In this document: positions 1 to 64,000 of the stretch, piece by piece | How the letters are laid out: each line of letters begins with the position of its first letter | Numbering within the stretch: the stretch's first letter is position 1 | Made by a program: the position numbers and the translations under genes | The notes under the pieces: model-generated | Database searches by the model: none | Told to the model about the DNA's origin: nothing | Seen by the model: only the letters and a program-made list of their open reading frames with translations | Origin: Streptomyces misionensis | Lineage (GTDB): Bacteria; Actinomycetota; Actinomycetes; Streptomycetales; Streptomycetaceae | Assembly: GCF_900104815.1 (NCBI RefSeq) | Contig: NZ_FNTD01000004.1 | Coordinates: forward strand, 5,534,501 to 5,598,500 | Direction: 5' to 3' | Length of the DNA: 64,000 bases

Positions 1-1929
1 GACAACATCACCCTCACCCAGGAACTGGCGCAGAAGGAGAACCACTTCCGCTCCCTGGTACAGGGGTCGAGCGACGTCATCATGATCGCCGCGCCCAACG
101 GCATACTGCGCTACGTCTCCCCGGCCGCCGCCGGGGTCTACGGCCGCCCCGCCGAGGATCTGGTGGGCACCGAGCTGGCCGCCCTGATCCACCCCGAGGA
201 CCTGGGCTGTGTGGTGCACGAGGTGCGCCGCTTCCTCGCCGCCAGCCCGGCGGAGGAGCCCACCACCCGCATCGAGTGCCGCTTCCGCTCCGGCGGTGGG
301 GGCACCGCCCGCTCGAGCGAGGCCGGGAGCGGGGGAGGCTGGCTGAACGTCGAGTCCACCGTGAGCCGGCACCACGGCGGGCTGATCTTCAACAGCCGGG
401 ACGTCACCGAACGGGTGCGCCTCCAGGCCCAGTTGCAGCACAACGCGGAGCACGACCCGCTCACCGACCTGCCCAACCGCGCCCTGTTCACCCGGCGCGT
501 CCAGCAGGCGCTGTCCGGGCGCCGGGCCACCGACCGGGGCGACGCCCTGCGCGGTACGGCGGTGCTCTTCATCGACCTCGACGGCTTCAAGGCCGTCAAC
601 GACACCATCGGGCACCAGGCCGGCGACGAACTCCTGATCCAGGCCGCCCGGCGGCTCCAGGACGCGGTCCGCCAGGGCGACACCGCCTCCCGGCTGGGCG
701 GCGACGAGTTCGCGGCCCTGATCGTCGGGGACGGCACCCACGACCGGGAGGCCCGGGAGCGCAACATCCTGGAGCTGGCCGACCGGCTCAGGACGACCCT
801 CTCCCAGCCGTACGCGATCGACGGCAGGGACGTCCGGGTCAACGCCTCCATCGGGGTCGCCTTCGCCGAGCCCGGCCTCGGCGCGGGGGAGCTGCTGCGC
901 AACGCCGACCTCGCGATGTACCGCGCGAAATCGGCCGGAAAGGGCCGGGTCGAGCTGTACCGGCCGCAGATGCAGCAGGACGTCGTACGCAAGGCGGAGC
1001 TGGCCAACCGGCTGCGCGCCGCGTTGCACGACGGCGAGTTCACGCTGCTGCACCAGCCGGTGGTGCGCCTGGAGGACGGCCGGATCACGGCGGTCGGCGC
1101 GCAGGCCCGCTGGCGCTCCTCGCAGGGCGTGCTGTTCACCCCGGCGGAGTTCCTGCGGGTGGCGGAGGACGGCGACAAGACCGCCGAGCTGGACCGCTGG
1201 ATCCTCCAGGAGGCCGTCGCACAGGCCGCCGAACGGGCGTCGAGCGGGCTCGTCGTACCGGTGGCGGTGCGGATGAGCGCCCGGCGGCTGCTGGACCGTT
1301 CGCTGCCGCCGGGCTCGGTGGAGACGCTGCTGACCCGGCACGGGCTGCCGCCCGGGGCGCTGGTCGTCGAGCTGTCCGACACCGACCCCGGGCTCGGCCT
1401 GGACGAGCTGGAGCGGCGGCTGACCGCGTTGAACCGGCTCGGGGTGCGCATCGCGCTGGACGGCTTCGGCAGCGGCCAGGCGGCCATCACCGCCCTGCGG
1501 CGGCTGCCCGTGGACATCCTCAAGCTCGACCGGAGCCTGGTCGAGGGCGTGGTCGAGTCCGCCCGGCTGCACAAGATCACCAGCGGGCTGCTGCGGATCG
1601 CCTGCGACCTCGGGCTCCAGTCGGTCGCCGAGGGCGTGGACCTTCCCGAACAGGCGGTGGCGCTGCGCGCGATGGGCTGCACGCACGGCACCGGCATGGC
1701 CTTCTCCGGGCCGCTGGACGAGTACCGGCTGCGCCGGGCGCTCGGCGCCGGGCCCTGTGCGGTGCCGCACGCGTCGGCCGAACCGGCGTTCGCGGGCCGG
1801 GCGAGAGACATGCAGGGGCGTCTCGGCGCGAAGGGCGCCGCGGGGGTGTACACCGGAGGAGTACCCGCTGTTTTCGGAGGCGGCAGTGCCCTTCGCTCAC
1901 ATTCTGAGACTCCCGTCCCACCTACTTGA
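1..1929 (+). CDS. cdgC: PAS-GGDEF-EAL c-di-GMP protein, 3' part (5' end outside window)
   Basis: The frame is open from base 1 and its start lies outside the window; 642 residues are visible. Order: PAS-like sensor (about residues 12-120), GGDEF domain (about 155-325), EAL domain (about 335-590). The GGDEF signature is intact at visible residues 233-237. An RxxD motif (RQGD) ends five residues before it, the spacing of the product-inhibition I-site, so diguanylate cyclase activity is plausible. The EAL domain looks dead: the EAL position reads GAQ (366-368) and the usual DDFGTG reads DGFGSG. Many Streptomyces GGDEF-EAL proteins of this type are membrane-anchored at the N-terminus, which cannot be checked here. 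The symbol rests on position just upstream of ilvB, as I recall for S. coelicolor cdgC. The stop codon overlaps a TTGACA element (1926-1931). Confidence 0.85.
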
Positions 1930-1962
1930 CACGTGGTGCGTGCCGGGTGGAGGGTCAGTTCC

Positions 1963-2004
1963 ATGCGCACCCGAATTCTCGTACTTGGACAGCGCGTCGG
2001 CTGA
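1963..2004 (+). CDS. ilvB leader peptide (branched-chain amino acid attenuator)
   Basis: Short ORF encoding [13 protein letters not shown], preceded by GGAGGG (1949-1954) eight bases before the ATG. It contains a run of Ile-Leu-Val-Leu, the products of the pathway downstream, written with codons that are rare in Streptomyces (ATT CTC GTA CTT). A U-tract terminator begins 55 bases after its stop. This is the architecture of ribosome-mediated attenuation: stalling at the ILVL run when charged tRNA is short would favour an alternative fold and read-through into ilvB. A GCTGGG (2005-2010) and CCCAGC (2036-2041) pair between stop and terminator could contribute to the alternative structures. Similar leader peptides are known for actinobacterial ilvB operons. 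Confidence 0.85.
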
Positions 2005-2059
2005 GCTGGGACCCACCGGAAGGCGATCCGGAATCCCCAGCGACCCTCACCGGCGCGCT

Positions 2060-2093
2060 CCCCTCGCTTGCCTTACGGCACGAGGGGTTTTTT
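2060..2093 (+). terminator. ilvB attenuator terminator
   Basis: Stem CCCCTCG (2060-2066) with CGAGGGG (2081-2087), an inner TGCC/GGCA stem (2069-2072 with 2077-2080), then six T (2088-2093). Intrinsic terminators with a U-tract are uncommon in Streptomyces; here it lies between the leader peptide and ilvB, about 80 bases before the ilvB start. Confidence 0.85.
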
Positions 2094-2171
2094 GTTGCAC
2101 GAGTGACCCTCGTGCGGCACACGAACTCCGCCCGAACCTCGCAAAAACCTCAGCATCGAGAAGAGAAGCCG

Positions 2172-4022
2172 ATGACCGAGCAGGCCACCGGGGCCCATCA
2201 TCCGCAGCCCCGGCCCCGATCCGGAGGACAGCACTCCGCCCCCGTCGAGCACGTCACGGGCGCGCAGTCCCTCATTCGCTCCCTTGAGGAGGTCGGCGCG
2301 GACACGGTGTTCGGCATTCCCGGCGGCGCGATCCTCCCGGCGTACGACCCGATGATGGACTCCACCCGGGTGCGCCACGTCCTGGTCCGCCACGAGCAGG
2401 GCGCGGGCCACGCGGCCACCGGCTACGCCCAGGCCACCGGCAAGGTCGGGGTCTGCATGGCGACCAGCGGCCCGGGCGCCACCAACCTGGTCACCCCCAT
2501 CGCCGACGCCCACATGGACTCGGTCCCGCTGGTCGCCATCACCGGTCAGGTCGCCTCCTCCTCGATCGGCACGGACGCCTTCCAGGAGGCGGACATCGTC
2601 GGCATCACCATGCCGATCACCAAGCACAACTTCCTGGTGACCAAGGCCGAGGACATCCCGCGGGTGATCGCGGAGGCCTTCCACATCGCCTCCACCGGCC
2701 GCCCCGGCCCGGTCCTCGTCGACATCGCCAAGGACGCCCTCCAGAAGAAGACGACCTTCTCCTGGCCGCCGGTCATGGACCTGCCCGGCTACCGTCCGGT
2801 CACCAAGCCGCACGCCAAGCAGATCCGCGAGGCCGCCAAGCTGATCACCGCCGCCCGGCGGCCCGTCCTCTACGTCGGCGGCGGCGTCATCAAGGCGGGG
2901 GCCACCGCCGAGCTGAAGGTCCTCGCCGAACTCACCGGAGCGCCCGTCACCACCACCCTGATGGCGCTCGGCGCATTCCCCGACAGCCACCCGCTGCACG
3001 TGGGAATGCCGGGCATGCACGGTGCGGTCACCGCCGTCACCGCGCTGCAGAAGGCCGACCTGATCGTCGCCCTCGGAGCCCGCTTCGACGACCGCGTCAC
3101 CGGCAAGCTGGACAGCTTCGCCCCGTACGCCAAGATCGTCCACGCCGACATCGACCCGGCCGAGATCGGCAAGAACCGCGAGGCCGACGTGCCGATCGTC
3201 GGTGACGCCCGCGAGGTCATCGCCGACCTGGTCCAGGCCGTGCAGAAGGAGCACAGCGAGGGCCACAAGGGCGACTACAGCGCCTGGTGGCAGGACCTCA
3301 ACCGCTGGCGCGAGACCTACCCGCTCGGGTACGACCAGCCCGAGGACGGCTCGCTGTCCCCCCAGGCCGTGATCGAGCGCGTCGGACAGCTCGCCCCCGA
3401 GGGCACCATCTTCGCGGCGGGCGTCGGCCAGCACCAGATGTGGTCCGCGCACTTCATCCAGTACGAGCAGCCCGCCACCTGGCTGAACTCCGGCGGCGCC
3501 GGAACCATGGGCTACGCGGTGCCGGCCGCCATGGGCGCCAAGGCCGGCCGGCCCGAGCGGACCGTCTGGGCGATCGACGGCGACGGCTGCTTCCAGATGA
3601 CCAACCAGGAACTGACCACCTGCGCCCTGAACAACATCCCCATCAAGGTCGCCATCATCAACAACGGCGCCCTCGGGATGGTCCGCCAGTGGCAGACCCT
3701 CTTCTACAACCAGCGCTACTCCAACACCGTGCTGCACAGCGGCCCGGACGACGTGAACCCCGAGGCCCGGGGCACGCGGGTGCCGGACTTCGTGAAGCTG
3801 GCCGAGGCCATGGGCTGCGTGGGCCTGCGCTGCGAGCGCCCGGAGGACCTGGACAAGGTCATCGAAGAGGCCAACTCCATCAACGACCGTCCGGTCGTCG
3901 TGGACTTCATCGTCCACCAGGACGCCATGGTGTGGCCGATGGTCGCCGCCGGCACCTCCAACGACGAGATCATGGCCGCCCGGGACGTCCGCCCCGACTT
4001 CGGCGACAGCGAAGACGACTGA
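2172..4022 (+). CDS. ilvB: acetolactate synthase large (catalytic) subunit
   Basis: Condenses two pyruvates to 2-acetolactate, or pyruvate with 2-ketobutyrate, the first common step to valine, leucine and isoleucine; uses ThDP, Mg and FAD. 616 residues, usual length. The ThDP-binding GDG...NN segment is visible near residues 470-500 ([13 protein letters not shown], then AIINN), and the activating Glu lies in [11 protein letters not shown] near the N-terminus. The ATG at 2172 follows GAGAAG; upstream in-frame codons belong to the leader region and are not used. Its regulatory subunit ilvN follows 23 bases after the stop and ilvC after that, one ilvBNC operon controlled by the attenuator at 1963-2093. 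Confidence 0.97.
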
Positions 4023-4045
4023 GCGAGAGAGACGTAAAGAAGACC

Positions 4046-4570
4046 ATGTCCAAGCACACGCTCTCCGTCCTGGTGGAGAACAAGCCGGGCATCCTGGCCC
4101 GCATCGCCGCCCTGTTCTCCCGCCGCGGCTTCAACATCGACTCGCTCGCGGTGGGCGTCACCGAACACCCCGACATCTCCCGCATCACCATCGTGGTCGG
4201 TGTCGAGGAACTGCCGCTGGAGCAGGTCACCAAGCAGCTCAACAAGCTCGTCGAGGTGCTGAAGATCGTCGAGCTGGACCCGGCACAGGCCGTCCAGCGC
4301 GAACTCGTCCTGGTGAAGATCCGCGCGGACAACGAGACCCGCTCCCAGATCGTGGAGATCGTCCAGCTGTTCCGCGCCAAGACCGTGGACGTCTCCCCGG
4401 AGGCCGTGACCATCGAGGCCACCGGGTCCAGCGAGAAGCTGTCCGCCATGCTCAAGATGCTGGAGCCGTTCGGCATCAAGGAGCTGGTCCAGTCCGGCAC
4501 CATCGCGATCGGCCGCGGCGCCCGGTCCATCACGGACCGCTCGCTGCGCGCCCTCGACCGGTCCGCGTAA
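4046..4570 (+). CDS. ilvN: acetolactate synthase small (regulatory) subunit
   Basis: 174 residues. An N-terminal ACT domain (starts TLSVLVENKPGILARIAALF, about residues 4-75) is followed by the C-terminal ALS small-subunit domain. In this family the ACT domain binds valine and confers feedback inhibition on the IlvB catalytic subunit. ATG start at 4046; a purine-rich GAGAGAGACG lies upstream. It follows ilvB by 23 bases and precedes ilvC by 129 bases. Confidence 0.97.
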   Translation: MSKHTLSVLVENKPGILARIAALFSRRGFNIDSLAVGVTEHPDISRITIVVGVEELPLEQVTKQLNKLVEVLKIVELDPAQAVQRELVLVKIRADNETRSQIVEIVQLFRAKTVDVSPEAVTIEATGSSEKLSAMLKMLEPFGIKELVQSGTIAIGRGARSITDRSLRALDRSA

Positions 4571-5698
<1,128 letters not shown>

Positions 5699-5709
5699 GC
5701 CTCACGTCA

Positions 5710-5741
5710 GGGGGCCGGGGCATGCTGCTCCGGCCCCCTTT
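5710..5741 (+). terminator. terminator after ilvC
   Basis: GGGGGCCGG (5710-5718) pairs with CCGGCCCCC (5730-5738), followed by TTT. It closes the ilvBNC unit. Confidence 0.75.
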
Positions 5742-5830
5742 CGCCACGACCTCCCGGTATGACTCCACAATGGAGTTCCCCGTCCGGGTGATCCTTCCGC
5801 AGCGGCGCAAACCGACGGCCGCGGCGCCAC

Positions 5831-5836
5831 TAGACT
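5831..5836 (+). promoter_or_regulatory. candidate -10 element of serA
   Basis: TAGACT matches the vegetative Streptomyces -10 consensus TAgaCT. No clear -35 is visible. It would give a leader of about 105 bases before the serA start, in which no leader peptide or riboswitch is evident to me. Confidence 0.4.
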
Positions 5837-5947
5837 GCTGACAACAAACGCGTCAGGCCCACAGCGTCGTGCGTCTTCCACGCGGCTAGCACCCCTCCGC
5901 CAGCGGCCGTCGGGACGGCCGTCCGCATTGGACTTGTGAGGACCCAC

Positions 5948-7537
5948 GTGAGCTCGAAACCCGTCGTACTCATCGCCGAAGAGCTTTCGCCCGCGACCGT
6001 CGACGCCCTCGGCCCGGACTTCGAGATCCGGCACTGCAACGGAGCCGACCGGGCTGAGCTGCTGCCCGCCATCGCCGACGTCGACGCGATCCTGATCCGT
6101 TCCGCGACCAAGGTCGACGCCGAGGCCATCGCCGCGGCCAAGAAGCTGAAGGTCGTCGCCCGCGCCGGCGTCGGCCTGGACAACGTCGACGTCTCCGCCG
6201 CCACCAAGGCCGGCGTCATGGTCGTCAACGCCCCGACCTCGAACATCGTGACCGCCGCCGAGCTGGCCTGCGGTCTGCTCCTGTCCACCGCCCGCAACAT
6301 CCCGCAGGCGAACGCCGCGCTGAAGAACGGCGAGTGGAAGCGCAGCAAGTACACGGGCGTGGAGCTGGCCGAGAAGACCCTCGGTGTCGTCGGCCTCGGC
6401 CGCATCGGCGCCCTGGTCGCGCAGCGCATGTCCGCCTTCGGCATGAAGGTCGTCGCCTACGACCCGTACGTGCAGCCCGCGCGCGCCGCCCAGATGGGCG
6501 TCAAGGTGGTCTCCCTGGACGAGCTGCTGGAGGTCTCCGACTTCATCACCGTCCACCTGCCCAAGACCCCCGAGACCCTGGGCCTCATCGGTGACGAGGC
6601 GCTGCGCAAGGTCAAGCCGAGCGTGCGCATCGTCAACGCCGCGCGCGGCGGCATCGTGGACGAGGCGGCGCTGTACGCGGCGCTGAAGGAGGGCCGCGTC
6701 GCCGGCGCCGGCCTCGACGTCTACGCCAAGGAGCCGTGCACCGACTCCCCGCTGTTCGAGCTGGACCAGGTCGTGTGCACCCCGCACCTGGGCGCCTCCA
6801 CCGACGAGGCCCAGGAGAAGGCGGGCATCGCGGTCGCCAAGTCGGTGCGCCTCGCGCTCGCCGGCGAGCTGGTGCCCGACGCGGTCAACGTGCAGGGCGG
6901 TGTCATCGCCGAGGACGTCAAGCCCGGCCTCCCGCTCGCCGAGCGCCTCGGCCGCATCTTCACCGCGCTGGCCGGCGAGGTGGCGGTCCGGCTGGACGTC
7001 GAGGTCTACGGCGAGATCACCCAGCACGACGTGAAGGTGCTCGAACTCTCCGCCCTCAAGGGCGTGTTCGAGGACGTCGTGGACGAGACGGTGTCGTACG
7101 TCAACGCCCCGCTGTTCGCCCAGGAGCGTGGCGTCGAGGTCCGCCTCACCACCAGCTCCGAGGCCACCGAGCACCGCAACGTGGTGACCGTGCGCGGCAC
7201 GCTCGGCACCGGCGAGGAGGTGTCGGTCTCCGGCACGCTGGCCGGCCCCAAGCACGTCCAGAAGGTCGTGGCGGTCGGCGAGTACGACGTCGACCTCGCC
7301 CTCGCCGACCACATGGTCGTCCTGCGCTACGAGGACCGTCCCGGTGTCGTCGGCACCGTCGGCCGCATCCTCGGCGAGGCGGGCCTGAACATCGCCGGCA
7401 TGCAGGTCGCGCGCGCCACGGTGGGCGGCGAGGCGCTGGCCGTCCTCACCGTGGACGACACGGTGACGGCCGCCGTGCTGGCCGAGGTCGCCGAGGAGAT
7501 CGGGGCGACGTCCGCCCGCTCGGTGAACCTGGTCTGA
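5948..7537 (+). CDS. serA: D-3-phosphoglycerate dehydrogenase (long, ACT-domain type)
   Basis: Oxidises 3-phosphoglycerate to 3-phosphohydroxypyruvate with NAD, first step of serine synthesis. 529 residues, the long type with catalytic/NAD domains (GLGRIGALVAQRM Rossmann motif; NAARGGIVDEAAL; HLGASTDEAQ with the catalytic His), an intervening ASB domain (about 320-450) and a C-terminal ACT domain (VLRYEDRPGVVGTVGRIL) that senses serine in this family. The GTG at 5948 is chosen because GAGGA (5938-5942) lies five bases upstream and it gives MSSKPVVLIAEEL, the usual Streptomyces N-terminus; the GTG at 5936 would put the ribosome site inside the gene. Confidence 0.96.
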   Translation: MSSKPVVLIAEELSPATVDALGPDFEIRHCNGADRAELLPAIADVDAILIRSATKVDAEAIAAAKKLKVVARAGVGLDNVDVSAATKAGVMVVNAPTSNIVTAAELACGLLLSTARNIPQANAALKNGEWKRSKYTGVELAEKTLGVVGLGRIGALVAQRMSAFGMKVVAYDPYVQPARAAQMGVKVVSLDELLEVSDFITVHLPKTPETLGLIGDEALRKVKPSVRIVNAARGGIVDEAALYAALKEGRVAGAGLDVYAKEPCTDSPLFELDQVVCTPHLGASTDEAQEKAGIAVAKSVRLALAGELVPDAVNVQGGVIAEDVKPGLPLAERLGRIFTALAGEVAVRLDVEVYGEITQHDVKVLELSALKGVFEDVVDETVSYVNAPLFAQERGVEVRLTTSSEATEHRNVVTVRGTLGTGEEVSVSGTLAGPKHVQKVVAVGEYDVDLALADHMVVLRYEDRPGVVGTVGRILGEAGLNIAGMQVARATVGGEALAVLTVDDTVTAAVLAEVAEEIGATSARSVNLV

Positions 7538-7544
7538 GCACCCC

Positions 7545-7590
7545 CGAACGCCGGACGGGCCGAGGTCTTCCTCGGCCCGTCCGGCGTTCG
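7545..7590. terminator. bidirectional terminator between serA and the convergent exporter gene
   Basis: A perfect 21-bp inverted repeat (arms 7545-7565 and 7570-7590) with a TCTT loop. No long T-tract on either side, typical of actinobacterial GC-rich terminators. It ends 9 bases before the exporter stop codon. Confidence 0.75.
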
Positions 7591-7598
7591 CGCGTCCG

Positions 7599-9062
7599 CT
7601 ACCCCTCGGTCTTCCGCAGGGTCACGGCCGCCCCCACCGCGGCCAGCACCAGCAGCACCGCCCCCGCCAGCGCGGCGTCCCGCATCCCGGTGGTGAACGC
7701 CTGCCGGGCGGCGGCGAGCAGGGACCGCCCCGCCTCGCCGGGCAGCCGGGTGACGGTGGCGAGCGCGCCGCCGAGGGTCTCGCGCGCCCCCGCCGGCGCC
7801 GTGCCCGGCATCCGGTGCCGGTAGACCGCCGTACCGATCGATCCGAGGACCGCCATCCCGAGCGCCCCGCCGAACTCCGCGCCGGTCTCCAGGAGCGAGG
7901 AGGCGGTACCGGCCCGTTCCACCGGGGCGCCGCTCATGGCCAGATCGGTCAGCTGGGACATGATCGCGACCATCCCGCAGGCCAGCACGCCGGCCCCGGC
8001 CAGCACCAGCCACAGCGAGTCGGTGCCGAGCAGGGCGAGCAGCGCGAAGCCGCCCGCCATCGCGGCGAAGCCGCCCGCGACGACGTACCCCCGGTCGACG
8101 CCCCGCCGCACGAGCCGTGCGCTGAGGGGACCGGCGACGCCGATGAACACCGAGGGCAGCAGGCTCCACAGGGCGGCCGAGAGCGGGCTCTTGCCCAGCA
8201 CCGACTGGAGGTACTGCGTGGTGAAGACCGCCGAGCCCATCATGGCGAGCGACGCGACGAGGTTCAGCACCAGCGCCGGGGCGAACCCCCGGCCCTTCAG
8301 CAGGGCGGGCGGGACCAGCGGGGTGGCGTGGGTGCGCTGGCGGTGTGTGAACAGGGCGGCGAAGAGCAGGCCGACGGCGACCGGGACGACGTACCGCGGG
8401 TGCCAGCCCTCGGAGGGGATCTCCTTGAGGCCGTAGATCACGGGGAGCACGGCGGCCAGGGACAGCGGCACGCTCGGCCAGTCGAAGGGGCCGGGGGAGG
8501 GGTTCTTCGACTCGGGCAGCAGCACCGGGCCGAGCACCAGCAGCAGCCCCATCGCGGGCAGGTTGACCAGGAACACCGCGCCCCACCAGAAGTGCTCGAC
8601 CAGGATGCCGCTCATCACCGAGCCGAGGGCGACGCCGCCGGTCATCACGCCGGACCAGAGGCCGATCGCCTTCGCACGTTCGGCCGGGTCGGTGAACATC
8701 GCGCGCAGCAGGGCCATGGTCGACGGCATCAGGGTCGCCCCGCCGATGCCGAGGAGCGCGCGGGCGGCGATCAGGGTCGTGGCGCTGTCGGCGTAGGCGG
8801 CGAGCAGCGAGGCACCGCCGAACGCGGCGGCGCCCATGAGCAGCAGCCTGCGGCGGCCGATCCGGTCCCCGAGCGAGCCCATGGTCATCAGCAGCCCGGC
8901 GAGCACGAAGCCGTAGATGTCGAAGATCCACAGCTGCTGGGTGCCGGTGGGGTGCAGATCGGCGCTGATCGCCGGGGCGGCGAAGTACAGCACCGAGACG
9001 TCCATCGAGACCAGGAGCAGCGGCAGCATCAGCACGTAGAGGGCGGTCCATTCACGCTTCAT
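7599..9062 (-). CDS. MFS drug exporter, DHA2 (14-TM) family
   Basis: 487 residues with about 14 hydrophobic segments; motif A after TM2 reads GSLGDRIGRRRLLL. N-terminus MKREWTALYVLMLPLLLVSMDVSVLYFAAPAIS is typical of EmrB/QacA-like proton antiporters. Divergent from a TetR gene, the usual self-regulated efflux pair. Start at 9062 is preferred over an ATG at 9071: a promoter (TAGACA, 17-base spacer, TACATT at 9070-9075 on the minus strand) would start transcription at about 9063, making the message leaderless, and the ATG at 9071 lies inside the -10. Substrate cannot be predicted. Confidence 0.88.
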   Translation of the reverse strand: MKREWTALYVLMLPLLLVSMDVSVLYFAAPAISADLHPTGTQQLWIFDIYGFVLAGLLMTMGSLGDRIGRRRLLLMGAAAFGGASLLAAYADSATTLIAARALLGIGGATLMPSTMALLRAMFTDPAERAKAIGLWSGVMTGGVALGSVMSGILVEHFWWGAVFLVNLPAMGLLLVLGPVLLPESKNPSPGPFDWPSVPLSLAAVLPVIYGLKEIPSEGWHPRYVVPVAVGLLFAALFTHRQRTHATPLVPPALLKGRGFAPALVLNLVASLAMMGSAVFTTQYLQSVLGKSPLSAALWSLLPSVFIGVAGPLSARLVRRGVDRGYVVAGGFAAMAGGFALLALLGTDSLWLVLAGAGVLACGMVAIMSQLTDLAMSGAPVERAGTASSLLETGAEFGGALGMAVLGSIGTAVYRHRMPGTAPAGARETLGGALATVTRLPGEAGRSLLAAARQAFTTGMRDAALAGAVLLVLAAVGAAVTLRKTEG

Positions 9063-9069
9063 GACAGGC

Positions 9070-9114
9070 AATGTACGAGCGTCTTAAACACTTGTCTAGA
9101 ACACTTGTGTAAGT
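9070..9114. promoter_or_regulatory. promoter and putative TetR operator of the exporter gene
   Basis: Minus-strand promoter: -35 TAGACA (complement of 9093-9098), 17-base spacer, -10 TACATT (complement of 9070-9075). Overlapping it is a direct repeat AACACTTGT at 9087-9095 and 9100-9108, and the second copy continues into the dyad ACTTGTGTAAGT (9103-9114). Binding here would block the exporter promoter. The regulator identity is inferred from the adjacent divergent TetR gene. Confidence 0.55.
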
Positions 9115-9160
9115 CATGCGTCTGGGACGGTTGTATGGAAGGCGGGGTAGGCTGCCCGGC

Positions 9161-9760
9161 ATGGGACATCGCGAGGATCTGCTCGAAGGCGCGAAGCGCT
9201 GCCTGCTGGAGAAGGGGTTCGCGCGGACCACGGCGCGCGACATCGTGAAGGCCTCTGGCACGAACCTGGCCTCCATCGGCTACCACTACGGCTCGAAGGA
9301 CGCGTTGCTGGCGCAGGCGTACGTCGCGCTGGTGGAGGACGTGCCCCTGGAGGGCGGCGAGGGCATCAGCGCCGCCCCCGGTTCGCTGGAGCGGTTCCGC
9401 GAGGTGTGGTCGAACGTCGTCGACAGCCTCCGCGAGCCGGGCTCGATCTGGCGGCTCAGCGTGGAGATCCTCGCGATGGGCGATCAACTGCCCGAGGTGC
9501 GCGACCAGTTGTCCCGCGCACAGCGCGAGGCCGGCCGGGGCATGGTCTCCCTGCTGATGGGGGTGCCGGAGGAGGAGGTCTCGGACGGGACCGCCGACAC
9601 CCTCGGCCGCTTCTACGTGACCCTGATGACGGGCCTGATCTCCCAGTGGACCTTCGACCCGAAGACCGCCCCGAACGCGGAGGCGCTGACGGAGGGGTTG
9701 CGGCAGGTGATGGCGGCGGCGGACGCCGCGGCCTCGGGCCCCGCTTCGGCCGGGGGGTGA
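9161..9760 (+). CDS. TetR/AcrR-family regulator of the divergent exporter
   Basis: 199 residues. N-terminal TetR helix-turn-helix: GHREDLLEGAKRCLLEKGF...TTARDIVKASGTNLASIGYHYGSKDALL (about residues 2-50). The remainder is the ligand-binding and dimer domain. The ATG at 9161 is chosen because TAGGCT (9148-9153), a good -10, ends seven bases upstream, indicating a leaderless message; there is no Shine-Dalgarno. Likely represses the DHA2 exporter and itself through the repeats at 9087-9114. Confidence 0.88.
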   Translation: MGHREDLLEGAKRCLLEKGFARTTARDIVKASGTNLASIGYHYGSKDALLAQAYVALVEDVPLEGGEGISAAPGSLERFREVWSNVVDSLREPGSIWRLSVEILAMGDQLPEVRDQLSRAQREAGRGMVSLLMGVPEEEVSDGTADTLGRFYVTLMTGLISQWTFDPKTAPNAEALTEGLRQVMAAADAAASGPASAGG

Positions 9761-10072
9761 CCGCGGCCGGCTGAAGTCCGGCCGCCGACCCTCCTGTTCG
9801 GGCCGTACGAACCGCTGGTACGCGAGCGCCCGTTCGTCGCTTCGGCGGCGCAGCCGGCGCGTCGCGGCGGCGGGGTCCGTGGTCCGGTCCGCGAGGAGGG
9901 CGGCGGTCTCCGCGCTGGGCCGAGCTCCGCCGAGACGCAGGGCCGGCGAGGCGTTGTGGGCGAGTGCCGCCTCGGCCGTGTGTTCCGTCATCCGTGGCTC
10001 AACGTCGCTCCGGGGCGCAGGTGCGGCGACAGGCATGTGCTCATCCGTCGCCGCACCCTGCGGTCCGCGGTG
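9761..10072 (-). other. gap with a coding-like minus-strand frame (possible gene remnant)
   Basis: Between the TetR gene and the DUF4097 gene. On the minus strand a frame from an ATG at 9991 begins MTEHTAEAALAHNASPALRL and keeps high G/C at third positions for about 75 codons, but it has no stop before running antisense through the whole TetR gene. No ribosome site is convincing. It may be the 5' end of a gene whose 3' part was lost, or only compositional bias. I see no other feature here. Confidence 0.25.
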
Positions 10073-10744
10073 TCACAGGCTGCGGGCGGTGATGTCGCCG
10101 TAGGCGGTGGTGGCGTGGATGTGCAGGCCCGCGCCGGAACCTTCGGCGTTCTTCAGGGCGTTGTCGACACGGCCGTAGGAGGTGCCGGCGTCCAGGGTCG
10201 CGGAGACCCCGCGGGCGGCGCCGACCGAGATGGCTCCGTGCTCGGTGCGCAGGGTGACGGTGCCGCCCATGGCCTCGGTGACGTGGAGGTCTCCCTTCTG
10301 GGTGCTGATCTCCGCGTCGGCGCCCAGCCGGCCGACCGAGATGTCGCCGGCCTGGAGGGCGAGCCGGGCGCTCGCGGTTTCGTCCAACTTGACCGTGCCC
10401 TGCGCGCCCTCGAACACGACGTCCCCGAGGCGCCCGACGCCGCGGAACTCGCCGCTCGCCGTCTTCGCCTCGACGCGTGAGCCGACGGGCAGCTGGACGG
10501 TCACCTCGATCGAGCCGGAGGGGCCGAGGATCCGGTTGCCCGCCGCGGGGACCTCGATCCGCAGCACCCCGTCGCCGTAGGCCACCTCGGTCCGCTCCGC
10601 CGCCTTGACGTCACGGCCCTTCGCGGCGTCGGACGGCCGGACCTCGACGGTGGTGTCCGTCCGGTCGGCGGCGATGAGCTGGACGCGCCCGGCGGGGATG
10701 TCGAGGACGACGGAGACGGGGGCGGGGGTGTCGAACTTCTGCAT
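10073..10744 (-). CDS. DUF4097-family protein (right-handed beta-helix-like)
   Basis: 223 residues, mostly short beta-strand repeats with alternating Gly and Val (for example SASGEFRG, TQKGDLHV, TSYGRVDN, TTAYGDITAR), as in the DUF4097/DUF2807 putative adhesin family. No signal peptide or membrane segment, so probably cytoplasmic; biochemical role unknown. The start at 10744 (MQKFDTPAPVSVVLDIP) is set by AAGGAG six bases upstream on the minus strand. A palindrome GTTTCC-N6-GGAAAC (10766-10783) lies in its 5' leader. Divergent from a regulator gene with which it shares operator-like boxes. Confidence 0.8.
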   Translation of the reverse strand: MQKFDTPAPVSVVLDIPAGRVQLIAADRTDTTVEVRPSDAAKGRDVKAAERTEVAYGDGVLRIEVPAAGNRILGPSGSIEVTVQLPVGSRVEAKTASGEFRGVGRLGDVVFEGAQGTVKLDETASARLALQAGDISVGRLGADAEISTQKGDLHVTEAMGGTVTLRTEHGAISVGAARGVSATLDAGTSYGRVDNALKNAEGSGAGLHIHATTAYGDITARSL

Positions 10745-10765
10745 CGTGAACTCCTTGGCTGCGTT

Positions 10766-10915
10766 GTTTCCGATGATGGAAACGCTACGTTGCATTCACT
10801 GAACGGGCAACAACTTAATCGCTTGTAATTCCCCAACTTGCAGGCCAGAGATGCAATTTCATTGCAATGGCGCTCCGGGCTAATGCAACGCCGATGCCGT
10901 TGCTCGTTGCAATGG
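10766..10915. promoter_or_regulatory. divergent control region with TGCAA boxes and a GTTTCC/GGAAAC palindrome
   Basis: AT-richer than its surroundings. TGCAA-type boxes: CGTTGCATTC (10788-10797), ATGCAAT (10851-10857) and ATTGCAA (10861-10867) as an inverted pair, TAATGCAACG (10881-10890) and CGTTGCAATG (10905-10914) as another inverted pair. The last overlaps a -35 TTGCAA (10907-10912) spaced 18 bases from TAAGCT (10931-10936), the likely promoter of the regulator. On the minus strand TTGCCC-N17-TAGCGT could serve DUF4097. The arrangement suggests one regulator controlling both genes and itself. Confidence 0.55.
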
Positions 10916-10973
10916 ATTGAGGCTGAACGCTAAGCTGCGGGCCGGGCACCACGGATTGAAGGAGAAGAGCGCG

Positions 10974-11735
10974 ATGCCGGGAGGCAGACTCACCCAGCAG
11001 GAACGTCAGCGGATCGCGCTGGGACTGGCCGACGGCCTCGCCTACGCGGAGATCGCGCGACGCCTCGACCGTCCGACGTCGACCGTCACCCGCGAGGTCA
11101 TGCGCAACGGCGGCCCCACCGCCTACCGCGCGGACGCGGCCCACCGCGCCACGGAGCGCCGCGCCCACCGCCGCGCACGCAGCGCGCCCCGGGATGCGGA
11201 GACGGCCGCGCGACCCGACGGGCGCGACGCGGAGGCCGTGCGCGCGTACGAGGAGAAACTCGCCGACGTCTTCATCCAGTCGGGGCTGCCCAAGATGATG
11301 GCGCGGGTGCTGGTCTGCCTCTACACCACCGACTCGGGCAGCCTCACCGCCTCCGAACTCGTCCAGCGCCTCCAGGTCAGCCCGGCGTCCGTGTCCAAGG
11401 CGATCGCCTTCCTGGACAGCCAGGGCCTGGTGCGCCGCGAGCGCGACGAACGCCGCCGGGAGCGGTATCTCGTGGACGACGACATCTGGTACCAGGCGAT
11501 GATGTCCACCGCCCGCTCCAACGCCCTGGTCGTCGAGGTCGCACGACAGGGCGTGGGCGTCCTCGGCCCCGGCACCCGGGCCGCCACCCGCCTCGAAAAC
11601 GTCGCCCGCTTCGTGGACTTCGTCTCCGAGAGCATCACCCGGGCGGCGGAACAGGCACGGGAGGTTCTGTACACGCGGCCCGAAGGTCCGCAGGGGCCCG
11701 GCGACGGCGCGGTGCGCGGCGACCGGGACGCGTAG
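10974..11735 (+). CDS. transcriptional regulator: IS30-type HTH fused to MarR/GbsR-type winged helix
   Basis: 253 residues. An N-terminal helix-turn-helix (about 5-45: GRLTQQERQRIALGLADGLA, AEIARRLDRPTSTVTREVMR) resembles the DNA-binding segment of IS30-family transposases, but no DDE catalytic domain follows. After an Arg/Ala linker comes a MarR/GbsR-like winged helix (about 95-165: MMARVLVCLYTTDSGSLTASE, LQVSPASVSKAIAFLDSQGL, RRERDERRRERYLV). ATG at 10974, nine bases after AAGGAG (10959-10964). Divergent from the DUF4097 gene; the shared TGCAA boxes suggest it is that gene's regulator. Ligand unknown. Confidence 0.82.
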   Translation: MPGGRLTQQERQRIALGLADGLAYAEIARRLDRPTSTVTREVMRNGGPTAYRADAAHRATERRAHRRARSAPRDAETAARPDGRDAEAVRAYEEKLADVFIQSGLPKMMARVLVCLYTTDSGSLTASELVQRLQVSPASVSKAIAFLDSQGLVRRERDERRRERYLVDDDIWYQAMMSTARSNALVVEVARQGVGVLGPGTRAATRLENVARFVDFVSESITRAAEQAREVLYTRPEGPQGPGDGAVRGDRDA

Positions 11736-11771
11736 CGGCTCCGGTCATCCGCGAAGGCGCTCGCCGTCCCC

Positions 11772-13106
11772 CTACAACCGCGCCCTCTTCAACGCCATGT
11801 GCAGCAGCAGGCGGTCCTCGCCGTCGTCCAGGTCGAGGCCCGTCAGTTGTTCCACTCGGTTGAGGCGGTAGTAGAGGGTCTGGCGGTGGATGCCCAGTTC
11901 CGAGGCCGTGCGGCCCGCCTGGCCCGCGCAGTCCAGGTAGACCTCGGCGGTGCGGGCCAGTTCCCGGTGGGCGGGGGAGAGGAGGGCGCCGGCCGCCGGG
12001 TCCTGGGCGGACTCCGGCGGGAGCGCGGTCAGCAGGCGGTACGGCCCGATGCCCCGCCACTCGGCGACCGGGCCGAGGCGCGGCTCGGCCAGCGCCGCAC
12101 GCGCCGCCGCGCGGGCCTCCTGCCACACCGTGCCCAGCTCGGCCAGGCCGGTGCGCGGGTCCCCGACACCGGCGGCGGGACCGGCCGGCCCGGCGGCCGC
12201 CGCGAAGCCGCCCGCCCCGGCGATCCCGGCCGCCACCGCCGCGGCCACCGCCGCCCCGGCCCCCCGCGCCGCCGCCGTACCCTTCGCCCGGCCGCCCGCG
12301 CCCGTCCCCGCCCCCGTGGCGCCCCGCGCGCCCTCCGCCTCCGCCAGCACCCGCGCCGCCGTCGCCAGCGCCGGCGCGCCCACCGTCGTGGAGCGGAGCC
12401 GTACCAGCACCGCCAGGCTCTGCCCCGCCGCGCCCCAGGGAATCGTGCACAGCGCCGCCGCGTGCGGAATGGAGCGGGCGGACGGCGCGTCGTCCGGGTC
12501 GGGGGAGGGCCAGGGGGCCACGCACACCAGCGTGTGCGGGCCGTCCGCGCGCGGCCCCAGCGCCGTGCGCAGTTCGGCCACCGCCATGTCCCGCTGCCAG
12601 CCGCTCTCCGCCGTGAGCACCGCCCGCAGCTCCCGGCTCAGCCCCGCCCCGGCCTCCGCCTCGTCCGCGAGCAGCGCGCCGATCCGGCCGGCCACCCGCA
12701 TCGCCGCCGTCAGCTGCGCGTCCGTCGGGCCCGGGTCGCCGTCGAGCAGCCAGACGTAGCCGAGGACGACGCCCCGGTGGCGCACCGGCAGACAGATCCG
12801 GCCGCGGTAGACCCCGGCCTCGGGGCTCGGTGGGATGCGCACCGGGCCGGTCGCGCGGGTGATGCCGAAGCCCTCGAACCAGGAGCGGACGGTCGCCGTG
12901 GAGCGCCGGGTCAGGATCGAGCGGGTGCGCACCGGGTCCAGCGCGGACGCGTCCAGCTCGTCGTCGCTGTCGTACGCCCCGAAGGCGATCAGCTCGAAGT
13001 CTCGGTTCTCCAGGGTCGCCGGGACCCCCAGCAGCTCCGAGATCTCGTCCACCAGCTCCTGGTAATCACCCTTGTAATCCGCCGCCACTCGGGCATTCTC
13101 CCCCAT
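11772..13106 (-). CDS. PucR/CdaR-type transcriptional regulator, probably of proline catabolism
   Basis: 444 residues. The C-terminus has the PucR HTH (HTH_30): [20 protein letters not shown] followed by [22 protein letters not shown]. The N-terminal two-thirds looks like a GAF-like sensor, with a low-complexity Ala/Gly insert near residues 275-330. Divergent from the proline dehydrogenase and P5C dehydrogenase genes; PucR-type activators of proline use (PutR, PruR) are known in actinobacteria, so control of those two genes is likely. Start uncertain: 13106 gives [16 protein letters not shown]; the frame is open upstream to 13181 but that extension reads poorly. Confidence 0.85.
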
Positions 13107-13270
13107 TTTCCGGCCATCTTCATACAGATGTCTGAGATCTCGGGCACGGATGCGTGACAGCTGTCGATGGTTGACGATCACAAGGGTCCGTAGGTTTCAC
13201 GGTGGTTCTCCGTGCCGTACCCGAATCGTCGGGCAACGGCCTCTTTGGTGCTTGTCTGTGGAGGTGCCCC

Positions 13271-14197
13271 GTGCTGGGTCCCGTGATTCTCGCCGCGTCG
13301 CGCAGCGACCGGATGCGACGCCTGATCTCGGCGGCCCCGGTGACCAAGCAGGTCGTCGACCGCTTCATCCCGGGGGAGACGGTGTCCGACATCGTCCCGA
13401 TCATCAAGGACCTGACGGGCAAGGGCCTGGAGCTGACGATGGACGTCGTCGGCGAGGACATCACCACCCCCGAGCAGGCCACGGTCGCCCGCGACGCCTA
13501 CCTGGCGCTGATCGACCACCTCAAGGAGCTGGGGCTCGGCGAGAAGGTCGAGATGTCGGTGAAGCTGTCGATGTTCGGACAGGCGCTGGAGGGCGGCCAC
13601 GAGCTGGCGCTCGCCAACGTCCGGCCCGTCGTCGAGGCCGCCGCCGCCATCGGCACGACCGTGACGCTGGACGCCGAGGACCACACCACCCTCGACTCGA
13701 TGTTCGCCATCCACGAGGAGCTGCGGAAGGACTTCCCGCAGACCGGCTGCGTGATCCAGGCCTACCTGTTCCGCACCGAGGCCGACGCCAAGCGCCTGGC
13801 CGAGGCCGGCAGCCGGGTCCGCCTGGTCAAGGGCGCCTACAAGGAGCCCGCCGAGGTCGCCTACCAGCAGAAGCACGAGATCGACAAGGCCTACGTGCGC
13901 ATCCTGAAGACGCTGATGGAGGGCGAGGGCTACCCGATGGTCGGGTCCCACGACCCGCGCCTGATCTCCATCGCACAGGAGCTCGCCCACAAGGCCGGTC
14001 GTAAGCTCGACGAGTACGAGTTCCAGATGCTGTACGGCATCCGCGGCGACGAGCACCTGCGACTGGCCGCCGAAGGCCACCGCATGCGCGTCTACACGGC
14101 GTACGGCACGGACTGGTACGGCTACTTCATGCGCCGCCTGGCGGAGAAGCCGGCGAACCTGCGCTTCTTCCTGCGCAGCATGGTCAGCAAGGGCTGA
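13271..14197 (+). CDS. proline dehydrogenase (monofunctional)
   Basis: FAD enzyme oxidising L-proline to delta-1-pyrroline-5-carboxylate. 308 residues, the size of single-domain bacterial enzymes. Barrel landmarks visible: VSVKLSMFGQAL-like strand (EMSVKLSMFG), LDAEDH, RLVKGAYKEP, GSHDPRL and the C-terminal EYEFQMLYGIR segment. GTG at 13271 follows GGAGG (13260-13264) by six bases and gives MLGPVILAASRSDRMRR; a longer frame from 13202 lacks a ribosome site. The next gene encodes the second pathway enzyme, 38 bases away. Confidence 0.94.
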   Translation: MLGPVILAASRSDRMRRLISAAPVTKQVVDRFIPGETVSDIVPIIKDLTGKGLELTMDVVGEDITTPEQATVARDAYLALIDHLKELGLGEKVEMSVKLSMFGQALEGGHELALANVRPVVEAAAAIGTTVTLDAEDHTTLDSMFAIHEELRKDFPQTGCVIQAYLFRTEADAKRLAEAGSRVRLVKGAYKEPAEVAYQQKHEIDKAYVRILKTLMEGEGYPMVGSHDPRLISIAQELAHKAGRKLDEYEFQMLYGIRGDEHLRLAAEGHRMRVYTAYGTDWYGYFMRRLAEKPANLRFFLRSMVSKG

Positions 14198-14235
14198 GCC
14201 CCACCACCCGCTCACGTACAAGGAGTTCGGATCTC

Positions 14236-15867
14236 ATGGACGCTGTGACCCAGGTCCCCACCCCCGTCAACGAGCCGGTGCACGGCTACGCCCCCGGCTC
14301 GCCCGAGCGCGCCCGCCTGGAGGCCAAGCTCAAGGAGCTGGCCGAGAACCCGGTCGACCTGCCGATGACCATCGGCGGCGAGAAGCGACTGGGCGGCGGC
14401 GAGCCGTTCCAGGTGGTGCAGCCGCACAACCACAAGGCCGTCCTCGGCACCGGCCGGCACGCCACCCAGCAGGACGCCCGGGACGCGATCGACGCCGCCC
14501 TGGCCGCCGCCCCGGCCTGGCGCGCGATGTCCTTCGACGACCGCGCCGCGATCATCCTGCGCGCCGCCGAGCTGCTGTCCGGCCCGTGGCGCGAGACGAT
14601 CGCCGCCTCCACCATGCTCGGCCAGTCCAAGACGGCCCAGCAGGCGGAGATCGACAGCCCCTGCGAGCTGGTCGACTTCTGGCGCTTCAACGTGCACTAC
14701 GCCCGCCAGATCCTCGCCGAGCAGCCCCCGGCGAACTCCCCGGGCGTGTGGAACCGTCTGGACCACCGCCCGCTGGAGGGCTTCGTCTACGCGATCACGC
14801 CGTTCAACTTCTCGGCGATCGCGGCCAACCTGCCCACCGCCCCGGCCCTGATGGGCAACGTGGTGGTCTGGAAGCCGTCCCCGACCCAGACCCACGCCGC
14901 CGTGCTGCTGATGCAGCTGCTGGAGGAGGCCGGTCTGCCCAAGGGCGTCATCAACCTCGTCACCGGCGACGGCATCGAGGTCTCCAAGGTGGCCCTGGAG
15001 CACCGCGACCTCGCGGGCATCCACTTCACCGGTTCGACCAAGACCTTCCAGTACCTGTGGAAGACGGTCGGCAACAACATCGAGAAGTACCGCTCGTACC
15101 CGCGTCTGGTCGGCGAGACCGGCGGCAAGGACTTCGTGGTCGCCCACCCGAGCGCCGACCGCGCCGTGCTGAAGACCGCGCTGACCCGTGGTGCCTTCGA
15201 GTACCAGGGCCAGAAGTGCAGCGCCACCTCCCGCGCGTACATCCCGGCCTCCATCTGGAACTCGGGCTTCAAGGAGGCGTTCGCGGCCGAGGTCGACTCG
15301 CTCACCATGGGTGACGTGACGGACCTGTCGAACTTCATCGGCGCCGTCATCGACGACCGCTCCTTCGCCAAGAACAAGGCCGCGATCGACCGCGCCAAGG
15401 CCGACCCGACCTGCACCATCGTCGCGGGCGGCAGCTACGACGACTCGGTCGGCTACTTCGTCCGCCCGACCGTCATCGAGTGCACCGACCCGGAGAACGA
15501 GGTCTTCACGACCGAGTACTTCGGCCCGATCCTCGCCGTGTACGTCTACGAGGACGACAAGTACGACGAGATGCTGACCCAGATGGAGTCCGTCTCCGAC
15601 TACGCCCTCACCGGCTCGGTCATCGCCAACGACCGTGCGGCGGCGGCCTACACGATGGAGAAGCTCCGCTTCGCCGCGGGCAACTTCTACATCAACGACA
15701 AGTCGACCGGCGCCGTCGTCGGCCAGCAGCCCTTCGGCGGCGGCCGCGCCTCCGGCACCAACGACAAGGCCGGTGCCCCCCAGAACCTCCTGCGCTGGAC
15801 GCTGACCCGCGCCATCAAGGAGGCCCTGGTCGCCCCGACCGACTACACGTACCCGCACATGGGCTGA
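14236..15867 (+). CDS. pruA: L-glutamate gamma-semialdehyde (P5C) dehydrogenase
   Basis: NAD-dependent oxidation of glutamate semialdehyde to glutamate, completing proline catabolism. 543 residues, ALDH fold of the group 1 (human ALDH4-like) P5CDH type. The catalytic Cys is in GQKCSATSRAYIP and the general-base Glu in RLVGETGGKDFVV; the NAD region ITPFNFSAIAANL is upstream. ATG at 14236, ten bases after AAGGAG. Same transcript as proline dehydrogenase; ends at the terminator at 15888. Confidence 0.96.
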   Translation: MDAVTQVPTPVNEPVHGYAPGSPERARLEAKLKELAENPVDLPMTIGGEKRLGGGEPFQVVQPHNHKAVLGTGRHATQQDARDAIDAALAAAPAWRAMSFDDRAAIILRAAELLSGPWRETIAASTMLGQSKTAQQAEIDSPCELVDFWRFNVHYARQILAEQPPANSPGVWNRLDHRPLEGFVYAITPFNFSAIAANLPTAPALMGNVVVWKPSPTQTHAAVLLMQLLEEAGLPKGVINLVTGDGIEVSKVALEHRDLAGIHFTGSTKTFQYLWKTVGNNIEKYRSYPRLVGETGGKDFVVAHPSADRAVLKTALTRGAFEYQGQKCSATSRAYIPASIWNSGFKEAFAAEVDSLTMGDVTDLSNFIGAVIDDRSFAKNKAAIDRAKADPTCTIVAGGSYDDSVGYFVRPTVIECTDPENEVFTTEYFGPILAVYVYEDDKYDEMLTQMESVSDYALTGSVIANDRAAAAYTMEKLRFAAGNFYINDKSTGAVVGQQPFGGGRASGTNDKAGAPQNLLRWTLTRAIKEALVAPTDYTYPHMG

Positions 15868-15887
15868 TCCCCGCCCCACCCGAGCGA

Positions 15888-15930
15888 CGGGCCGGGAAGC
15901 CTGCCACCGAGCAGGCTTCCCGGCCCGTTT
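15888..15930 (+). terminator. terminator after the proline catabolic operon
   Basis: Perfect 17-bp stem (15888-15904 with 15911-15927), six-base loop, followed by TTT. Confidence 0.8.
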
Positions 15931-16020
15931 CCATTTCCCCGCGGCACGGTGACGAGCGGGTCCGTCCCCGACTCGCCTAAAGCACTCGACCGTCAATCGC
16001 CCGGTGGCCACAATGCCGTC

Positions 16021-16566
16021 ATGACCGATCGGATGCGTCTCGCGCACACCGCGGACCTCGGCCCCGACGAACTCACCGCCGCCCGCGCCCTGTTGGACGA
16101 CGCCTTCGAGGGGGACTTCGCCGACGAGGACTGGGACCACGGGCTCGGGGGGATGCACGTACTGATACATGACGCGGCCGGGCTCGCCGCCCACGGCTCG
16201 GTCGTGATGCGGCGGGTGCGGCACGCGGGGCGCTGGCTGCGCACCGGGTACGTCGAGGCCGTCGCCGTACGCGCCGACGTCCGGCGCACCGGGCTCGGCG
16301 GGCGGGTGATGGCGGAGCTGGAGCGGGTGATCGAGCGGGCCTACGACCTCGGCGCGCTGGCCGCCAGCGAGGACGGTGCCCGGCTGTACGCCGCCCGGGG
16401 CTGGCGGCGGTGGGAGGGGCAGGTGCACGCCCTCTCGCCGGAGCACGGGATCGTCCGGCTGCCGGACGACGAGGGAGCCGTCCACGTGTGGCCGGCGACG
16501 CCCGCCGGAGCGCTCGACCCCGCCTGCGCGCTGGTCTTCGACTGGCGCGACGGTGACGTGACCTGA
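16021..16566 (+). CDS. GNAT acetyltransferase of the AAC(2')-I aminoglycoside type
   Basis: 181 residues, the same length as mycobacterial AAC(2')-Ic and collinear with it from memory: DWDHGLGGMHVLIHD (38-52), GYVEAVAVRADVRRTGLGGR (77-95, containing the acetyl-CoA loop), YDLGALAASEDGARLYAARGW (108-128), RLPDDEGAVHVWP (146-158) and the C-terminal DWRDGDV. The family transfers acetyl from acetyl-CoA to the 2'-amino group of aminoglycosides; some members also act on cell-wall amino sugars. The last residue is Thr where the mycobacterial enzyme ends in Trp, so aminoglycoside activity should not be assumed. ATG at 16021; CACAAT (16009-16014) could be a -10 of a near-leaderless message. Confidence 0.82.
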   Translation: MTDRMRLAHTADLGPDELTAARALLDDAFEGDFADEDWDHGLGGMHVLIHDAAGLAAHGSVVMRRVRHAGRWLRTGYVEAVAVRADVRRTGLGGRVMAELERVIERAYDLGALAASEDGARLYAARGWRRWEGQVHALSPEHGIVRLPDDEGAVHVWPATPAGALDPACALVFDWRDGDVT

Positions 16567-16821
16567 GGGAAAAGCCCAGTTCAGAGAGGGGTCAGCCGGT
16601 TCGCCGTCTCAGATAGTAGGAAGTCCGAGTAATGATGCAGACAGACGCGGGCCGCTCCTTTAGCTTGGAACAAGCCGAACGTCTCGCTCGATCCAGCGAT
16701 TGGCGGTCGTGAGCCGGGCCCTGTGCAGGCAACCCCTGCGGCCTTGGTGCTCCCCGCCTGCTCCGGCGTCTCGAACACCCGTCATTGCCGTACTCCCTTC
16801 ATATCCGAGGAGTCGATTCCC
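16567..16821 (+). other. non-coding stretch before a small ORF
   Basis: Between the acetyltransferase stop and the 43-residue ORF. No credible gene on either strand. It contains TAGTAGGAAGTCCGAGTAAT (around 16614-16633) and a small GCAGG/CCTGC hairpin (16735-16749). It may be promoter plus a long 5' untranslated leader for the small ORF; the function is not evident. Confidence 0.3.
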
Positions 16822-16953
16822 ATGGCCGAGACGACCGTCCGCCGCCGCGTCCGCCACGTGTCCCGCACGAGCGAGTCCGACCGCAAGAACGCCGCCGCCG
16901 CCCTCCAGCGCGCCCTCGACCGCCGGGACAACGGCGGCCAGACCGGCCACTGA
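16822..16953 (+). CDS. small basic protein, 43 residues, unknown function
   Basis: MAETTVRRRVRHVSRTSESD then RKNAAAALQRALDRRDNGGQTGH. Basic N-terminus and an amphipathic Ala/Leu-rich helix in the second half. ATG at 16822 follows GAGGAG (16807-16812) by nine bases. High G/C at third positions supports translation. Followed by a 9-bp hairpin and then leuB. I do not recognise a family. Confidence 0.6.
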   Translation: MAETTVRRRVRHVSRTSESDRKNAAAALQRALDRRDNGGQTGH

Positions 16954-16988
16954 CCTCGCCCGAGCCGCTCGCGCCGCGCCGTCGCGCC

Positions 16989-17023
16989 GACACGGGCCGT
17001 CCGGATCGTGGACAGCCCGTGTC
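16989..17023 (+). terminator. hairpin between the small ORF and leuB
   Basis: GACACGGGC (16989-16997) pairs with GCCCGTGTC (17015-17023); no T-tract. Probable terminator of the 43-residue ORF, just upstream of the leuB promoter. Confidence 0.45.
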
Positions 17024-17053
17024 ATCACCTGGGACGAGGAGTAGGGTGCCCGC

Positions 17054-18097
17054 ATGTCTCGCAGCATCAATCTCGCAGTGATCCCCGGTGACGGCATCGG
17101 CCAGGAAGTCGTGGCCGAGGGTCTCAAGGTCCTCTCCGCCGTCCTCCCGGGGGACGTGAAGCTGGAGACCGAGGAGTACGACTTCGGCGCCAAGCGCTAC
17201 CACGCCACCGGTGAGACCCTCACCGAGGCGGACCTGGAGCGGCTGAAGCGGCACGACGCGATCCTGCTCGGCGCCCTCGGCGACCCGTCCGTGCCCTCCG
17301 GCGTCCTGGAGCGCGGCTTCCTGCTCAAGCTCCGCTTCGCCTTCGACCACCATGTCAACCTGCGGCCGAGCAAGCTGCTCCCGGGCGTGTCCACCCCGCT
17401 GGCCGGCCAGCCGGAGATCGACTTCATCGTCGTCCGGGAAGGCACCGAGGGCCCGTACACCGGAAACGGCGGCACCATCCGCCAGGGCACGGAGCACGAG
17501 GTCGCCACCGAGGTGTCCGTCAACACGGCCTACGGCGTCGAGCGCGTCGTCCGGGACGCCTTCGCCCGCGCCCAGGCCCGTCCGCGCAAGAAGCTCACGC
17601 TGGTCCACAAGAACAACGTGCTGACCTTCGCCGGCCACCTGTGGTCGAACACCTTCAACAAGGTGGCCGAGGAGTTCCCCGAGGTCACCACCGACTACCT
17701 GCACGTCGACGCGGCCACCATCTTCCTGGTCACCCAGCCCGAGCGCTTCGACGTGATCGTCACCGACAACCTCTTCGGCGACATCATCACCGACCTCGCC
17801 GCGGCCATCTCCGGCGGCATCGGCGTGGCCGCCTCGGGCAACATCAACCCGAGCGGCGCGTTCCCGTCCATGTTCGAGCCGGTGCACGGCTCGGCCCCGG
17901 ACATCGCCGGACAGGGCAAGGCCGACCCCACCGCCACGATCCTGTCCGTCGCCCTGCTGCTGCGTCACCTCGGTTACGACGCCGAGGCCGAGCGCATCGA
18001 CACGGCGGTCGCCGCCGACCTCACCGAGCGCGCCGGCAAGCCCGCCCGCAGCACGTCCGAGATCGGCGACGCGCTCGCCGCCCGAGTAGCCGGCTGA
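17054..18097 (+). CDS. leuB: 3-isopropylmalate dehydrogenase
   Basis: NAD-dependent oxidative decarboxylation of 3-isopropylmalate, third leucine-specific step. 347 residues of the isocitrate/isopropylmalate dehydrogenase fold: [11 protein letters not shown] at the N-terminus, the metal and substrate segment [20 protein letters not shown], and [25 protein letters not shown] (17042-17047) ends six bases before the ATG, so the message is probably leaderless. Transcribed separately from leuCD, which is 38 kb away in this window. Confidence 0.96.
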
Positions 18098-18115
18098 CCC
18101 GGCGCTCCACGCAGG

Positions 18116-18150
18116 AAGCCGCCGGGTCGGACGACCACCCGGCGGCTTTT
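18116..18150 (+). terminator. terminator after leuB
   Basis: AAGCCGCCGGGT (18116-18127) pairs with ACCCGGCGGCTT (18137-18148), nine-base loop, followed by TT (four T in a row from 18147). Confidence 0.8.
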
Positions 18151-18339
18151 GCATGTCTGCGCCGGGTAGGAACCATCGACCCCGGGCCGCCACCACCCGA
18201 TTCCGTCGACCGGAGCGCCGCGCGATAATCGAACGCGGAGCCGCGGTATGAGGGAATGCTCGGACGTCCCAGCACCGGCCAGCCGGTGCGCGGGACGTGA
18301 GCGCGGCCCGTCACAACAACCGGTGAAGGACAACCACTC

Positions 18340-19428
18340 ATGACGATGCCCACGATCGAGCTCAAGCCCTCCGCCAGCCCCCTCGCCGCCGCAGAGCGCG
18401 AGGCGATCCTGGCCAACCCCGGGTTCGGCCGCCACTTCACCGACCACATGGTGACGATCCGGTGGACCGAGGGCCGCGGCTGGCACGACGCCCAGCTCGT
18501 CCCGTACGGCCCGATCTCCCTCGACCCCTCCACCCACGTGCTCCACTACGGCCAGGAGATCTTCGAGGGGCTGAAGGCCTACCGCCAGCCCGACGGCTCG
18601 ATCGCGCTGTTCCGCCCCGAGGCGAACGCCCGCCGCTTCCGCACCTCCGCCCGCCGCATGGCCATGGCCGAGCTGCCGGAGGAACTGTTCATCGCGGCCC
18701 TGGACGCGCTGCTGACGCAGGACGCCAACTGGGTCCCGCCGCACGGCGGCGAGGAGGCCCTCTACCTGCGCCCGTTCATGATCGCCACCGAGGCCGCGCT
18801 CGGTGTGCACCCGGCCAACGAGTACCTGTTCCTGCTGATCGCCTCCCCGTCCGGCGCCTACTTCGCCGGCGGCGTCCAGCCGGTCACCATCTGGGTCTCC
18901 GAGGACCACGTCCGCGCCGTCCCCGGCGGCACCGGCGACGCCAAGACCGGGGGCAACTACGCCGCCTCCCTGCTCCCGCAGGCCGAGGCCGCCGCGCACG
19001 GCTGCGACCAGGTCGTCTACCTCGACGCGGTCACCCGCACCAAGGTCGAGGAGAGCGGCAGCATGAACGTCGCCTTCGTCTACGGCGACCGGATCGTCAC
19101 CCCCGCGCTGACCGGCTCCATCCTGGAGGGCATCACCCGGGACTCGCTCCTCCAGGTCGCCCGCGACCTCGGCTACACCGCCGAGGAGGGCGTGATCACC
19201 CTGGAGCAGTGGCGCGCGGACGCCGCCTCCGGCGCCCTCACCGAGGTCTTCGCCTGCGGCACCGCCGCCGTGGTCACGCCGATCGGCCACGTCAAGACCA
19301 AGTCCGGCGAGTGGACCCACGGCGACGGCACGCCCGGCGAGGTCACCCTGCGGCTGCGCGAGGCCCTGCTCGGCATCCAGCGCGGCATGGACGAGGACAA
19401 GCACGGCTGGATGCACCGCGTCGGCTGA
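18340..19428 (+). CDS. ilvE: branched-chain amino acid aminotransferase
   Basis: PLP fold-type IV transaminase converting the 2-ketoacids of Val, Leu and Ile to the amino acids with glutamate. 362 residues. PLP lysine in [18 protein letters not shown], substrate segment [14 protein letters not shown], and cofactor phosphate-binding [10 protein letters not shown] near the C-terminus. ATG at 18340 after GTGAAGGAC. Preceded by the leuB terminator and about 190 bases of leader with its own promoter region; ends at a strong hairpin. Confidence 0.96.
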
Positions 19429-19442
19429 CGCCCGCACGGCAG

Positions 19443-19497
19443 ACGAAGGGCCGTCGCGGACCCCACCGGGGGTTCGCGACGGCCCTCCTTCGTTTCT
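19443..19497 (+). terminator. terminator after ilvE
   Basis: GGGCCGTCGCG (19448-19458) pairs with CGCGACGGCCC (19475-19485), with outer ACGAAG/CTTCGT pairing and TTTCTT following. Confidence 0.75.
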
Positions 19498-19608
19498 TGA
19501 GCAGTGTTCGATCCATCACCTTCGAGGCTGCCACCGAGCCCTTCTCTTTCACGGTCCATGCGTTTAGAGTGCTGCTCTAAACCGCTGCCGAGAAGGAGGC
19601 GCCGCGCC

Positions 19609-20313
19609 GTGCGACTGACCCCCACGGAACGTGACCGGCTGCTGCTGTTCGGGGCCGCCGAACTGGCCCGGGCCCGCCGCGCCCGCGGGCTGCGGCTGAA
19701 CGTGCCGGAGGCGACCGCGCTGATCGCGGACACGGTCTGCGAGGCCGCCCGCGACGGCAGGCGGCTCGCGGAGGCCATCGAGGCGGCCCGCGCCGTGCTC
19801 GGCCCCGAGGACGTGCTGCCGGGCGTCGCCGACGTGGTCACCGAGGTGATGGTCGAGGCCGTCTTCGACGACGGCTCCCGGCTCGCGGTGGTCTGCGACC
19901 CCATCGGCGGCGGCCTGGGCGACGACGCCCCCGGCGCGCTGCTGCCCGGGCCCGCGCACGCCGACCCGGAGCCGGTCGTCCGGCTCACCGTCACCAACAC
20001 CGCGACCGTGCCGGTCTCGGTCACCTCCCACTTCCACTTCTTCGAGGCCAACCCGCGCCTCGACTTCGACCGCGCCGCCGCCTACGGCATGCGGCTCGCC
20101 GTGCCCGCCGGATCGTCCGTGCGCTTCGGCCCGGGCGAGAGCGAGGAGGTCGGCCTGGTGCCGATCGGCGGAGAGCGGATCGCGATCGGCTTCGCCGGGC
20201 TGGTGGACGGGCCGCTGGACGCGCCGGGCGCCCGGCAGGAGGCGCTGCGCCGGGCCGCCGCCTGCGGATATCTGGGCGCCCGCAGCGCGGAAGAGGAAGG
20301 ACAGGACCGATGA
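19609..20313 (+). CDS. ureA: urease gamma-beta fusion subunit
   Basis: 234 residues. Residues 1-100 form the UreA (gamma) domain (LTPTERDRLLLFGAAELARA, VPEATALIADTVCEAARDGR); residues about 130-225 form the UreB (beta) domain (VTNTATVPVSVTSHFHFFEA, LDFDRAAAYGMRLAVPAGSS, PGESEEVGLVPIGG). Gamma-beta fusions are common in actinobacteria. GTG at 19609, nine bases after AAGGAGG (19593-19599). Overlaps ureC by four bases (ATGA), so translation is coupled. No ureD/E/F/G accessory genes are nearby. I call it ureA for the fused gene (ureAB). Confidence 0.92.
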   Translation: MRLTPTERDRLLLFGAAELARARRARGLRLNVPEATALIADTVCEAARDGRRLAEAIEAARAVLGPEDVLPGVADVVTEVMVEAVFDDGSRLAVVCDPIGGGLGDDAPGALLPGPAHADPEPVVRLTVTNTATVPVSVTSHFHFFEANPRLDFDRAAAYGMRLAVPAGSSVRFGPGESEEVGLVPIGGERIAIGFAGLVDGPLDAPGARQEALRRAAACGYLGARSAEEEGQDR

Positions 20314-22034
20314 GCCGCTCCAAGGGACGCGAGGTCAGCCGGGCGATCCACGTCGACCCGCGGGCGTACGCCGCCACCCACGGCCCGCGCGCCGGGGACC
20401 GCATCCGGCTCGGCGACTCCGGCCTGACCGTCCGGGTGGAGTCCGACGCCCAGCACTACGGCGACGAGTTCCTGGCCGGCTTCGGCAAGACGGCCCGCGA
20501 CGGACTGCATCTGAAGGCCGCCGCCGTGCGCGAGACCTGCGACGTCGTGATCAGCAACGTCGTCGTGATCGACGCGGTGCAGGGCATCCGCAAGGTGTCC
20601 ATCGGCATCCGGGAAGGCCGGATCAGCGCGATCGGACGGGCGGGCAACCCGGACACGCTCGACGGCGTGGACGTCGTCGTCGGCACCGGCACGTCCATCG
20701 TCTCCGGCGAGGGGCTGATCGCCACCGCGGGCGCGGTCGACACCCATGTCCACCTGCTGTCACCGCGCATCATGGAGGCCTCGCTCGCCTCCGGCGTGAC
20801 CACGATCATCGGGCAGGAGTTCGGCCCGGTGTGGGGCGTCGGCGTCAACTCCCCCTGGGCGCTGCGCCACGCCTTCAACGCCTTCGACGCCTGGCCGGTC
20901 AACATCGGGTTCCTGGGCCGGGGTTCGTCCTCCCACGAGGCACCGCTCGTCGAGGCGCTGGCCGAGGGCGGCGCCTGCGGGTTCAAGGTGCACGAGGACA
21001 TGGGCGCCCACACCCGCGCGCTGGACACCGCGCTGCGGGTCGCCGAGGAGCACGACGTGCAGGTGGCCCTGCACAGCGACGGGCTGAACGAATGCCTCTC
21101 GGTCGAGGACACCCTGAAGGTGCTGGAGGGCCGCACCATCCACGCCTTCCACATCGAGGGCTGCGGCGGCGGGCACGTCCCCAACGTGCTCAAGATGGCC
21201 GGGGTGCCGAACGTCATCGGCTCCTCCACCAACCCCACCCTGCCCTTCGGCCGGGACGCGGTCGCCGAGCACTACGGCATGATCGTCTCCGTCCACGACC
21301 TCAAGCCCGACCTGCCCGGCGACGCGGCCATGGCCCGCGACCGCATCCGGGCGAGCACCATGGGCGCCGAGGACGTGCTGCACGACCTGGGCGCGATCGG
21401 CATCACCTCCTCCGACGCGCAGGGCATGGGCCGCGCGGGCGAGACGGTACGGCGCACCTTCGCCATGGCCGGCAAGATGAAGGCCGAACTGGGCCCGCTG
21501 GAGGGCGACGGCGAGGGCGACGACAACGCCCGCGTGCTGCGCTACATGGCCAAGCTGACCGTCAACCCGGCCATCGCGCACGGCCTGTCGCACGAGGTCG
21601 GCTCCATCGAGGTGGGCAAGCTCGCCGACATCGTGCTGTGGCGGCCCGAGTACTTCGGCGCCAAGCCGCAGCTCGTCCTCAAGTCCGGCTTCCCCGCCTA
21701 CGGTGTCGTCGGCGACCCCAACGCGGCCACCGACACCTGCGAACCCCTCGTCCTCGGCCCGCAGTTCGGGGCCTACGGGGCCACCGCGGCCGACCTCTCC
21801 GTGGCGTTCGTCGCCCGCGCGGCCGTGGACCAGGGCAACGACACGATGCCCACCCGGCGCCGCCGGGTCGCGGTCCGCGGCACGCGCGGCATCGGCCCCG
21901 CCGACCTGCGGCTCAACGCCCGTACCGGAGCGGTCGACGTCGACCAGCGCACCGGCCTGGTCACCCTCGACGGCGACCCGCTGCGCTCGGCGCCCGCCGA
22001 CTCCGTCTCCCTCAACCGCCTGTACTTCCTCTGA
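20310..22034 (+). CDS. ureC: divergent urease alpha subunit (urease-like nickel amidohydrolase)
   Basis: 574 residues, usual UreC length. Nickel ligands conserved: His146 and His148 (DTHVH), bridging Lys226 (GFKVHEDMG), His255 (ALHSDGLNE), His281 (FHIEGCGGGH), Asp369 (SSDAQ). Two active-site features differ from canonical enzymes such as Klebsiella UreC. The flap segment is IVSVHDLKPD where canonical enzymes have MVCHHLDPD, so the catalytic-flap Cys is Val328 while His329 remains. The glycine motif GGGTGPAxGT after ASGVTT reads GQEFGPVWGV. Such changes suggest a different substrate or slow urea turnover. Downstream, 21 bases away, is agmatine deiminase. Confidence 0.88.
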   Translation: MSRSKGREVSRAIHVDPRAYAATHGPRAGDRIRLGDSGLTVRVESDAQHYGDEFLAGFGKTARDGLHLKAAAVRETCDVVISNVVVIDAVQGIRKVSIGIREGRISAIGRAGNPDTLDGVDVVVGTGTSIVSGEGLIATAGAVDTHVHLLSPRIMEASLASGVTTIIGQEFGPVWGVGVNSPWALRHAFNAFDAWPVNIGFLGRGSSSHEAPLVEALAEGGACGFKVHEDMGAHTRALDTALRVAEEHDVQVALHSDGLNECLSVEDTLKVLEGRTIHAFHIEGCGGGHVPNVLKMAGVPNVIGSSTNPTLPFGRDAVAEHYGMIVSVHDLKPDLPGDAAMARDRIRASTMGAEDVLHDLGAIGITSSDAQGMGRAGETVRRTFAMAGKMKAELGPLEGDGEGDDNARVLRYMAKLTVNPAIAHGLSHEVGSIEVGKLADIVLWRPEYFGAKPQLVLKSGFPAYGVVGDPNAATDTCEPLVLGPQFGAYGATAADLSVAFVARAAVDQGNDTMPTRRRRVAVRGTRGIGPADLRLNARTGAVDVDQRTGLVTLDGDPLRSAPADSVSLNRLYFL

Positions 22035-22055
22035 ACCCGGAACGGACCCGCACCG

Positions 22056-23105
22056 ATGAGCACCCCCGCCGCCGACGGCTTCCGCATGCCCGCCGAGTGG
22101 ACCCCGCACGAGCGCACCTGGATGGCGTGGCCGGGCCCCAACCCCACCTTCGACGACGGTGAGGAACTGGCCGCCGCCCGGCGCGCCTGGGCCTCGGTCG
22201 CCCGGGCGATCCGCCGCTTCGAGCCGGTCACCGTGGTCTGCGGCCCCGGCCGGTCGGCCGAGGCCCGGGAGCTGCTCGGCCCGGACGTGGACACCGTGGA
22301 GCGCGCGCTGGACGACGCCTGGATGCGCGACATCGGCCCCACGTTCCTCACCTCCGACCGGGGCGAACTGGCCGCCGTGGACTGGACGTTCAACGGCTGG
22401 GGCGCCCAGGAGTGGGCCCGCTGGGAGCACGACTCGAAGATCGGCGCCGAGGTCGCCGGCCTCGCGGGGGCGCGGACGTACGCCTCGCGGCTGGTCAACG
22501 AGGGCGGCGCGATCCATGTCGACGGCGAGGGCACCGTGCTGCTCACCGAGACCGTGCAGCTCGGCCCCGAGCGCAATCCGCACTGGACGAGGGAGCAGGT
22601 CGAGGCCGAGATCCACGCCCACCTCGGCACCCGCAAGGCCATCTGGCTGCCGCGCGGCCTGACCGCCGACTACCCCCCGCACGGCTACGGCACCCTGGGC
22701 CACGTCGACATCGTCGCCGCCTTCGCCCGCCCCGGCGTCGTCGTCGCCCACCACCAGCCGGACCCGGCGCACCCGGACCACGAGGTCACCAAGGAGGTCA
22801 TCGGCCTGCTCAGGTCCTCGACCGACGCGCACGGCCGCCCGCTGGAGGTCGTGGAGGTGCCCGCGCCGACCGTGCTGGAGGCCGACGGCCACTGGGCCGA
22901 CTACTCCTACATCAACCACTACCTCTGCAACGACGGCGTCGTGCTGTGCGCCTTCGACGACCCCCGCGACGAGACCGCCGCCGCGATCTTCCGCCGCCTC
23001 TTCCCCGAGCGGACCGTCACCCTGGTCGACGCCCGCCGCGTCTTCGCCGCAGGCGGCGGCATCCACTGCATCACCCAGCAGCAGCCGAAGCCCGCCCGGC
23101 CTTGA
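22056..23105 (+). CDS. aguA: agmatine deiminase
   Basis: Hydrolyses agmatine to N-carbamoylputrescine and ammonia (peptidyl-arginine-deiminase-like, guanidine-modifying fold). 349 residues. Catalytic residues recognisable: Asp in DDAWMRDIGPTF, Glu/Gly in NEGGAIHVDGEG, His in GTLGHVDIVAAF, nucleophile Cys338 in GGGIHCITQQQPK. Follows ureC by 21 bases, so probably one operon. The usual partner aguB (N-carbamoylputrescine amidohydrolase) is absent; see findings for the idea that the urease-like enzyme replaces it. Confidence 0.93.
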   Translation: MSTPAADGFRMPAEWTPHERTWMAWPGPNPTFDDGEELAAARRAWASVARAIRRFEPVTVVCGPGRSAEARELLGPDVDTVERALDDAWMRDIGPTFLTSDRGELAAVDWTFNGWGAQEWARWEHDSKIGAEVAGLAGARTYASRLVNEGGAIHVDGEGTVLLTETVQLGPERNPHWTREQVEAEIHAHLGTRKAIWLPRGLTADYPPHGYGTLGHVDIVAAFARPGVVVAHHQPDPAHPDHEVTKEVIGLLRSSTDAHGRPLEVVEVPAPTVLEADGHWADYSYINHYLCNDGVVLCAFDDPRDETAAAIFRRLFPERTVTLVDARRVFAAGGGIHCITQQQPKPARP

Positions 23106-23344
23106 CCTCGAGTCCGCTTGGTGCGCTGTTCATCGTGGGCGGCGCCGCCGGCGGCGGTCACCGCGGGGCCGTCCGCGCCCCGGGTCGGGTAGAACATACG
23201 GGTGAACTTCCTGGTCCCTGCGTGCCGCCGCCGTCGCCCCGAGTTGCCCGAGCGGCCGGCCGTCGCCGAACCGGACGGGCCGGGCACCCCGGGGCCGGCC
23301 GGCGAAAGCCCCTTCCTGCCCGACGCCGTACGGATGGTGCCCGC

Positions 23345-23953
23345 ATGAGCGAGAGTTCCGCCCCGCGCCGGCGCACCCCCGCCCCGCCCCGCGAGGACCT
23401 GCTCGCCGCGGCCATGCGCATGATCGCCGAGCACGGTCTGGAGAAGCTCACCATGGCGGGGCTCGGGCGCGAGGTCGGGATGAGCAGCGGCCATCTGCTC
23501 TACTACTTCCGGTCCAAGGACGAACTCCTCCTCCAGACACTGGAGTGGAGCGAGGGACGGCTCGGCGCCGAGCGGGCCCGGCTGCTCGCCCGGGCGGCGC
23601 CGGCGCGGGAGCGGCTGGAGGACTACGTCGACCTGTACGTGCCCGACGGCCACCGCGACCCGCACTGGACCCTCTGGCTGGAGGTCTGGAACCGGTCCCA
23701 GAACGCCGACGACGACGCCCGCGCCCGCCAGTGCGCGATCGAGGGGGCCTGGCACCGGGACCTCGTCGCGCTGATCGCCGAGGGGATCTCCCGCGGGGAG
23801 TTCCGGCCGGTCGACGCGGACCGCTTCGCCACCAGGACGCGCGCGCTGCTCGACGGGTTCTCCATCCACGTCGCCATCGGGCTGCGCGGCACCGACCGGG
23901 AGCAAGTGCTCGCCCACGTGAGGGAGTTCGTGGCGGACGGGCTTCTCGCGTAG
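23345..23953 (+). CDS. TetR-family regulator (BetI-like)
   Basis: 202 residues. HTH at about 15-60: LLAAAMRMIAEHGLEKLTMA, LGREVGMSSGHLLYYFRSKDELL. The C-terminal segment with WLEVWNRSQ resembles TetR proteins related to BetI/PuuR that respond to amines or their aldehydes. 239 bases after aguA and 38 bases before an MHS permease, same strand. It may regulate the permease and the ureAB-ureC-aguA genes. ATG at 23345 has no clear ribosome site, so the start is moderately certain. Confidence 0.82.
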   Translation: MSESSAPRRRTPAPPREDLLAAAMRMIAEHGLEKLTMAGLGREVGMSSGHLLYYFRSKDELLLQTLEWSEGRLGAERARLLARAAPARERLEDYVDLYVPDGHRDPHWTLWLEVWNRSQNADDDARARQCAIEGAWHRDLVALIAEGISRGEFRPVDADRFATRTRALLDGFSIHVAIGLRGTDREQVLAHVREFVADGLLA

Positions 23954-23991
23954 AGGAATCGTCCGCTCGGCCGCCGGGCAGGTAACGGCCC

Positions 23992-25320
23992 ATGGGACGA
24001 GAACACTGGAAGAAGATCTGGGTCGGTTCGGCGGGGAACATGGTCGAGTGGTTCGACTGGTTCGTGTACGCCAGCTTCGCCACCTACTTCGCCGGGGCGT
24101 TCTTCCCCAGCGGCAACCCCACCGCCCAGCTGATGAACACCGCCGGGATCTTCGCCGTCGGTTTCTTCATGCGGCCGGTCGGCGGCTGGCTGCTCGGGCG
24201 GGTCGGGGACCGCAGGGGCCGCAAGGCGGCGCTGACGCTCACCGTCACACTGATGTCGGCCTCCGCGGTGCTGATCGCCGTCGCGCCCACGTACGCCGTC
24301 GCCGGCTACGGCGGCGCCCTCGTACTGCTCGTCGCCCGGCTGCTCCAGGGCCTCTCGGTGGGCGGCGAGTACGCGGCCAGCGCCACCTACCTCACCGAGG
24401 CCACCGACCCGGCAAAACGCGGCTTCGCCTCCAGCTTCCAGTACGTGTCCATGACCGTCGGCCAGATCGTCGGCCTCGGCCTCCAGATCATCCTCCAGCG
24501 CACCATGTCCGACTCCGCCCTGCACAGCTACGGCTGGCGCATCCCCTTCGTCGTCGGCGCCCTCGGCGCGGCCGTCGTCTTCTACCTGCGCCGCACCATG
24601 CTGGAGAGCGAGATCTACGAGGAGGACGCCGCCCACGCCGGGCGGACCGAGGCCGCCGAGGAGCGCGGCACCCTGCGCGCCCTGTGGCGGCACCGGCGCG
24701 AGGCGTTCCTCGTCATGGCGCTCACCATGGGCGGCACGGTCGCGTACTACACGTACACCACCTATCTGACCAAGTACCTCTCCAACTCGGCGGGCCTGTC
24801 CAAGGACACCGCCACCCTCGTCTCCTTCACCGCGCTGATCGTCTTCGCCGCTCTCCAGCCGCTCGCCGGGGCCCTGTCCGACCGGATCGGCCGGCGGCCG
24901 CTGCTGATCACCTTCGCGATCGGCTCCACCGTCCTCACCGTGCCGATCATGACCCTGCTCAGGCACGCCGACGGCTACGGGCCCGCCCTCGGCCTCTCCC
25001 TGCTCGCCCTGGTCGTCGTCACCGGCTACACCTCGATCAACGCCTGTGTGAAGGCCGAGCTGTTCCCGACCGGTGTCCGCGCCTTGGGCGTCGCCCTGCC
25101 GTACGCCCTCGCCAACGCCCTCTTCGGCGGCACCGCCGAATACGTCGCCCTGTGGTTCAAGAACGCCGGGATCGAGTCCGGATTCTTCTGGTACGTGGCG
25201 GGCTGTGCCGCCGTGTCGCTGGTCGTGTACGTCGCCATGCGGGAGACGAAGGACCTGGACCTGGCCGGAACGCGAGGGACCAAGGGTGCGGGGGAGTCCA
25301 CTGTGACGACCGCATCCTGA
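23992..25320 (+). CDS. MFS permease of the metabolite:H+ symporter (MHS) family
   Basis: 442 residues, 12 predicted membrane segments. MHS hallmarks: N-terminal GNMVEWFDWFVYASFATYFA, motif GRVGDRRGRKAALTLTV, GLSVGGEYAASATYLTEATD, second DRIGRRPLL. Relatives import dicarboxylates, ketoglutarate, betaine/proline or citrate; the substrate here is unknown. Context with aguA and a BetI-like regulator makes an amine-derived or amino-acid-derived substrate possible. The C-terminal tail after residue 415 is polar and short. Confidence 0.87.
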   Translation: MGREHWKKIWVGSAGNMVEWFDWFVYASFATYFAGAFFPSGNPTAQLMNTAGIFAVGFFMRPVGGWLLGRVGDRRGRKAALTLTVTLMSASAVLIAVAPTYAVAGYGGALVLLVARLLQGLSVGGEYAASATYLTEATDPAKRGFASSFQYVSMTVGQIVGLGLQIILQRTMSDSALHSYGWRIPFVVGALGAAVVFYLRRTMLESEIYEEDAAHAGRTEAAEERGTLRALWRHRREAFLVMALTMGGTVAYYTYTTYLTKYLSNSAGLSKDTATLVSFTALIVFAALQPLAGALSDRIGRRPLLITFAIGSTVLTVPIMTLLRHADGYGPALGLSLLALVVVTGYTSINACVKAELFPTGVRALGVALPYALANALFGGTAEYVALWFKNAGIESGFFWYVAGCAAVSLVVYVAMRETKDLDLAGTRGTKGAGESTVTTAS

Positions 25321-25363
25321 GACGGACGGTGATCCGGGGGCGGTGCTGTGCCAGACTGCCCCC

Positions 25364-25414
25364 GTGCTTACGTCCGCCATGATTATGGGCAGCAGGCGCG
25401 CCGGTCCGCAGTGA
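25364..25414 (+). CDS. candidate leader peptide upstream of cimA
   Basis: GTG-started 16-codon ORF (MLTSAMIMGSRRAGPQ) that ends exactly 55 bases before the stem of a U-tract terminator, the same distance as in the ilvB leader. It uses CTT (Leu) and ATT (Ile), both rare in Streptomyces. CAGACT (25352-25357) ends six bases before the GTG, suggesting a leaderless transcript. The control codons are not in a row, so the assignment is tentative; the terminator could also simply end the permease transcript. Confidence 0.4.
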   Translation: MLTSAMIMGSRRAGPQ

Positions 25415-25469
25415 CCATCTCGTACGACCAGGTGCGGGTGGCCACCGTCGTCCTCGACCCGCGCGCAGA

Positions 25470-25495
25470 CCTCTCGCATCCGCGAGGGGTTTTTT
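25470..25495 (+). terminator. U-tract terminator / probable attenuator upstream of cimA
   Basis: CCTCTCGC (25470-25477) pairs with GCGAGGGG (25482-25489, one G-U) around an ATCC loop, followed by six T. It shares the string CGAGGGGTTTTTT with the ilvB attenuator. It lies 110 bases before the cimA start. Confidence 0.75.
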
Positions 25496-25605
25496 CGTTT
25501 TACGGCCCACCTTCAGCCGTGAACCGAGCGCGAGGGAGTATTGGGGGGACGGTGGAGCCGGTCATTCCGGTAAGACCGAAGATCCACAACAGGAGTCCTG
25601 AGACC

Positions 25606-27216
25606 ATGACCGAGACGGCAACCAGCGAGCTCGACGACTCGTTCCACGTCTTCGACACGACGCTGCGCGACGGAGCGCAGCGAGAGGGCATCAACCTCAC
25701 CGTCGCGGACAAGCTCGCCATCGCCCGGCACCTGGACGACTTCGGCGTCGGCTTCATCGAAGGCGGCTGGCCCGGTGCCAATCCCCGCGACACCGAGTTC
25801 TTCGCCCGTGCCAAGGACGAGATCGACTTCCGCCACGCCCAGCTGGTCGCCTTCGGCGCCACCCGCCGCGCCGGTGCCAAGGCCGCCGACGACCCCCAGG
25901 TCAGAGCGCTGCTGGAGTCGGGCGCCCCGGTGATCACCCTGGTCGCCAAGTCGCACGACCGGCATGTCGAGATGGCGCTGCGCACCACCCTGGACGAGAA
26001 CCTGGAGATGGTCCGCGACACCGTCTCCTACCTGCGCGAGCAGGGCCGCCGGGTGTTCGTGGACTGCGAGCACTTCTTCGACGGCTACCGGGCAAACCCC
26101 GAGTACGCCAAGGCCGTCGTGCGCGCGGCCTCGGAGGCCGGCGCCGATGTGGTGGTGCTGTGCGACACCAACGGCGGCATGCTGCCCGCCCAGGTGCACG
26201 CGGTCGTCGCCACCGTGCTCGCCGACACCGGCGCCCGGCTCGGCATCCACGCCCAGGACGACACCGGCTGCGCGGTCGCCAACACCCTGGCCGCGGTCGA
26301 CGGCGGCGCCACCCACGTGCAGTGCACCGCCAACGGCTACGGCGAGCGCGTCGGCAACGCCAACCTCTTCCCGGTGGTCGCCGCCCTGGAGCTGAAGTAC
26401 GGCAAGAAGGTGCTGCCGGAGGGCCGGCTGCGGGAGATGACCCGGATCTCGCACGCCATCGCCGAGGTCGTCAACCTCACGCCCTCCACCCACCAGCCGT
26501 ACGTGGGCGTCTCCGCCTTCGCGCACAAGGCCGGTCTGCACGCCTCCGCCATCAAGGTCGACCCGGACCTGTACCAGCACATCGACCCCGCGCTGGTCGG
26601 CAACACCATGCGGATGCTGGTCTCCGACATGGCCGGCCGCGCCTCCGTCGAGCTGAAGGGCAAGGAACTCGGCGTCGACCTCGGCGGCGACCGCGAACTG
26701 ATCGGGCGCGTGGTCGCCCGGGTCAAGGAGCACGAGCTCAAGGGCTACACGTACGAGGCCGCCGACGCCTCCTTCGAGCTGCTGCTGCGCGGCGAGGTCG
26801 AGGGCAGGGCGCTGAAGTACTTCGACGTCGAGTCCTGGCGGGCCATCGTCGAGGACCGCCCCGACGGCAGCCATGCCAACGAGGCCACGGTCAAGCTGTG
26901 GGCCAAGAGCGAGCGCATCGTGGCCACCGCCGAGGGCAACGGCCCGGTCAACGCCCTCGACCGGGCCCTGCGCGTCGCCCTGGAGAAGATCTACCCCGAG
27001 CTGGCCGGCCTCCAGCTGGTCGACTACCGCGTCCGCATCCTGGAGGGCCGGCACGGCACCTCCTCCACCACCCGCGTGCTCATCTCCACCTCGGACGGCA
27101 CCGGCGAGTGGTCCACGGTCGGCGTCGCGGACAACGTCATCGCGGCGTCCTGGCAGGCGCTGGAGGACGCGTACACGTACGGGCTGCTGCGGGCGGGCGT
27201 GGCACCGGCCGCGTAG
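25606..27216 (+). CDS. cimA: citramalate synthase
   Basis: Condenses pyruvate and acetyl-CoA to (R)-citramalate, a route to 2-ketobutyrate and isoleucine that bypasses threonine. 536 residues: TIM barrel with FDTTLRDGAQREGINLTVAD (metal and catalytic Arg/Asp), HAQDDTGCAVANTLAAVDGG, the HxH-type metal segment, then a C-terminal LeuA-type regulatory domain (about 400-530) that binds the feedback amino acid. Length and the GAQREG start fit CimA rather than LeuA, but older annotations call this type 2-isopropylmalate synthase. ATG at 25606, ten bases after AGGAG (25591-25595). Confidence 0.9.
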   Translation: MTETATSELDDSFHVFDTTLRDGAQREGINLTVADKLAIARHLDDFGVGFIEGGWPGANPRDTEFFARAKDEIDFRHAQLVAFGATRRAGAKAADDPQVRALLESGAPVITLVAKSHDRHVEMALRTTLDENLEMVRDTVSYLREQGRRVFVDCEHFFDGYRANPEYAKAVVRAASEAGADVVVLCDTNGGMLPAQVHAVVATVLADTGARLGIHAQDDTGCAVANTLAAVDGGATHVQCTANGYGERVGNANLFPVVAALELKYGKKVLPEGRLREMTRISHAIAEVVNLTPSTHQPYVGVSAFAHKAGLHASAIKVDPDLYQHIDPALVGNTMRMLVSDMAGRASVELKGKELGVDLGGDRELIGRVVARVKEHELKGYTYEAADASFELLLRGEVEGRALKYFDVESWRAIVEDRPDGSHANEATVKLWAKSERIVATAEGNGPVNALDRALRVALEKIYPELAGLQLVDYRVRILEGRHGTSSTTRVLISTSDGTGEWSTVGVADNVIAASWQALEDAYTYGLLRAGVAPAA

Positions 27217-27228
27217 CCGGTACGGCGG

Positions 27229-27825
27229 TCAGGGCGCCCGCCAGATGTTGTCGAAGGCGGCGTTCTCGATGCGCCGCCGCTCCCGCACGGCCGTCAGCTC
27301 CGTCACCGCGTCGCCGACGGCGGCCAGCACGGTGAGGACCGCGTCGTCGGCGTACTCCGTCTGCGGCCGGTCCTCGCCGATGCCCAGCGGGTCGGCGAGA
27401 CCCGCCAGCACGGGCTCGTGGGACCACCAGCGTTCGGCCGCGTGCCGCCGCGCGGGGGTGTCGGCCGGGGGCGTCTCGGCCGGGCGGGGCAGCCAGCGCC
27501 GCCGTCTGCCGGTGAGCTGCCCCTCGGTGTCCAGGAAGTCGTGGTAGGCCCCGGCCAGCCCGCGGCCCCGGCGCCACAGCCAGTCCTCGACCGTCTCGTA
27601 CGGTTCCTCGCGCACCAGCGCCGCCCCCGCCTCGTCCAGCATCCGGTCGCCGGTGGGCAGCGGCGGTCCCGGCACGATGCGCTCGCCGTCGAGGGTGACG
27701 GCCCGCGTTTCGAGCAGATCGATCAGCTCGGCCCCCGCGAGGGCCAGCGACAGGTCCCCCTGCTCGACGGGGCGCTCGCCGGGGACGTCGACACTGACGA
27801 GGAACAGATCCTGTGGTGTGGTCAT
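27229..27825 (-). CDS. GPP34-family (GOLPH3/Vps74-like) phosphoprotein
   Basis: 198 residues. N-terminal MTTPQDLFLVSVDVPGERPV then LSLALAGAELIDLLETRAVTLDGERIV is the GPP34 signature; the C-terminal helix bundle ends AFDNIWRAP. In eukaryotes the family binds PI4P and sorts Golgi glycosyltransferases; in Streptomyces it occurs in many copies with no defined role. Start at 27825 has GGAG six bases upstream (minus strand). Convergent with cimA, 12 bases from its stop. Confidence 0.83.
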   Translation of the reverse strand: MTTPQDLFLVSVDVPGERPVEQGDLSLALAGAELIDLLETRAVTLDGERIVPGPPLPTGDRMLDEAGAALVREEPYETVEDWLWRRGRGLAGAYHDFLDTEGQLTGRRRRWLPRPAETPPADTPARRHAAERWWSHEPVLAGLADPLGIGEDRPQTEYADDAVLTVLAAVGDAVTELTAVRERRRIENAAFDNIWRAP

Positions 27826-27992
27826 GAGGACTCCAGGTCGCCGGGGCGGCAGCGTACCGAGCACCCTCGCATGCCGCCCGGCACCGGCGGCGCGCCACAC
27901 GCCGAGGGCCGCCTCCTCTCCCCCGGCGAGTGGTGGTCCAGCCGGGGGACGCCGGTTTCCCCATGGTTCCCCGGTCGCCCCCCGGCCACGCG

Positions 27993-29858
27993 TCACTGCA
28001 ACTGCCACTTCTGGTTGGCCGCGCCCGTGCAGGACCAGATCTGGGCGCGGGCGCCGTTCGCCGAGGAGTTGTCGGTGACGTCCAGGCACTTGTTCGCGGC
28101 GACGTTCACCACGTCGTGGGTGGCGGCGTTGTACGACCACTGCTGGGCGCCGGTGCCGTTGCAGTCGTAGAGCTGCACCTTGGCCCCGTCGGCCGTCGAG
28201 CCCGAGGTCACGTCCAGGCACTTGCCGAGCGCCTGGACGGAACCGTCGGCCATGACGGTCCACTGCTGGGCGGCGGTGCCGTTGCAGTCGTAGAGCTGGA
28301 CGGCCGTGCCGTTGGCGCTGGAGGCGCCCGCCACGTCCAGGCACTTGCCGGCCAGGCCGACGAAGGAGCCGGTGCGGGCGCCGCCGCCGCTCTGGGTGCC
28401 GGACCAGGTGAAGGTGGCGGAGGTCTTGCCGGGCAGCGAGTAGGTGGCGTGCTGGGAGCCCCAGCCGATGGTCACCGTCTGCGCGGCGGAGGAGCCGTTG
28501 TAGGCGATCAGCGCCTTGCTGCCGTCGGGGTTGCGCCAGGCCACGTTCGGCACCGTGGTGGACGCAGTGGAGGCGATCCGCTGCGCGCCGGGGCGGACGA
28601 ACTTGGTCAGCTGGCCCATGTCGTAGTACTCGACGGTGTAGTCGACGGTCCCGCTCTGCCCGTCCCCGTTGTGCACGGTGACCAGCCCGGTGCAGGTGCC
28701 GCATCCGCCGTTGTGCGGGCCCGTGTTCTGGTCCACCGCCAGGGACCACTTGGTCACCGACTTCCCCCAGTTGCGAGTGTAGTCGATGATGTCGGTCATG
28801 TCCTGGCGCTGCTGGTCGGCGATCCAGGTGCCGCCGGAGTGCTCGGTGTCGAAGGCGTCCACCGAGGGGTACTTGTCGTGGACGGTGGTCTGCTCGCCGA
28901 CGTCACCGCCGTAGCCGTGCCAGGCGATGCCGCCGAAGTTGGGGTGGCTGCGGATCGCCGTGTCGTCCACCAGCGGGGCGGCCCAGGAGTCGTAGCCGTC
29001 CCAGTTCCAGTCGTGGACCAGGACCTTGGTGCTCAGGCCGGCCGACTGGAGCCGGGGCAGCAGGTCGGTCTTGAGGAAGTACGACAGCCCGTCGGCGTTC
29101 CAGCTCATCGAGGGATAGCCGGAGCAGCAGGTCGGCTCGTTCTGCGGGGTCACGTAACCGACCTTGACCCCCTGGTCCTGGTACGCCTGGAGGTACTTGA
29201 CGAAGTAGGCGGCGTAGGCGGCGTAGTCCTCCGCCTTCAGCCAGCCGCCGTTGAGCGAGCCGCTGTCCTTCATCCAGGCCGGGGCGGTCCAGGGCGAGGC
29301 CATCACCGTCAGGGACGGATCGAGCTGGAGCGCCTGCTTGGTGAGCGGCACGACGTCGGCGAGGTCGTGCGCGATCGAGAACGTGGCGAGGTCCGGGTCC
29401 GACTGCCCGGCGGGCACGTCGTCGTACGTGTAGCCGTAGCGCGCGAGGTCCGAGGCGCCCATCGGGTTGCGCAGGAACGACAGCCCGATGCCGTCCGTCG
29501 GCGAGAACAGCTTGCGCATGGTCGCGTCCCGGGTCGTCGGGGACAGCGCGCCGCTGCTGTTCAGCAGCCAGGCCGCGGTGTCCGTGAAGGAGGCGCCGCC
29601 ACCGGTGAAGGTCTGGTAGCGGGTGTTCTCGTCCACGGTGATGTTCGTGCCGCCGCCACTCGTCCCGGACTGGAACGAGAACGGCGTCTGTGCCTGGAGG
29701 CCGCGGACCACATGGCGTCCGGCGGAGTCGTCGGTCGTGGTGAGCCAGGCCGTGACCTGCTCACCGGCCGCGTGTGCGGGGGGAACGGCCGCGGTGAAAC
29801 CGGCGGCGGAGAGCAGCCCGGCCAGCAGCAGCCGGACCGCGCGGGGGGATCTCCTCAT
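27993..29858 (-). CDS. secreted glycoside hydrolase family 30 with C-terminal ricin-type lectin (CBM13)
   Basis: 621 residues. Signal peptide MRRSPRAVRLLLAGLLSAAG...PPAHA, cleavage near residue 31. Catalytic GH30 barrel (about 45-380) with acid/base Glu241 (TPQNEPTC) and nucleophile Glu339 (DTEHSGG); beta-sandwich to about 490; then a ricin-B lectin of three QxW repeats (about 500-621: KCLDVAGASS...QQWT, KCLDVTSGS...QQWS, KCLDVTDNSS...QKWQ). Close relatives are endo-beta-1,6-galactanases and beta-1,6-glucanases. Start at 29858 follows AGGAAGG; an upstream ATG at 29912 would precede the signal. Divergent from a GH3 gene, a likely co-regulated saccharide-degrading pair. Confidence 0.9.
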   Translation of the reverse strand: MRRSPRAVRLLLAGLLSAAGFTAAVPPAHAAGEQVTAWLTTTDDSAGRHVVRGLQAQTPFSFQSGTSGGGTNITVDENTRYQTFTGGGASFTDTAAWLLNSSGALSPTTRDATMRKLFSPTDGIGLSFLRNPMGASDLARYGYTYDDVPAGQSDPDLATFSIAHDLADVVPLTKQALQLDPSLTVMASPWTAPAWMKDSGSLNGGWLKAEDYAAYAAYFVKYLQAYQDQGVKVGYVTPQNEPTCCSGYPSMSWNADGLSYFLKTDLLPRLQSAGLSTKVLVHDWNWDGYDSWAAPLVDDTAIRSHPNFGGIAWHGYGGDVGEQTTVHDKYPSVDAFDTEHSGGTWIADQQRQDMTDIIDYTRNWGKSVTKWSLAVDQNTGPHNGGCGTCTGLVTVHNGDGQSGTVDYTVEYYDMGQLTKFVRPGAQRIASTASTTVPNVAWRNPDGSKALIAYNGSSAAQTVTIGWGSQHATYSLPGKTSATFTWSGTQSGGGARTGSFVGLAGKCLDVAGASSANGTAVQLYDCNGTAAQQWTVMADGSVQALGKCLDVTSGSTADGAKVQLYDCNGTGAQQWSYNAATHDVVNVAANKCLDVTDNSSANGARAQIWSCTGAANQKWQLQ

Positions 29859-29940
29859 GGTGCGTCGCCCTTCCTCTCGGGTCGACAGTGGGGTCGCCAA
29901 CGGGTGGGCCATCTTGACGAGTTGGGGAGGCGTCAGTTAA

Positions 29941-29953
29941 CTCACGCCGTGAG
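29941..29953. promoter_or_regulatory. palindrome between the divergent GH30 and GH3 genes
   Basis: CTCAC-GCC-GTGAG (29941-29953), flanked by GTTAA (29936-29940) and CTAAG (29954-29957). It is the only clear dyad in the 134-base shared promoter region; plausible operator for a sugar-responsive repressor not encoded in the window. Confidence 0.4.
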
Positions 29954-29992
29954 CTAAGCCATGAGTGAACCATGAGAGCCGAGGGAAGGTCT

Positions 29993-32900
29993 ATGCCAAG
30001 ACCAAGAACGGCCCTGCTCCTCCCCGGGGCCCTGCTCGCCGCCCTGCTGCCCCTGTCCGCGACGGCCCGCGCCGCCGACGACCCGCCGCCCGTGCCCGTC
30101 GACCGCTTCGAGGGCGAGGTGCCCTTCGCGGCCCAGCCCGCCGACGGCATCTTCACCTGGGGCGGCGACACCGACGACCCGCCCACGCTCCGCCTCGCCG
30201 ACCGCGCCGACGCCCCCGAGGGCGCCAAGGTGCTCGCCGGCACCTACGACATCAGCGGCTACGGCGGCTTCACCCACGATTTCGCCGCCGACCAGCCGGC
30301 CCACGACTGGTCCGCCCACCAGGGCATCGGCTTCTGGTGGGAAGGGCACGACACCGGCCGCAAGATCGCCTTCGAGATCAAGGACGGCGGCACGAACGGC
30401 GAGGCCTCCGAGCTGTGGACGACCTCCTTCACCGACGACTTCACCGGCTGGAAGCAGATCCGGCTCCCGTTCGGCGACTTCACCTACCGCACCGACTACC
30501 AGCCCGTCGGCGGCATCGACCACATCCTCGGCCTCACCCGGATGTGGGGCTACGCCGTGACCCTCCCCGCGGGCGCCAAGGGCGAATTCGCCATGGACGA
30601 CGTGGAGTTGTACGGCAAGGCGGACCAGACCCTGCGCGCCGCCGTCACCACCGACGCGCCCGTCCACCCGGTGACGGAGGGCGGCACCGCCAAGGTGAGG
30701 ATCACCCTGGCCACCACCGGCGACCGCCCCGTGGACGAACCGGTGACCGTCTCCTACCGCACCGAGGGCGGCACCGCCACCGCCGGCCAGGACTACACCC
30801 CGGTCTCCGGCACCCTCACCTTCCCGGCGGGCACCGCCTCCGGCGCCTCGGCGACCGTCCAGGTGCCCACCCGCAAGGACAAGGCGGCCGAGTCCGCCGA
30901 GACGATCCCGCTCAAGCTCACCGTGACCGGCGCCAAGGCCCCCGCCGAGACCCCGCAGATCGTCATCGACGCGCACGGACTGCCGTATCTGAACCCGAAG
31001 CTGCCGGTGCGGAAGCGGGTCGCCGATCTGCTGTCGCGGATGTCCCTCGAGGAGAAGGCCGGGCAGATGACCCAGGCCGAGCGCGACGGCCTGGTCCCCG
31101 GCGACATCGCCGCCTACGACCTCGGCTCCCTCCTGTCCGGCGGCGGCTCCACACCCACGCCCAACACCCCCGAGGCCTGGGCCCGGATGATCGACGGCTT
31201 CCAGCTGCGCGCGCGGGCGACGCGGTTCCAGATCCCGCTGATCTACGGCGTGGACGCGGTGCACGGCCACAACAACCTCTACGGCGCCACGGTCATGCCG
31301 CACAACATCGGCCTGGGCGCCACCAGGGACCCCCGGCTCGCCGAGCGGACGGGCGCGGTCACGGCCGCCGAGGTACGGGCGACCGGCGTCCCCTGGGACT
31401 TCGCGCCCTGCGTCTGCGTGAGCCGCGACGAACGCTGGGGCCGCTCCTACGAGTCCTTCGGCGAGGACCCCGCCCTGGTCGAGTCGATGGAGACGGTGAT
31501 CCAGGGCCTCCAGGGCCGGGCCGACGGCAGCGACCTGAGCCGCGACGACAAGGTCCTGGCCACCGCCAAGCACTACGTCGGCGACGGCGGCACCGCCTAC
31601 GGGTCCTCCACCACCGGCACCTACACCATCGACCAGGGCGTCACCACCGTCACCCGGCGGCAGCTGGAGGACATCCACCTCGCGCCGTTCAAGACCGCCG
31701 TCCGGCGCGGCATCGGCACGGTCATGCCGTCGTTCTCCTCCCTCGACATCACCGGCGACGGCAAGGGCGCGGTCAAGATGACCGCCCGCGGCGACATGAT
31801 CAACGGCGAGCTGAAGGACCGGATGGGCTTCGACGGCTTCGTCATCAGCGACTGGAACGCCATCGACCAGCTCCCCGGCGACTACCCCGACCGGGTGCGC
31901 ACCGCCGTGAACGCGGGCGTCGACATGATGATGGTGCCCTCCACCTACAAGGAGTTCAGCACCACGCTCGTCGACGAGGCGAAGGCGGGCCGGGTCGGCG
32001 CGGCGCGGATCGACGACGCCGTCTCCCGCATCCTCACCGAGAAGTTCGAGCTGGGGCTGTTCGAGCACCCGTACGCCGACACCAGCGGCGCCGCCGCCAT
32101 CGGCTCCCCGGCCCACCGCGCCGTCGCCCGCCAGGCCGCCGCCGAGTCGCAGGTGCTGCTGAAGAACAGCGGCGGGCTGCTGCCGCTGAGGAAGAGCCAG
32201 AAGGTGTACGTCGCCGGGTCCGACGCGGACGACATCGGCAACCAGACCGGCGGCTGGACCCTCACCTGGCAGGGCGCCTCCGGGAACACCGTCCCGGGCA
32301 CCACCATCCTCCAGGGCATGCGCGAGGCGGGCGGGAACGTCACCTACTCCAAGGACGCCTCGGCCCCGACGGGCGGTTACGACGTCGGCGTGGTCGTCGT
32401 CGGCGAGACCCCGTACGCCGAGGGCGTCGGCGACGTCGGCAACGGCCACTCCCTGTCCCTGTCGGCGGCCGACCGGGCGGCCGTGGACAAGGTGTGCGGC
32501 GCCATGAAGTGCGTGGTGCTGATCGTCTCCGGCCGGCCCCAGCTGATCGGCGACCGGCTCGGCGAGATCGACTCCCTGGTGGCCTCCTGGCTGCCGGGCA
32601 CCGAGGGCGAGGGCGTCGCCGACGTCCTCTACGGCGACCGCCCCTTCACCGGGCAGCTGCCGGTCACCTGGCCGAGGTCCGAGTCCCAGCTGCCGATCAA
32701 CGTGGGCGACGCGTCGTACGACCCCCAGTTCCCCTACGGGTGGGGCCTGACCACCGGCACCCCCGTCCCGCACGGGGGCGCGGCCGCCCTGAAGTCGCTG
32801 GCCGCGCGGGCGGCGGCGGCCGAGCGGCGCGGGGACGACCGGCAGGGGCGGCAACTGGTGACCCAGGCCCGGCTGCTGGTCCAGCAGAAGGCGGGGGAGC

Positions 32901-33010
32901 GGATGACGGCGGCCCTGGCCAAGCCCTTCGCCGACGCGGACCACCTGCTGCTCACCGGCCACTACGGGAAGGCGGTGGGGAAGCTGACGCAGGCGTACCG
33001 GGCGGCATGA
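29993..33010 (+). CDS. secreted multidomain GH3 beta-glycosidase
   Basis: 1005 residues. Signal peptide (1-24, MPRPRTALLLPGALLAALLP..ATARA). Then a CBM11-like beta-sandwich (about 30-215: DRFEGEVPFAAQ..., IGFWWEGHDTGRKIAFEIKD), a Calx-beta-type domain (about 225-325: VTVSYRTEGGTATAGQDYTP), the GH3 TIM barrel (about 335-690) with nucleophile Asp620 (FVISDWNAID), the GH3 C-terminal domain (about 715-920), and a helical tail resembling FIMAH domains. Exo-acting beta-glucosidase is the usual activity. ATG at 29993 follows GGGAAGG by five bases; an in-frame ATG at 29972 is less likely. Divergent from the GH30 gene. Confidence 0.9.
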   Translation: MPRPRTALLLPGALLAALLPLSATARAADDPPPVPVDRFEGEVPFAAQPADGIFTWGGDTDDPPTLRLADRADAPEGAKVLAGTYDISGYGGFTHDFAADQPAHDWSAHQGIGFWWEGHDTGRKIAFEIKDGGTNGEASELWTTSFTDDFTGWKQIRLPFGDFTYRTDYQPVGGIDHILGLTRMWGYAVTLPAGAKGEFAMDDVELYGKADQTLRAAVTTDAPVHPVTEGGTAKVRITLATTGDRPVDEPVTVSYRTEGGTATAGQDYTPVSGTLTFPAGTASGASATVQVPTRKDKAAESAETIPLKLTVTGAKAPAETPQIVIDAHGLPYLNPKLPVRKRVADLLSRMSLEEKAGQMTQAERDGLVPGDIAAYDLGSLLSGGGSTPTPNTPEAWARMIDGFQLRARATRFQIPLIYGVDAVHGHNNLYGATVMPHNIGLGATRDPRLAERTGAVTAAEVRATGVPWDFAPCVCVSRDERWGRSYESFGEDPALVESMETVIQGLQGRADGSDLSRDDKVLATAKHYVGDGGTAYGSSTTGTYTIDQGVTTVTRRQLEDIHLAPFKTAVRRGIGTVMPSFSSLDITGDGKGAVKMTARGDMINGELKDRMGFDGFVISDWNAIDQLPGDYPDRVRTAVNAGVDMMMVPSTYKEFSTTLVDEAKAGRVGAARIDDAVSRILTEKFELGLFEHPYADTSGAAAIGSPAHRAVARQAAAESQVLLKNSGGLLPLRKSQKVYVAGSDADDIGNQTGGWTLTWQGASGNTVPGTTILQGMREAGGNVTYSKDASAPTGGYDVGVVVVGETPYAEGVGDVGNGHSLSLSAADRAAVDKVCGAMKCVVLIVSGRPQLIGDRLGEIDSLVASWLPGTEGEGVADVLYGDRPFTGQLPVTWPRSESQLPINVGDASYDPQFPYGWGLTTGTPVPHGGAAALKSLAARAAAAERRGDDRQGRQLVTQARLLVQQKAGERMTAALAKPFADADHLLLTGHYGKAVGKLTQAYRAA

Positions 33011-33064
33011 CCGCCGGACCGCCCTGAACCAGCCCTTACGGAAGGCTTCGGGTAGCGTCGAGGC

Positions 33065-34417
33065 ATGAACGCCGTCCCGCGGACCCGAAGCCTGACCGCA
33101 CTCCTGCTGGCCGTGCTCGTCCTGGTCCTGACGACCGCGTTCGCCCCCGGTGCGAGCGCGCAGACCAGCGTCTCCACCATCGCGCGCGCCCTGCGCTCCG
33201 GCCCGGTCTACGTCGATCCGGCGGCGTCCGCCCAGCTGTCCCGGGCGGACGCCGACGCGCTGGCCGACCGGATCAAGAAGGCGAACAAGCCGCTGTTCGT
33301 CGCCGTCCTGCCGGCCGGCTACCCCACCGCGCACCTCTTCGCCGACCTCCGCGCCGCCACCGGCGTCACCGGCCTGTACGGCATCCGCCTCGGCGACCGT
33401 TTCGACGCCCGCGCCGACGCCTCGGTGATGACGCCGACCGCCCGGCAGAACCTGGTCAACAGCGTCCAGGGCGAGGACGCCAAGGCGCAGCTCACCGACT
33501 TCACCGACCGTGCCCTCGCCAACCTGGGCGGCCACGCCCCGCGCAGCTGGCACGCGGCCGACGGGTCCGGCGGGTCCGGTGCCGGGCTGATCGCGGTCGG
33601 CGCGGTGCTGGTGCTGGGCGGCGCGGGCGCGTACGCCCTGGTCCGCCGCAACCGGCGGCGCCGCGATCAGGAGCAGCGGGCCGCTCTGGAGCGGCTGCGG
33701 GTGGTGGTGGACGAGGACATCACCGCCTTCGGCGAGGAACTGGACCGCCTGGACTTCCACCCCGCCGAACCCGGCGCCGACGACGCCATGCGCGCCGACT
33801 ACGAACACGCCCTGGACGCCTACGAGACCGCGAAGCAGCGGATGGCCGAGGCCGCCAGGCCGGAGGACGTCCGCCCGGTCACCGAGGCGCTGGAGGACGG
33901 CCGGTTCTCGCTCGCCCGGCTGGCCGCCCGGCGCTCGGGCCGCCCGCTGCCCGAGCGGCGGCCGCCCTGCTTCTTCGACCCCCGTCACGGCCCCTCGGTG
34001 GCGGACGCCGTCTGGACACCGCCCGGCGGCGCCCCGCGCGAGGTGCCGGTCTGCGCCGCCGACGCCGCCCGGCTCGCCGACGGCCTCGCCCCGGTGATCC
34101 GCCAGGTGGACACCGAGCAGGGCCGCCGCCCCTACTGGGACGCGGGTCCCGCCTACGGCCCCTGGGCGGGCGGCTACTTCGGCGGCGGCATCCTCCCGGG
34201 CCTGCTGGTCGGCACCCTGCTCGGCTCCATGATGGCCACCCCCTCCTACGCCGCCGACTACGGCGCCGGATACGGGGACTTCAGCGGCTTCGGCGACGAC
34301 TACCAGGGCGGTGACGTCTCCGGCACGGACTTCGACCCCGGCGACTTCGGCGGCGGCTTCGGGGACGGCGGGGACTTCGGCGGTGGCGGCGACTTCGGGG
34401 GCGGCTTCGGCGACTGA
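33065..34417 (+). CDS. TPM-domain-like membrane protein with Gly/Asp/Phe-rich tail
   Basis: 450 residues. Signal peptide (1-32, ends GASA), an extracytoplasmic TPM-like domain (about 35-160: GPVYVDPAASAQLSRADADA, LFVAVLPAGYP), one membrane helix (about 178-198: AGLIAVGAVLVLGGAGAYAL), a cytoplasmic charged helical region (about 205-300), and a C-terminal glycine-rich segment with a second hydrophobic patch (GGGILPGLLVGTLLGSMMA) and GDFGGGFGD repeats. Function unknown; TPM proteins are linked to membrane-protein quality control elsewhere. Confidence 0.78.
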   Translation: MNAVPRTRSLTALLLAVLVLVLTTAFAPGASAQTSVSTIARALRSGPVYVDPAASAQLSRADADALADRIKKANKPLFVAVLPAGYPTAHLFADLRAATGVTGLYGIRLGDRFDARADASVMTPTARQNLVNSVQGEDAKAQLTDFTDRALANLGGHAPRSWHAADGSGGSGAGLIAVGAVLVLGGAGAYALVRRNRRRRDQEQRAALERLRVVVDEDITAFGEELDRLDFHPAEPGADDAMRADYEHALDAYETAKQRMAEAARPEDVRPVTEALEDGRFSLARLAARRSGRPLPERRPPCFFDPRHGPSVADAVWTPPGGAPREVPVCAADAARLADGLAPVIRQVDTEQGRRPYWDAGPAYGPWAGGYFGGGILPGLLVGTLLGSMMATPSYAADYGAGYGDFSGFGDDYQGGDVSGTDFDPGDFGGGFGDGGDFGGGGDFGGGFGD

Positions 34418-34448
34418 GGCGTGCGGGCCCGCGCCGGGCCCGGCCGTG

Positions 34449-34889
34449 TCAGGTCTCGGTGCCGGGTATGTCCATGGCGCCGAGCCGCTCCAGCAAGGTC
34501 CCCGCCAGCGTCAGCACCCCCCGCTCCGTCTCGCCGAGCGTGCTCAGCGCCGCGGCGAGCCAGATGTCCCGTTCGGCCATGTCCCGTTCCAGCGTCCGCC
34601 GTCCCGCCTCGGTGAGGGTCAGCACGGACTGCCGCCGGTCGTCGGGGTCCGGCTCCCGTACGATCAGTCCCTCCGCCTCCAGGTCCGCGAAGACCCGGGT
34701 GAGGGACTGCGGCCGCTGCCGTTCCCGCGCCGCGATCCGTCCCGGCGTGGCCGACCCGTGCGCTTGCAGATACCCGAGCACCGCGAGCTGGTTGGGGCTC
34801 AGGCCCCCCTCGCCGCGCTCCTGTCGCAGCCGCCGGTTGATCCGGACGACGGCACGGCGCAGAGCTGCGGCTTCCGCGAGATGATCCAT
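34449..34889 (-). CDS. MarR-family regulator
   Basis: 146 residues of standard MarR winged-helix form: LSPNQLAVLGYLQAHGSATP, RIAARERQRPQSLTRVFADLEAEGLIVREPDPDDRRQSVLTLTEAG. TACGAT ends six bases before the ATG on the minus strand and there is no Shine-Dalgarno, so it is probably leaderless. It lies downstream of the yceI-like gene on the same strand, with a hairpin between, and may act at the twin sites before that gene. Confidence 0.88.
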   Translation of the reverse strand: MDHLAEAAALRRAVVRINRRLRQERGEGGLSPNQLAVLGYLQAHGSATPGRIAARERQRPQSLTRVFADLEAEGLIVREPDPDDRRQSVLTLTEAGRRTLERDMAERDIWLAAALSTLGETERGVLTLAGTLLERLGAMDIPGTET

Positions 34890-35033
34890 GGCGGCATCGT
34901 ACGTACGCGCTTATCAAATGGACGTCCGTCAGGCGCTGTTCTCGGCCAGTCGCCCGGGGACTGCTACGCAGCACTTAAGAAGTCCCGGCGCTGCTCTCGT
35001 ACCGGTGTGGTCTCACCGCGCCCGAACAGCAGT

Positions 35034-35079
35034 CGAGCGTGCCCGCCGTCCCCTGGCTACGGGGTGGCGGGCACGCTCG
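35034..35079 (-). terminator. terminator after the YceI-family gene
   Basis: 14-bp perfect stem (35034-35047 with 35066-35079) extended by an inner CCCC/GGGG pair. No T-tract. It separates the yceI-like gene from marR. Confidence 0.65.
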
Positions 35080-35115
35080 GGGTGCCGGGGCCGCGCGGCC
35101 CGTCCGGCCGCCGGT

Positions 35116-35718
35116 TCACGCGTTCTTGATCGCGGAGACGTCGAAGTTCAGCTTGATCTTGTCGGAGACCAGGACGCCGCCCGTCTCCAGCGCCGCGTTC
35201 CAGGTCAGCCCCCACTCGGAGCGCAGCAGTTCGGCCTTGCCCTCGAAGCCGACGCGCTCGTTGCCGAACGGGTCCTTGGCCACGCCGTTGAACTCCAGGT
35301 CGATGGTGATCGGCTTGGTCACGCCCAGCAGGGAGAGTTCGCCGGTGATGCGGTAGTCGTCGCCGCCGAGGGACTCCGCCTTGGTGGAGCGGAAGGTCAT
35401 GTCCGGGTACTCGTCGATCTTGAAGAAGTCGGCCGACTTCAGGTGCCCGTCGCGGTCGGCGTTGCCGGTGTCGATGCTGGCCATCTTGATGTCGAGGGTG
35501 GCGGTGGACTTGCTGGGGTCCTGGCCGTCCAGGTGGAGGCTTCCGGTGAAGTCCTGGAAGCCGCCCCGCACGTTGGTGACCATGGCGTGGCGGGCCACGA
35601 ACTCGATGGTGGTGTGCGCGGGGTCGATCGTGTAGTCGCCGGTCAGCGCGGCGAGGTCGCCGCCGGCGGCCTGCGCGGGTGCGGTGGTGCGGTTGTCCTT
35701 GCGGCCGAAGATGCCCAT
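35116..35718 (-). CDS. YceI-family lipocalin-like protein
   Basis: 200 residues. YceI beta-barrel from about residue 28: YTIDPAHTTIEFVARHAMVT, VRGGFQDFTGSLHLDG, KSADFFKIDEYPDMTFRSTK, ITGELSLLGVTKPITIDLEF. The family binds long isoprenoids or amides and is often induced by stress. No signal peptide (N-terminus MGIFGRKDNRT), so cytoplasmic. Start at 35718 has GGAGG five bases upstream. Preceded by a twin TTTA-N3-TTCAA site. Confidence 0.9.
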   Translation of the reverse strand: MGIFGRKDNRTTAPAQAAGGDLAALTGDYTIDPAHTTIEFVARHAMVTNVRGGFQDFTGSLHLDGQDPSKSTATLDIKMASIDTGNADRDGHLKSADFFKIDEYPDMTFRSTKAESLGGDDYRITGELSLLGVTKPITIDLEFNGVAKDPFGNERVGFEGKAELLRSEWGLTWNAALETGGVLVSDKIKLNFDVSAIKNA

Positions 35719-35741
35719 GACGTCCTCCCGGGAGTCAGTTG

Positions 35742-35799
35742 TTTAACGTTCAATGAACCCGACGGATCCGACGGTAGACCTATTCCGTTTAGAATTCAA
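35742..35799. promoter_or_regulatory. twin operator-like sites upstream of the YceI-family gene
   Basis: TTTAACGTTCAA (35742-35753, a 10/12 palindrome) and TTTAGAATTCAA (35788-35799) share TTTA-N3-TTCAA with 46-base spacing (start to start). MarR proteins bind dyads of this size; the MarR encoded at 34449 is the nearest candidate. Confidence 0.45.
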
Positions 35800-36118
35800 C
35801 TTCATTCGCACGGTGTCGGACCGGTCGCACGAAGTCACTGTGCGCGCGCCTCGCTCCGAGCGCATACGGTGGGGGAGCGGGGCGCCGCAGGGGGCCGTCC
35901 GAGGGGTGGTGTCACTCCAGGGATGGCATGCCCGACCCGCTAATGTGGGGCGCGTCCATGGTCTCGCCTTTGTGGTGTCCCTACAACGCAAGGCGCCTCT
36001 GAGCAGTCGGAACGGCTGCACGCTGCCGTGGTTCTGTTCACTCGCACCAGGAAAACGGGCTGGAGACTGTACGGAGTCGACGGCTCGCTTTCCTTGGTGT
36101 CCTTCGTAAGGTCGCTAC
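35800..36118 (+). other. long upstream region of accB
   Basis: About 320 bases with no convincing gene. CTAATGT at 35940-35946 could be a -10, giving a leader of about 165 bases. I see no strong terminator, riboswitch fold or leader peptide. Confidence 0.35.
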
Positions 36119-37714
36119 ATGACCGTTTTGGAAGAGACGACGGGTGAGCCGACCGGCGAGCCGACGGACGCGCGCGGACGGGTCGCCGAACTGCACGACA
36201 TCCGTGCGCGGGCCGTGGCCGGTCCCAGCGAGAAGGCGACCGCGGCGCAGCACGCCAAGGGCAAGCTGACGGCACGGGAGCGGATCGAGCTGCTTCTGGA
36301 CCCGGGTTCCTTCCAGGAGGTCGAGCAGCTGCGCCGGCACCGGGCGACCGGTTTCGGCCTGGAGGCGAAGAAGCCGTACACCGACGGTGTCATCACCGGC
36401 TGGGGCACGGTCGAGGGCCGTACGGTCTTCGTCTACGCGCACGACTTCAGGATCTTCGGCGGCGCGCTGGGCGAGGCCCACGCCACCAAGATCCACAAGA
36501 TCATGGACATGGCCATCGCGGCCGGCGCGCCGCTGGTCTCCCTCAACGACGGCGCCGGCGCCCGCATCCAGGAGGGCGTCAGCGCCCTCGCCGGCTACGG
36601 CGGCATCTTCCAGCGCAACACCAAGGCGTCGGGCGTCATCCCGCAGATCAGCGTGATGCTCGGCCCGTGCGCGGGCGGCGCGGCGTACAGCCCCGCCCTG
36701 ACGGACTTCGTCTTCATGGTCCGTGAGACGTCCCAGATGTTCATCACCGGTCCGGACGTGGTCAAGGCCGTGACCGGCGAGGAGATCACCCAGAACGGCC
36801 TGGGCGGCGCGGACGTCCACGCGGAGACCAGCGGCGTCTGCCACTTCGCGTACGACGACGAGGAGACCTGCATCGCGGAGGTGCGCTACCTCCTGTCGCT
36901 GCTGCCGCAGAACAACCGCGAGAACCCGCCGCGGGTGGAGTGCACCGACCCGGCCGACCGCCGCTCGGACGTCCTGCTCGACATGGTCCCGGCCGACGGC
37001 AACCGGCCGTACGACATGGCCAAGGTGATCGAGGAGATCGTCGACGACGGCGAGTACCTGGAGGTCCACGAGCGCTGGGCCCGCAACATCATCTGCGCGC
37101 TGGCCCGCCTCGACGGCCAGGTGGTCGGCATCATCGCCAACCAGCCGCAGGTCCTCGCGGGCGTGCTGGACATCGAGGCGAGTGAAAAAGCTGCGCGCTT
37201 TGTCCAGATGTGTGACGCTTTCAATGTCCCGATCGTGACCTTCCTGGACGTGCCCGGGTTCCTGCCCGGCGTCGACCAGGAGCACGGCGGAATCATCCGG
37301 CACGGCGCGAAGCTGCTCTACGCCTACTGCAACGCCACCGTGCCGAGGATTTCGCTCATCCTGCGCAAGGCGTACGGAGGTGCCTACATCGTCATGGACT
37401 CCCAGTCGATCGGCGCCGACCTCACCTACGCCTGGCCCACGAACGAGATCGCGGTGATGGGTGCGGAGGGCGCGGCCAACGTCATCTTCCGCCGCCAGAT
37501 CGGCGAGGCGGAGGACCCCGAGGCCATGCGTGCGCGGATGGTCAAGGAGTACAAGTCCGAGCTGATGCACCCGTACTACGCCGCCGAGCGCGGCCTGGTC
37601 GACGACGTCATCGACCCGGCCGAGACCCGCGAGGTGCTGGTGAAGTCGCTGGCGATGCTGCAGACCAAGCACGCCGACCTCCCGTCCCGCAAGCACGGCA
37701 ACCCCCCGCAGTAA
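36119..37714 (+). CDS. accB: acyl-CoA carboxylase beta (carboxyltransferase) subunit
   Basis: 531 residues with two crotonase-fold halves. Transfers carboxybiotin CO2 to acetyl- or propionyl-CoA, giving malonyl- or methylmalonyl-CoA for fatty acid and polyketide synthesis. Landmarks: AAQHAKGKLTARERIELLLD, GGALGEAHATKIHKIMDMA, the first oxyanion loop GPCAGGAAYSPALTDF, the acyl-CoA segment DVPGFLPGVDQEHGGIIRHGAK and the second oxyanion loop RKAYGGAYIVMDS. The N-terminus MTVLEE...RGRVAELHDIRA and the epsilon gene right behind identify it as the AccB partner of the essential Streptomyces acetyl-CoA carboxylase; the biotin-carrying alpha subunit (AccA2) is encoded elsewhere. Confidence 0.93.
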   Translation: MTVLEETTGEPTGEPTDARGRVAELHDIRARAVAGPSEKATAAQHAKGKLTARERIELLLDPGSFQEVEQLRRHRATGFGLEAKKPYTDGVITGWGTVEGRTVFVYAHDFRIFGGALGEAHATKIHKIMDMAIAAGAPLVSLNDGAGARIQEGVSALAGYGGIFQRNTKASGVIPQISVMLGPCAGGAAYSPALTDFVFMVRETSQMFITGPDVVKAVTGEEITQNGLGGADVHAETSGVCHFAYDDEETCIAEVRYLLSLLPQNNRENPPRVECTDPADRRSDVLLDMVPADGNRPYDMAKVIEEIVDDGEYLEVHERWARNIICALARLDGQVVGIIANQPQVLAGVLDIEASEKAARFVQMCDAFNVPIVTFLDVPGFLPGVDQEHGGIIRHGAKLLYAYCNATVPRISLILRKAYGGAYIVMDSQSIGADLTYAWPTNEIAVMGAEGAANVIFRRQIGEAEDPEAMRARMVKEYKSELMHPYYAAERGLVDDVIDPAETREVLVKSLAMLQTKHADLPSRKHGNPPQ

Positions 37715-37749
37715 CCGAGCGGACATCCCTCTCACGGAGACTGACACCC

Positions 37750-37941
37750 ATGAGCACTGCCGACATCCGCGTCGAGAAGGGCCACGCCGAGCCCGAGGAG
37801 GTCGCCGCCATCACGGCCGTCCTCCTGGCCCGCGCGGCCGCCCGCCCCGAGCCCACCACCCACCACCGTCCCCGCCCCAAGGCCGCCTGGCGCCGCCTGG
37901 AGCGCGAGCCCGGCTTCCGCGCGCCGCACAGCTGGCACTGA
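37750..37941 (+). CDS. accE: acyl-CoA carboxylase epsilon subunit
   Basis: 63 residues: DIRVEKGHAEPEEVAAITAV then LLARAAARP and a C-terminal WRRLEREPGFRAPHSWH. The VxKGxAxPEExAA start and Trp-rich end are the epsilon signature. In S. coelicolor the epsilon peptide stimulates AccB-AccA2 carboxylase activity. 35 bases after accB, same transcript, and closed by a very strong hairpin. Confidence 0.93.
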   Translation: MSTADIRVEKGHAEPEEVAAITAVLLARAAARPEPTTHHRPRPKAAWRRLEREPGFRAPHSWH

Positions 37942-37944
37942 GCC

Positions 37945-38000
37945 GACAGGACACAGAAGCGGGGCCCCTCCTCGGAGGGGCCCCGCTTCTGTGTCCTGTC
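37945..38000. terminator. 27-bp perfect hairpin between accE and the convergent conservon
   Basis: Arms 37945-37971 and 37974-38000 are perfect reverse complements with only TC between them (a four-base or larger loop in practice). It sits between convergent transcripts and should terminate both. Confidence 0.85.
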
Positions 38001-38089
38001 CGTGCGCACCGCGGCGCGGGCCGGGAGAGCGCGAACCGCCCGCGAACGGCGTCCAGCCGTCGCGGGCGGTCAGGTGGCCGTGCGTGCGC

Positions 38090-38680
38090 CTACCGCAGCC
38101 GCGCCATCAGCGCGTGCTCCACCAGCGTGATGAGCGTCGACTTGGCGTCGGCGCGGTGGCGGGCGTCGGTGGTGATGATCGGGGTGTCGGGGCCGATCTG
38201 GAGTGCCTCGCGCACCTCGTCCGGGGAGTACGGCTGGTTGCCGTCGAAGCCGTTCAGCGCGATGACGAAGGGCAGGCCGCTGTTCTCGAAGTAGTCGACG
38301 GCCGGGAAGCAGTCGGCGAGCCGGCGGGTGTCGACGAGGACCACCGCGCCGATGGCGCCGCGGACCAGGTCGTCCCACATGAACCAGAAGCGGTCCTGAC
38401 CCGGGGTGCCGAAGAGGTACAGGATGAGGTCCTGGTCCAGGGTGATGCGGCCGAAGTCCATGGCCACCGTGGTGGTGGTCTTGTCTCCGGTGTGGGTGAG
38501 GTCGTCGATGCCGGCCGAAGCGGACGTCATGACGGCCTCTGTGCGCAGCGGGTTGATCTCCGAGACGGCGCCGACGAACGTGGTCTTGCCCACGCCGAAG
38601 CCGCCCGCCACCACGATCTTCGCGGAGGTGGTGGAGCGACTCTGAGAAACCGGCCCTCCGCTAGAGCTTGCGAAGTCCAC
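38090..38680 (-). CDS. cvnD2: conservon small GTP-binding protein CvnD (copy next to accE)
   Basis: 196 residues. Ras/MglA-like ATP/GTP-binding protein: P-loop GGFGVGKTTFVGA, switch region TTTTVAMDFGRI, DxxG-like LFGTPGQDRF and LNGFDGN. In conservons CvnD reversibly joins a membrane complex with CvnA-B-C that resembles a eukaryotic G-protein receptor. GTG start at 38680 overlaps the end of cvnC by 20 bases. A 236-base stretch is identical to the second cvnD. The copy number is inferred from order relative to accE and gltX. Confidence 0.93.
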   Translation of the reverse strand: MDFASSSGGPVSQSRSTTSAKIVVAGGFGVGKTTFVGAVSEINPLRTEAVMTSASAGIDDLTHTGDKTTTTVAMDFGRITLDQDLILYLFGTPGQDRFWFMWDDLVRGAIGAVVLVDTRRLADCFPAVDYFENSGLPFVIALNGFDGNQPYSPDEVREALQIGPDTPIITTDARHRADAKSTLITLVEHALMARLR

Positions 38681-39230
38681 TGAGCACCCTTTCGAGCAGT
38701 GTCACGTCTGGCTGGCCACCGGCGTTCTCGTCGCCGCCGGGCTGATGGATGGCGACCAGGCCCGCCTCCGCCAAGTCGGCGACGAGGATCCTGGCCACGC
38801 CGAGGGGGATCGTCAGCAGGGCCGAGATCTCGGCCACCGACTTGATCTCCCGGCAGAGGTTGCAGATCCGCTGATGCTCGGGCAGTTGGCCCTGCATCTG
38901 GTGCGGAGCAGCGGTGGTGTGCACCAGCGCCTCGATGGCGAGCTGGTAGCGCGGGCGGGTCCGGCCGCCGGTCATGGCGTACGGACGCACCAAGGGGTTG
39001 TTCGATGCGCTCGCGGGCGCCGGCTCGGGGCGGCGCTGCGGCTGGACCGGCTGGATGCGCGGGGCCGGCGGCTGGTCGTACGGCGAGGGTCCGGGGCCCT
39101 GCGGGACGTACGGCTGCCGGTGCTGGGGAGCGGAGGGGAAGTTGTACGGGTTCGCCGAGCCGTCGCCGTGTCCCTGTGCGGGGCCGTACGACCAATTGCC
39201 CGAGGGCGAACCTCCTGGGGGTGTTGCCAC
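38661..39230 (-). CDS. cvnC2: conservon DUF742 protein CvnC
   Basis: 189 residues. Pro/Gln-rich N-terminal 80 residues (disordered), then DUF742: PLVRPYAMTGGRTRPRYQLA, LPEHQRICNLCREIKSVAEI, ALLTIPLGVARILVADLAEAGLVAIH with a winged-helix-like fold, ending LLERVLSGLRKL. GTG start at 39230 right after GGAGGAG. Part of the cvnA-B-C-D operon; the N-terminal tail is about 45 residues longer than in the second copy. Confidence 0.92.
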   Translation of the reverse strand: MATPPGGSPSGNWSYGPAQGHGDGSANPYNFPSAPQHRQPYVPQGPGPSPYDQPPAPRIQPVQPQRRPEPAPASASNNPLVRPYAMTGGRTRPRYQLAIEALVHTTAAPHQMQGQLPEHQRICNLCREIKSVAEISALLTIPLGVARILVADLAEAGLVAIHQPGGDENAGGQPDVTLLERVLSGLRKL

Positions 39231-39324
39231 TTTCTCCTCCTCCGACTGCGCCGGGCACCCATCCGTGTGGAGCCGCGTCCCGAAACCTTACGGCCCCGGG
39301 ACGCGAATACGCATCGTCCGATTA

Positions 39325-39747
39325 CTAGTTGAGAAGGCTGCCCTGGAGCTCAGCGCGGAGATCCGGGGTGAGGACCGTGCCCGCGCGGTCCACCAGAAGG
39401 GCCATCTCGTACCCGATGAGGCCGATGTCCGCTTCCGGGTGGGCCAGAACCGCGAGGGACGATCCGTCCGAGATGGACATGATGAAGAGGAATCCCCGCT
39501 CCATCTCCACAACCGTCTGGTTCACGCTGCCGCCCTCGAAGATGCGCGAGGCACCGGCGGTCAGCGACGTCAGACCGGAGGCGACGGCCGCCAGCTGGTC
39601 GGCGCGGTCACGGGGGAAGCCTTCGGACATCGCCAGAAGGAGTCCGTCGGCGGAGACCACCACCGTGTGGGACACCCCCGGGGTGTTGTCCACGAAGTTG
39701 GTGATCAACCAGTTCAGGTTCTGTGCCGCCTGGCTCATCGGGCTCAC
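39325..39747 (-). CDS. cvnB2: conservon roadblock/LC7 protein CvnB
   Basis: 140 residues. Roadblock/LC7 fold of the MglB type, a likely regulator of the CvnD GTPase: NLNWLITNFVDNTPGVSHTV, SADGLLLAMSEGFPRDRADQ, LAAVASGLTSLTAGASRIFE. GTG start at 39747, one base after the cvnA stop and seven bases after AGGAG; the internal ATG at 39738 is too far from that site. Confidence 0.93.
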   Translation of the reverse strand: MSPMSQAAQNLNWLITNFVDNTPGVSHTVVVSADGLLLAMSEGFPRDRADQLAAVASGLTSLTAGASRIFEGGSVNQTVVEMERGFLFIMSISDGSSLAVLAHPEADIGLIGYEMALLVDRAGTVLTPDLRAELQGSLLN

Positions 39748-39748
39748 A

Positions 39749-42700
39749 CTAACGCTCCTGGTTGTAGGTGCTGTCAGGACCGAAGCCCTGGCCGTTCGTA
39801 TCAGTTCCTGCGTTGCGTCCGCGCTGGACGCCCCGGCGCAGGTTGCTCAGCCTGCCCCGGACGTCCTCCGGGGCGCGGGAGACCTGGGGGCCTCCCTGAG
39901 GGGTCGTTTCGGCGCTGCCCTCGACCAGGTTGGCCTTGGGCACCCGCCGCGGCAGCCCGGAGGCGGTGACCCCGCCTGCCTTGGGCTTGCGCAGCTGGGA
40001 GGCCTGCTGCCAGCGCTCGTCATTGGCCGAACGCCAGTCGCCCGCACCGTTGTTCCCCGGGGCGGTCTCCGCCGTCTCGGCCGCGGGAGCCGGCGCTTCC
40101 TGCTGCACACGTCCCGCGCCGTTCGCGCCGTCGGCACCGCTCGCGGCGGAGCCCCGGCGGGGCAGCCCGGCGTCGGTCAGCTCGTGTGCGGCGGGAGAAG
40201 CCGTTCCCGGACTGTCGAAGCCTACGCGGTTCTGCTCACCCGCGTCAGCGGCCTGCGCAGATTCCGCTTCCGGAGCGTAGTGGGCCGGATAGCCGTTCTG
40301 GTAGCCGTCCTGCTGCTGCCACTCGCCCTGGTAGGCGGGGTTCTGCGCCGGCTCCGCATAGCCGTTCTGGGGGTAACCGCCGTTCGCGGAGTAGCCGTCG
40401 GCGCCCGCCGGTTGGCCGCCTTGCGCATAGAACTGCTCGTCGTACGGCCGCTCGTACGAGGCCGAGTGCGTCTCGGTGTACGGCTCCTGGTACGCGGCCT
40501 CCTGGTACGGGCTCTCCTGGTAGGGAGTCTCCTGGTAGGGAGTCTCCTGGTAGGGAGTCTCCTGGTACGGCGTCTCCTCGTACGGCTGCTGGGGCTGCCG
40601 GGGCTGCTGCGGCTGCTCGTGGTAGCCGGTGCTCTGCCCGTCGAACAGCGGGTCCGCGTACGTCTCCGCGGTGTCGTGCTGCGGCTCGGCCGGCTGCTGC
40701 TGGCCCTGCGTCTGGGCCTCCAGCGCGGCACGGCGGCCCTCGCGCAGCAGGGAGCGCCCGACCGGGTCCAGCTCGCGCAGGTCGTCGGGGACCTCCCCGT
40801 ACCGGCTGTCGTCGAAGCCGAGTTCGGCGGCGGTGCGCAGCGGCTGCTGCGGCTGCGGGGCCTCGGACCGGAACTGCTGCTCCGGGATGATCTGCGAGAC
40901 CGTGAACTCCTCGCGCTCCAGCGGGGCTTCGCCGCCACCGCCGTGCGTGATCGCGTCCGGCAGCATGACCAGGGAGGTGGTGCCGGCCTGCTCGCCGGAG
41001 GGGCGCAGCTGGACCCGGATGCCGTGCCGGTCGGACAGCCGGCCGACCACGAACAGGCCCATGCGCTGGGAGATCGCGGCGTCCACGGTCGGCGGGTTCG
41101 CCAGCTTGTGGTTGATGTCCGCGAAGTCCTCGGCGGTCAGGCCGATGCCCTTGTCATGGATCTCGATCATGATCCGGCCGTCGGGCAGCCGGGTCGCGGT
41201 GACGCGCACCTTGGTCTGCGGCGAGGAGAACGTGGTGGCGTTCTCCAGCAGCTCGGCCAGCAGGTGCACGAGGTCGGTGACCGCGCGGCCGTGGATCTCG
41301 GCCTCGGGCACACCGGACAGCTCGATGCGCTCGTACTGCTCCACCTCGGAGGAGGCGGCGCGCAGCACGTCGACCAGCGGGACCGGCTGGTCCCAGCGGC
41401 GGCCGGGCTCCTCGCCCGCGAGGACGAGGAGGTTCTCGCCGTTGCGCCGCATACGGGTGGCCAGGTGGTCCAGCCGGAAGAGGTTCTCCAGCTGGTCCGG
41501 GTCGGCCTCGTTGTTCTCCAGGTCGGTGATCAGGGTCAGCTGGCCCTCGATCAGCGACTGGTTGCGGCGCGAGAGGTTGGTGAAGATCGCGTTGATGTTG
41601 CCCCGCAGCAGGGCCTGCTCGGAGGCGAGCCGGATCGCCTCGCGGTGGACCTGGTCGAAGGCGCGGGCGACCTCGCCGATCTCGTCCTTGGTGTGGATCG
41701 GGATCGGGGCGACCCGGGTGTCCACCCGGCCGGGGTCGGTGCGCGAAAGCTGGTCGACCAGCATCGGCAGGCGCTGTTCGGCGATGCCGAAGGCCGCGTT
41801 GCGCAGCTGGCGCATCGAGCGGCTCATCTGCCGGGCGACGGCACCGGCCAGGAAGAACGCCAGCAGCAGGGCGAGCACCACGACGGTACCGGTGATCAGC
41901 GCCGAGGTCTTGGCGTCGTCGGCGATGCCGGACGCCTCGGTCACCGCCTTGTCGGCCATGTCCGACTCGATGGTGCGGTACGCCTGGTACTTCAGCGTGT
42001 TGACCGCCCACCAGTTGTCGGCGGTGACCCCGTTCGCGGCGAGCGCGTCGCGGGCGGCCGGGCTGGTGTCCTTCAGCGTGGCCAGCGCCGAGATCATGCT
42101 CGTCGGGTTGGACGGCGGCGGCACGTAGTTCGGGTCGCTCTGCCTGGCCTGCGCGGCCTGTGCCGCCGCGTCCGCCGTGACCTTCTTCTCCGCGTCGGCC
42201 AGCACCTGCGAGTCGGCCGCGGTGCCACCGCCCTTGTACTCCTCGATCGCGATGCGCTCGAGGTAGGCGTACGAGGACAGGGAGACCCGCTGGGTGGCCA
42301 GGTTCGGCGCGTCCGGACCCGGCTTGACCAGCAGATGCATGCCGATGGAGCGTTCCAGCGACAGCGCCGCCTTGGTCAGCGAGATGGCGTAGACGGTACG
42401 GCCGTACGAGGTGATGTTGCCGGTGCCCAGCCCCAGCTCGTTGGCGAACTCCATCAGGGGGTGGGCGACGTCGACGTAGCGCTCCTCCGTCTGCACACCG
42501 GTGAGCTTGGAGGTGTACGCGGTCTTGCGCAGCTCCTGGATCTCGGGCTCGGCCTTGCGGAAGAGCTTGAGGCGACGCTCCAGGCCCGCCGTGTGCGGCA
42601 TGCTCTTCGTCGCCGCGTCGAAGCCGGCGGCGGCCTCGTCGGTCGCCCTGCGCGCGTTGGCGATCGCGGCCTTGCTCTTGGCGTCCTTCTTCTTCAGCAG

Positions 42701-43042
42701 CAGCGGCTCGGCCGTGATGTCGCGCTCGTTCTCGACGGCGTCGGCATAGGTGAGGGCCGCGCGCACCAGGCGGGCGGTGTTCTCGGCGTCCCGGGCCTGC
42801 TGCCAGGTGTCGATCGAGTTGTTGACCTGGAAGCCGCCCATGACGAGGCCGACGGCCGCGGGTATGAGGAGAATCGCGTTCAGACGGGTGGGTACCCGCC
42901 AGTTGCGCGGGGAGAAACGGCCGCCGCGGGGTGCGGGCGCGTCCGTCGGCTCCGCGGGCGCCGGGGTGGGCGCCGCGGCGCGCGGCGGCGGGGTGAAGTT
43001 GCCCCGTGCCGACGGCTCGGGACCGTTCTTGCTTCGCCTCAC
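39749..43042 (-). CDS. cvnA2: conservon sensor histidine-kinase-like protein CvnA
   Basis: 1097 residues. Membrane helix near 55-75, extracellular nitrate/NIT-type sensor (about 80-375), second helix near 375-395, HAMP, kinase core with FRLDHLATRMRRNGENLLVL and N-box LLAELLENATTFSSP (about 590) and G-box DKGIGL. The last 400 residues are low complexity, rich in Gln, Pro, Tyr and Glu, with a run of PYQET units (DNA repeat 40484-40588). First gene of the cvnA-B-C-D operon. GTG start at 43042 with GAGAGG 11 bases upstream; start moderately certain. Confidence 0.92.
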   Translation of the reverse strand: MRRSKNGPEPSARGNFTPPPRAAAPTPAPAEPTDAPAPRGGRFSPRNWRVPTRLNAILLIPAAVGLVMGGFQVNNSIDTWQQARDAENTARLVRAALTYADAVENERDITAEPLLLKKKDAKSKAAIANARRATDEAAAGFDAATKSMPHTAGLERRLKLFRKAEPEIQELRKTAYTSKLTGVQTEERYVDVAHPLMEFANELGLGTGNITSYGRTVYAISLTKAALSLERSIGMHLLVKPGPDAPNLATQRVSLSSYAYLERIAIEEYKGGGTAADSQVLADAEKKVTADAAAQAAQARQSDPNYVPPPSNPTSMISALATLKDTSPAARDALAANGVTADNWWAVNTLKYQAYRTIESDMADKAVTEASGIADDAKTSALITGTVVVLALLLAFFLAGAVARQMSRSMRQLRNAAFGIAEQRLPMLVDQLSRTDPGRVDTRVAPIPIHTKDEIGEVARAFDQVHREAIRLASEQALLRGNINAIFTNLSRRNQSLIEGQLTLITDLENNEADPDQLENLFRLDHLATRMRRNGENLLVLAGEEPGRRWDQPVPLVDVLRAASSEVEQYERIELSGVPEAEIHGRAVTDLVHLLAELLENATTFSSPQTKVRVTATRLPDGRIMIEIHDKGIGLTAEDFADINHKLANPPTVDAAISQRMGLFVVGRLSDRHGIRVQLRPSGEQAGTTSLVMLPDAITHGGGGEAPLEREEFTVSQIIPEQQFRSEAPQPQQPLRTAAELGFDDSRYGEVPDDLRELDPVGRSLLREGRRAALEAQTQGQQQPAEPQHDTAETYADPLFDGQSTGYHEQPQQPRQPQQPYEETPYQETPYQETPYQETPYQESPYQEAAYQEPYTETHSASYERPYDEQFYAQGGQPAGADGYSANGGYPQNGYAEPAQNPAYQGEWQQQDGYQNGYPAHYAPEAESAQAADAGEQNRVGFDSPGTASPAAHELTDAGLPRRGSAASGADGANGAGRVQQEAPAPAAETAETAPGNNGAGDWRSANDERWQQASQLRKPKAGGVTASGLPRRVPKANLVEGSAETTPQGGPQVSRAPEDVRGRLSNLRRGVQRGRNAGTDTNGQGFGPDSTYNQER
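40484..40588 (-). repeat. seven-unit 15-bp tandem repeat inside cvnA2
   Basis: Units start at 40484, 40499, 40514, 40529, 40544, 40559 and 40574. The plus-strand unit is CTCCTGGTAGGGAGT; the three central copies are identical. Each unit adds five residues (PYQET type) to the disordered tail. The exact identity of the central copies points to recent slippage. Confidence 0.85.
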
Positions 43043-43241
43043 TCGACCAACAACCTCTCGGCGGTCGGCACCTACCTCGTGCCGCAGTCTCTCAGCGCCC
43101 GGTTCGTCATCGATCGCTCGCTACGTCTTTGACCATGGGGCAGTTCAGGCATTCCAGCACGTGGACCAGCGCAGTTCCAAACAGTGGAGACCCTGTGACG
43201 GCTGCGTTGTAAGCGAGAGATAAAACGGTCATAAAGAGCGA

Positions 43242-43261
43242 GCCCCGCCAAAAGGCGGGGC
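43242..43261 (-). terminator. hairpin between the two conservons (upstream of cvnA2)
   Basis: GCCCCGCC (43242-43249) and GGCGGGGC (43254-43261) around AAAA, in an AT-richer spacer. On the minus strand CTCTTTAT follows. With the hairpin at 43342 it separates the two operons. Confidence 0.6.
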
Positions 43262-43341
43262 AATTGTGCGCGCAGCGGCATCGCCCGACCGCGTCGCGTG
43301 GTGAACTCGGGCGATTCCTCTGCCGAACTGTTATGAACACC

Positions 43342-43375
43342 GGAGCCGACCGTGTCAAAGGCCACAGTCGGCTCC
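43342..43375 (-). terminator. terminator after cvnD1
   Basis: GGAGCCGAC (43342-43350) pairs with GTCGGCTCC (43367-43375); 16-base loop with further possible pairing. It starts 45 bases past the cvnD1 stop. The remaining spacer to cvnA2 (43043-43241) has no credible gene and should hold the cvnA2 promoter. Confidence 0.6.
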
Positions 43376-43419
43376 TTCACTCCTACGACAACTGCCGTAC
43401 GGGGCGTTGTACTTGAGTG

Positions 43420-43995
43420 TTACCTCAGCCGCGCCATCAGCGCGTGCTCCACCAGCGTGATCAACGCGCTCTTGGCGTCGGCCCGGTGGCGGGCGTCGGT
43501 GGTGATGATCGGGGTGTCGGGGCCGATCTGGAGAGCCTCGCGCACCTCGTCCGGGGAGTACGGCTGATGACCGTCGAAACCGTTCAGCGCGATGACGAAG
43601 GGCAGGCCGCTGTTCTCGAAGTAGTCGACGGCCGGGAAGCAGTCGGCGAGCCGGCGGGTGTCGACGAGGACCACCGCGCCGATGGCGCCGCGGACCAGGT
43701 CGTCCCACATGAACCAGAAGCGGTCCTGACCCGGGGTGCCGAAGAGGTACAGGATGAGGTCCTGGTCCAGGGTGATGCGGCCGAAGTCCATGGCCACCGT
43801 GGTGGTGGTCTTGTCCCCGGTGTGGGTCAGGTCGTCGATGCCCGCCGAAGCGGACGTCATGACGGCCTCCGTGCGCAGCGGGTTGATCTCCGAGACGGCG
43901 CCGACGAACGTGGTCTTGCCCACGCCGAAGCCGCCCGCCACCACGATCTTCGCCGAGGTGGTGGCCCGGCCCGCGTCAGAGCTTGCGAAGTCCAC
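43420..43995 (-). CDS. cvnD1: conservon small GTP-binding protein CvnD (second copy)
   Basis: 191 residues, same fold and motifs as the copy at 38090 (GGFGVGKTTF, LFGTPGQDRF). Over the shared core the two proteins differ at only two positions (Asn/His after NGFDG, and Thr/Ala in ADAKS), while the N-terminal ten residues are unrelated. Overlaps cvnC1 by 20 bases. See the gene-conversion finding. Confidence 0.93.
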   Translation of the reverse strand: MDFASSDAGRATTSAKIVVAGGFGVGKTTFVGAVSEINPLRTEAVMTSASAGIDDLTHTGDKTTTTVAMDFGRITLDQDLILYLFGTPGQDRFWFMWDDLVRGAIGAVVLVDTRRLADCFPAVDYFENSGLPFVIALNGFDGHQPYSPDEVREALQIGPDTPIITTDARHRADAKSALITLVEHALMARLR

Positions 43996-44374
43996 TGAGC
44001 ACCCTTTCGAGCAGCGTCACGTCCGGTGCGCCGCCGTTGTTCTCGTCGCCGCCCGGCTGGTGCACGGCGACCAGGCCGGCCTCGGCGAGGTCGGCGACCA
44101 GGATCCGGGCCACGCCGAGCGGCATGTTCAGCAGCGCGGAGACCTCCGCCACCGACTTGACCTCACGGCACAGGTGGCAGATGCGCTGGTGCTCGGGGAG
44201 CAGGCCCATGAGCGCCGCCGGGTCGGCCGTCGTGCTGATCAGCGCCTCGATGGCGAGCTGGTACCGCGGCCGGGTCCGGCCGCCGGTCATGGCGTACGGC
44301 CGCACCAGCGGCTGGTCGCCCTCGTCGCCGTACGGTTCCGCGTACGGATCGTGATGGGCGGTGGGCGGGGTCAT
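43976..44374 (-). CDS. cvnC1: conservon DUF742 protein CvnC (second copy)
   Basis: 132 residues. DUF742 core PLVRPYAMTGGRTRPRYQLA to LLERVLSGLRKL, with a short acidic/Tyr N-terminus (HHDPYAEPYGDEG). Start at 44374 follows GGAGG by four bases on the minus strand; the frame is open further upstream but without a ribosome site. Confidence 0.92.
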   Translation of the reverse strand: MTPPTAHHDPYAEPYGDEGDQPLVRPYAMTGGRTRPRYQLAIEALISTTADPAALMGLLPEHQRICHLCREVKSVAEVSALLNMPLGVARILVADLAEAGLVAVHQPGGDENNGGAPDVTLLERVLSGLRKL

Positions 44375-44485
44375 GGATCCTCCGGGCGGGACAGCAAGTC
44401 GGTCAGTCAAGCCGTCTGACGGGGCCGGTGGGGGGTTTGTGGCGGCCGGACGGTGTTTTGGTGAGGTGGGTGGTGCCGGGGCCGG

Positions 44486-44908
44486 TCAGTGGAGCAGACT
44501 GCCCTGTAGTTCGGCGCGCAGGTCGGGGGTGAGTACCGCTCCCGCGCGGTCGACGAGCAGTGCCATCTCGTAGCCGACGAGGCCGATGTCGCACTCCGGG
44601 TGAGCCAGTACCGCGAGGGACGAGCCGTCCGAGACGGACATCAGGAAGAGGAACCCCCGCTCCATCTCCACGACCGTCTGGGAGACGGTGCCGCCCTCGA
44701 AGATCCGGGACGCCCCGGCGGTCAGCGAGGTCAGCCCGGAGGCGACGGCCGCCAGCTGGTCCGCGCGGTCCCGTGGGAAGCCCTCGGACATCGCCAGCAG
44801 CAGGCCGTCGGCGGAGACCACCACCGTGTGGGACACCCCGGGGGTGTTGTCCACGAAGTTGGTGATCAACCAGTTCAGGTTCTGTGCCGCCTGGCTCATC
44901 GGACTCAA
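44486..44908 (-). CDS. cvnB1: conservon roadblock/LC7 protein CvnB (second copy)
   Basis: 140 residues, nearly the same as the copy at 39325, with scattered substitutions in the second half (for example PECDIGLVGYE). A TTG start at 44908 immediately after the cvnA1 stop is six bases from AGGAG; the ATG at 44899 is 15 bases away and less likely, unless read by coupling. Confidence 0.92.
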   Translation of the reverse strand: MSPMSQAAQNLNWLITNFVDNTPGVSHTVVVSADGLLLAMSEGFPRDRADQLAAVASGLTSLTAGASRIFEGGTVSQTVVEMERGFLFLMSVSDGSSLAVLAHPECDIGLVGYEMALLVDRAGAVLTPDLRAELQGSLLH

Positions 44909-47900
44909 CTAACGCTCCTGCTGGTGAGTGGGCCTCGGGTAGCTGCCGGTCTGGCCGCTGCCGGCCTGACGGCCCTGGGCGATGCCCCGACGGAGATTGG
45001 TCAGCCGGCCGCGTACGTCGTCGGGCGCACGCGACACCTGCGGACCAGCCTGGTGCTGTTGCTGCTGAGCCGTGCCCGGGACCAGGTTGGCCTTGGGCAC
45101 CCGGCGCGGCAGGCCGGAGGTGGTGACACCGCCCGAGGCGGGCTGGCGCACCCGCTCGGCCTGCCGCACGAGTTCGTCGTTCGGAGAGGTGCGCCAGGAG
45201 CCGGTGGCGTCGGCGGGGCGCTGCGGGTTCTGCGGGTTCTGCGGCTGCTGCTGAGCGGCCGGGTTCTGCTGCTGCTGGCCGCCACCGCCGTGGAACCAGT
45301 TGGTCTCCAGCGTGTCGAACAGCGGGGTACGACCGTCCCCGGGACCGCTGGCCGGCGGCAGTGCCTCCGGCTCCTGGCGGACCGGGGCCGGCTGCGGGGC
45401 CGGCGGGCGCGGGGCGCCGAAGTCGTCGCGGGCAGGCTGCTGCGGGCGCTCGAACTGGCCGGTGTGCGCGGGGTCCTGGCGGCCGGGCAGCGCGTGCTGA
45501 CCGGTGCCGTTGCCGCCGAAGCCGCCGTCGTACTGCTGCGGGGCCGCGAACCGGCCGGTGTCCTGGGCCGGTTCCTGCCGCGCGGGCGTGCCGAAGATGT
45601 CGGAGCGCACGAACGATCCGTCGCCCTGCCCGCCGTTCGCACCGTCGAACCCGCCCGGCGCCTGTGCGGCGTCCGGACGCGGGAACTGCCCCGTCTGTCG
45701 CGGGAGTTCGGCCTGCGGGAACTGGCCGGTGTGCTGACCGGCGTCGGGACGCCGGTACTGGCCCGTCTCCTCGGGGCGCTGGTACCGGCCCGTGTCGTGC
45801 CCGGCGTCGGGGCGCTGGTACTGCCCGGTCTCGTGCGGGACGTCGGGGCGCTGGTACTGGCCGGTGTCGTGCCCGAGGTCGGGGCGCTGGTACTGCCCGG
45901 TCTCGTGCGGAACGTCCGGGCGCTGGTACTGACCGGTGTCCTGCGCCGCCTCCGGACGGCCGTACTGCTGCGTTCCCGCGTCGGGACGCGGGAACTGCCC
46001 GGTGTGCTGCGGGAGTTCGAACTGGCCGGTGCCCTGGGAGCCGGGGGTTCCGGGCAGCTCCGGGCGGGTGAACTCGCCCGTGGCGCCGGGGCCCTGGGCG
46101 TCGATCCGGGGCATCTCCGCGGTCGAGCCCGGACCCTGCCGGTCGTCGATCCGCGGCATGGGCGCGGTGCCCGAGGGGTCCTGCTCGTCGTGGCCGCGCG
46201 GGGTGTCCAGCGAGGCCCGGCCGTCGTTCCAGTCCTGGGTGCGCCGGGCGTCGCCGCCGGGCAGCTCGGCGCGCGGGCCGCCGCGGGCCGGCAGCTGCGG
46301 CTGGCGGCCCTGCTCGGCGGAGTTGCCGGAGCCGCGCTGCGGGCCGCGGCCGGAGAAGAGGTCCTGCTGCGGGCCGGCCGGGTCGGCGGCCTGGAGCCCC
46401 TGCGGACCGCCCGGCGCCTGCGCGCCGAATCCCGCGGGGGAGCCGGGGCCGCCGCGCTGCGGACCGCGCGGGCCACCGGGGCCGTTCGGACGGCCGCCGC
46501 CCTGGCCGGTGCCGGGCAGCGCGGCCCGGGGACCCTGGCCGGCGCCGACCTGGCCGCGCGAGCCGGGGCCGGAACCGAGCAGCCCACCGCCCTGGCCACC
46601 GCCGCCCGCGCCACCGCGCCGGGCCGCGGCCGCACCCGCGGCCGCCTGCGCGGCGGCCGGACCGCCGCTCGCGCCGGGCCCGCCGGGCTTGCCCGGAGCC
46701 GGCTTCTTGCCGCCCTGGGCGACGTCCACCGGCAGCATGACCAGCGCGGTCGTGCCACCGGAGTCGGACGGGCGCAGCTGGATGCGGATGCCGTGCCGCT
46801 GGGACAGCCGGCCGACCACGAACAGGCCCATGCGGCGGGAGACGGAGACGTCCACGGTGGGCGGCGAGGCCAGCCGCTCGTTGATCGCGGCCAGGTCCTC
46901 GGGGGACAGACCGATGCCGGTGTCGTGGATCTCGATCAGCACCCGGCCGTCGGGCAGCGCGTGACCGGTGACCTTGACCTTGGTCTGCGGGGAGGAGAAC
47001 GAGGTGGCGTTCTCCAGCAGCTCGGCGAGCAGGTGCACGAGGTCGTTGACGACCCGGCCGGCGACCTCGGTCGTCGGCACGGAGGCCAGTTCGATGCGCT
47101 CGTACTGCTCCACCTCGGACGCGGCGGCGCGGAGCACGTCGACCAGCGGGACCGGACGGGTCCAGCGGCGGCCGGGCTCCTCGCCCGCGAGGACGAGGAG
47201 GTTCTCGCCGTTACGGCGCATACGGGTGGCGAGGTGGTCCAGCTTGAACAGCGAGGACAGCTGGTCCGGGTCGGCCTCGCGGGACTCCAGTTCGGAGATG
47301 AGCGAGAGCTGACGCTGGATCAGACCCTGGGAGCGGCGCGAGAGGTTGGTGAACATCGCGTTGACGTTGCCCCGCAGCAGGGCCTGCTCGGCGGCGAGGC
47401 GGACCGCCTCGCGGTGCACGTCGTCGAAGGCCGCGGCCACCTGGCCGATCTCGTCCCGGGAGTGCACACCGACCGACTCCACGGAGGTGTCCACGTCCTG
47501 CGGGTCGGACTCGGACAGGTGCTTGACCAGCTCGGGCAGGCGTTCCTGGGCGACCTTGGTGGCGGTCTCCTGGAGCCGGCGCAGCGAGCGGATCATGGAG
47601 CGGGCCACGACGAACGCGCCGACCAGCGAGACACCGAGCACCAGCAGGATCAGCGCACCGGAGATGATGGCGTCGCGCTGGGTGGCGCTCTTGAGCTCGC
47701 GCGCCTTCTGCTCCATGTCCTCGAGCAGCGTGTGCTCGATCTTCTTCATCTGCTCGATCTTGGTCGAGCTGTCGTCCACCCAGTCGCGGTACGACCGCGG
47801 GGGCAGGTCGGCGAGACCGCCGCGCTGCTCGAAGGCGCGCTTGGCGTAGGTGTCCGCGGACTCGATCGTCGGGTTGCCCTCGTCGATCGGCTTGAGGAGT

Positions 47901-48883
47901 TCCTCGGCGTTCTGACTCGCGTAGATCTTGCGGAAGATGGCGAGTTCGGAGTTCTCGCTCTCGTACGCGGACTCGCCGTAGAGGCGGTCGTTCTCCGAGA
48001 GGTCGGCCTTGCTGGAGGTGGTCGAGGGCAGCGCCGCGGCGATGGTGGCGCGCTGCACGGACGCGTACTCCTTGGCGGTGGAGAAGGCCGCCAGGGCGCG
48101 GGTGCGCGAGATCATCTCCGGGTTGCTGGACGCCTCGGCCATGTCCTGGGACAGGTCGATCAGCTGGGTGATGAGCCGGTGGTAGGACTCGATCGTCTGG
48201 GACGAGTTGGCCTTGGACTGATAGGCGGACCGGCGGATCTTCGCCAGGTCGTCCAGCTGGTTGGCGAGGCCCACCAGGGCGTCGCGCACGCCCTGCAACT
48301 GGCCGTTCTTGCTGGCCTCGTCGATCTGCTCGGACGCGTCGAGGAAGTTGGCGCGGGCCCGGTCGGTCTTCTGCTGGTAGCCCTTGACCGTGTAGTCGCC
48401 GGCGCTCAGCCCGTGCGACAGGGGACCGGCGGACTGGTCGCGCTCCTCCTGGAGCGCGGCGGCCAGCTCGGTGGCCTGCTTGGTCATGTCCGTCAGCAGC
48501 TTCATGTTGTCGAGCTGCTGGATGTCGTTCAGGTTCTCGTTGATGCGCAGCGCGCCCAGCGAGGTCGCCGCGACCACGGGGAGGGCGAGCAGCGAGACCA
48601 GACGGGTGGAGATGCGCCAGTTGCGCAGGGCCATGCGCGAGCCGGTGCCGGAGGGGGCCGACGCGGACTTCGCGGCCGGCGCGGGGCCCGCGGACTTCGC
48701 GGCGCCCTGGGCGGCGGAGGGGGCCGACGCGCCGGGGCGGGTGCGCTCACCGCCGTCCGCGGACGGGGCCGGGCCCGGGTTCTGGGCGTGCTGGGGAGAG
48801 GCGCTGCCCTTGCCGGGGCCAGTCCCGTCGTGCGCCTCCGGCTCCGCCGAAGCGCTGCCATCCCTCTTGAAACGTCCCTGCAC
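44909..48883 (-). CDS. cvnA1: conservon sensor histidine-kinase-like protein CvnA (second copy)
   Basis: 1324 residues. Ala/Pro/Ser-rich cytoplasmic N-terminus (1-90), membrane helix (about 95-115, LVSLLALPVVAATSLGAL), NIT-type sensor, second helix (about 405-425), HAMP, kinase core with FKLDHLATRMRRNGENLLVL, N-box LLAELLENATSFSSP and G-box DTGIGL, then about 600 disordered residues with TGQYQRPD-type repeats. In S. coelicolor the cvn1 operon affects secondary metabolism. GTG at 48883 chosen, with AGAGG about ten bases upstream; the open frame continues to 49138 without start signals. Confidence 0.92.
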   Translation of the reverse strand: MQGRFKRDGSASAEPEAHDGTGPGKGSASPQHAQNPGPAPSADGGERTRPGASAPSAAQGAAKSAGPAPAAKSASAPSGTGSRMALRNWRISTRLVSLLALPVVAATSLGALRINENLNDIQQLDNMKLLTDMTKQATELAAALQEERDQSAGPLSHGLSAGDYTVKGYQQKTDRARANFLDASEQIDEASKNGQLQGVRDALVGLANQLDDLAKIRRSAYQSKANSSQTIESYHRLITQLIDLSQDMAEASSNPEMISRTRALAAFSTAKEYASVQRATIAAALPSTTSSKADLSENDRLYGESAYESENSELAIFRKIYASQNAEELLKPIDEGNPTIESADTYAKRAFEQRGGLADLPPRSYRDWVDDSSTKIEQMKKIEHTLLEDMEQKARELKSATQRDAIISGALILLVLGVSLVGAFVVARSMIRSLRRLQETATKVAQERLPELVKHLSESDPQDVDTSVESVGVHSRDEIGQVAAAFDDVHREAVRLAAEQALLRGNVNAMFTNLSRRSQGLIQRQLSLISELESREADPDQLSSLFKLDHLATRMRRNGENLLVLAGEEPGRRWTRPVPLVDVLRAAASEVEQYERIELASVPTTEVAGRVVNDLVHLLAELLENATSFSSPQTKVKVTGHALPDGRVLIEIHDTGIGLSPEDLAAINERLASPPTVDVSVSRRMGLFVVGRLSQRHGIRIQLRPSDSGGTTALVMLPVDVAQGGKKPAPGKPGGPGASGGPAAAQAAAGAAAARRGGAGGGGQGGGLLGSGPGSRGQVGAGQGPRAALPGTGQGGGRPNGPGGPRGPQRGGPGSPAGFGAQAPGGPQGLQAADPAGPQQDLFSGRGPQRGSGNSAEQGRQPQLPARGGPRAELPGGDARRTQDWNDGRASLDTPRGHDEQDPSGTAPMPRIDDRQGPGSTAEMPRIDAQGPGATGEFTRPELPGTPGSQGTGQFELPQHTGQFPRPDAGTQQYGRPEAAQDTGQYQRPDVPHETGQYQRPDLGHDTGQYQRPDVPHETGQYQRPDAGHDTGRYQRPEETGQYRRPDAGQHTGQFPQAELPRQTGQFPRPDAAQAPGGFDGANGGQGDGSFVRSDIFGTPARQEPAQDTGRFAAPQQYDGGFGGNGTGQHALPGRQDPAHTGQFERPQQPARDDFGAPRPPAPQPAPVRQEPEALPPASGPGDGRTPLFDTLETNWFHGGGGQQQQNPAAQQQPQNPQNPQRPADATGSWRTSPNDELVRQAERVRQPASGGVTTSGLPRRVPKANLVPGTAQQQQHQAGPQVSRAPDDVRGRLTNLRRGIAQGRQAGSGQTGSYPRPTHQQER
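45676..46070 (-). repeat. degenerate 13-residue repeat array in the CvnA1 tail
   Basis: About ten units of the type TGQYQRPDVPHE / TGQYQRPDLGHD / TGQFPRPDAGQ (39 bases each, near-identical in the centre). Forms an extended Tyr/Gln/Arg/Pro-rich tail. Confidence 0.8.
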
Positions 48884-49120
48884 TAGCGTCGCAACCTCTG
48901 GACCAGGCGCCCCTCCGCGTGAACGGAGGAACACGGTGTCGGCGTCGTGGCGGGCGCCCTGAAAAACGCCCCCCGGTGGTCTTGAGTGACCGGCGCTGGT
49001 TCCCCCTTGTCTCGCCGCCACTCGGCGCTGCGTTGCGCCCCCTGCGCGCCGGCTCGATCCCGCGGCGGTCCGTGGAATTCCAGCACAGTGCCGGATCTCC
49101 AACAAGGGCCGAGTGGCGAG

Positions 49121-49138
49121 CTGTGACAACTGTGACAA
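49121..49138. repeat. 9-bp direct repeat upstream of cvnA1
   Basis: CTGTGACAA occurs twice back to back (49121-49129, 49130-49138); on the minus strand it reads TTGTCACAG twice. It lies about 240 bases before the cvnA1 start in a region with no gene, a plausible regulator site. Confidence 0.6.
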
Positions 49139-49326
49139 GGGGTGAGTGTCCGGTCACCAGTCGTGGAAGTCGATCTCTCCCATAACGGGCGTATCCGTGC
49201 GAGTCGTCGTCCGGTGGCACGTGTCTGAGTCGCCATGATCGGCAGCGGAATGGTGGCTTCCAGGCCCCAATGTCCGTTTCGTTAGGGCGGGTTGTCGGCC
49301 GGAATTGACCGGTTTGCCCGCGAGTT

Positions 49327-49342
49327 GGTGAGCAAAATCACA
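49327..49342. promoter_or_regulatory. CRP-like dyad between cvnA1 and the 64-residue ORF
   Basis: GGTGA-GCAAAA-TCACA (49327-49342) matches TGTGA-N6-TCACA at nine of ten positions. Streptomyces Crp recognises related sites. It lies in the divergent intergenic region 48884-49467, in which I see no gene. Confidence 0.45.
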
Positions 49343-49467
49343 CGAAGATCGAGGCCGGTTAGCGAGTTCGTCGGGGAATCGGATGTTTAGCCTGACGCTT
49401 TACATGAGGGACGTATCTGTCACGCCGCTCTGGTATCCGCCGACACAGGACTAGGACTCGTACAACC

Positions 49468-49662
49468 GTGAAGACGACGATGATGTTCCACAAGATAGCC
49501 AACCCGCGACGCACGACCCTGGCGCACCTCAAGGACGCCGGCGAACTGCAGACGCCCGCGCTGCCGGAGCAGTCCGTCGAACTCCCGACCCAGACGGCCA
49601 ACCCCCGTCGCACCATCCTGGTCGACGTCCCCGAGCCCGCGGCGGCCCCGGCCGGCGAGTGA
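49468..49662 (+). CDS. small protein of unknown function with duplicated ANPRRT(T/I)L motif
   Basis: 64 residues: MKTTMMFHKIANPRRTTLAH, then a middle part with EQSVELPTQT, then ANPRRTILVDVPEP and an Ala/Pro tail. The motif ANPRRTxL occurs at residues 11-18 and 44-51. GTG at 49468 (an ATG at 49480 is possible); no strong ribosome site, a TAGGAC element ends 14 bases upstream. Codon use is Streptomyces-like apart from one ATA. Closed by a 20-bp hairpin. The duplication could be two binding or processing motifs. I do not recognise a family and see no modifying enzyme beside it. Confidence 0.65.
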   Translation: MKTTMMFHKIANPRRTTLAHLKDAGELQTPALPEQSVELPTQTANPRRTILVDVPEPAAAPAGE

Positions 49663-49690
49663 CCGGCGGACACCCCACGGAGGCACCCGG

Positions 49691-49738
49691 CGCGGCCCGG
49701 AAGATCATCAACCGCCGATGATGATCTTCCGGGCCGCG
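49691..49738. terminator. 20-bp perfect hairpin after the 64-residue ORF
   Basis: Arms 49691-49710 and 49719-49738 are perfect reverse complements around an eight-base loop; CTCGTCTTTTCGG follows on the plus strand. Confidence 0.75.
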
Positions 49739-50080
49739 CTCGTCTTTTCGGTGGACGGATCGGCGGACGGGCCGCCGTACATCTTTTCCGGCGCATTCGC
49801 GCCGCCGGGTTTATCCGCGGCGCCGGCACGGGGCGCCGCACCCTTCCCGCCCTCGCCCGCCGGGTCGCACGGGATGCCGTCGCCGCAGGTCACACGCCCA
49901 GGGGTCGTCCCGCGAGGCGGCCGCCGGGCCCCCGAAAACACCGGAAACGGGAATTCCCGTTAAGCGCTTTACGGCGCCGGAAAAACAGCTCGCCATGCGC
50001 TCCCGGCCGAACGCCGGGCCGCCCGACCGGTTAACCTTGGGCGTCAGTACGCCGGTTCTCAGTGAGGGGCGCAAGCACCC
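49739..50080. other. region before the FAH gene, with clustered palindromes
   Basis: Holds ACGGGAATTCCCGT (49947-49960, perfect 14-bp palindrome), AAGCGCTT (49962-49969) and CGGCGCCG (around 49972-49979) side by side, upstream of the FAH-family gene. On the minus strand a frame ending KTSAARKIIIGG with its stop at 49708, inside the hairpin loop, looks weakly coding (up to about 77 residues), but has no clear start. Confidence in that frame as a gene is low. Confidence 0.35.
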
Positions 50081-50866
50081 GTGCGCATCGCCAGGTTCTC
50101 CATCGACGGGAACGTAGCCTTCGGCGCGGTCGAGGGCGACAAGCAGGACGAACTCGTCCTCGACATCATCAAGGGCATCCCCTTCGCCGACCACGAGCTG
50201 TCCGGGACGAAGGTGCCGCTGAGCAAGGTCAGGCTGCTCCCCCCGGTCCTCCCCAACAAGGTCGTGGCGTTCGGCCGCAACTACGCGGAACACGCGCGGG
50301 AGCTGGGCAACGAGGTGCCCGAGGCCCCGTTCGCCTTCTTCAAGCCGTCCACCTCGGTCATCGGTCCGGGTGACGAGATCCAGTACCCGTCGTTCTCGCA
50401 GGAGCTGCACCACGAGGCCGAGCTGGCCGTCGTCATCGGCCGCATGTGCCGGGAGGTGCCCCGCGAGCGCGTCAAGGACGTGATCTTCGGCTACACCTGC
50501 GCCAACGACGTCACCGCCCGTGACGTCCAGCGCCGCGAGAAGCAGTGGGCCCGGGCCAAGGGCTTCGACAGCTCCTGCCCGCTCGGCCCCTGGGTGGAGA
50601 CCGACCTGGACCTCGCCCGTGCCAACGACCTCACCGTGCAGCTCACCGTCAACGGCGAGCAGCGCCAGCTGGGCCGCACCAGCGAGATGATCCACCCCAT
50701 CGAGGACCTGATCGTCAACATCACGGAGGCCATGACGCTGCTGCCCGGCGACGTCATCCTCACCGGCACCCCGGCAGGGGTCGGCCCCCTCACCGTCGGC
50801 GACGACGTCGCCGTCACCATCGAAGGCATCGGCACTCTCACCAACAAGGTTGTCAAGCGTGGCTAG
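50081..50866 (+). CDS. fumarylacetoacetate hydrolase (FAH) family protein
   Basis: 261 residues. C-terminal FAH fold from about residue 55: KVVAFGRNYAEHARELG, metal-binding Glu residues in HHEAELAVVIGRMCR, Asp in YTCANDVTARDVQ, and GDVILTGTPAGVGP. The family includes C-C bond hydrolases, decarboxylases and isomerases (HpcE, acylpyruvase, oxaloacetate decarboxylase); exact substrate unknown. GTG at 50081; overlaps gltX by eight bases, a conserved coupling in Streptomyces as I recall. Confidence 0.88.
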   Translation: MRIARFSIDGNVAFGAVEGDKQDELVLDIIKGIPFADHELSGTKVPLSKVRLLPPVLPNKVVAFGRNYAEHARELGNEVPEAPFAFFKPSTSVIGPGDEIQYPSFSQELHHEAELAVVIGRMCREVPRERVKDVIFGYTCANDVTARDVQRREKQWARAKGFDSSCPLGPWVETDLDLARANDLTVQLTVNGEQRQLGRTSEMIHPIEDLIVNITEAMTLLPGDVILTGTPAGVGPLTVGDDVAVTIEGIGTLTNKVVKRG

Positions 50867-52349
50867 CGCACCCGCCTCCCCGTCCCCCATCCGCGTCCGT
50901 TTCTGCCCCTCGCCCACCGGCAACCCCCACGTGGGCCTGGTCCGCACCGCCCTGTTCAACTGGGCGTTCGCGCGGCACCACCAGGGCACCCTGGTGTTCC
51001 GCATCGAGGACACCGACGCGGCCCGCGACTCCGAGGAGTCCTACAACCAGCTGCTCGAGGCGATGCGCTGGCTCGGCTTCGACTGGGACGAGGGCCCCGA
51101 GGTCGGCGGCCCGCACGCGCCGTACCGCCAGTCGCAGCGCATGGACATCTACGCCGACGTCGCGCGCAAGCTCCTCGACGGCGGCTACGCCTACCACTGC
51201 TACTGCTCCCAGGAGGAGCTGGACTCCCGCCGCGAGGCCGCCCGCGCCGCCGGCAAGCCCTCCGGCTACGACGGCCACTGCCGCGACCTGTCCGCCGAGC
51301 AGGTGGAGCGGTACCAGGCCGAGGGCCGCTCCCCGATCGTCCGCTTCCGGATGCCCGACGAGACGATCACCTTCGACGACCTGGTGCGCGGCGAGCTGAC
51401 CTTCACCGCGGAGAACGTGCCGGACTACGGCATCGTCCGCGCCAACGGCGCCCCGCTCTACACGCTGGTCAACCCCGTGGACGACGCGCTGATGGAGATC
51501 ACGCACGTGCTCCGCGGCGAGGATCTGCTCTCCTCCACCCCGCGCCAGATCGCGCTGTACAAGGCGCTGATGGAGCTGGGCATCGCCAAGCGGGTCCCGG
51601 CCTTCGGCCACCTGCCGTACGTGATGGGCGAGGGCAACAAGAAGCTCTCCAAGCGCGACCCGCAGTCCTCGCTGAACCTCTACCGCGAGCGCGGCTTCCT
51701 GCCCGAGGGCCTGCTCAACTACCTTTCCCTGCTGGGCTGGTCGCTCTCGGCCGACAAGGACATCTTCACCATCGAGGAGATGGTCGAGGCCTTCGAGATC
51801 TCCGACGTGAACCCCAACCCGGCGCGCTTCGACCTGAAGAAGTGCGAGGCGATCAACGCCGACCACATCCGCATGCTGGATGTGAAGGAGTTCACCGAGC
51901 GCTGCCGCACCTGGCTGAAAGCGCCCTTCGCCCCCTGGGCCCCGGAGGCCTTCGACGAGGCGAAGTGGCAGGCCATCGCCCCGCACGCGCAGACCCGGCT
52001 GAAGGTGCTGTCGGAGATCACCGAGAACGTCGACTTCCTGTTCCTGCCGGAGCCGGTCTTCGACGAGGCGTCCTGGACCAAGGCGATGAAGGAGGGCTCC
52101 GACGCCCTGCTGCGCACGGCCCGCGAGAAGCTCCAGTCCGCGGACTGGACCTCGGCCGAGTCCCTCAAGGAGGCCGTCCTGGCCGCCGGCGAGGCCCACG
52201 GCCTCAAGCTCGGCAAGGCCCAGGCCCCGGTCCGCGTCGCCGTCACCGGCCGCACCGTCGGCCTGCCGCTCTTCGAGTCGCTCGAGGTCCTGGGCAAGGA
52301 GAAGACCCTGGAGCGCATCGACGCGGCGTTGACCAGGCTGGCCGCGTAA
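50859..52349 (+). CDS. gltX: glutamyl-tRNA synthetase (probably non-discriminating)
   Basis: 496 residues, class I. HIGH-type motif in CPSPTGNPHVGLVRTAL, KMSKS-type motif in GNKKLSKRDPQSS, anticodon-binding helical domain after about 320. Actinobacteria generally lack GlnRS; GltX charges both tRNA-Glu and tRNA-Gln with glutamate and GatCAB amidates the latter. In keeping with this, five Glu/Gln tRNA genes lie 1 kb downstream. GTG at 50859 inside the end of the FAH gene; translation probably coupled. Confidence 0.96.
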   Translation: MASAPASPSPIRVRFCPSPTGNPHVGLVRTALFNWAFARHHQGTLVFRIEDTDAARDSEESYNQLLEAMRWLGFDWDEGPEVGGPHAPYRQSQRMDIYADVARKLLDGGYAYHCYCSQEELDSRREAARAAGKPSGYDGHCRDLSAEQVERYQAEGRSPIVRFRMPDETITFDDLVRGELTFTAENVPDYGIVRANGAPLYTLVNPVDDALMEITHVLRGEDLLSSTPRQIALYKALMELGIAKRVPAFGHLPYVMGEGNKKLSKRDPQSSLNLYRERGFLPEGLLNYLSLLGWSLSADKDIFTIEEMVEAFEISDVNPNPARFDLKKCEAINADHIRMLDVKEFTERCRTWLKAPFAPWAPEAFDEAKWQAIAPHAQTRLKVLSEITENVDFLFLPEPVFDEASWTKAMKEGSDALLRTAREKLQSADWTSAESLKEAVLAAGEAHGLKLGKAQAPVRVAVTGRTVGLPLFESLEVLGKEKTLERIDAALTRLAA

Positions 52350-52371
52350 CCGCGCCCGTCCGCCGCACGAC

Positions 52372-52405
52372 AGGGGCGGCACCCGGAACCCCGGGTGCCG
52401 CCCCT
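52372..52405 (+). terminator. terminator after gltX
   Basis: Perfect 15-bp stem (52372-52386 with 52391-52405) with an AACC loop. Confidence 0.75.
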
Positions 52406-52503
52406 CGGCGCATCCGGGCACCCGCGATGTGAGGTCGCTCACCGGCCGGTGCCGCGCGCCCGTTCCCCGCACGCGCCCCGCCGCCCGCGTTACGGTCGAA
52501 GGC

Positions 52504-53235
52504 GTGAGCATCGAAGCCGTGGTCTGGGACGTGGACGACACCCTCTTCGACTACACCGCCGCCGACCGGCACGGGATGCGGGCGCACCTGGCCGTCGAGG
52601 GCCTGCTCGGGCGGTACGACACCGTGGAGGACGCGCTGGCCCACTGGCGGCGGATCACCGACCTGCACTGGGCGCGGCACGCGGCGGGGGAGTGCGGCTG
52701 GCAGGAGCAGCGGCGCGACCGCGTACGGACGTTCCTCGGCGCGGAGCTGGAAGACGCCGAGGCGGACGCCTGGTTCCAGCGGTACGTCGGGCACTACGAG
52801 GCCGCCTGGGGCCTGTTCCCGGACGTCCTGCCCGCGCTGGAGGCGCTCGCGGGCACGCACCGGCACGCCGTGCTGTCCAACTCCAGCATCACCGTCCAGG
52901 AGCGCAAACTGCGCGTCCTCGGTCTGCTGGACCGCTTCGAGGCCGTACTGTGCGCCGCCGAGCTGGGCGTCTCCAAGCCCCGCCCCGGCGCCTTCCTCGC
53001 CGCCTGCGAGGCGCTGGGCCTGCCCCCGCACCGGGTGGCGTACGTCGGCGACCACCCGGAGATCGACGGGCGGGGCGCCGCCGAGGCCGGCCTGGTGTCC
53101 GTGTGGATCGACCGGGGAACGGTGTCTGCGCGGGCCGCCGCGGAGGCGGGCGTGCACCGGATCACCAGCCTCGCCGAACTGCCCGCCCTGCTGCGCTCGG
53201 ATACTCGTTTTGGAGCCCCGTCCACCTTCGGGTAA
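52504..53235 (+). CDS. HAD-superfamily phosphatase
   Basis: 243 residues. HAD motif I VVWDVDDTLFDYT (nucleophile Asp in DVDDT), motif II HAVLSNSS, motif III Lys in GVSKPRPGAF, motif IV YVGDHPEIDGRGA. C1-cap type, close to phosphoglycolate or noncanonical nucleotide phosphatases; substrate unknown. TACGGT (52491-52496) ends seven bases before the GTG, so the message is probably leaderless. The next features downstream are tRNA genes. Confidence 0.9.
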   Translation: MSIEAVVWDVDDTLFDYTAADRHGMRAHLAVEGLLGRYDTVEDALAHWRRITDLHWARHAAGECGWQEQRRDRVRTFLGAELEDAEADAWFQRYVGHYEAAWGLFPDVLPALEALAGTHRHAVLSNSSITVQERKLRVLGLLDRFEAVLCAAELGVSKPRPGAFLAACEALGLPPHRVAYVGDHPEIDGRGAAEAGLVSVWIDRGTVSARAAAEAGVHRITSLAELPALLRSDTRFGAPSTFG

Positions 53236-53325
53236 TGTTCTTCCTGCGCCGAGGGGAACGGGCCGGAAGGCCGGAACCCCGAGGAGCAAGCTAGAACGAG
53301 AACCCCGCAGGGGCTTGAGTTCCGG

Positions 53326-53397
53326 TGGCCTATGGTGTAATTGGCAGCACGACTGATTCTGGTTCAGTTAGTCTTGGTTCGAGTCCAGGTAGGCCAG
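53326..53397 (+). tRNA. tRNA-Gln (CTG)
   Basis: 72 bases, acceptor TGGCCTA/TAGGCCA with discriminator G, anticodon CTG at 53359-53361, T-arm GGTTCGAGTCC. CCA is not encoded. Confidence 0.95.
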
Positions 53398-53418
53398 CTC
53401 GCAGAGCTTATCTGCAAA

Positions 53419-53491
53419 GCCCCCGTTGTGTAGCGGCCTAGCACGCTGCCCTCTCAAGGCAGTAGCGCCGGTTCGAATCCGGTCGGGGGTA
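53419..53491 (+). tRNA. tRNA-Glu (CTC), first copy
   Basis: 73 bases, acceptor GCCCCCG/CGGGGGT with a terminal G-U pair, discriminator A, anticodon CTC at 53453-53455, anticodon stem CTGCC/GGCAG. CCA is not encoded. Confidence 0.95.
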
Positions 53492-53520
53492 CTGATCCTG
53501 ATCTTGTCGGGATCGCTAGG

Positions 53521-53593
53521 GCCCCCGTTGTGTAGCGGCCTAGCACGCCGCCCTCTCAAGGCGGTAGCGCCGGTTCGAATCCGGTCGGGGGTA
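53521..53593 (+). tRNA. tRNA-Glu (CTC), second copy
   Basis: Same as the first copy except the anticodon stem is CCGCC/GGCGG, a compensated T-A to C-G change. Confidence 0.95.
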
Positions 53594-53614
53594 CTGACTG
53601 GTCTAAACCATCAT

Positions 53615-53686
53615 TGGTCTATGGTGTAATTGGCAGCACGACTGATTCTGGTTCAGTTAGTCTTGGTTCGAGTCCAGGTAGACCAG
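53615..53686 (+). tRNA. tRNA-Gln (CTG), second copy
   Basis: 72 bases. Acceptor TGGTCTA/TAGACCA: a compensated change of the fourth pair relative to the first copy; the body is otherwise identical. Anticodon CTG. Confidence 0.95.
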
Positions 53687-53714
53687 CTCGGACCTGCGGA
53701 AACGCAGAGTCCAC

Positions 53715-53787
53715 GCCCCCGTTGTGTAGCGGCCTAGCACGCCGCCCTCTCAAGGCGGTAGCGCCGGTTCGAATCCGGTCGGGGGTA
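53715..53787 (+). tRNA. tRNA-Glu (CTC), third copy
   Basis: Identical to the second tRNA-Glu copy. Last of five tRNA genes, followed by a hairpin. Confidence 0.95.
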
Positions 53788-53796
53788 CATCTGGGA

Positions 53797-53824
53797 AAGG
53801 CCCTCCACTTCGGTGGGGGGCCTT
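53797..53824 (+). terminator. terminator of the tRNA cluster
   Basis: AAGGCCCTCCAC (53797-53808) and GTGGGGGGCCTT (53813-53824), one mismatch, with a stable TTCG tetraloop. Confidence 0.7.
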
Positions 53825-53848
53825 CGCCGTACCCGGCGCCGGTCCGGC

Positions 53849-54493
53849 TCACTCGAAGCCGTACCGCCGCGCCGTCTCCTCCTCCTGGGCCAGCCGGTGC
53901 AGCGCCTGGAGTGCCGGCTCGTTGAGGATCGCCCCCAGCACCGCGAACTCGATCGCCTCGGCCTCGGACGGATGCGTCTCCATGTTGTCCAGGTCGAGCA
54001 CCGCGGTCCGGTGCATCAACTCGGCGTACGGCGCGAGCTGTTCGGCGCCCCAGCGGTAGCCGAGCCGGCGGAACGCGGCGACCGCCACCACCAGCGAGCG
54101 GTAGGCGGGGGAGATGGTCGTCAGCTGCTTGGCGTTCTCCCAGCCCAGCCGGTCCAGGAGCGCGGTGACCTCCTCGTGCGCGGCCCGGACGTGCTCGTCG
54201 TCCGCGTCCGGCTCCGGCACCTGGGGGAGCGCCCACAGCGCCGCGCCCAGGCGGATCGTGCGGCCCAGGGAGTCGTCGTCCACGTGCCCGAGCACCTCGC
54301 GCACCTTCGCCACCGGCACCTGGCCGACCTGGATCATCGCCCGCACCAGCCGCAGCCGGCGCAGGTGCTCCTCGTCGTACTCGGCCGTGGTGGCGTTGTG
54401 CCGGCGGCCCGGCGGCAACAGCCCTTCGCGCAGGTAGTACTTGATCGTCGCGGTGGACACCCCGCTGCGTCTGCTCAGTTCGGCGAGCCGCAT
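53849..54493 (-). CDS. MerR-family regulator
   Basis: 214 residues. N-terminal MerR HTH: MRLAELSRRSGVSTATIKYY, LREGLLPPGRRHNATTAEYDEEHLRRLRLVRAM; no cysteine pattern for metal sensing, so the C-terminal helical part (to residue 214) likely senses another ligand. Start at 54493 puts GGAG nine bases upstream; the ATG at 54502 would touch the ribosome site. Divergent from a DUF4188 gene with a perfect 10-bp inverted repeat between. Confidence 0.88.
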   Translation of the reverse strand: MRLAELSRRSGVSTATIKYYLREGLLPPGRRHNATTAEYDEEHLRRLRLVRAMIQVGQVPVAKVREVLGHVDDDSLGRTIRLGAALWALPQVPEPDADDEHVRAAHEEVTALLDRLGWENAKQLTTISPAYRSLVVAVAAFRRLGYRWGAEQLAPYAELMHRTAVLDLDNMETHPSEAEAIEFAVLGAILNEPALQALHRLAQEEETARRYGFE

Positions 54494-54519
54494 CTCTTGC
54501 ATCTCCTCTTGGACAGGAG

Positions 54520-54549
54520 CACTATCCAAGCATCGCGGTTTGGATAGTG
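54520..54549. promoter_or_regulatory. MerR operator between the MerR and DUF4188 genes
   Basis: CACTATCCAA (54520-54529) and TTGGATAGTG (54540-54549), perfect inverted repeat with a ten-base spacer. Each arm carries a GATAGT -10-like element, so both divergent promoters would be covered. Confidence 0.75.
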
Positions 54550-54574
54550 CCGCTCACCAATGGAGGGGGAAGCG

Positions 54575-55093
54575 ATGGTGTCCCGTACGACCGCCGGCGC
54601 GGAGGGCGACGTCGTCGTCCTGCTGATCGGCATGCGCATCAACCGTTTCCGGGCGGTCCACCTGTGGGTGCCGGTGATGCTCGCGATGCTGCGGATGCTG
54701 CGGGAACTGGCGCGGGACCCCTCCCGGGGGCTGCGCGCGAAGGTGCTGCTGACGGCGTCGCCGCGCACGTACTACGTCGTGCAGTACTGGGAGTCCAAGG
54801 AGAAGCTGTACGCCTACGCCGCCGCGCCCGACGCCTTCCATCACGAGGTGTGGGCCCGGGTCAACCGCGCGGAGCGGGCGGGCAGGCTGCGCGGGCAGGT
54901 CGGCATCTGGCACGAGGCGTACGTGGTGCCGGAGGGGTCGTACGAGGCGATCTACGCGGACATGCCGGCGTTCGGGCTGGCGGAGGCGTACGGGCAAATA
55001 CCGCTGGAGCGGCGGGGGCGGTACGCCGCGGACCGGTTCGCCTACCGCGCGGCGCGGCCGCGCCGCGAGCCGGTGCGAGAGAAGGCTGACTGA
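54575..55093 (+). CDS. DUF4188-family protein (probable monooxygenase-like fold)
   Basis: 172 residues. VVVLLIGMRINRFRAVHLWV, MLRELARDPSRGLRAKVLLT, YYVVQYWESKEKLYAYAAAP, FHHEVWARVNRAERAGRLRG, GIWHEAYVVPEGSYEAIYAD fit DUF4188, which resembles the dimeric alpha-beta barrel of haem-degrading monooxygenases. ATG at 54575 is preceded by GGAGGGGGA; the ATG at 54560 lies inside that site. Presumably induced through the divergent MerR protein. Confidence 0.82.
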   Translation: MVSRTTAGAEGDVVVLLIGMRINRFRAVHLWVPVMLAMLRMLRELARDPSRGLRAKVLLTASPRTYYVVQYWESKEKLYAYAAAPDAFHHEVWARVNRAERAGRLRGQVGIWHEAYVVPEGSYEAIYADMPAFGLAEAYGQIPLERRGRYAADRFAYRAARPRREPVREKAD

Positions 55094-55109
55094 GGCGGGG
55101 GCCGGGGAC

Positions 55110-55167
55110 CGGGGGAGCGGGGAAGAGGGGAAGACGGGGGAGCGGGAAAACGGGGGAGCGGGGAAAA
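55110..55167 (+). repeat. G-rich tandem repeat after the DUF4188 gene
   Basis: Three units of CGGGGGAGCGGG(G)AA with AAGA/AAAA spacers, near 55110, 55135 and 55151, giving many G-runs of three to five on the plus strand. Potential G-quadruplex or slippage tract between the convergent DUF4188 and ndgR genes. Confidence 0.6.
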
Positions 55168-55228
55168 CGGGAGGGGCCGCCGCGGCGTTGAGGCGGGCCC
55201 TCCCCGGTGTTTTCCGGCGCGGTGCGGG

Positions 55229-55945
55229 TCAGCCCGAGCGGCGCAGGGCCTCGGAGAGGCGGGCGGCGGCGTCGATGACGGCCTGGGCGTGCATGCGGCC
55301 CGGGTGGCGGGTGAGGCGCTCGATGGGGCCCGAGACGGAGACGGCGGCCACCACGCGGTTGGAGGGGCCGCGCACGGGCGCGGAGACGGACGCGACGCCC
55401 GGCTCGCGCTCTCCGATGGACTGGGCCCAGCCGCGGCGCCGTACGCCCGACAGGGCCGTCGCGGTGAAGCGGGCGCCCTGGAGGCCCCGGTGCAGGCGCT
55501 CGGGCTCCTCCCAGGCGAGCAGGATCTGCGCCGAGGAGCCGGCCTTCATCGTGAGCGTGGAGCCGACCGGGACGGTGTCCCGCAGGCCGGACAGGCGCTC
55601 CGCAGCGGCCACGCAGATCCGCATGTCACCCTGGCGCCGGTAGAGCTGGGCGCTCTCGCCGGTGACGTCGCGCAGGTGGGTGAGGACCGGGCCCGCCGTC
55701 GCCAGCAGGCGGTCCTCGCCCGCCGCCGCCGCGAGTTCCGACAGCCGGGGGCCGAGGATGAACCGGCCCTGCATGTCGCGTGCCACCATGCGGTGGTGTT
55801 CCAGGGCCACGGCCAGGCGGTGGGCCGTGGGTCGTGCCAGTCCGGTGGCCCCGACCAGACCCGCGAGGGTGGCCGGACCGGACTCCAGAGCGCTCAGGAC
55901 GAGGGCCGCCTTGTCCAGAACGCCGACGCCGCTACTGTTGTCCAT
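55229..55945 (-). CDS. ndgR: IclR-family regulator of leuCD and amino-acid metabolism
   Basis: 238 residues. N-terminal winged HTH (GVGVLDKAALVLSALESGPA, LAGLVGATGLARPTAHRLAV), C-terminal IclR effector domain (DVTGESAQLYRRQGDMRICV, PVGSTLTMKAGSSAQILLAW). Position divergent from leuC identifies NdgR, which in S. coelicolor controls leuCD and links leucine/methionine metabolism to antibiotic production. ATG at 55945. The shared region to leuC contains TTCCGCGGAA (55989-55998), a perfect palindrome and possible site. Confidence 0.92.
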   Translation of the reverse strand: MDNSSGVGVLDKAALVLSALESGPATLAGLVGATGLARPTAHRLAVALEHHRMVARDMQGRFILGPRLSELAAAAGEDRLLATAGPVLTHLRDVTGESAQLYRRQGDMRICVAAAERLSGLRDTVPVGSTLTMKAGSSAQILLAWEEPERLHRGLQGARFTATALSGVRRRGWAQSIGEREPGVASVSAPVRGPSNRVVAAVSVSGPIERLTRHPGRMHAQAVIDAAARLSEALRRSG

Positions 55946-56132
55946 GCAACGATACTCGCGTCTCACTCTGTGAAACGCAAGTTCAATTTTCCGCGGAACG
56001 CGCCACTCTGGTTGGACACGGCGGCCCGTCCATCGATGGGCCCGGCGGCGGACGCCCGGAAGCAGGGGTGCGGGCGCCGTCCTCAAGATCTCTAGTTGGG
56101 CCGGTGCACGCATGCCGGCCGGAGGGAAAGCG

Positions 56133-57557
56133 ATGGGTAGGACACTCGCGGAGAAGGTCTGGGACGACCACGTCGTCCGGCGCGCCGAGGGCGAGCCCGA
56201 CCTCCTCTACATCGATCTGCACCTGCTGCACGAGGTGACCAGCCCGCAGGCCTTCGACGGGCTGCGCAAGAACGGCCGCGCGGTGCGCCGCCTCGACCTC
56301 ACCATCGCGACCGAGGACCACAACACCCCGACCCTCGACATCGACAAGCCGATCGCCGACCCGGTCTCCCGCGCGCAGCTGGAGACCCTGCGCAAGAACT
56401 GCGCCGAGTTCGGCGTGCGACTGCACCCGCTGGGCGACGTCGAGCAGGGCGTGGTGCACGTGGTCGGCCCGCAGCTGGGCCTGACCCAGCCGGGCACCAC
56501 CGTGGTCTGCGGCGACTCCCACACCTCCACGCACGGCGCCTTCGGCGCGCTGGCGTTCGGCATCGGCACCTCCCAGGTCGAGCACGTGCTGGCCACCCAG
56601 ACGCTGCCGATGGTGCGCCCCAAGACCATGGCGATCACCGTCGAGGGCGAGCTGCCCGAGGGTGTCACCGCCAAGGACCTGATCCTGGCGATCATCGCGA
56701 AGATCGGCACCGGCGGCGGCCAGGGCTACGTCCTGGAGTACCGCGGCTCCGCCATCGAGAAGCTCTCGATGGAGGCCCGGATGACCATCTGCAACATGTC
56801 GATCGAGGCCGGCGCCCGCGCGGGCATGATCGCCCCCGACGAGACCACCTTCGAGTACCTCAAGGGCCGTCCGCACGCCCCCGAGGGCGCCGACTGGGAC
56901 GCGGCCGTCGCGTACTGGAAGACCCTGCGCACCGACGAGGACGCGGTCTTCGACGCCGAGGTCGTCATCGACGCCGCCGAGCTGTCCCCGTTCGTCACCT
57001 GGGGCACCAACCCCGGCCAGGGCGCGCCGCTTTCGGCGTCCGTCCCCGACCCGGCTTCGTACGAAGACGCATCGGAGCGCCTGGCCGCCGAAAAGGCCCT
57101 GGAGTACATGGGGTTGGAGGCCGGAGCCCCGCTGCGCTCCATCAAGGTGGACACCGTCTTCGTAGGCTCGTGCACCAACGGCCGGATCGAGGACCTGCGC
57201 GCCGTCGCCGAGATCCTGAAGGACCGCAAAGTCGCCGACGGCGTACGGATGCTGGTCGTGCCGGGCTCCGCGCGGGTCGGCCTCCAGGCGGCCGCCGAGG
57301 GCCTGGACGTGGTCTTCAAGGAGGCCGGCGCCGAATGGCGGTACGCGGGCTGCTCGATGTGCCTGGGCATGAACCCCGACCAGCTGGCCCCGGGCGAGCG
57401 CTCCGCCTCCACCTCCAACCGCAACTTCGAGGGCCGGCAGGGCAAGGGCGGTCGTACCCACCTGGTGTCGCCGCAGGTCGCGGCCGCCACCGCCGTCCTG
57501 GGCCACCTGGCCGCCCCGGCCGACCTGACCGACGACCGTACGCCCGCTGGAGTCTGA
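56133..57557 (+). CDS. leuC: 3-isopropylmalate dehydratase large subunit
   Basis: 474 residues. Aconitase-family enzyme isomerising 2- to 3-isopropylmalate; the [4Fe-4S] ligands are Cys in VGSCTNGR and the two Cys in [11 protein letters not shown]. The N-terminal [12 protein letters not shown] and [20 protein letters not shown] are typical. ATG at 56133, six bases after GGAGGG (56121-56126). leuD follows after five bases. Confidence 0.97.
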
Positions 57558-57562
57558 GAACG

Positions 57563-58156
57563 ATGGAAGCCTTCACCACCCACACCGGCCGGGCCGTGCC
57601 GCTGCGCCGCAGCAACGTCGACACCGACCAGATCATCCCCGCCCACTGGCTCAAGAAGGTCACCCGGGACGGGTTCGAGGACGGGCTGTTCGAGGCCTGG
57701 CGCAAGGACCCCGAGTTCGTCCTCAACCGTCCCGAGCGGCAGGGCGCCACCGTCCTGGTGGCCGGCCCCGACTTCGGCACCGGCTCCTCCCGCGAGCACG
57801 CCGTATGGGCGCTGCAGAACTACGGCTTCAAGACCGTGATCTCCGCCCGCTTCGCGGACATCTTCCGCGGCAACTCGCTGAAGAACGGCCTGCTCACCGT
57901 CGTCCTGGACCAGAAGGTCGTGGAGGCGCTGTGGGAGCTGACCGAGGCCGACCCGACGGCCGAGATCACCGTGGACCTCCAGGCGCGCGAGGTGCGTGCC
58001 GAGGGCGTCACCGCCTCCTTCGAGCTGGACGAGAACTCCCGCTGGCGCCTGCTGAACGGCCTGGACGACATCTCCATCACGCTCCGGAACGAGGACGACA
58101 TCGCCGCCTACGAGGCGAAGCGTCCCGCCTACAAGCCGCGGACGCTCCAGAGCTGA
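57563..58156 (+). CDS. leuD: 3-isopropylmalate dehydratase small subunit
   Basis: 197 residues. Swivel domain of the LeuCD enzyme: [19 protein letters not shown], the substrate loop [35 protein letters not shown] at 57563, GGAG ten bases upstream inside the end of leuC. Ends at a 16-bp hairpin. Confidence 0.97.
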
Positions 58157-58214
58157 CCGGGTAGCCTCTCCCGGGCCCCGCGAGGGTCGGGTTTCGGCCA
58201 CTCCAACCAACTCA

Positions 58215-58249
58215 CCTGTACCCCCGATCGCCCCGATCGGGGGTACAGG
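58215..58249 (+). terminator. terminator after leuD
   Basis: Perfect 16-bp stem (58215-58230 with 58234-58249) with a CCC loop; no T-tract. Confidence 0.75.
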
Positions 58250-58433
58250 CATGTCCGGGCCCCTCCGGCCGCGCTCATCTCTGGGGACGCTCTCAACTTC
58301 CCGTGTTATGAAGGGCGTTGGCAGGGTAGATGGGGCAGAGGATCACGCCTTCCGCAAGAGCCCGGAAGGCCATTTGTGGCGGGAGTTGCCCCCTGGGCAG
58401 GCGACAACTCGCCCCAGATGGCACAATCTGTGC

Positions 58434-58664
58434 ATGGAACACGACGGCCAACTCCAGCTCTATACGGCGGTCGCGAACCAACTCAAGGAAGCGCACTCAC
58501 GAGTGCGCGCACTGCAAGTCCCGGAGGGCGTACGGATGGCGCTGACCCGGAAGCTGCTGGTCATTACGGCCGCGGCCAAGCACGATCTCGCCGGTGCGGC
58601 AAGGCGGCTTGAGCGGTTCAACGCGGACCTCGACGAGGGTCGGATCCCCGGCGAGGACCGCTGA
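58434..58664 (+). CDS. small conserved helical protein, 76 residues, unknown function
   Basis: MEHDGQLQLYTAVANQLKEA, then HSRVRALQVPEGVRMALTRK, then LLVITAAAKHDLAGAARRLE and an acidic tail. All-helical, possibly a coiled coil. CACAAT (58422-58427) ends six bases before the ATG, consistent with a leaderless message. It sits between leuD and hupS. Confidence 0.75.
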   Translation: MEHDGQLQLYTAVANQLKEAHSRVRALQVPEGVRMALTRKLLVITAAAKHDLAGAARRLERFNADLDEGRIPGEDR

Positions 58665-58720
58665 ACAGCCCGAGAACGCCGAGTCTGTTGCGGCACAAGG
58701 GTGATAAGCCCGTTTCGTGT

Positions 58721-58749
58721 TTGATTTGCGGTATATATCTGCCTAACGT
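58721..58749 (+). promoter_or_regulatory. candidate hupS promoter
   Basis: TTGATT (58721-58726), 17-base spacer, TAACGT (58744-58749); leader of about 45 bases to the hupS start, AT-richer than the surroundings. Confidence 0.5.
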
Positions 58750-58800
58750 GCGAAAAAGCTTGAACACATTCGTTCTGGCGATGTCTCCGAAGGGGAAGAC

Positions 58801-59436
58801 GTGAACAAGGCGCAGCTCGTAGAAGCGATTGCCGACAAGGTGGGCGGCCGCCAGCAGGCCGCCGATGCCGTCGATCATGTCCTGGACGCCATCGTCCGCG
58901 CGGTCGTCGCGGGCGAGCGGGTCTCGGTCACCGGCTTCGGGTCCTTCGAGAAGGTGGACCGCCCCGCCCGCTACGCCCGCAACCCCCAGACGGGCGAGCG
59001 GGTTCGGGTCAAGAAGACCTCCGTGCCGCGGTTCCGCGCCGGGCAGGGTTTCAAGGACCTGGTGAGCGGCTCCAAGAAGCTGCCGCGGGGCGGCGAGGTC
59101 TCCGTGAAGAAGGCGCCCAAGGGCAGCCTGACCGGCGGCGCCGCCGCGACGGTGAAGAAGGCCGCCGCGAAGAAGACCACCAAGGCGGCCGCGAAGAAGA
59201 CCACCGCCAAGAAGACGGCGGCGAAGAAGACCACCGCCACGGCGAAGAAGACCACCGCGAAGAAGGCGCCCGCCAAGAAGACCACGGCGACCGCCAAGAC
59301 CACCGCGGCGAAGAAGACCACCGCCAAGAAGGCGACGGCGAAGAAGGCCCCGGCGAAGAAGGTCACCGCGAAGAAGGCCCCGGCCAGGAAGTCGACGGCC
59401 CGCAAGACCACCGCCAAGAAGGCCACCGCCCGCTAG
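58801..59436 (+). CDS. hupS: nucleoid-associated HU protein with histone H1-like tail
   Basis: 211 residues. HU domain (1-93: [60 protein letters not shown]), then about 110 residues of Lys/Ala/Thr repeats ([10 protein letters not shown] type), as in HupS, which in Streptomyces compacts DNA during sporulation. GTG at 58801 after AAGGGGAAGAC. The tail DNA is a degenerate repeat of AAGAAGACCACC units and may vary in length between strains. Confidence 0.95.
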
Positions 59437-59468
59437 GCGCCACGTCACCGACCTGGGCACTCACGCGC

Positions 59469-59498
59469 CGGGCCGGACTCCTCGGGGAGTCCGGCCCG
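59469..59498. terminator. terminator between hupS and the convergent small gene
   Basis: CGGGCCGGACTCC (59469-59481) and GGAGTCCGGCCCG (59486-59498), TCGG loop. Confidence 0.75.
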
Positions 59499-59516
59499 CG
59501 GCGTGTGTAAGGGGAG

Positions 59517-59720
59517 TTACAGGGTCTGGAGGGTTACGAGCGTGATCCGCAGCCCCTCGCCGGCCCCCTCCGTCTCGATCCGCACCCGCTGCCCGGGCCG
59601 CAGGAGCCGCAGACCGCCGCGGTCGAACGCCGCCGCGTCGAAGGGCACCGGGGTGCCGTCGTCGAGCAGCACCTGTCCGCTACGGGTCTCGGTGTCGTAG
59701 GTGTACGCGGTCGCCTGCAT
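59517..59720 (-). CDS. small cold-shock/OB-fold-like protein, 67 residues
   Basis: MQATAYTYDTETRSGQVLLD, DGTPVPFDAAAFDRGGLRLL, RPGQRVRIETEGAGEGLRIT. The pattern of a short beta-barrel with RPGQRVRI resembles cold-shock-like domains but lacks the RNP1 aromatic motif, so nucleic-acid binding is uncertain. Downstream of cofC on the same strand, 79 bases after its stop. Confidence 0.78.
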   Translation of the reverse strand: MQATAYTYDTETRSGQVLLDDGTPVPFDAAAFDRGGLRLLRPGQRVRIETEGAGEGLRITLVTLQTL

Positions 59721-59799
59721 GGGGTTCAGCGTAGCCGTCCGGACCGCGGGCCACCGTTTCGCGGGGGCGGCGCGGACACGTGCTCCCGACCCGTGGCCG

Positions 59800-60438
59800 T
59801 CAGGCGCCGGGGACCGGCAATTCGGCGCACACGGCCGCCGTGCGCGGCCCGACCCCCAGGGCCAGCGCCGCCCGCAGATCGTCCCCGGTGTCCACGTCCT
59901 GGCGCACCGAATCCACGTCCGCCAGCAGCAGTTCCCGCGCGCCCGACGCCCGGTGCCGCGCCCGCGATCCCGTTCCGAAGCCCGGCCGCAATTCCTCGTC
60001 CGCCCCGGCCGCCAGCAACGTCGTACCGACCCCCGCCGCGTCCGCGAGAAATGCCCGGGGGAATTCCGCGGCGGCGGAAAGCACCCGCTCGAGTTCCGCC
60101 GCCCGCAGCGCCGGCAGATCGGCGTTCAGGGCCGCCACGGCCGCACCCGGGCGCAGTCGGCGCACGGTGCTCGCCCCGTGCGCGAGCGCCGCGTTCAGAC
60201 CGCGCGCCGGGGTGTCCGGCACGACGCCCGCGCCCAGCTCGGACAGCGCGCGCCCGGCCCGTTGATCGTCCGTGACGACCACCACATCCGCGACCGCCTC
60301 GCACGCCAGGGCCGCGGCCACCGTGTCCTGGGCGAACGCGAGGACCAGCCCCGGGCGGACCCCGTCCGCCGCGGTGTCCGCGAGCCTGCTCTTGGCCCGG
60401 GACAGGGGCTTCAGGGGGATGACCAACGTCCACTGCAC
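59800..60438 (-). CDS. cofC: 2-phospho-L-lactate / phosphoenolpyruvate guanylyltransferase (F420 synthesis)
   Basis: 212 residues. Nucleotidyltransferase fold: MQWTLVIPLKPLSRAKSRLA, LAFAQDTVAAALAC, GLNAALAHGAS, LNADLPALRAAELERVL (metal Asp in LNADLP), GTTLLAA and FGTGSRARHRASGA. In actinobacteria CofC/FbiD activates phosphoenolpyruvate with GTP for coenzyme F420. GTG start at 60438. Divergent from the acyltransferase gene. Confidence 0.92.
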   Translation of the reverse strand: MQWTLVIPLKPLSRAKSRLADTAADGVRPGLVLAFAQDTVAAALACEAVADVVVVTDDQRAGRALSELGAGVVPDTPARGLNAALAHGASTVRRLRPGAAVAALNADLPALRAAELERVLSAAAEFPRAFLADAAGVGTTLLAAGADEELRPGFGTGSRARHRASGARELLLADVDSVRQDVDTGDDLRAALALGVGPRTAAVCAELPVPGA

Positions 60439-60637
60439 CGGCGTACCGTCCCTCTCTCGTCGCGATCATTGTCACCCGCCACCGCCCGCCACGGGGTTAC
60501 GGGGAGGCGCGCGAAGCCCCGCGCAAGGACGGGGGCGGGTGACGGGCGGGCGTACGGTGTTCTCGACAGACCGGCGCTCCGGGGCGACACTTGTGCGGCC
60601 CCCGCCGGGGTGGCTGCCCCTAGAGGAAGGTGTCCTT

Positions 60638-61408
60638 GTGCCCCGCCGCAGAATCGGCTTCTGGTACCGCTTCGCCGCGGTGATCTGCAAACCGCCGCTG
60701 GTGGTTCTGATCAAGCGGGACTGGCGTGGAATGGAGCACATTCCGGCCGAGGGCGGATTTATAACGGTGGTGAACCACAATTCCCACGTGGACCCCTTCG
60801 CATACGCGCACTATCAGTACAACACCGGACGGGTTCCGCGATTCCTGGCGAAGAGCGGGCTTTTCAAGAAGGGAATCGTCGGCGCCGCCATGCGCGGCAC
60901 GGGACAGATTCCGGTCTACCGCGAGTCCACGGACGCGCTGAGCGCCTTCCGCGCCGCGATCGACGCCGTGGAGCGCGGCGAGTGCGTCGCCTTCTACCCC
61001 GAGGGCACCCTCACCCGCGACCCGGCCGGCTGGCCCATGACCGGCAAGACCGGCGCCGCCCGCGTGGCCCTGCAGACCAAGTGCCCGGTGATCCCGGTCG
61101 CCCAGTGGGGCGCCAACGAACTGCTGCCGCCGTACGCCAAGAAGCCGAACCTCTTCCCGCGCAAGACCCACCACGTGCTGGCGGGCCCGCCGGTGGACCT
61201 GTCGCGCTTCTACGGCAGGGACATGACCCCGGACCTCCTCAAGGAGGCCACCGAGGTCATCATGGCGGCCATCACCCGTCTCCTGGAGGAGATCCGCGGC
61301 GAGAAGGCGCCCGAGACGCCGTACGACCCGCGCCGCGAGCGGATCGAGCAGCGCCGCCGCACCCAGCGGCAGAACAAGGGCCGGCAGGAAGAGGAGCAGA
61401 GCAAGTGA
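60638..61408 (+). CDS. 1-acylglycerol-3-phosphate acyltransferase (PlsC family)
   Basis: 256 residues. LPLAT motifs: NHNSHVDPFAYA (NHx4D, catalytic His/Asp), YRESTDALSAFRAA, FYPEGTLTRDPAGWPM (EGT) and VIPVAQWGANELLP. A short hydrophobic N-terminal segment (FAAVICKPPLVVLI) would place it at the membrane; highly charged C-terminus. GTG at 60638 after AGAGGAAGG. Four-base overlap with gpsA (GTGA) makes a glycerophospholipid pair. Confidence 0.9.
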   Translation: MPRRRIGFWYRFAAVICKPPLVVLIKRDWRGMEHIPAEGGFITVVNHNSHVDPFAYAHYQYNTGRVPRFLAKSGLFKKGIVGAAMRGTGQIPVYRESTDALSAFRAAIDAVERGECVAFYPEGTLTRDPAGWPMTGKTGAARVALQTKCPVIPVAQWGANELLPPYAKKPNLFPRKTHHVLAGPPVDLSRFYGRDMTPDLLKEATEVIMAAITRLLEEIRGEKAPETPYDPRRERIEQRRRTQRQNKGRQEEEQSK

Positions 61409-62415
61409 GCACGCCTGTGCGGGTGGCCGTCATGGGCACCGGCTCCTGGGGCACCGCCTTCGGCGTGGTGCTCGCCGACGCCGGTTGCGAGGTGACCCTG
61501 TGGGCCCGCCGGCCGCAGCTGGCCGAGGCGGTCAACTCCACCCGGATCAACCCCGACTACCTGCCCGGTGTGGAACTCCCGGAGAACCTGCGCGCCACCG
61601 CGGACGCCGCCGAGGCGCTGCGCGACGCGGAGTTCACCGTCCTCGCCATCCCCTCCCAGACCCTGCGCCAGAACCTCGCCGAGTGGCTTCCGCTGCTCGC
61701 CCCGGGCACCGTCCTCGTCTCCCTGATGAAGGGCGTCGAACTCGGCTCCGCCATGCGGATGAGCGAGGTCATCGAGGACGTCGCCAAGGTCGGCGCGGAC
61801 CGCATCGCCGTGGTCACCGGGCCCAACCTGGCCCGCGAGGTCGCCGCCCGGATGCCCGCCGCCGCGGTCGTGGCCTGCGCCGACGAGGCCGTCGCCCGGC
61901 GCCTCCAGGCCGCCTGCCACACGCCCTACTTCCGGCCGTACACCGAGACCGACGTGGTGGGCTGCGAGCTGGGCGGTGCCGTGAAGAACGTGATCGGGCT
62001 CGCCGTCGGCATCGCGGACGGCATGGGGCTCGGCGACAACGCCAAGGGCTCGCTGATCACCCGGGGCCTCGCGGAGACCGCGCGGCTCGGCACGGTGCTC
62101 GGCGCCGACCCGCTGACCTTCTCCGGGCTCGCCGGTCTCGGCGACCTGGTGGCCACCTGCTCCTCCCCGCTGTCCCGCAACCACACCTTCGGCACCAACC
62201 TCGGCAAGGGCATGACCCTGGAGGAGACCATCGCGGTCACCGAGCAGACCGCCGAGGGCGTCAAGTCCTGTGAGTCCGTGCTGGATCTGGCCCGCCGGCA
62301 CGGCGTCGACATGCCGATCACGGAGACGGTCGCCGGCATCGTGCACGAGGGCAAGCCGCCGGTCGTCGCGCTCAAGGAACTGATGTCGCGCAGCGCGAAG
62401 CCCGAACGGCGCTGA
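61405..62415 (+). CDS. gpsA: glycerol-3-phosphate dehydrogenase [NAD(P)+]
   Basis: 336 residues. Reduces dihydroxyacetone phosphate to sn-glycerol-3-phosphate for phospholipids. Rossmann motif VAVMGTGSWGTAFGVVLADA, VTGPNLAREVAARMP, catalytic Lys in GGAVKNVIGLAVGI, GLAGLGDLVATCSSPLSRNH. GTG at 61405 overlaps the acyltransferase stop by four bases. Confidence 0.96.
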   Translation: MSTPVRVAVMGTGSWGTAFGVVLADAGCEVTLWARRPQLAEAVNSTRINPDYLPGVELPENLRATADAAEALRDAEFTVLAIPSQTLRQNLAEWLPLLAPGTVLVSLMKGVELGSAMRMSEVIEDVAKVGADRIAVVTGPNLAREVAARMPAAAVVACADEAVARRLQAACHTPYFRPYTETDVVGCELGGAVKNVIGLAVGIADGMGLGDNAKGSLITRGLAETARLGTVLGADPLTFSGLAGLGDLVATCSSPLSRNHTFGTNLGKGMTLEETIAVTEQTAEGVKSCESVLDLARRHGVDMPITETVAGIVHEGKPPVVALKELMSRSAKPERR

Positions 62416-62518
62416 GCGAATCCGCACGGACGCTGAACGAAATCCACCCGTTTTCGTGCGTTCCCGGGCGGAGCCGACGCTGTATCCGGGCTCTACCAAC
62501 GGGTACTCTCAACGCGAT

Positions 62519-63676
62519 ATGAGCACCGAGAACCTTCCCCAGAGCCCTGAGCAGCCGCAGCGCAAGCCGCGCGTGGCCGTCGTGTTCGGTGGCCGCAGCT
62601 CCGAACACGGGATCTCCGTGGTCACCGCCGGCGCCGTCCTCAAGGCCATCGACCGGACGAAGTACGACGTCCTGCCGATCGGCATCACCCGGGACGGCCG
62701 TTGGGCGCTGACGGCGGACGAGCCGGAGCGGATGGCCATCACCGACCGCTCCCTGCCCGCCGTCGAGGAACTGGCGGAGTCGCACGAGGGCGACGTGGTG
62801 CTCCCCGTCGCCCCCGCCAACCGCGAGGTCGTCTACAGCGAGCCCGGCTCCGTGCCCAAGGCGCTCGGCGAGGTCGACGTCGTCTTCCCGGTGCTGCACG
62901 GCCCCTACGGTGAGGACGGCACCCTCCAGGGCCTCCTGGAGCTGTCCGGGGTGCCGTACGTGGGCGCGGGCGTGCTCGCCTCGGCCGTCGGCCAGGACAA
63001 GGAGTACATGAAGCGGGTCTTCACCTCCTTCGGGCTCAAGGTCGGCCCGTACGTGGTGATCCGGCCCCGCGAGTGGCAGCGGGACGAGGCCGCCGCCCGC
63101 AAGAAGATCGTCGACTTCGCCGGCGAGCACGGCTGGCCGCTGTTCGTGAAGCCCGCCCGCGCCGGCTCGTCCATCGGCATCACCAAGGTCGACGACCTGT
63201 CCGGCCTGGACGAGGCGATCGCCGAGGCGCAGGCGCACGACCCGAAGATCATCGTCGAGGCCGCCCTGGTCGGCCGCGAGATCGAGTGCGGCGTCCTGGA
63301 GTTCGAGGACGGCCCGCGCGCTTCCGTGCCGGCCGAGATCCCGCCGCCGGACACCCACGCGTACTACGACTTCGAGGCCAAGTACATCGACTCCACGCCC
63401 GGCATCGTGCCGGCGCCGCTCACCGAGGAGGAGACCGCCGAGGTGCGGCGGCTCGCGGTGGAGGCGTTCGAGGCGGCGTCCTGCGAGGGGCTGGTCCGCG
63501 CGGACTTCTTCCTCACCGAGGACGGGGAGTTCGTCATCAACGAGATCAACACCCTGCCCGGGTTCACGCCGATCTCGATGTACCCGCAGATGTGGCAGGC
63601 GACCGGTGTCGGCTACCCCGAGCTGATCGACCGGCTGGTGCAGGCGGCGCTGCGGCGCTCCACCGGTCTTCGCTGA
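62519..63676 (+). CDS. ddl: D-alanine--D-alanine ligase
   Basis: 385 residues, ATP-grasp. VVFGGRSSEHGISVVTAGAV, LHGPYGEDGTLQGLLEL, FVKPARAGSSIGITKV, INEINTLPGFTPISMYPQM. The loop DFEAKYIDSTP carries Tyr where D-Ala-D-Lac (Van-type) ligases carry His, so it is an ordinary D-Ala-D-Ala ligase for peptidoglycan. TACTCT (62504-62509) ends nine bases before the ATG: near-leaderless. Confidence 0.95.
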   Translation: MSTENLPQSPEQPQRKPRVAVVFGGRSSEHGISVVTAGAVLKAIDRTKYDVLPIGITRDGRWALTADEPERMAITDRSLPAVEELAESHEGDVVLPVAPANREVVYSEPGSVPKALGEVDVVFPVLHGPYGEDGTLQGLLELSGVPYVGAGVLASAVGQDKEYMKRVFTSFGLKVGPYVVIRPREWQRDEAAARKKIVDFAGEHGWPLFVKPARAGSSIGITKVDDLSGLDEAIAEAQAHDPKIIVEAALVGREIECGVLEFEDGPRASVPAEIPPPDTHAYYDFEAKYIDSTPGIVPAPLTEEETAEVRRLAVEAFEAASCEGLVRADFFLTEDGEFVINEINTLPGFTPISMYPQMWQATGVGYPELIDRLVQAALRRSTGLR

Positions 63677-63689
63677 CCGGACCGACCGC

Positions 63690-64000
63690 TCAACCGCGCA
63701 TGGAGGCGATCCCCCCGGGGATCGCCTTCTTCACGGCCGGGCCCAGGTCCTCCAGCACCTGGGTGCTGTGGTCCGGCCCCGACAGGCTCTTCGGCAGGGT
63801 CACCTGGACGTAGGCGCGGCGGCCCGACGTGGTGAACCGCCAGGTGCCGTCGGACTCCTTCTCCATCAGCCAGTCCACGCCGTTGACCCCGCCCGCGATC
63901 GCGTCGGGGTCCTGCCCCTGCGCCACCTTCGGGTCGACCATCTTCGGCGGCCGGACGATCCCGCAGCGCAGTATGATCGCCGGGTTTCCCCAGCCCGCCG
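63690..64000 (-). CDS. DUF3515-family protein, C-terminal part (5' end outside window)
   Basis: The frame is open from base 64000; the 102 visible residues include GNPAIILRCGIVRPPKM, GVDWLMEKESDGTWRFTTSG, RRAYVQVTLPK and SLSGPDHSTQVLEDLGPAV. This matches the actinobacterial DUF3515 family, usually small lipoproteins; the lipobox would lie outside the window. Convergent with ddl. Function unknown. Confidence 0.85.
   Translation of the reverse strand, partial: AGWGNPAIILRCGIVRPPKMVDPKVAQGQDPDAIAGGVNGVDWLMEKESDGTWRFTTSGRRAYVQVTLPKSLSGPDHSTQVLEDLGPAVKKAIPGGIASMRG
63705..63726 (+). terminator. hairpin after ddl, within the end of the convergent gene
   Basis: GGCGATCCCC (63705-63714) and GGGGATCGCC (63717-63726) with a CC spacer, then TTCTTC. 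It starts 29 bases after the ddl stop and lies inside the last codons of the DUF3515 gene. Confidence 0.5.

What the first reader, a model, noticed from the sequence alone, without database searches (positions are those of the whole stretch)
19609..25320. Proposed agmatine/ureido-amine module: ureAB-ureC-aguA-tetR-MHS permease
AguA converts agmatine to N-carbamoylputrescine, a mono-substituted urea. The usual AguB hydrolase is missing, and the gene next to aguA is a urease-like enzyme with a remodelled pocket. The hypothesis is that UreABC hydrolyses N-carbamoylputrescine or a related ureido compound, with a BetI-like TetR and a permease for uptake. This would be a new role for a urease homologue.
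Basis: inference. Interest (0 to 1): 0.7.

Follow-up and report, generated by a model that had tools for sequence, protein, structure and literature searches.

The report
Urease relative paired with agmatine deiminase
In Streptomyces and some relatives a urease-like enzyme travels with a guanidine-deiminating enzyme and can occur without the helper proteins that ordinary ureases rely on, which suggests that it breaks down the deiminase's urea-like product and not urea.

Summary
(1) In 121 Streptomyces genomes, 81 of 81 listed ureC genes of this type lie within 3.5 kb of an aguA. In a phylum sample the figures are 10 of 20 for this type and 0 of 48 for other ureC genes. (2) In one well-supported aguA clade the neighbour is UreABC, a nitrilase (two pass the N-carbamoylputrescine amidase cut-off) or an amidase; two operon types show the swap. 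(3) None of 121 Streptomyces has an AguB above cut-off. (4) New: UreD, UreF and UreG were below cut-off or absent in 14 of 14 chosen genomes whose only intact ureC is of this clade, and present in 7 of 7 with an ordinary ureC; three other Streptomyces with only an ordinary ureC also lack UreF. The Val flap is not the marker: the clade also has Ala, Cys or Ser there. Best reading: a chaperone-independent ureido hydrolase in place of AguB. Substrate (probably N-carbamoylputrescine) and metal are unproven; AguA lacks one amine-binding Asp, so another alkylguanidine is possible.

The parts
19609..20313 (+). ureAB, fused urease gamma/beta subunit homologue (234 aa)
   Evidence: PRK13192 325.6 bits, PF00547 and PF00699
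20310..22034 (+). ureC, urease alpha homologue of the maturation-gene-free clade (574 aa)
   Evidence: PF00449, PF01979; below TIGR01792 cut-off; tree
20814..20837 (+). ureC residues 169-176 QEFGPVWG, in place of the ordinary GGGTGP loop; the loop is four residues shorter
   Evidence: alignment; Val174 position
21291..21293 (+). ureC flap residue Val328 (Cys in ordinary ureases)
21423..21425 (+). ureC Gly372 (mostly Ala in ordinary ureases)
22056..23105 (+). aguA, agmatine deiminase homologue (349 aa)
   Evidence: PF04371 365.3 bits; below TIGR03380 cut-off; closest solved structures are agmatine deiminases
23067..23069 (+). aguA Cys338, aligned with the catalytic Cys366 of the Medicago enzyme
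23345..23953 (+). tetR, BetI-like regulator (202 aa), probable regulator of the unit (inferred)
   Evidence: PF00440, PF13977
23992..25320 (+). MHS-type MFS permease (442 aa), probable uptake of the substrate (inferred)
   Evidence: PF00083, PF07690; PRK10406 454.9 bits, below its cut-off

Best explanation
UreABC here is not a urease for urea. It is a urease-fold metallohydrolase that cleaves the terminal carbamoyl group of the product of the neighbouring deiminase. AguA turns an alkylguanidine, most likely agmatine, into the mono-substituted urea (N-carbamoylputrescine). UreABC, with its metal-ligand residues intact and its pocket changed, hydrolyses that to amine, ammonia and bicarbonate: the reaction that AguB performs elsewhere. 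It assembles its metal site without UreD, UreF and UreG. The TetR protein would regulate the unit and the MHS permease would bring in the substrate. Shown by sequence: gene content, conserved pairing, partner swapping, no AguB above cut-off, clade members in genomes without maturation genes, conserved ligand positions. Inferred: substrate, reaction, metal, regulation, transport.
For: Pairing: 81 of 81 listed ureC places of this type in 74 of 121 Streptomyces have aguA within 3.5 kb; 71 of the 80 closest named loci have aguA; 10 of 20 against 0 of 48 in the phylum sample. The pair also occurs at second places in Streptomyces and in other families with other gene orders. Swapping: aguA of the window's 100/99 clade have UreABC, nitrilase or amidase as neighbour; the nitrilases of G230 and G166 pass the AguB cut-off (457.8 and 425.9 against 410.25). 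NCS1 permease-aguA is followed by an amidase in G268 and by ureABC in G297; a peptide-type ABC operon has nitrilase-aguA in G348 and aguA-tetR-ureABC in G375. No AguB above cut-off in 121 Streptomyces. Maturation genes: UreD, UreF, UreG below cut-off or absent in 14 of 14 chosen genomes with only this ureC type, present in 7 of 7 chosen genomes with an intact ordinary ureC. Urease metal-ligand positions invariant in 8 aligned clade members (their role as ligands is recalled).
Against: No activity is known. Six Streptomyces keep aguA without ureABC or AguB above cut-off; only one of them, G309, has the amidase above cut-off. Ten of 20 clade members in the phylum sample and 9 of 80 named loci have no aguA nearby, so the clade as a whole is not tied to aguA. 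The position aligned with Asp220 of the Medicago enzyme, which binds agmatine's amine, is Gly in 18 and Ser in 1 of the 19 aguA of the window's clade. AguA and UreC score below the equivalog cut-offs. The window's own genome does have UreD, UreF and UreG from its second urease. Three Streptomyces whose only listed ureC match is ordinary (G322, G337, G361) show no UreF, so missing UreF alone is not proof of chaperone independence.
Confidence: 0.6

Rival explanations
1. AguA and UreABC do act in sequence, but on another alkylguanidine and its ureido product, not on agmatine.
For: The amine-binding Asp220 of the Medicago enzyme is replaced in the whole AguA subfamily, and a loop is inserted beside it. 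Permeases differ between loci: MHS, NCS1, peptide-type and polyamine-type ABC. Other clade members sit in other contexts, such as a peptide-synthetase cluster.
Against: Two members of the same AguA clade are next to nitrilases above the N-carbamoylputrescine amidase cut-off, and the inserted loop carries an Asp.
Confidence: 0.22
2. UreABC is a second, ordinary urease matured by the UreDFG of the first; it handles urea and its place next to aguA is a nitrogen-scavenging association.
For: Same fold, conserved ligand positions, urease subfamily model passed. Published surveys count ure(AB)C clusters of Streptomyces among functional ureases (PMC5489568, passages) and call SCO5525-5526 urea-utilising (PMC3293853, passages).
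Against: Clade members live in genomes without UreD, UreF and UreG above cut-off; no maturation gene within 6 kb in 20 of 20 phylum-sample loci; pocket changes; the AguA reaction, as known for agmatine deiminases, gives no urea.
Confidence: 0.1
3. The nitrilase beside the dihydropyrimidinase-like gene is the real AguB, and UreABC does something unrelated to AguA.
For: The nitrilases are 39% identical to a cut-off-passing AguB. A published list of arginine decarboxylase pathway homologues in S. coelicolor includes SCO6414 after SCO5527 (PMC3293853, passages; that SCO6414 stands for AguB, and equals this nitrilase, is my reading of the order).
Against: Below cut-off in 121 of 121 Streptomyces, and present in genomes without an aguA match as well, such as G023 and G303. 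It does not explain the 81 of 81 ureC-aguA pairing or the swapping.
Confidence: 0.06
4. The linkage is inherited synteny without functional meaning.
For: In Streptomyces the unit usually sits at one place next to ilvE-like and citramalate-synthase-like genes (labels by eye), and related genomes are not independent.
Against: The pair is found at second places and in other families with other orders, and on the AguA tree starred branches force at least five changes of the UreABC-neighbour label.
Confidence: 0.02

Closest known systems
AguA-AguB route of agmatine use (Pseudomonas aeruginosa; described in PMC9397018, passages)
   Same: Agmatine deiminase homologue next to an enzyme that can cleave the ureido product; a TetR-type gene nearby
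   Different: The second enzyme is a urease homologue, not a nitrilase; AguA and its subfamily fall below the equivalog cut-off
Nickel urease UreABC with UreDEFG
   Same: Subunits, fold, metal-ligand positions
   Different: Changed pocket, no maturation genes in genomes that have only this type, aguA as neighbour
Iron urease UreAB2 of Helicobacter mustelae (PMC2846917, passages)
   Same: A urease homologue reported to act independently of accessory proteins
   Different: That one hydrolyses urea; here the substrate and metal are unknown, and no close kinship was tested
Agmatine deiminase with a carbamoyltransferase (Enterococcus faecalis type; PMC9397018, passages)
   Same: aguA beside a different enzyme using N-carbamoylputrescine; aguA with a carbamoyltransferase-like neighbour in 6 of 35 aguA genomes here (carbamoyltransferase label by eye)
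   Different: Phosphorolysis, not hydrolysis

Membership tests
Nickel urease (functional) | Metal-ligand residues (two His pairs, Lys, Asp) | tested here: met
   Invariant in 8 clade members; which residues are ligands is recalled
Nickel urease (functional) | Equivalog model TIGR01792 above cut-off | tested here: not met
   651.1 against 680 bits
Nickel urease (functional) | Maturation proteins UreD, UreF, UreG in the genome | tested here: not met
   At clade level: below cut-off or absent in 14 of 14 chosen genomes with only this type. The window's own genome has them, from its second urease
Nickel urease (functional) | Hydrolysis of urea | not testable with these tools
   No assay
AguB, N-carbamoylputrescine amidase | Nitrilase-family protein above TIGR03381 cut-off | tested here: not met
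   UreABC belongs to PF00449/PF01979 and the urease gamma/beta families. It may work like AguB but is not a member
AguA, agmatine deiminase | Catalytic triad Cys, His, Asp | tested here: met
   Aligned with Cys366, His224, Asp226 of the Medicago enzyme
AguA, agmatine deiminase | Equivalog model TIGR03380 above cut-off | tested here: not met
   316.9 against 381.8 bits; AguB-linked relatives score 239 too
AguA, agmatine deiminase | Acidic residue for the terminal amine (Asp220 in Medicago) | tested here: not met
   Gly212 in the window; Gly or Ser in all 19 aguA of the clade
AguA, agmatine deiminase | Activity on agmatine | not testable with these tools
   No assay
Iron urease UreAB2 (Helicobacter) | Independence from accessory proteins, with another metal than nickel | tested here: inconclusive
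   Gene absence fits; the metal is not testable and no kinship was tested

The most novel reading that the evidence does not exclude
A whole clade of urease homologues, found here in Actinobacteriota, has left urea and the nickel chaperones behind and become a family of self-assembling ureido hydrolases. Its AguA-linked branches replaced AguB as the enzyme that frees the amine from N-carbamoylputrescine; other branches serve other ureido compounds, including one made in a peptide-synthetase pathway.
Probability: 0.45. Interest if true: 0.82.

Novelty: new variant of a known kind. Interest (0 to 1): 0.68.

Why it matters
These genes are annotated as ureases in many Streptomyces genomes. If the reading holds, they have another substrate, a missing step of agmatine use in these soil bacteria is found, and urease gains a natural relative that loads its metal site without the chaperone machinery. 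The old question of why urease needs those chaperones could then be tested by comparing two homologues of about 46% identity within one genome.

Tried and rejected
Val at the flap as the clade marker: rejected; it varies within the clade and occurs once outside it. Compensation by the amidase in aguA-only Streptomyces: tested with family NF005127 in 16 genomes; above cut-off in G268 (control) and G309 only, so in 1 of the 7 aguA-only genomes tested (G107, whose contig ends at aguA, counted among the seven). A search for SCO5526 gave two papers, one of which uses that number for another operon. Searches for published work that pairs urease with agmatine deiminase or N-carbamoylputrescine, or treats this Streptomyces locus, listed no paper with this proposal in title or abstract; only the passages named in the report were read, and the library holds open-licence papers only. 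Structure prediction and fold search were not run: a fold match to urease was already plain from sequence, and I saw no way to get pocket coordinates from a model.

Rows dropped before counts; ureC fragments too short to classify (L120, L121, L122) and the weak amidohydrolase hits; the clade was defined there as Val at the flap plus Gly in the TDGLNE motif, which would miss members with other flap residues. Of the 48 others, the 4 without UreG or UreF are L107, L111 and L112 (contigs end near ureC) and L118 (broken ureC of G171). Chaperone count: G277 also lacks all three but its ureC piece was not classified, so it is left out of the 14; in G269, a clade member, only UreD was searched (absent). 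Sub-cut-off hits exist: UreG-like in G384 (30.9 bits) and G171 (24.3 bits; cut-off 204.2), UreD-like in G171 (23.3; cut-off 27). One search used the listed rows only; weaker aguA relatives (35-42% identity) were not counted.
Full report
What is there. The window lies in an 8.47 Mb Streptomyces-like genome. Between a branched-chain aminotransferase-like gene and a citramalate-synthase-like gene (labels by eye) stand ureAB, ureC and aguA, tightly spaced, followed by tetR and an MHS-type permease. UreC keeps the metal-ligand positions but scores below the urease equivalog cut-off; AguA keeps its triad but scores below the agmatine deiminase cut-off. The genome has a second, ordinary ureC, with UreD, UreF and UreG.

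The UreC clade. In an even sample of 296 Actinobacteriota genomes I fetched the ureC loci and classified 68 of them. Twenty are of the window's type, here Val at the flap plus Gly in the TDGLNE motif. None of the 20 has UreG or UreF within 6 kb and 10 have aguA. Of the other 48, 44 have UreG or UreF and none has aguA; three of the four misses lie on contigs that end near ureC and one is a broken gene. A tree of 56 UreC puts the window's type and its relatives, with three plasmid-borne copies, on one side of a 100/100 branch (32 rows) and the ordinary ureases, one of which has Val at the flap, on the other (24 rows). Among the 80 named relatives the flap residue is Val in 69, Ala in 7, Cys in 3 and Ser in 1, so the Val flap is a symptom and not the definition.

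Maturation genes. UreG, UreF and UreD were searched in chosen genomes (22, 22 and 23). In 14 of 14 whose only intact ureC is of this clade none of the three passes its cut-off: G384, G400, G171, G208, G007, G224, G245, G037, G117, G022, G127, G106, G084, G160. Their listed completeness is 81 to 100%; G384 and G171 are at 100%. In G171 the ordinary ureC is broken and a 23-bit trace of UreD remains; weak UreG-like hits in G384 and G171 are far below cut-off. All three pass in 7 of 7 genomes with an intact ordinary ureC: G000, G297, G365, G023, G008, G218, G074. UreF alone, searched in 121 Streptomyces, is found in 105. Of the 16 without it, 7 have no ureC match at all, 6 have the window's type (G171, G384, G400, and the drafts G311, G340, G391, where an ordinary ureC may also be present: one is listed for G340, and G311 and G391 have a second match that was not listed), and 3 have only an ordinary ureC match (G322, G337, G361). 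Those three are exceptions that I did not look into. [quoted passage not shown]

The aguA link. In 121 Streptomyces, 74 carry this ureC type at 81 listed places, and all 81 have aguA within 3.5 kb. Nine have aguA without a listed ureC: in G333 and G336 a cut ureC is at the contig end, in G107 the contig ends at aguA, and in six (G300, G309, G330, G342, G359, G403) ureABC is not beside aguA. The other 38 have neither by the rows used. Among the 80 closest named loci 71 have aguA, including Thermoactinospora, Thermocatellispora, Streptosporangium, Streptacidiphilus and Kitasatospora; nine do not. Distant families pair them in other orders: aguA-ureAB-ureC in G007, ureAB-ureC-aguA in G208, and in G224 ureABC divergent from aguA with a TetR match beside it.

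What else sits next to aguA. Of 35 genomes with an aguA match in the phylum sample, by the contexts I read the neighbour is UreABC in 10, a nitrilase in 7, an amidase-signature enzyme in 3, a carbamoyltransferase-like gene (label by eye) in 6, and none, not fetched or undetermined in 9. The nitrilases of G230 and G166 pass the N-carbamoylputrescine amidase cut-off; their aguA fall in the same 100/99 clade as the window's, which also holds the three amidase-linked ones. Two operon types show the exchange in one slot: NCS1 permease-aguA followed by the amidase in G268 and by ureABC in G297, and a peptide-type ABC operon with nitrilase-aguA in G348 and with aguA-tetR-ureABC in G375. None of 121 Streptomyces has an AguB above cut-off; a nitrilase below cut-off is present whether or not aguA is.

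How it most likely works. AguA removes ammonia from a guanidine and leaves a terminal urea. UreABC would bind that urea at its metal centre, in a pocket changed at several positions and four residues shorter in one loop, and hydrolyse it to the amine, ammonia and bicarbonate; this chemistry is inferred from that of ureases. Agmatine is the likeliest guanidine because relatives of the same AguA clade are linked to AguB. The caution is that the position of Asp220 in the Medicago enzyme, which binds agmatine's amine (PMC6447857, passages), is Gly in 18 and Ser in 1 of the 19 AguA of that clade, with a nearby inserted loop that carries another Asp.

Known or new. Published surveys note the ure(AB)C-only clusters of S. 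coelicolor and S. avermitilis and their separate group (PMC2492869, passages and section 4 part 2), count such clusters among functional ureases (PMC5489568, passages), call SCO5525-5526 urea-utilising, and list SCO5527 and SCO6414 among homologues of the arginine decarboxylase pathway (PMC3293853, passages; that these stand for AguA and AguB is my reading of the order). In the searches named in Tried and rejected I saw no proposal of another substrate or of chaperone independence for this clade.

Noticed in passing
L037 9303-11689, L038 9273-11653, L040 9279-11644 (L039 has the same genes but no annotation): Plasmid-borne UreABC relatives (66-67% identical UreC) of Embleya, Streptomyces and Kitasatospora; in the three annotated ones they stand in a cluster with adenylation- and condensation-domain proteins and APH-type phosphotransferases, and in L040 a 2OG-Fe(II) oxygenase. 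A urease homologue in what looks like natural product biosynthesis.
   Followed up: partly
L156-L162 (G375, G307, G366, G387, G299, G367, G332): Second UreABC-aguA loci of Streptomyces with further aguA-like genes. In those read by gene (L156, L157, L159) some deiminases have a twin-arginine-like signal by eye, and L156 and L159 hold a peptide-type ABC transporter: perhaps guanidine breakdown outside the cell.
   Followed up: partly
L043, L045, L047 (G245, G037, G117): ureAB-ureC followed by a polyamine-type ABC transporter (in L045 the ATPase passes the potA cut-off) without aguA.
   Followed up: no
L052 8795-10483 (G065:C4): An ordinary-looking urease with UreF and UreG beside it has Val at the flap: the residue changed independently there.
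   Followed up: partly
L118 (G171:C1:440500-453500): A broken ordinary ureC in a Streptomyces genome without UreF or UreG, while the aguA-linked ureABC is kept.
   Followed up: partly
L236 (Streptomyces atratus, around 3400-11050): A UreABC relative with Cys at the flap beside genes that look by eye like a molybdenum hydroxylase, XdhC and a peptide-type ABC ATPase, with no aguA.
   Followed up: no
L170 and L218 (Nonomuraea): UreABC relatives with Cys at the flap in L170, followed by a permease and, in L170, an amidohydrolase-like gene (labels by eye), with no aguA.
   Followed up: no
window 27993-29912, - strand: A secreted-looking protein that by eye resembles a family 30 glycosidase with a C-terminal ricin-type lectin repeat.
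   Followed up: no
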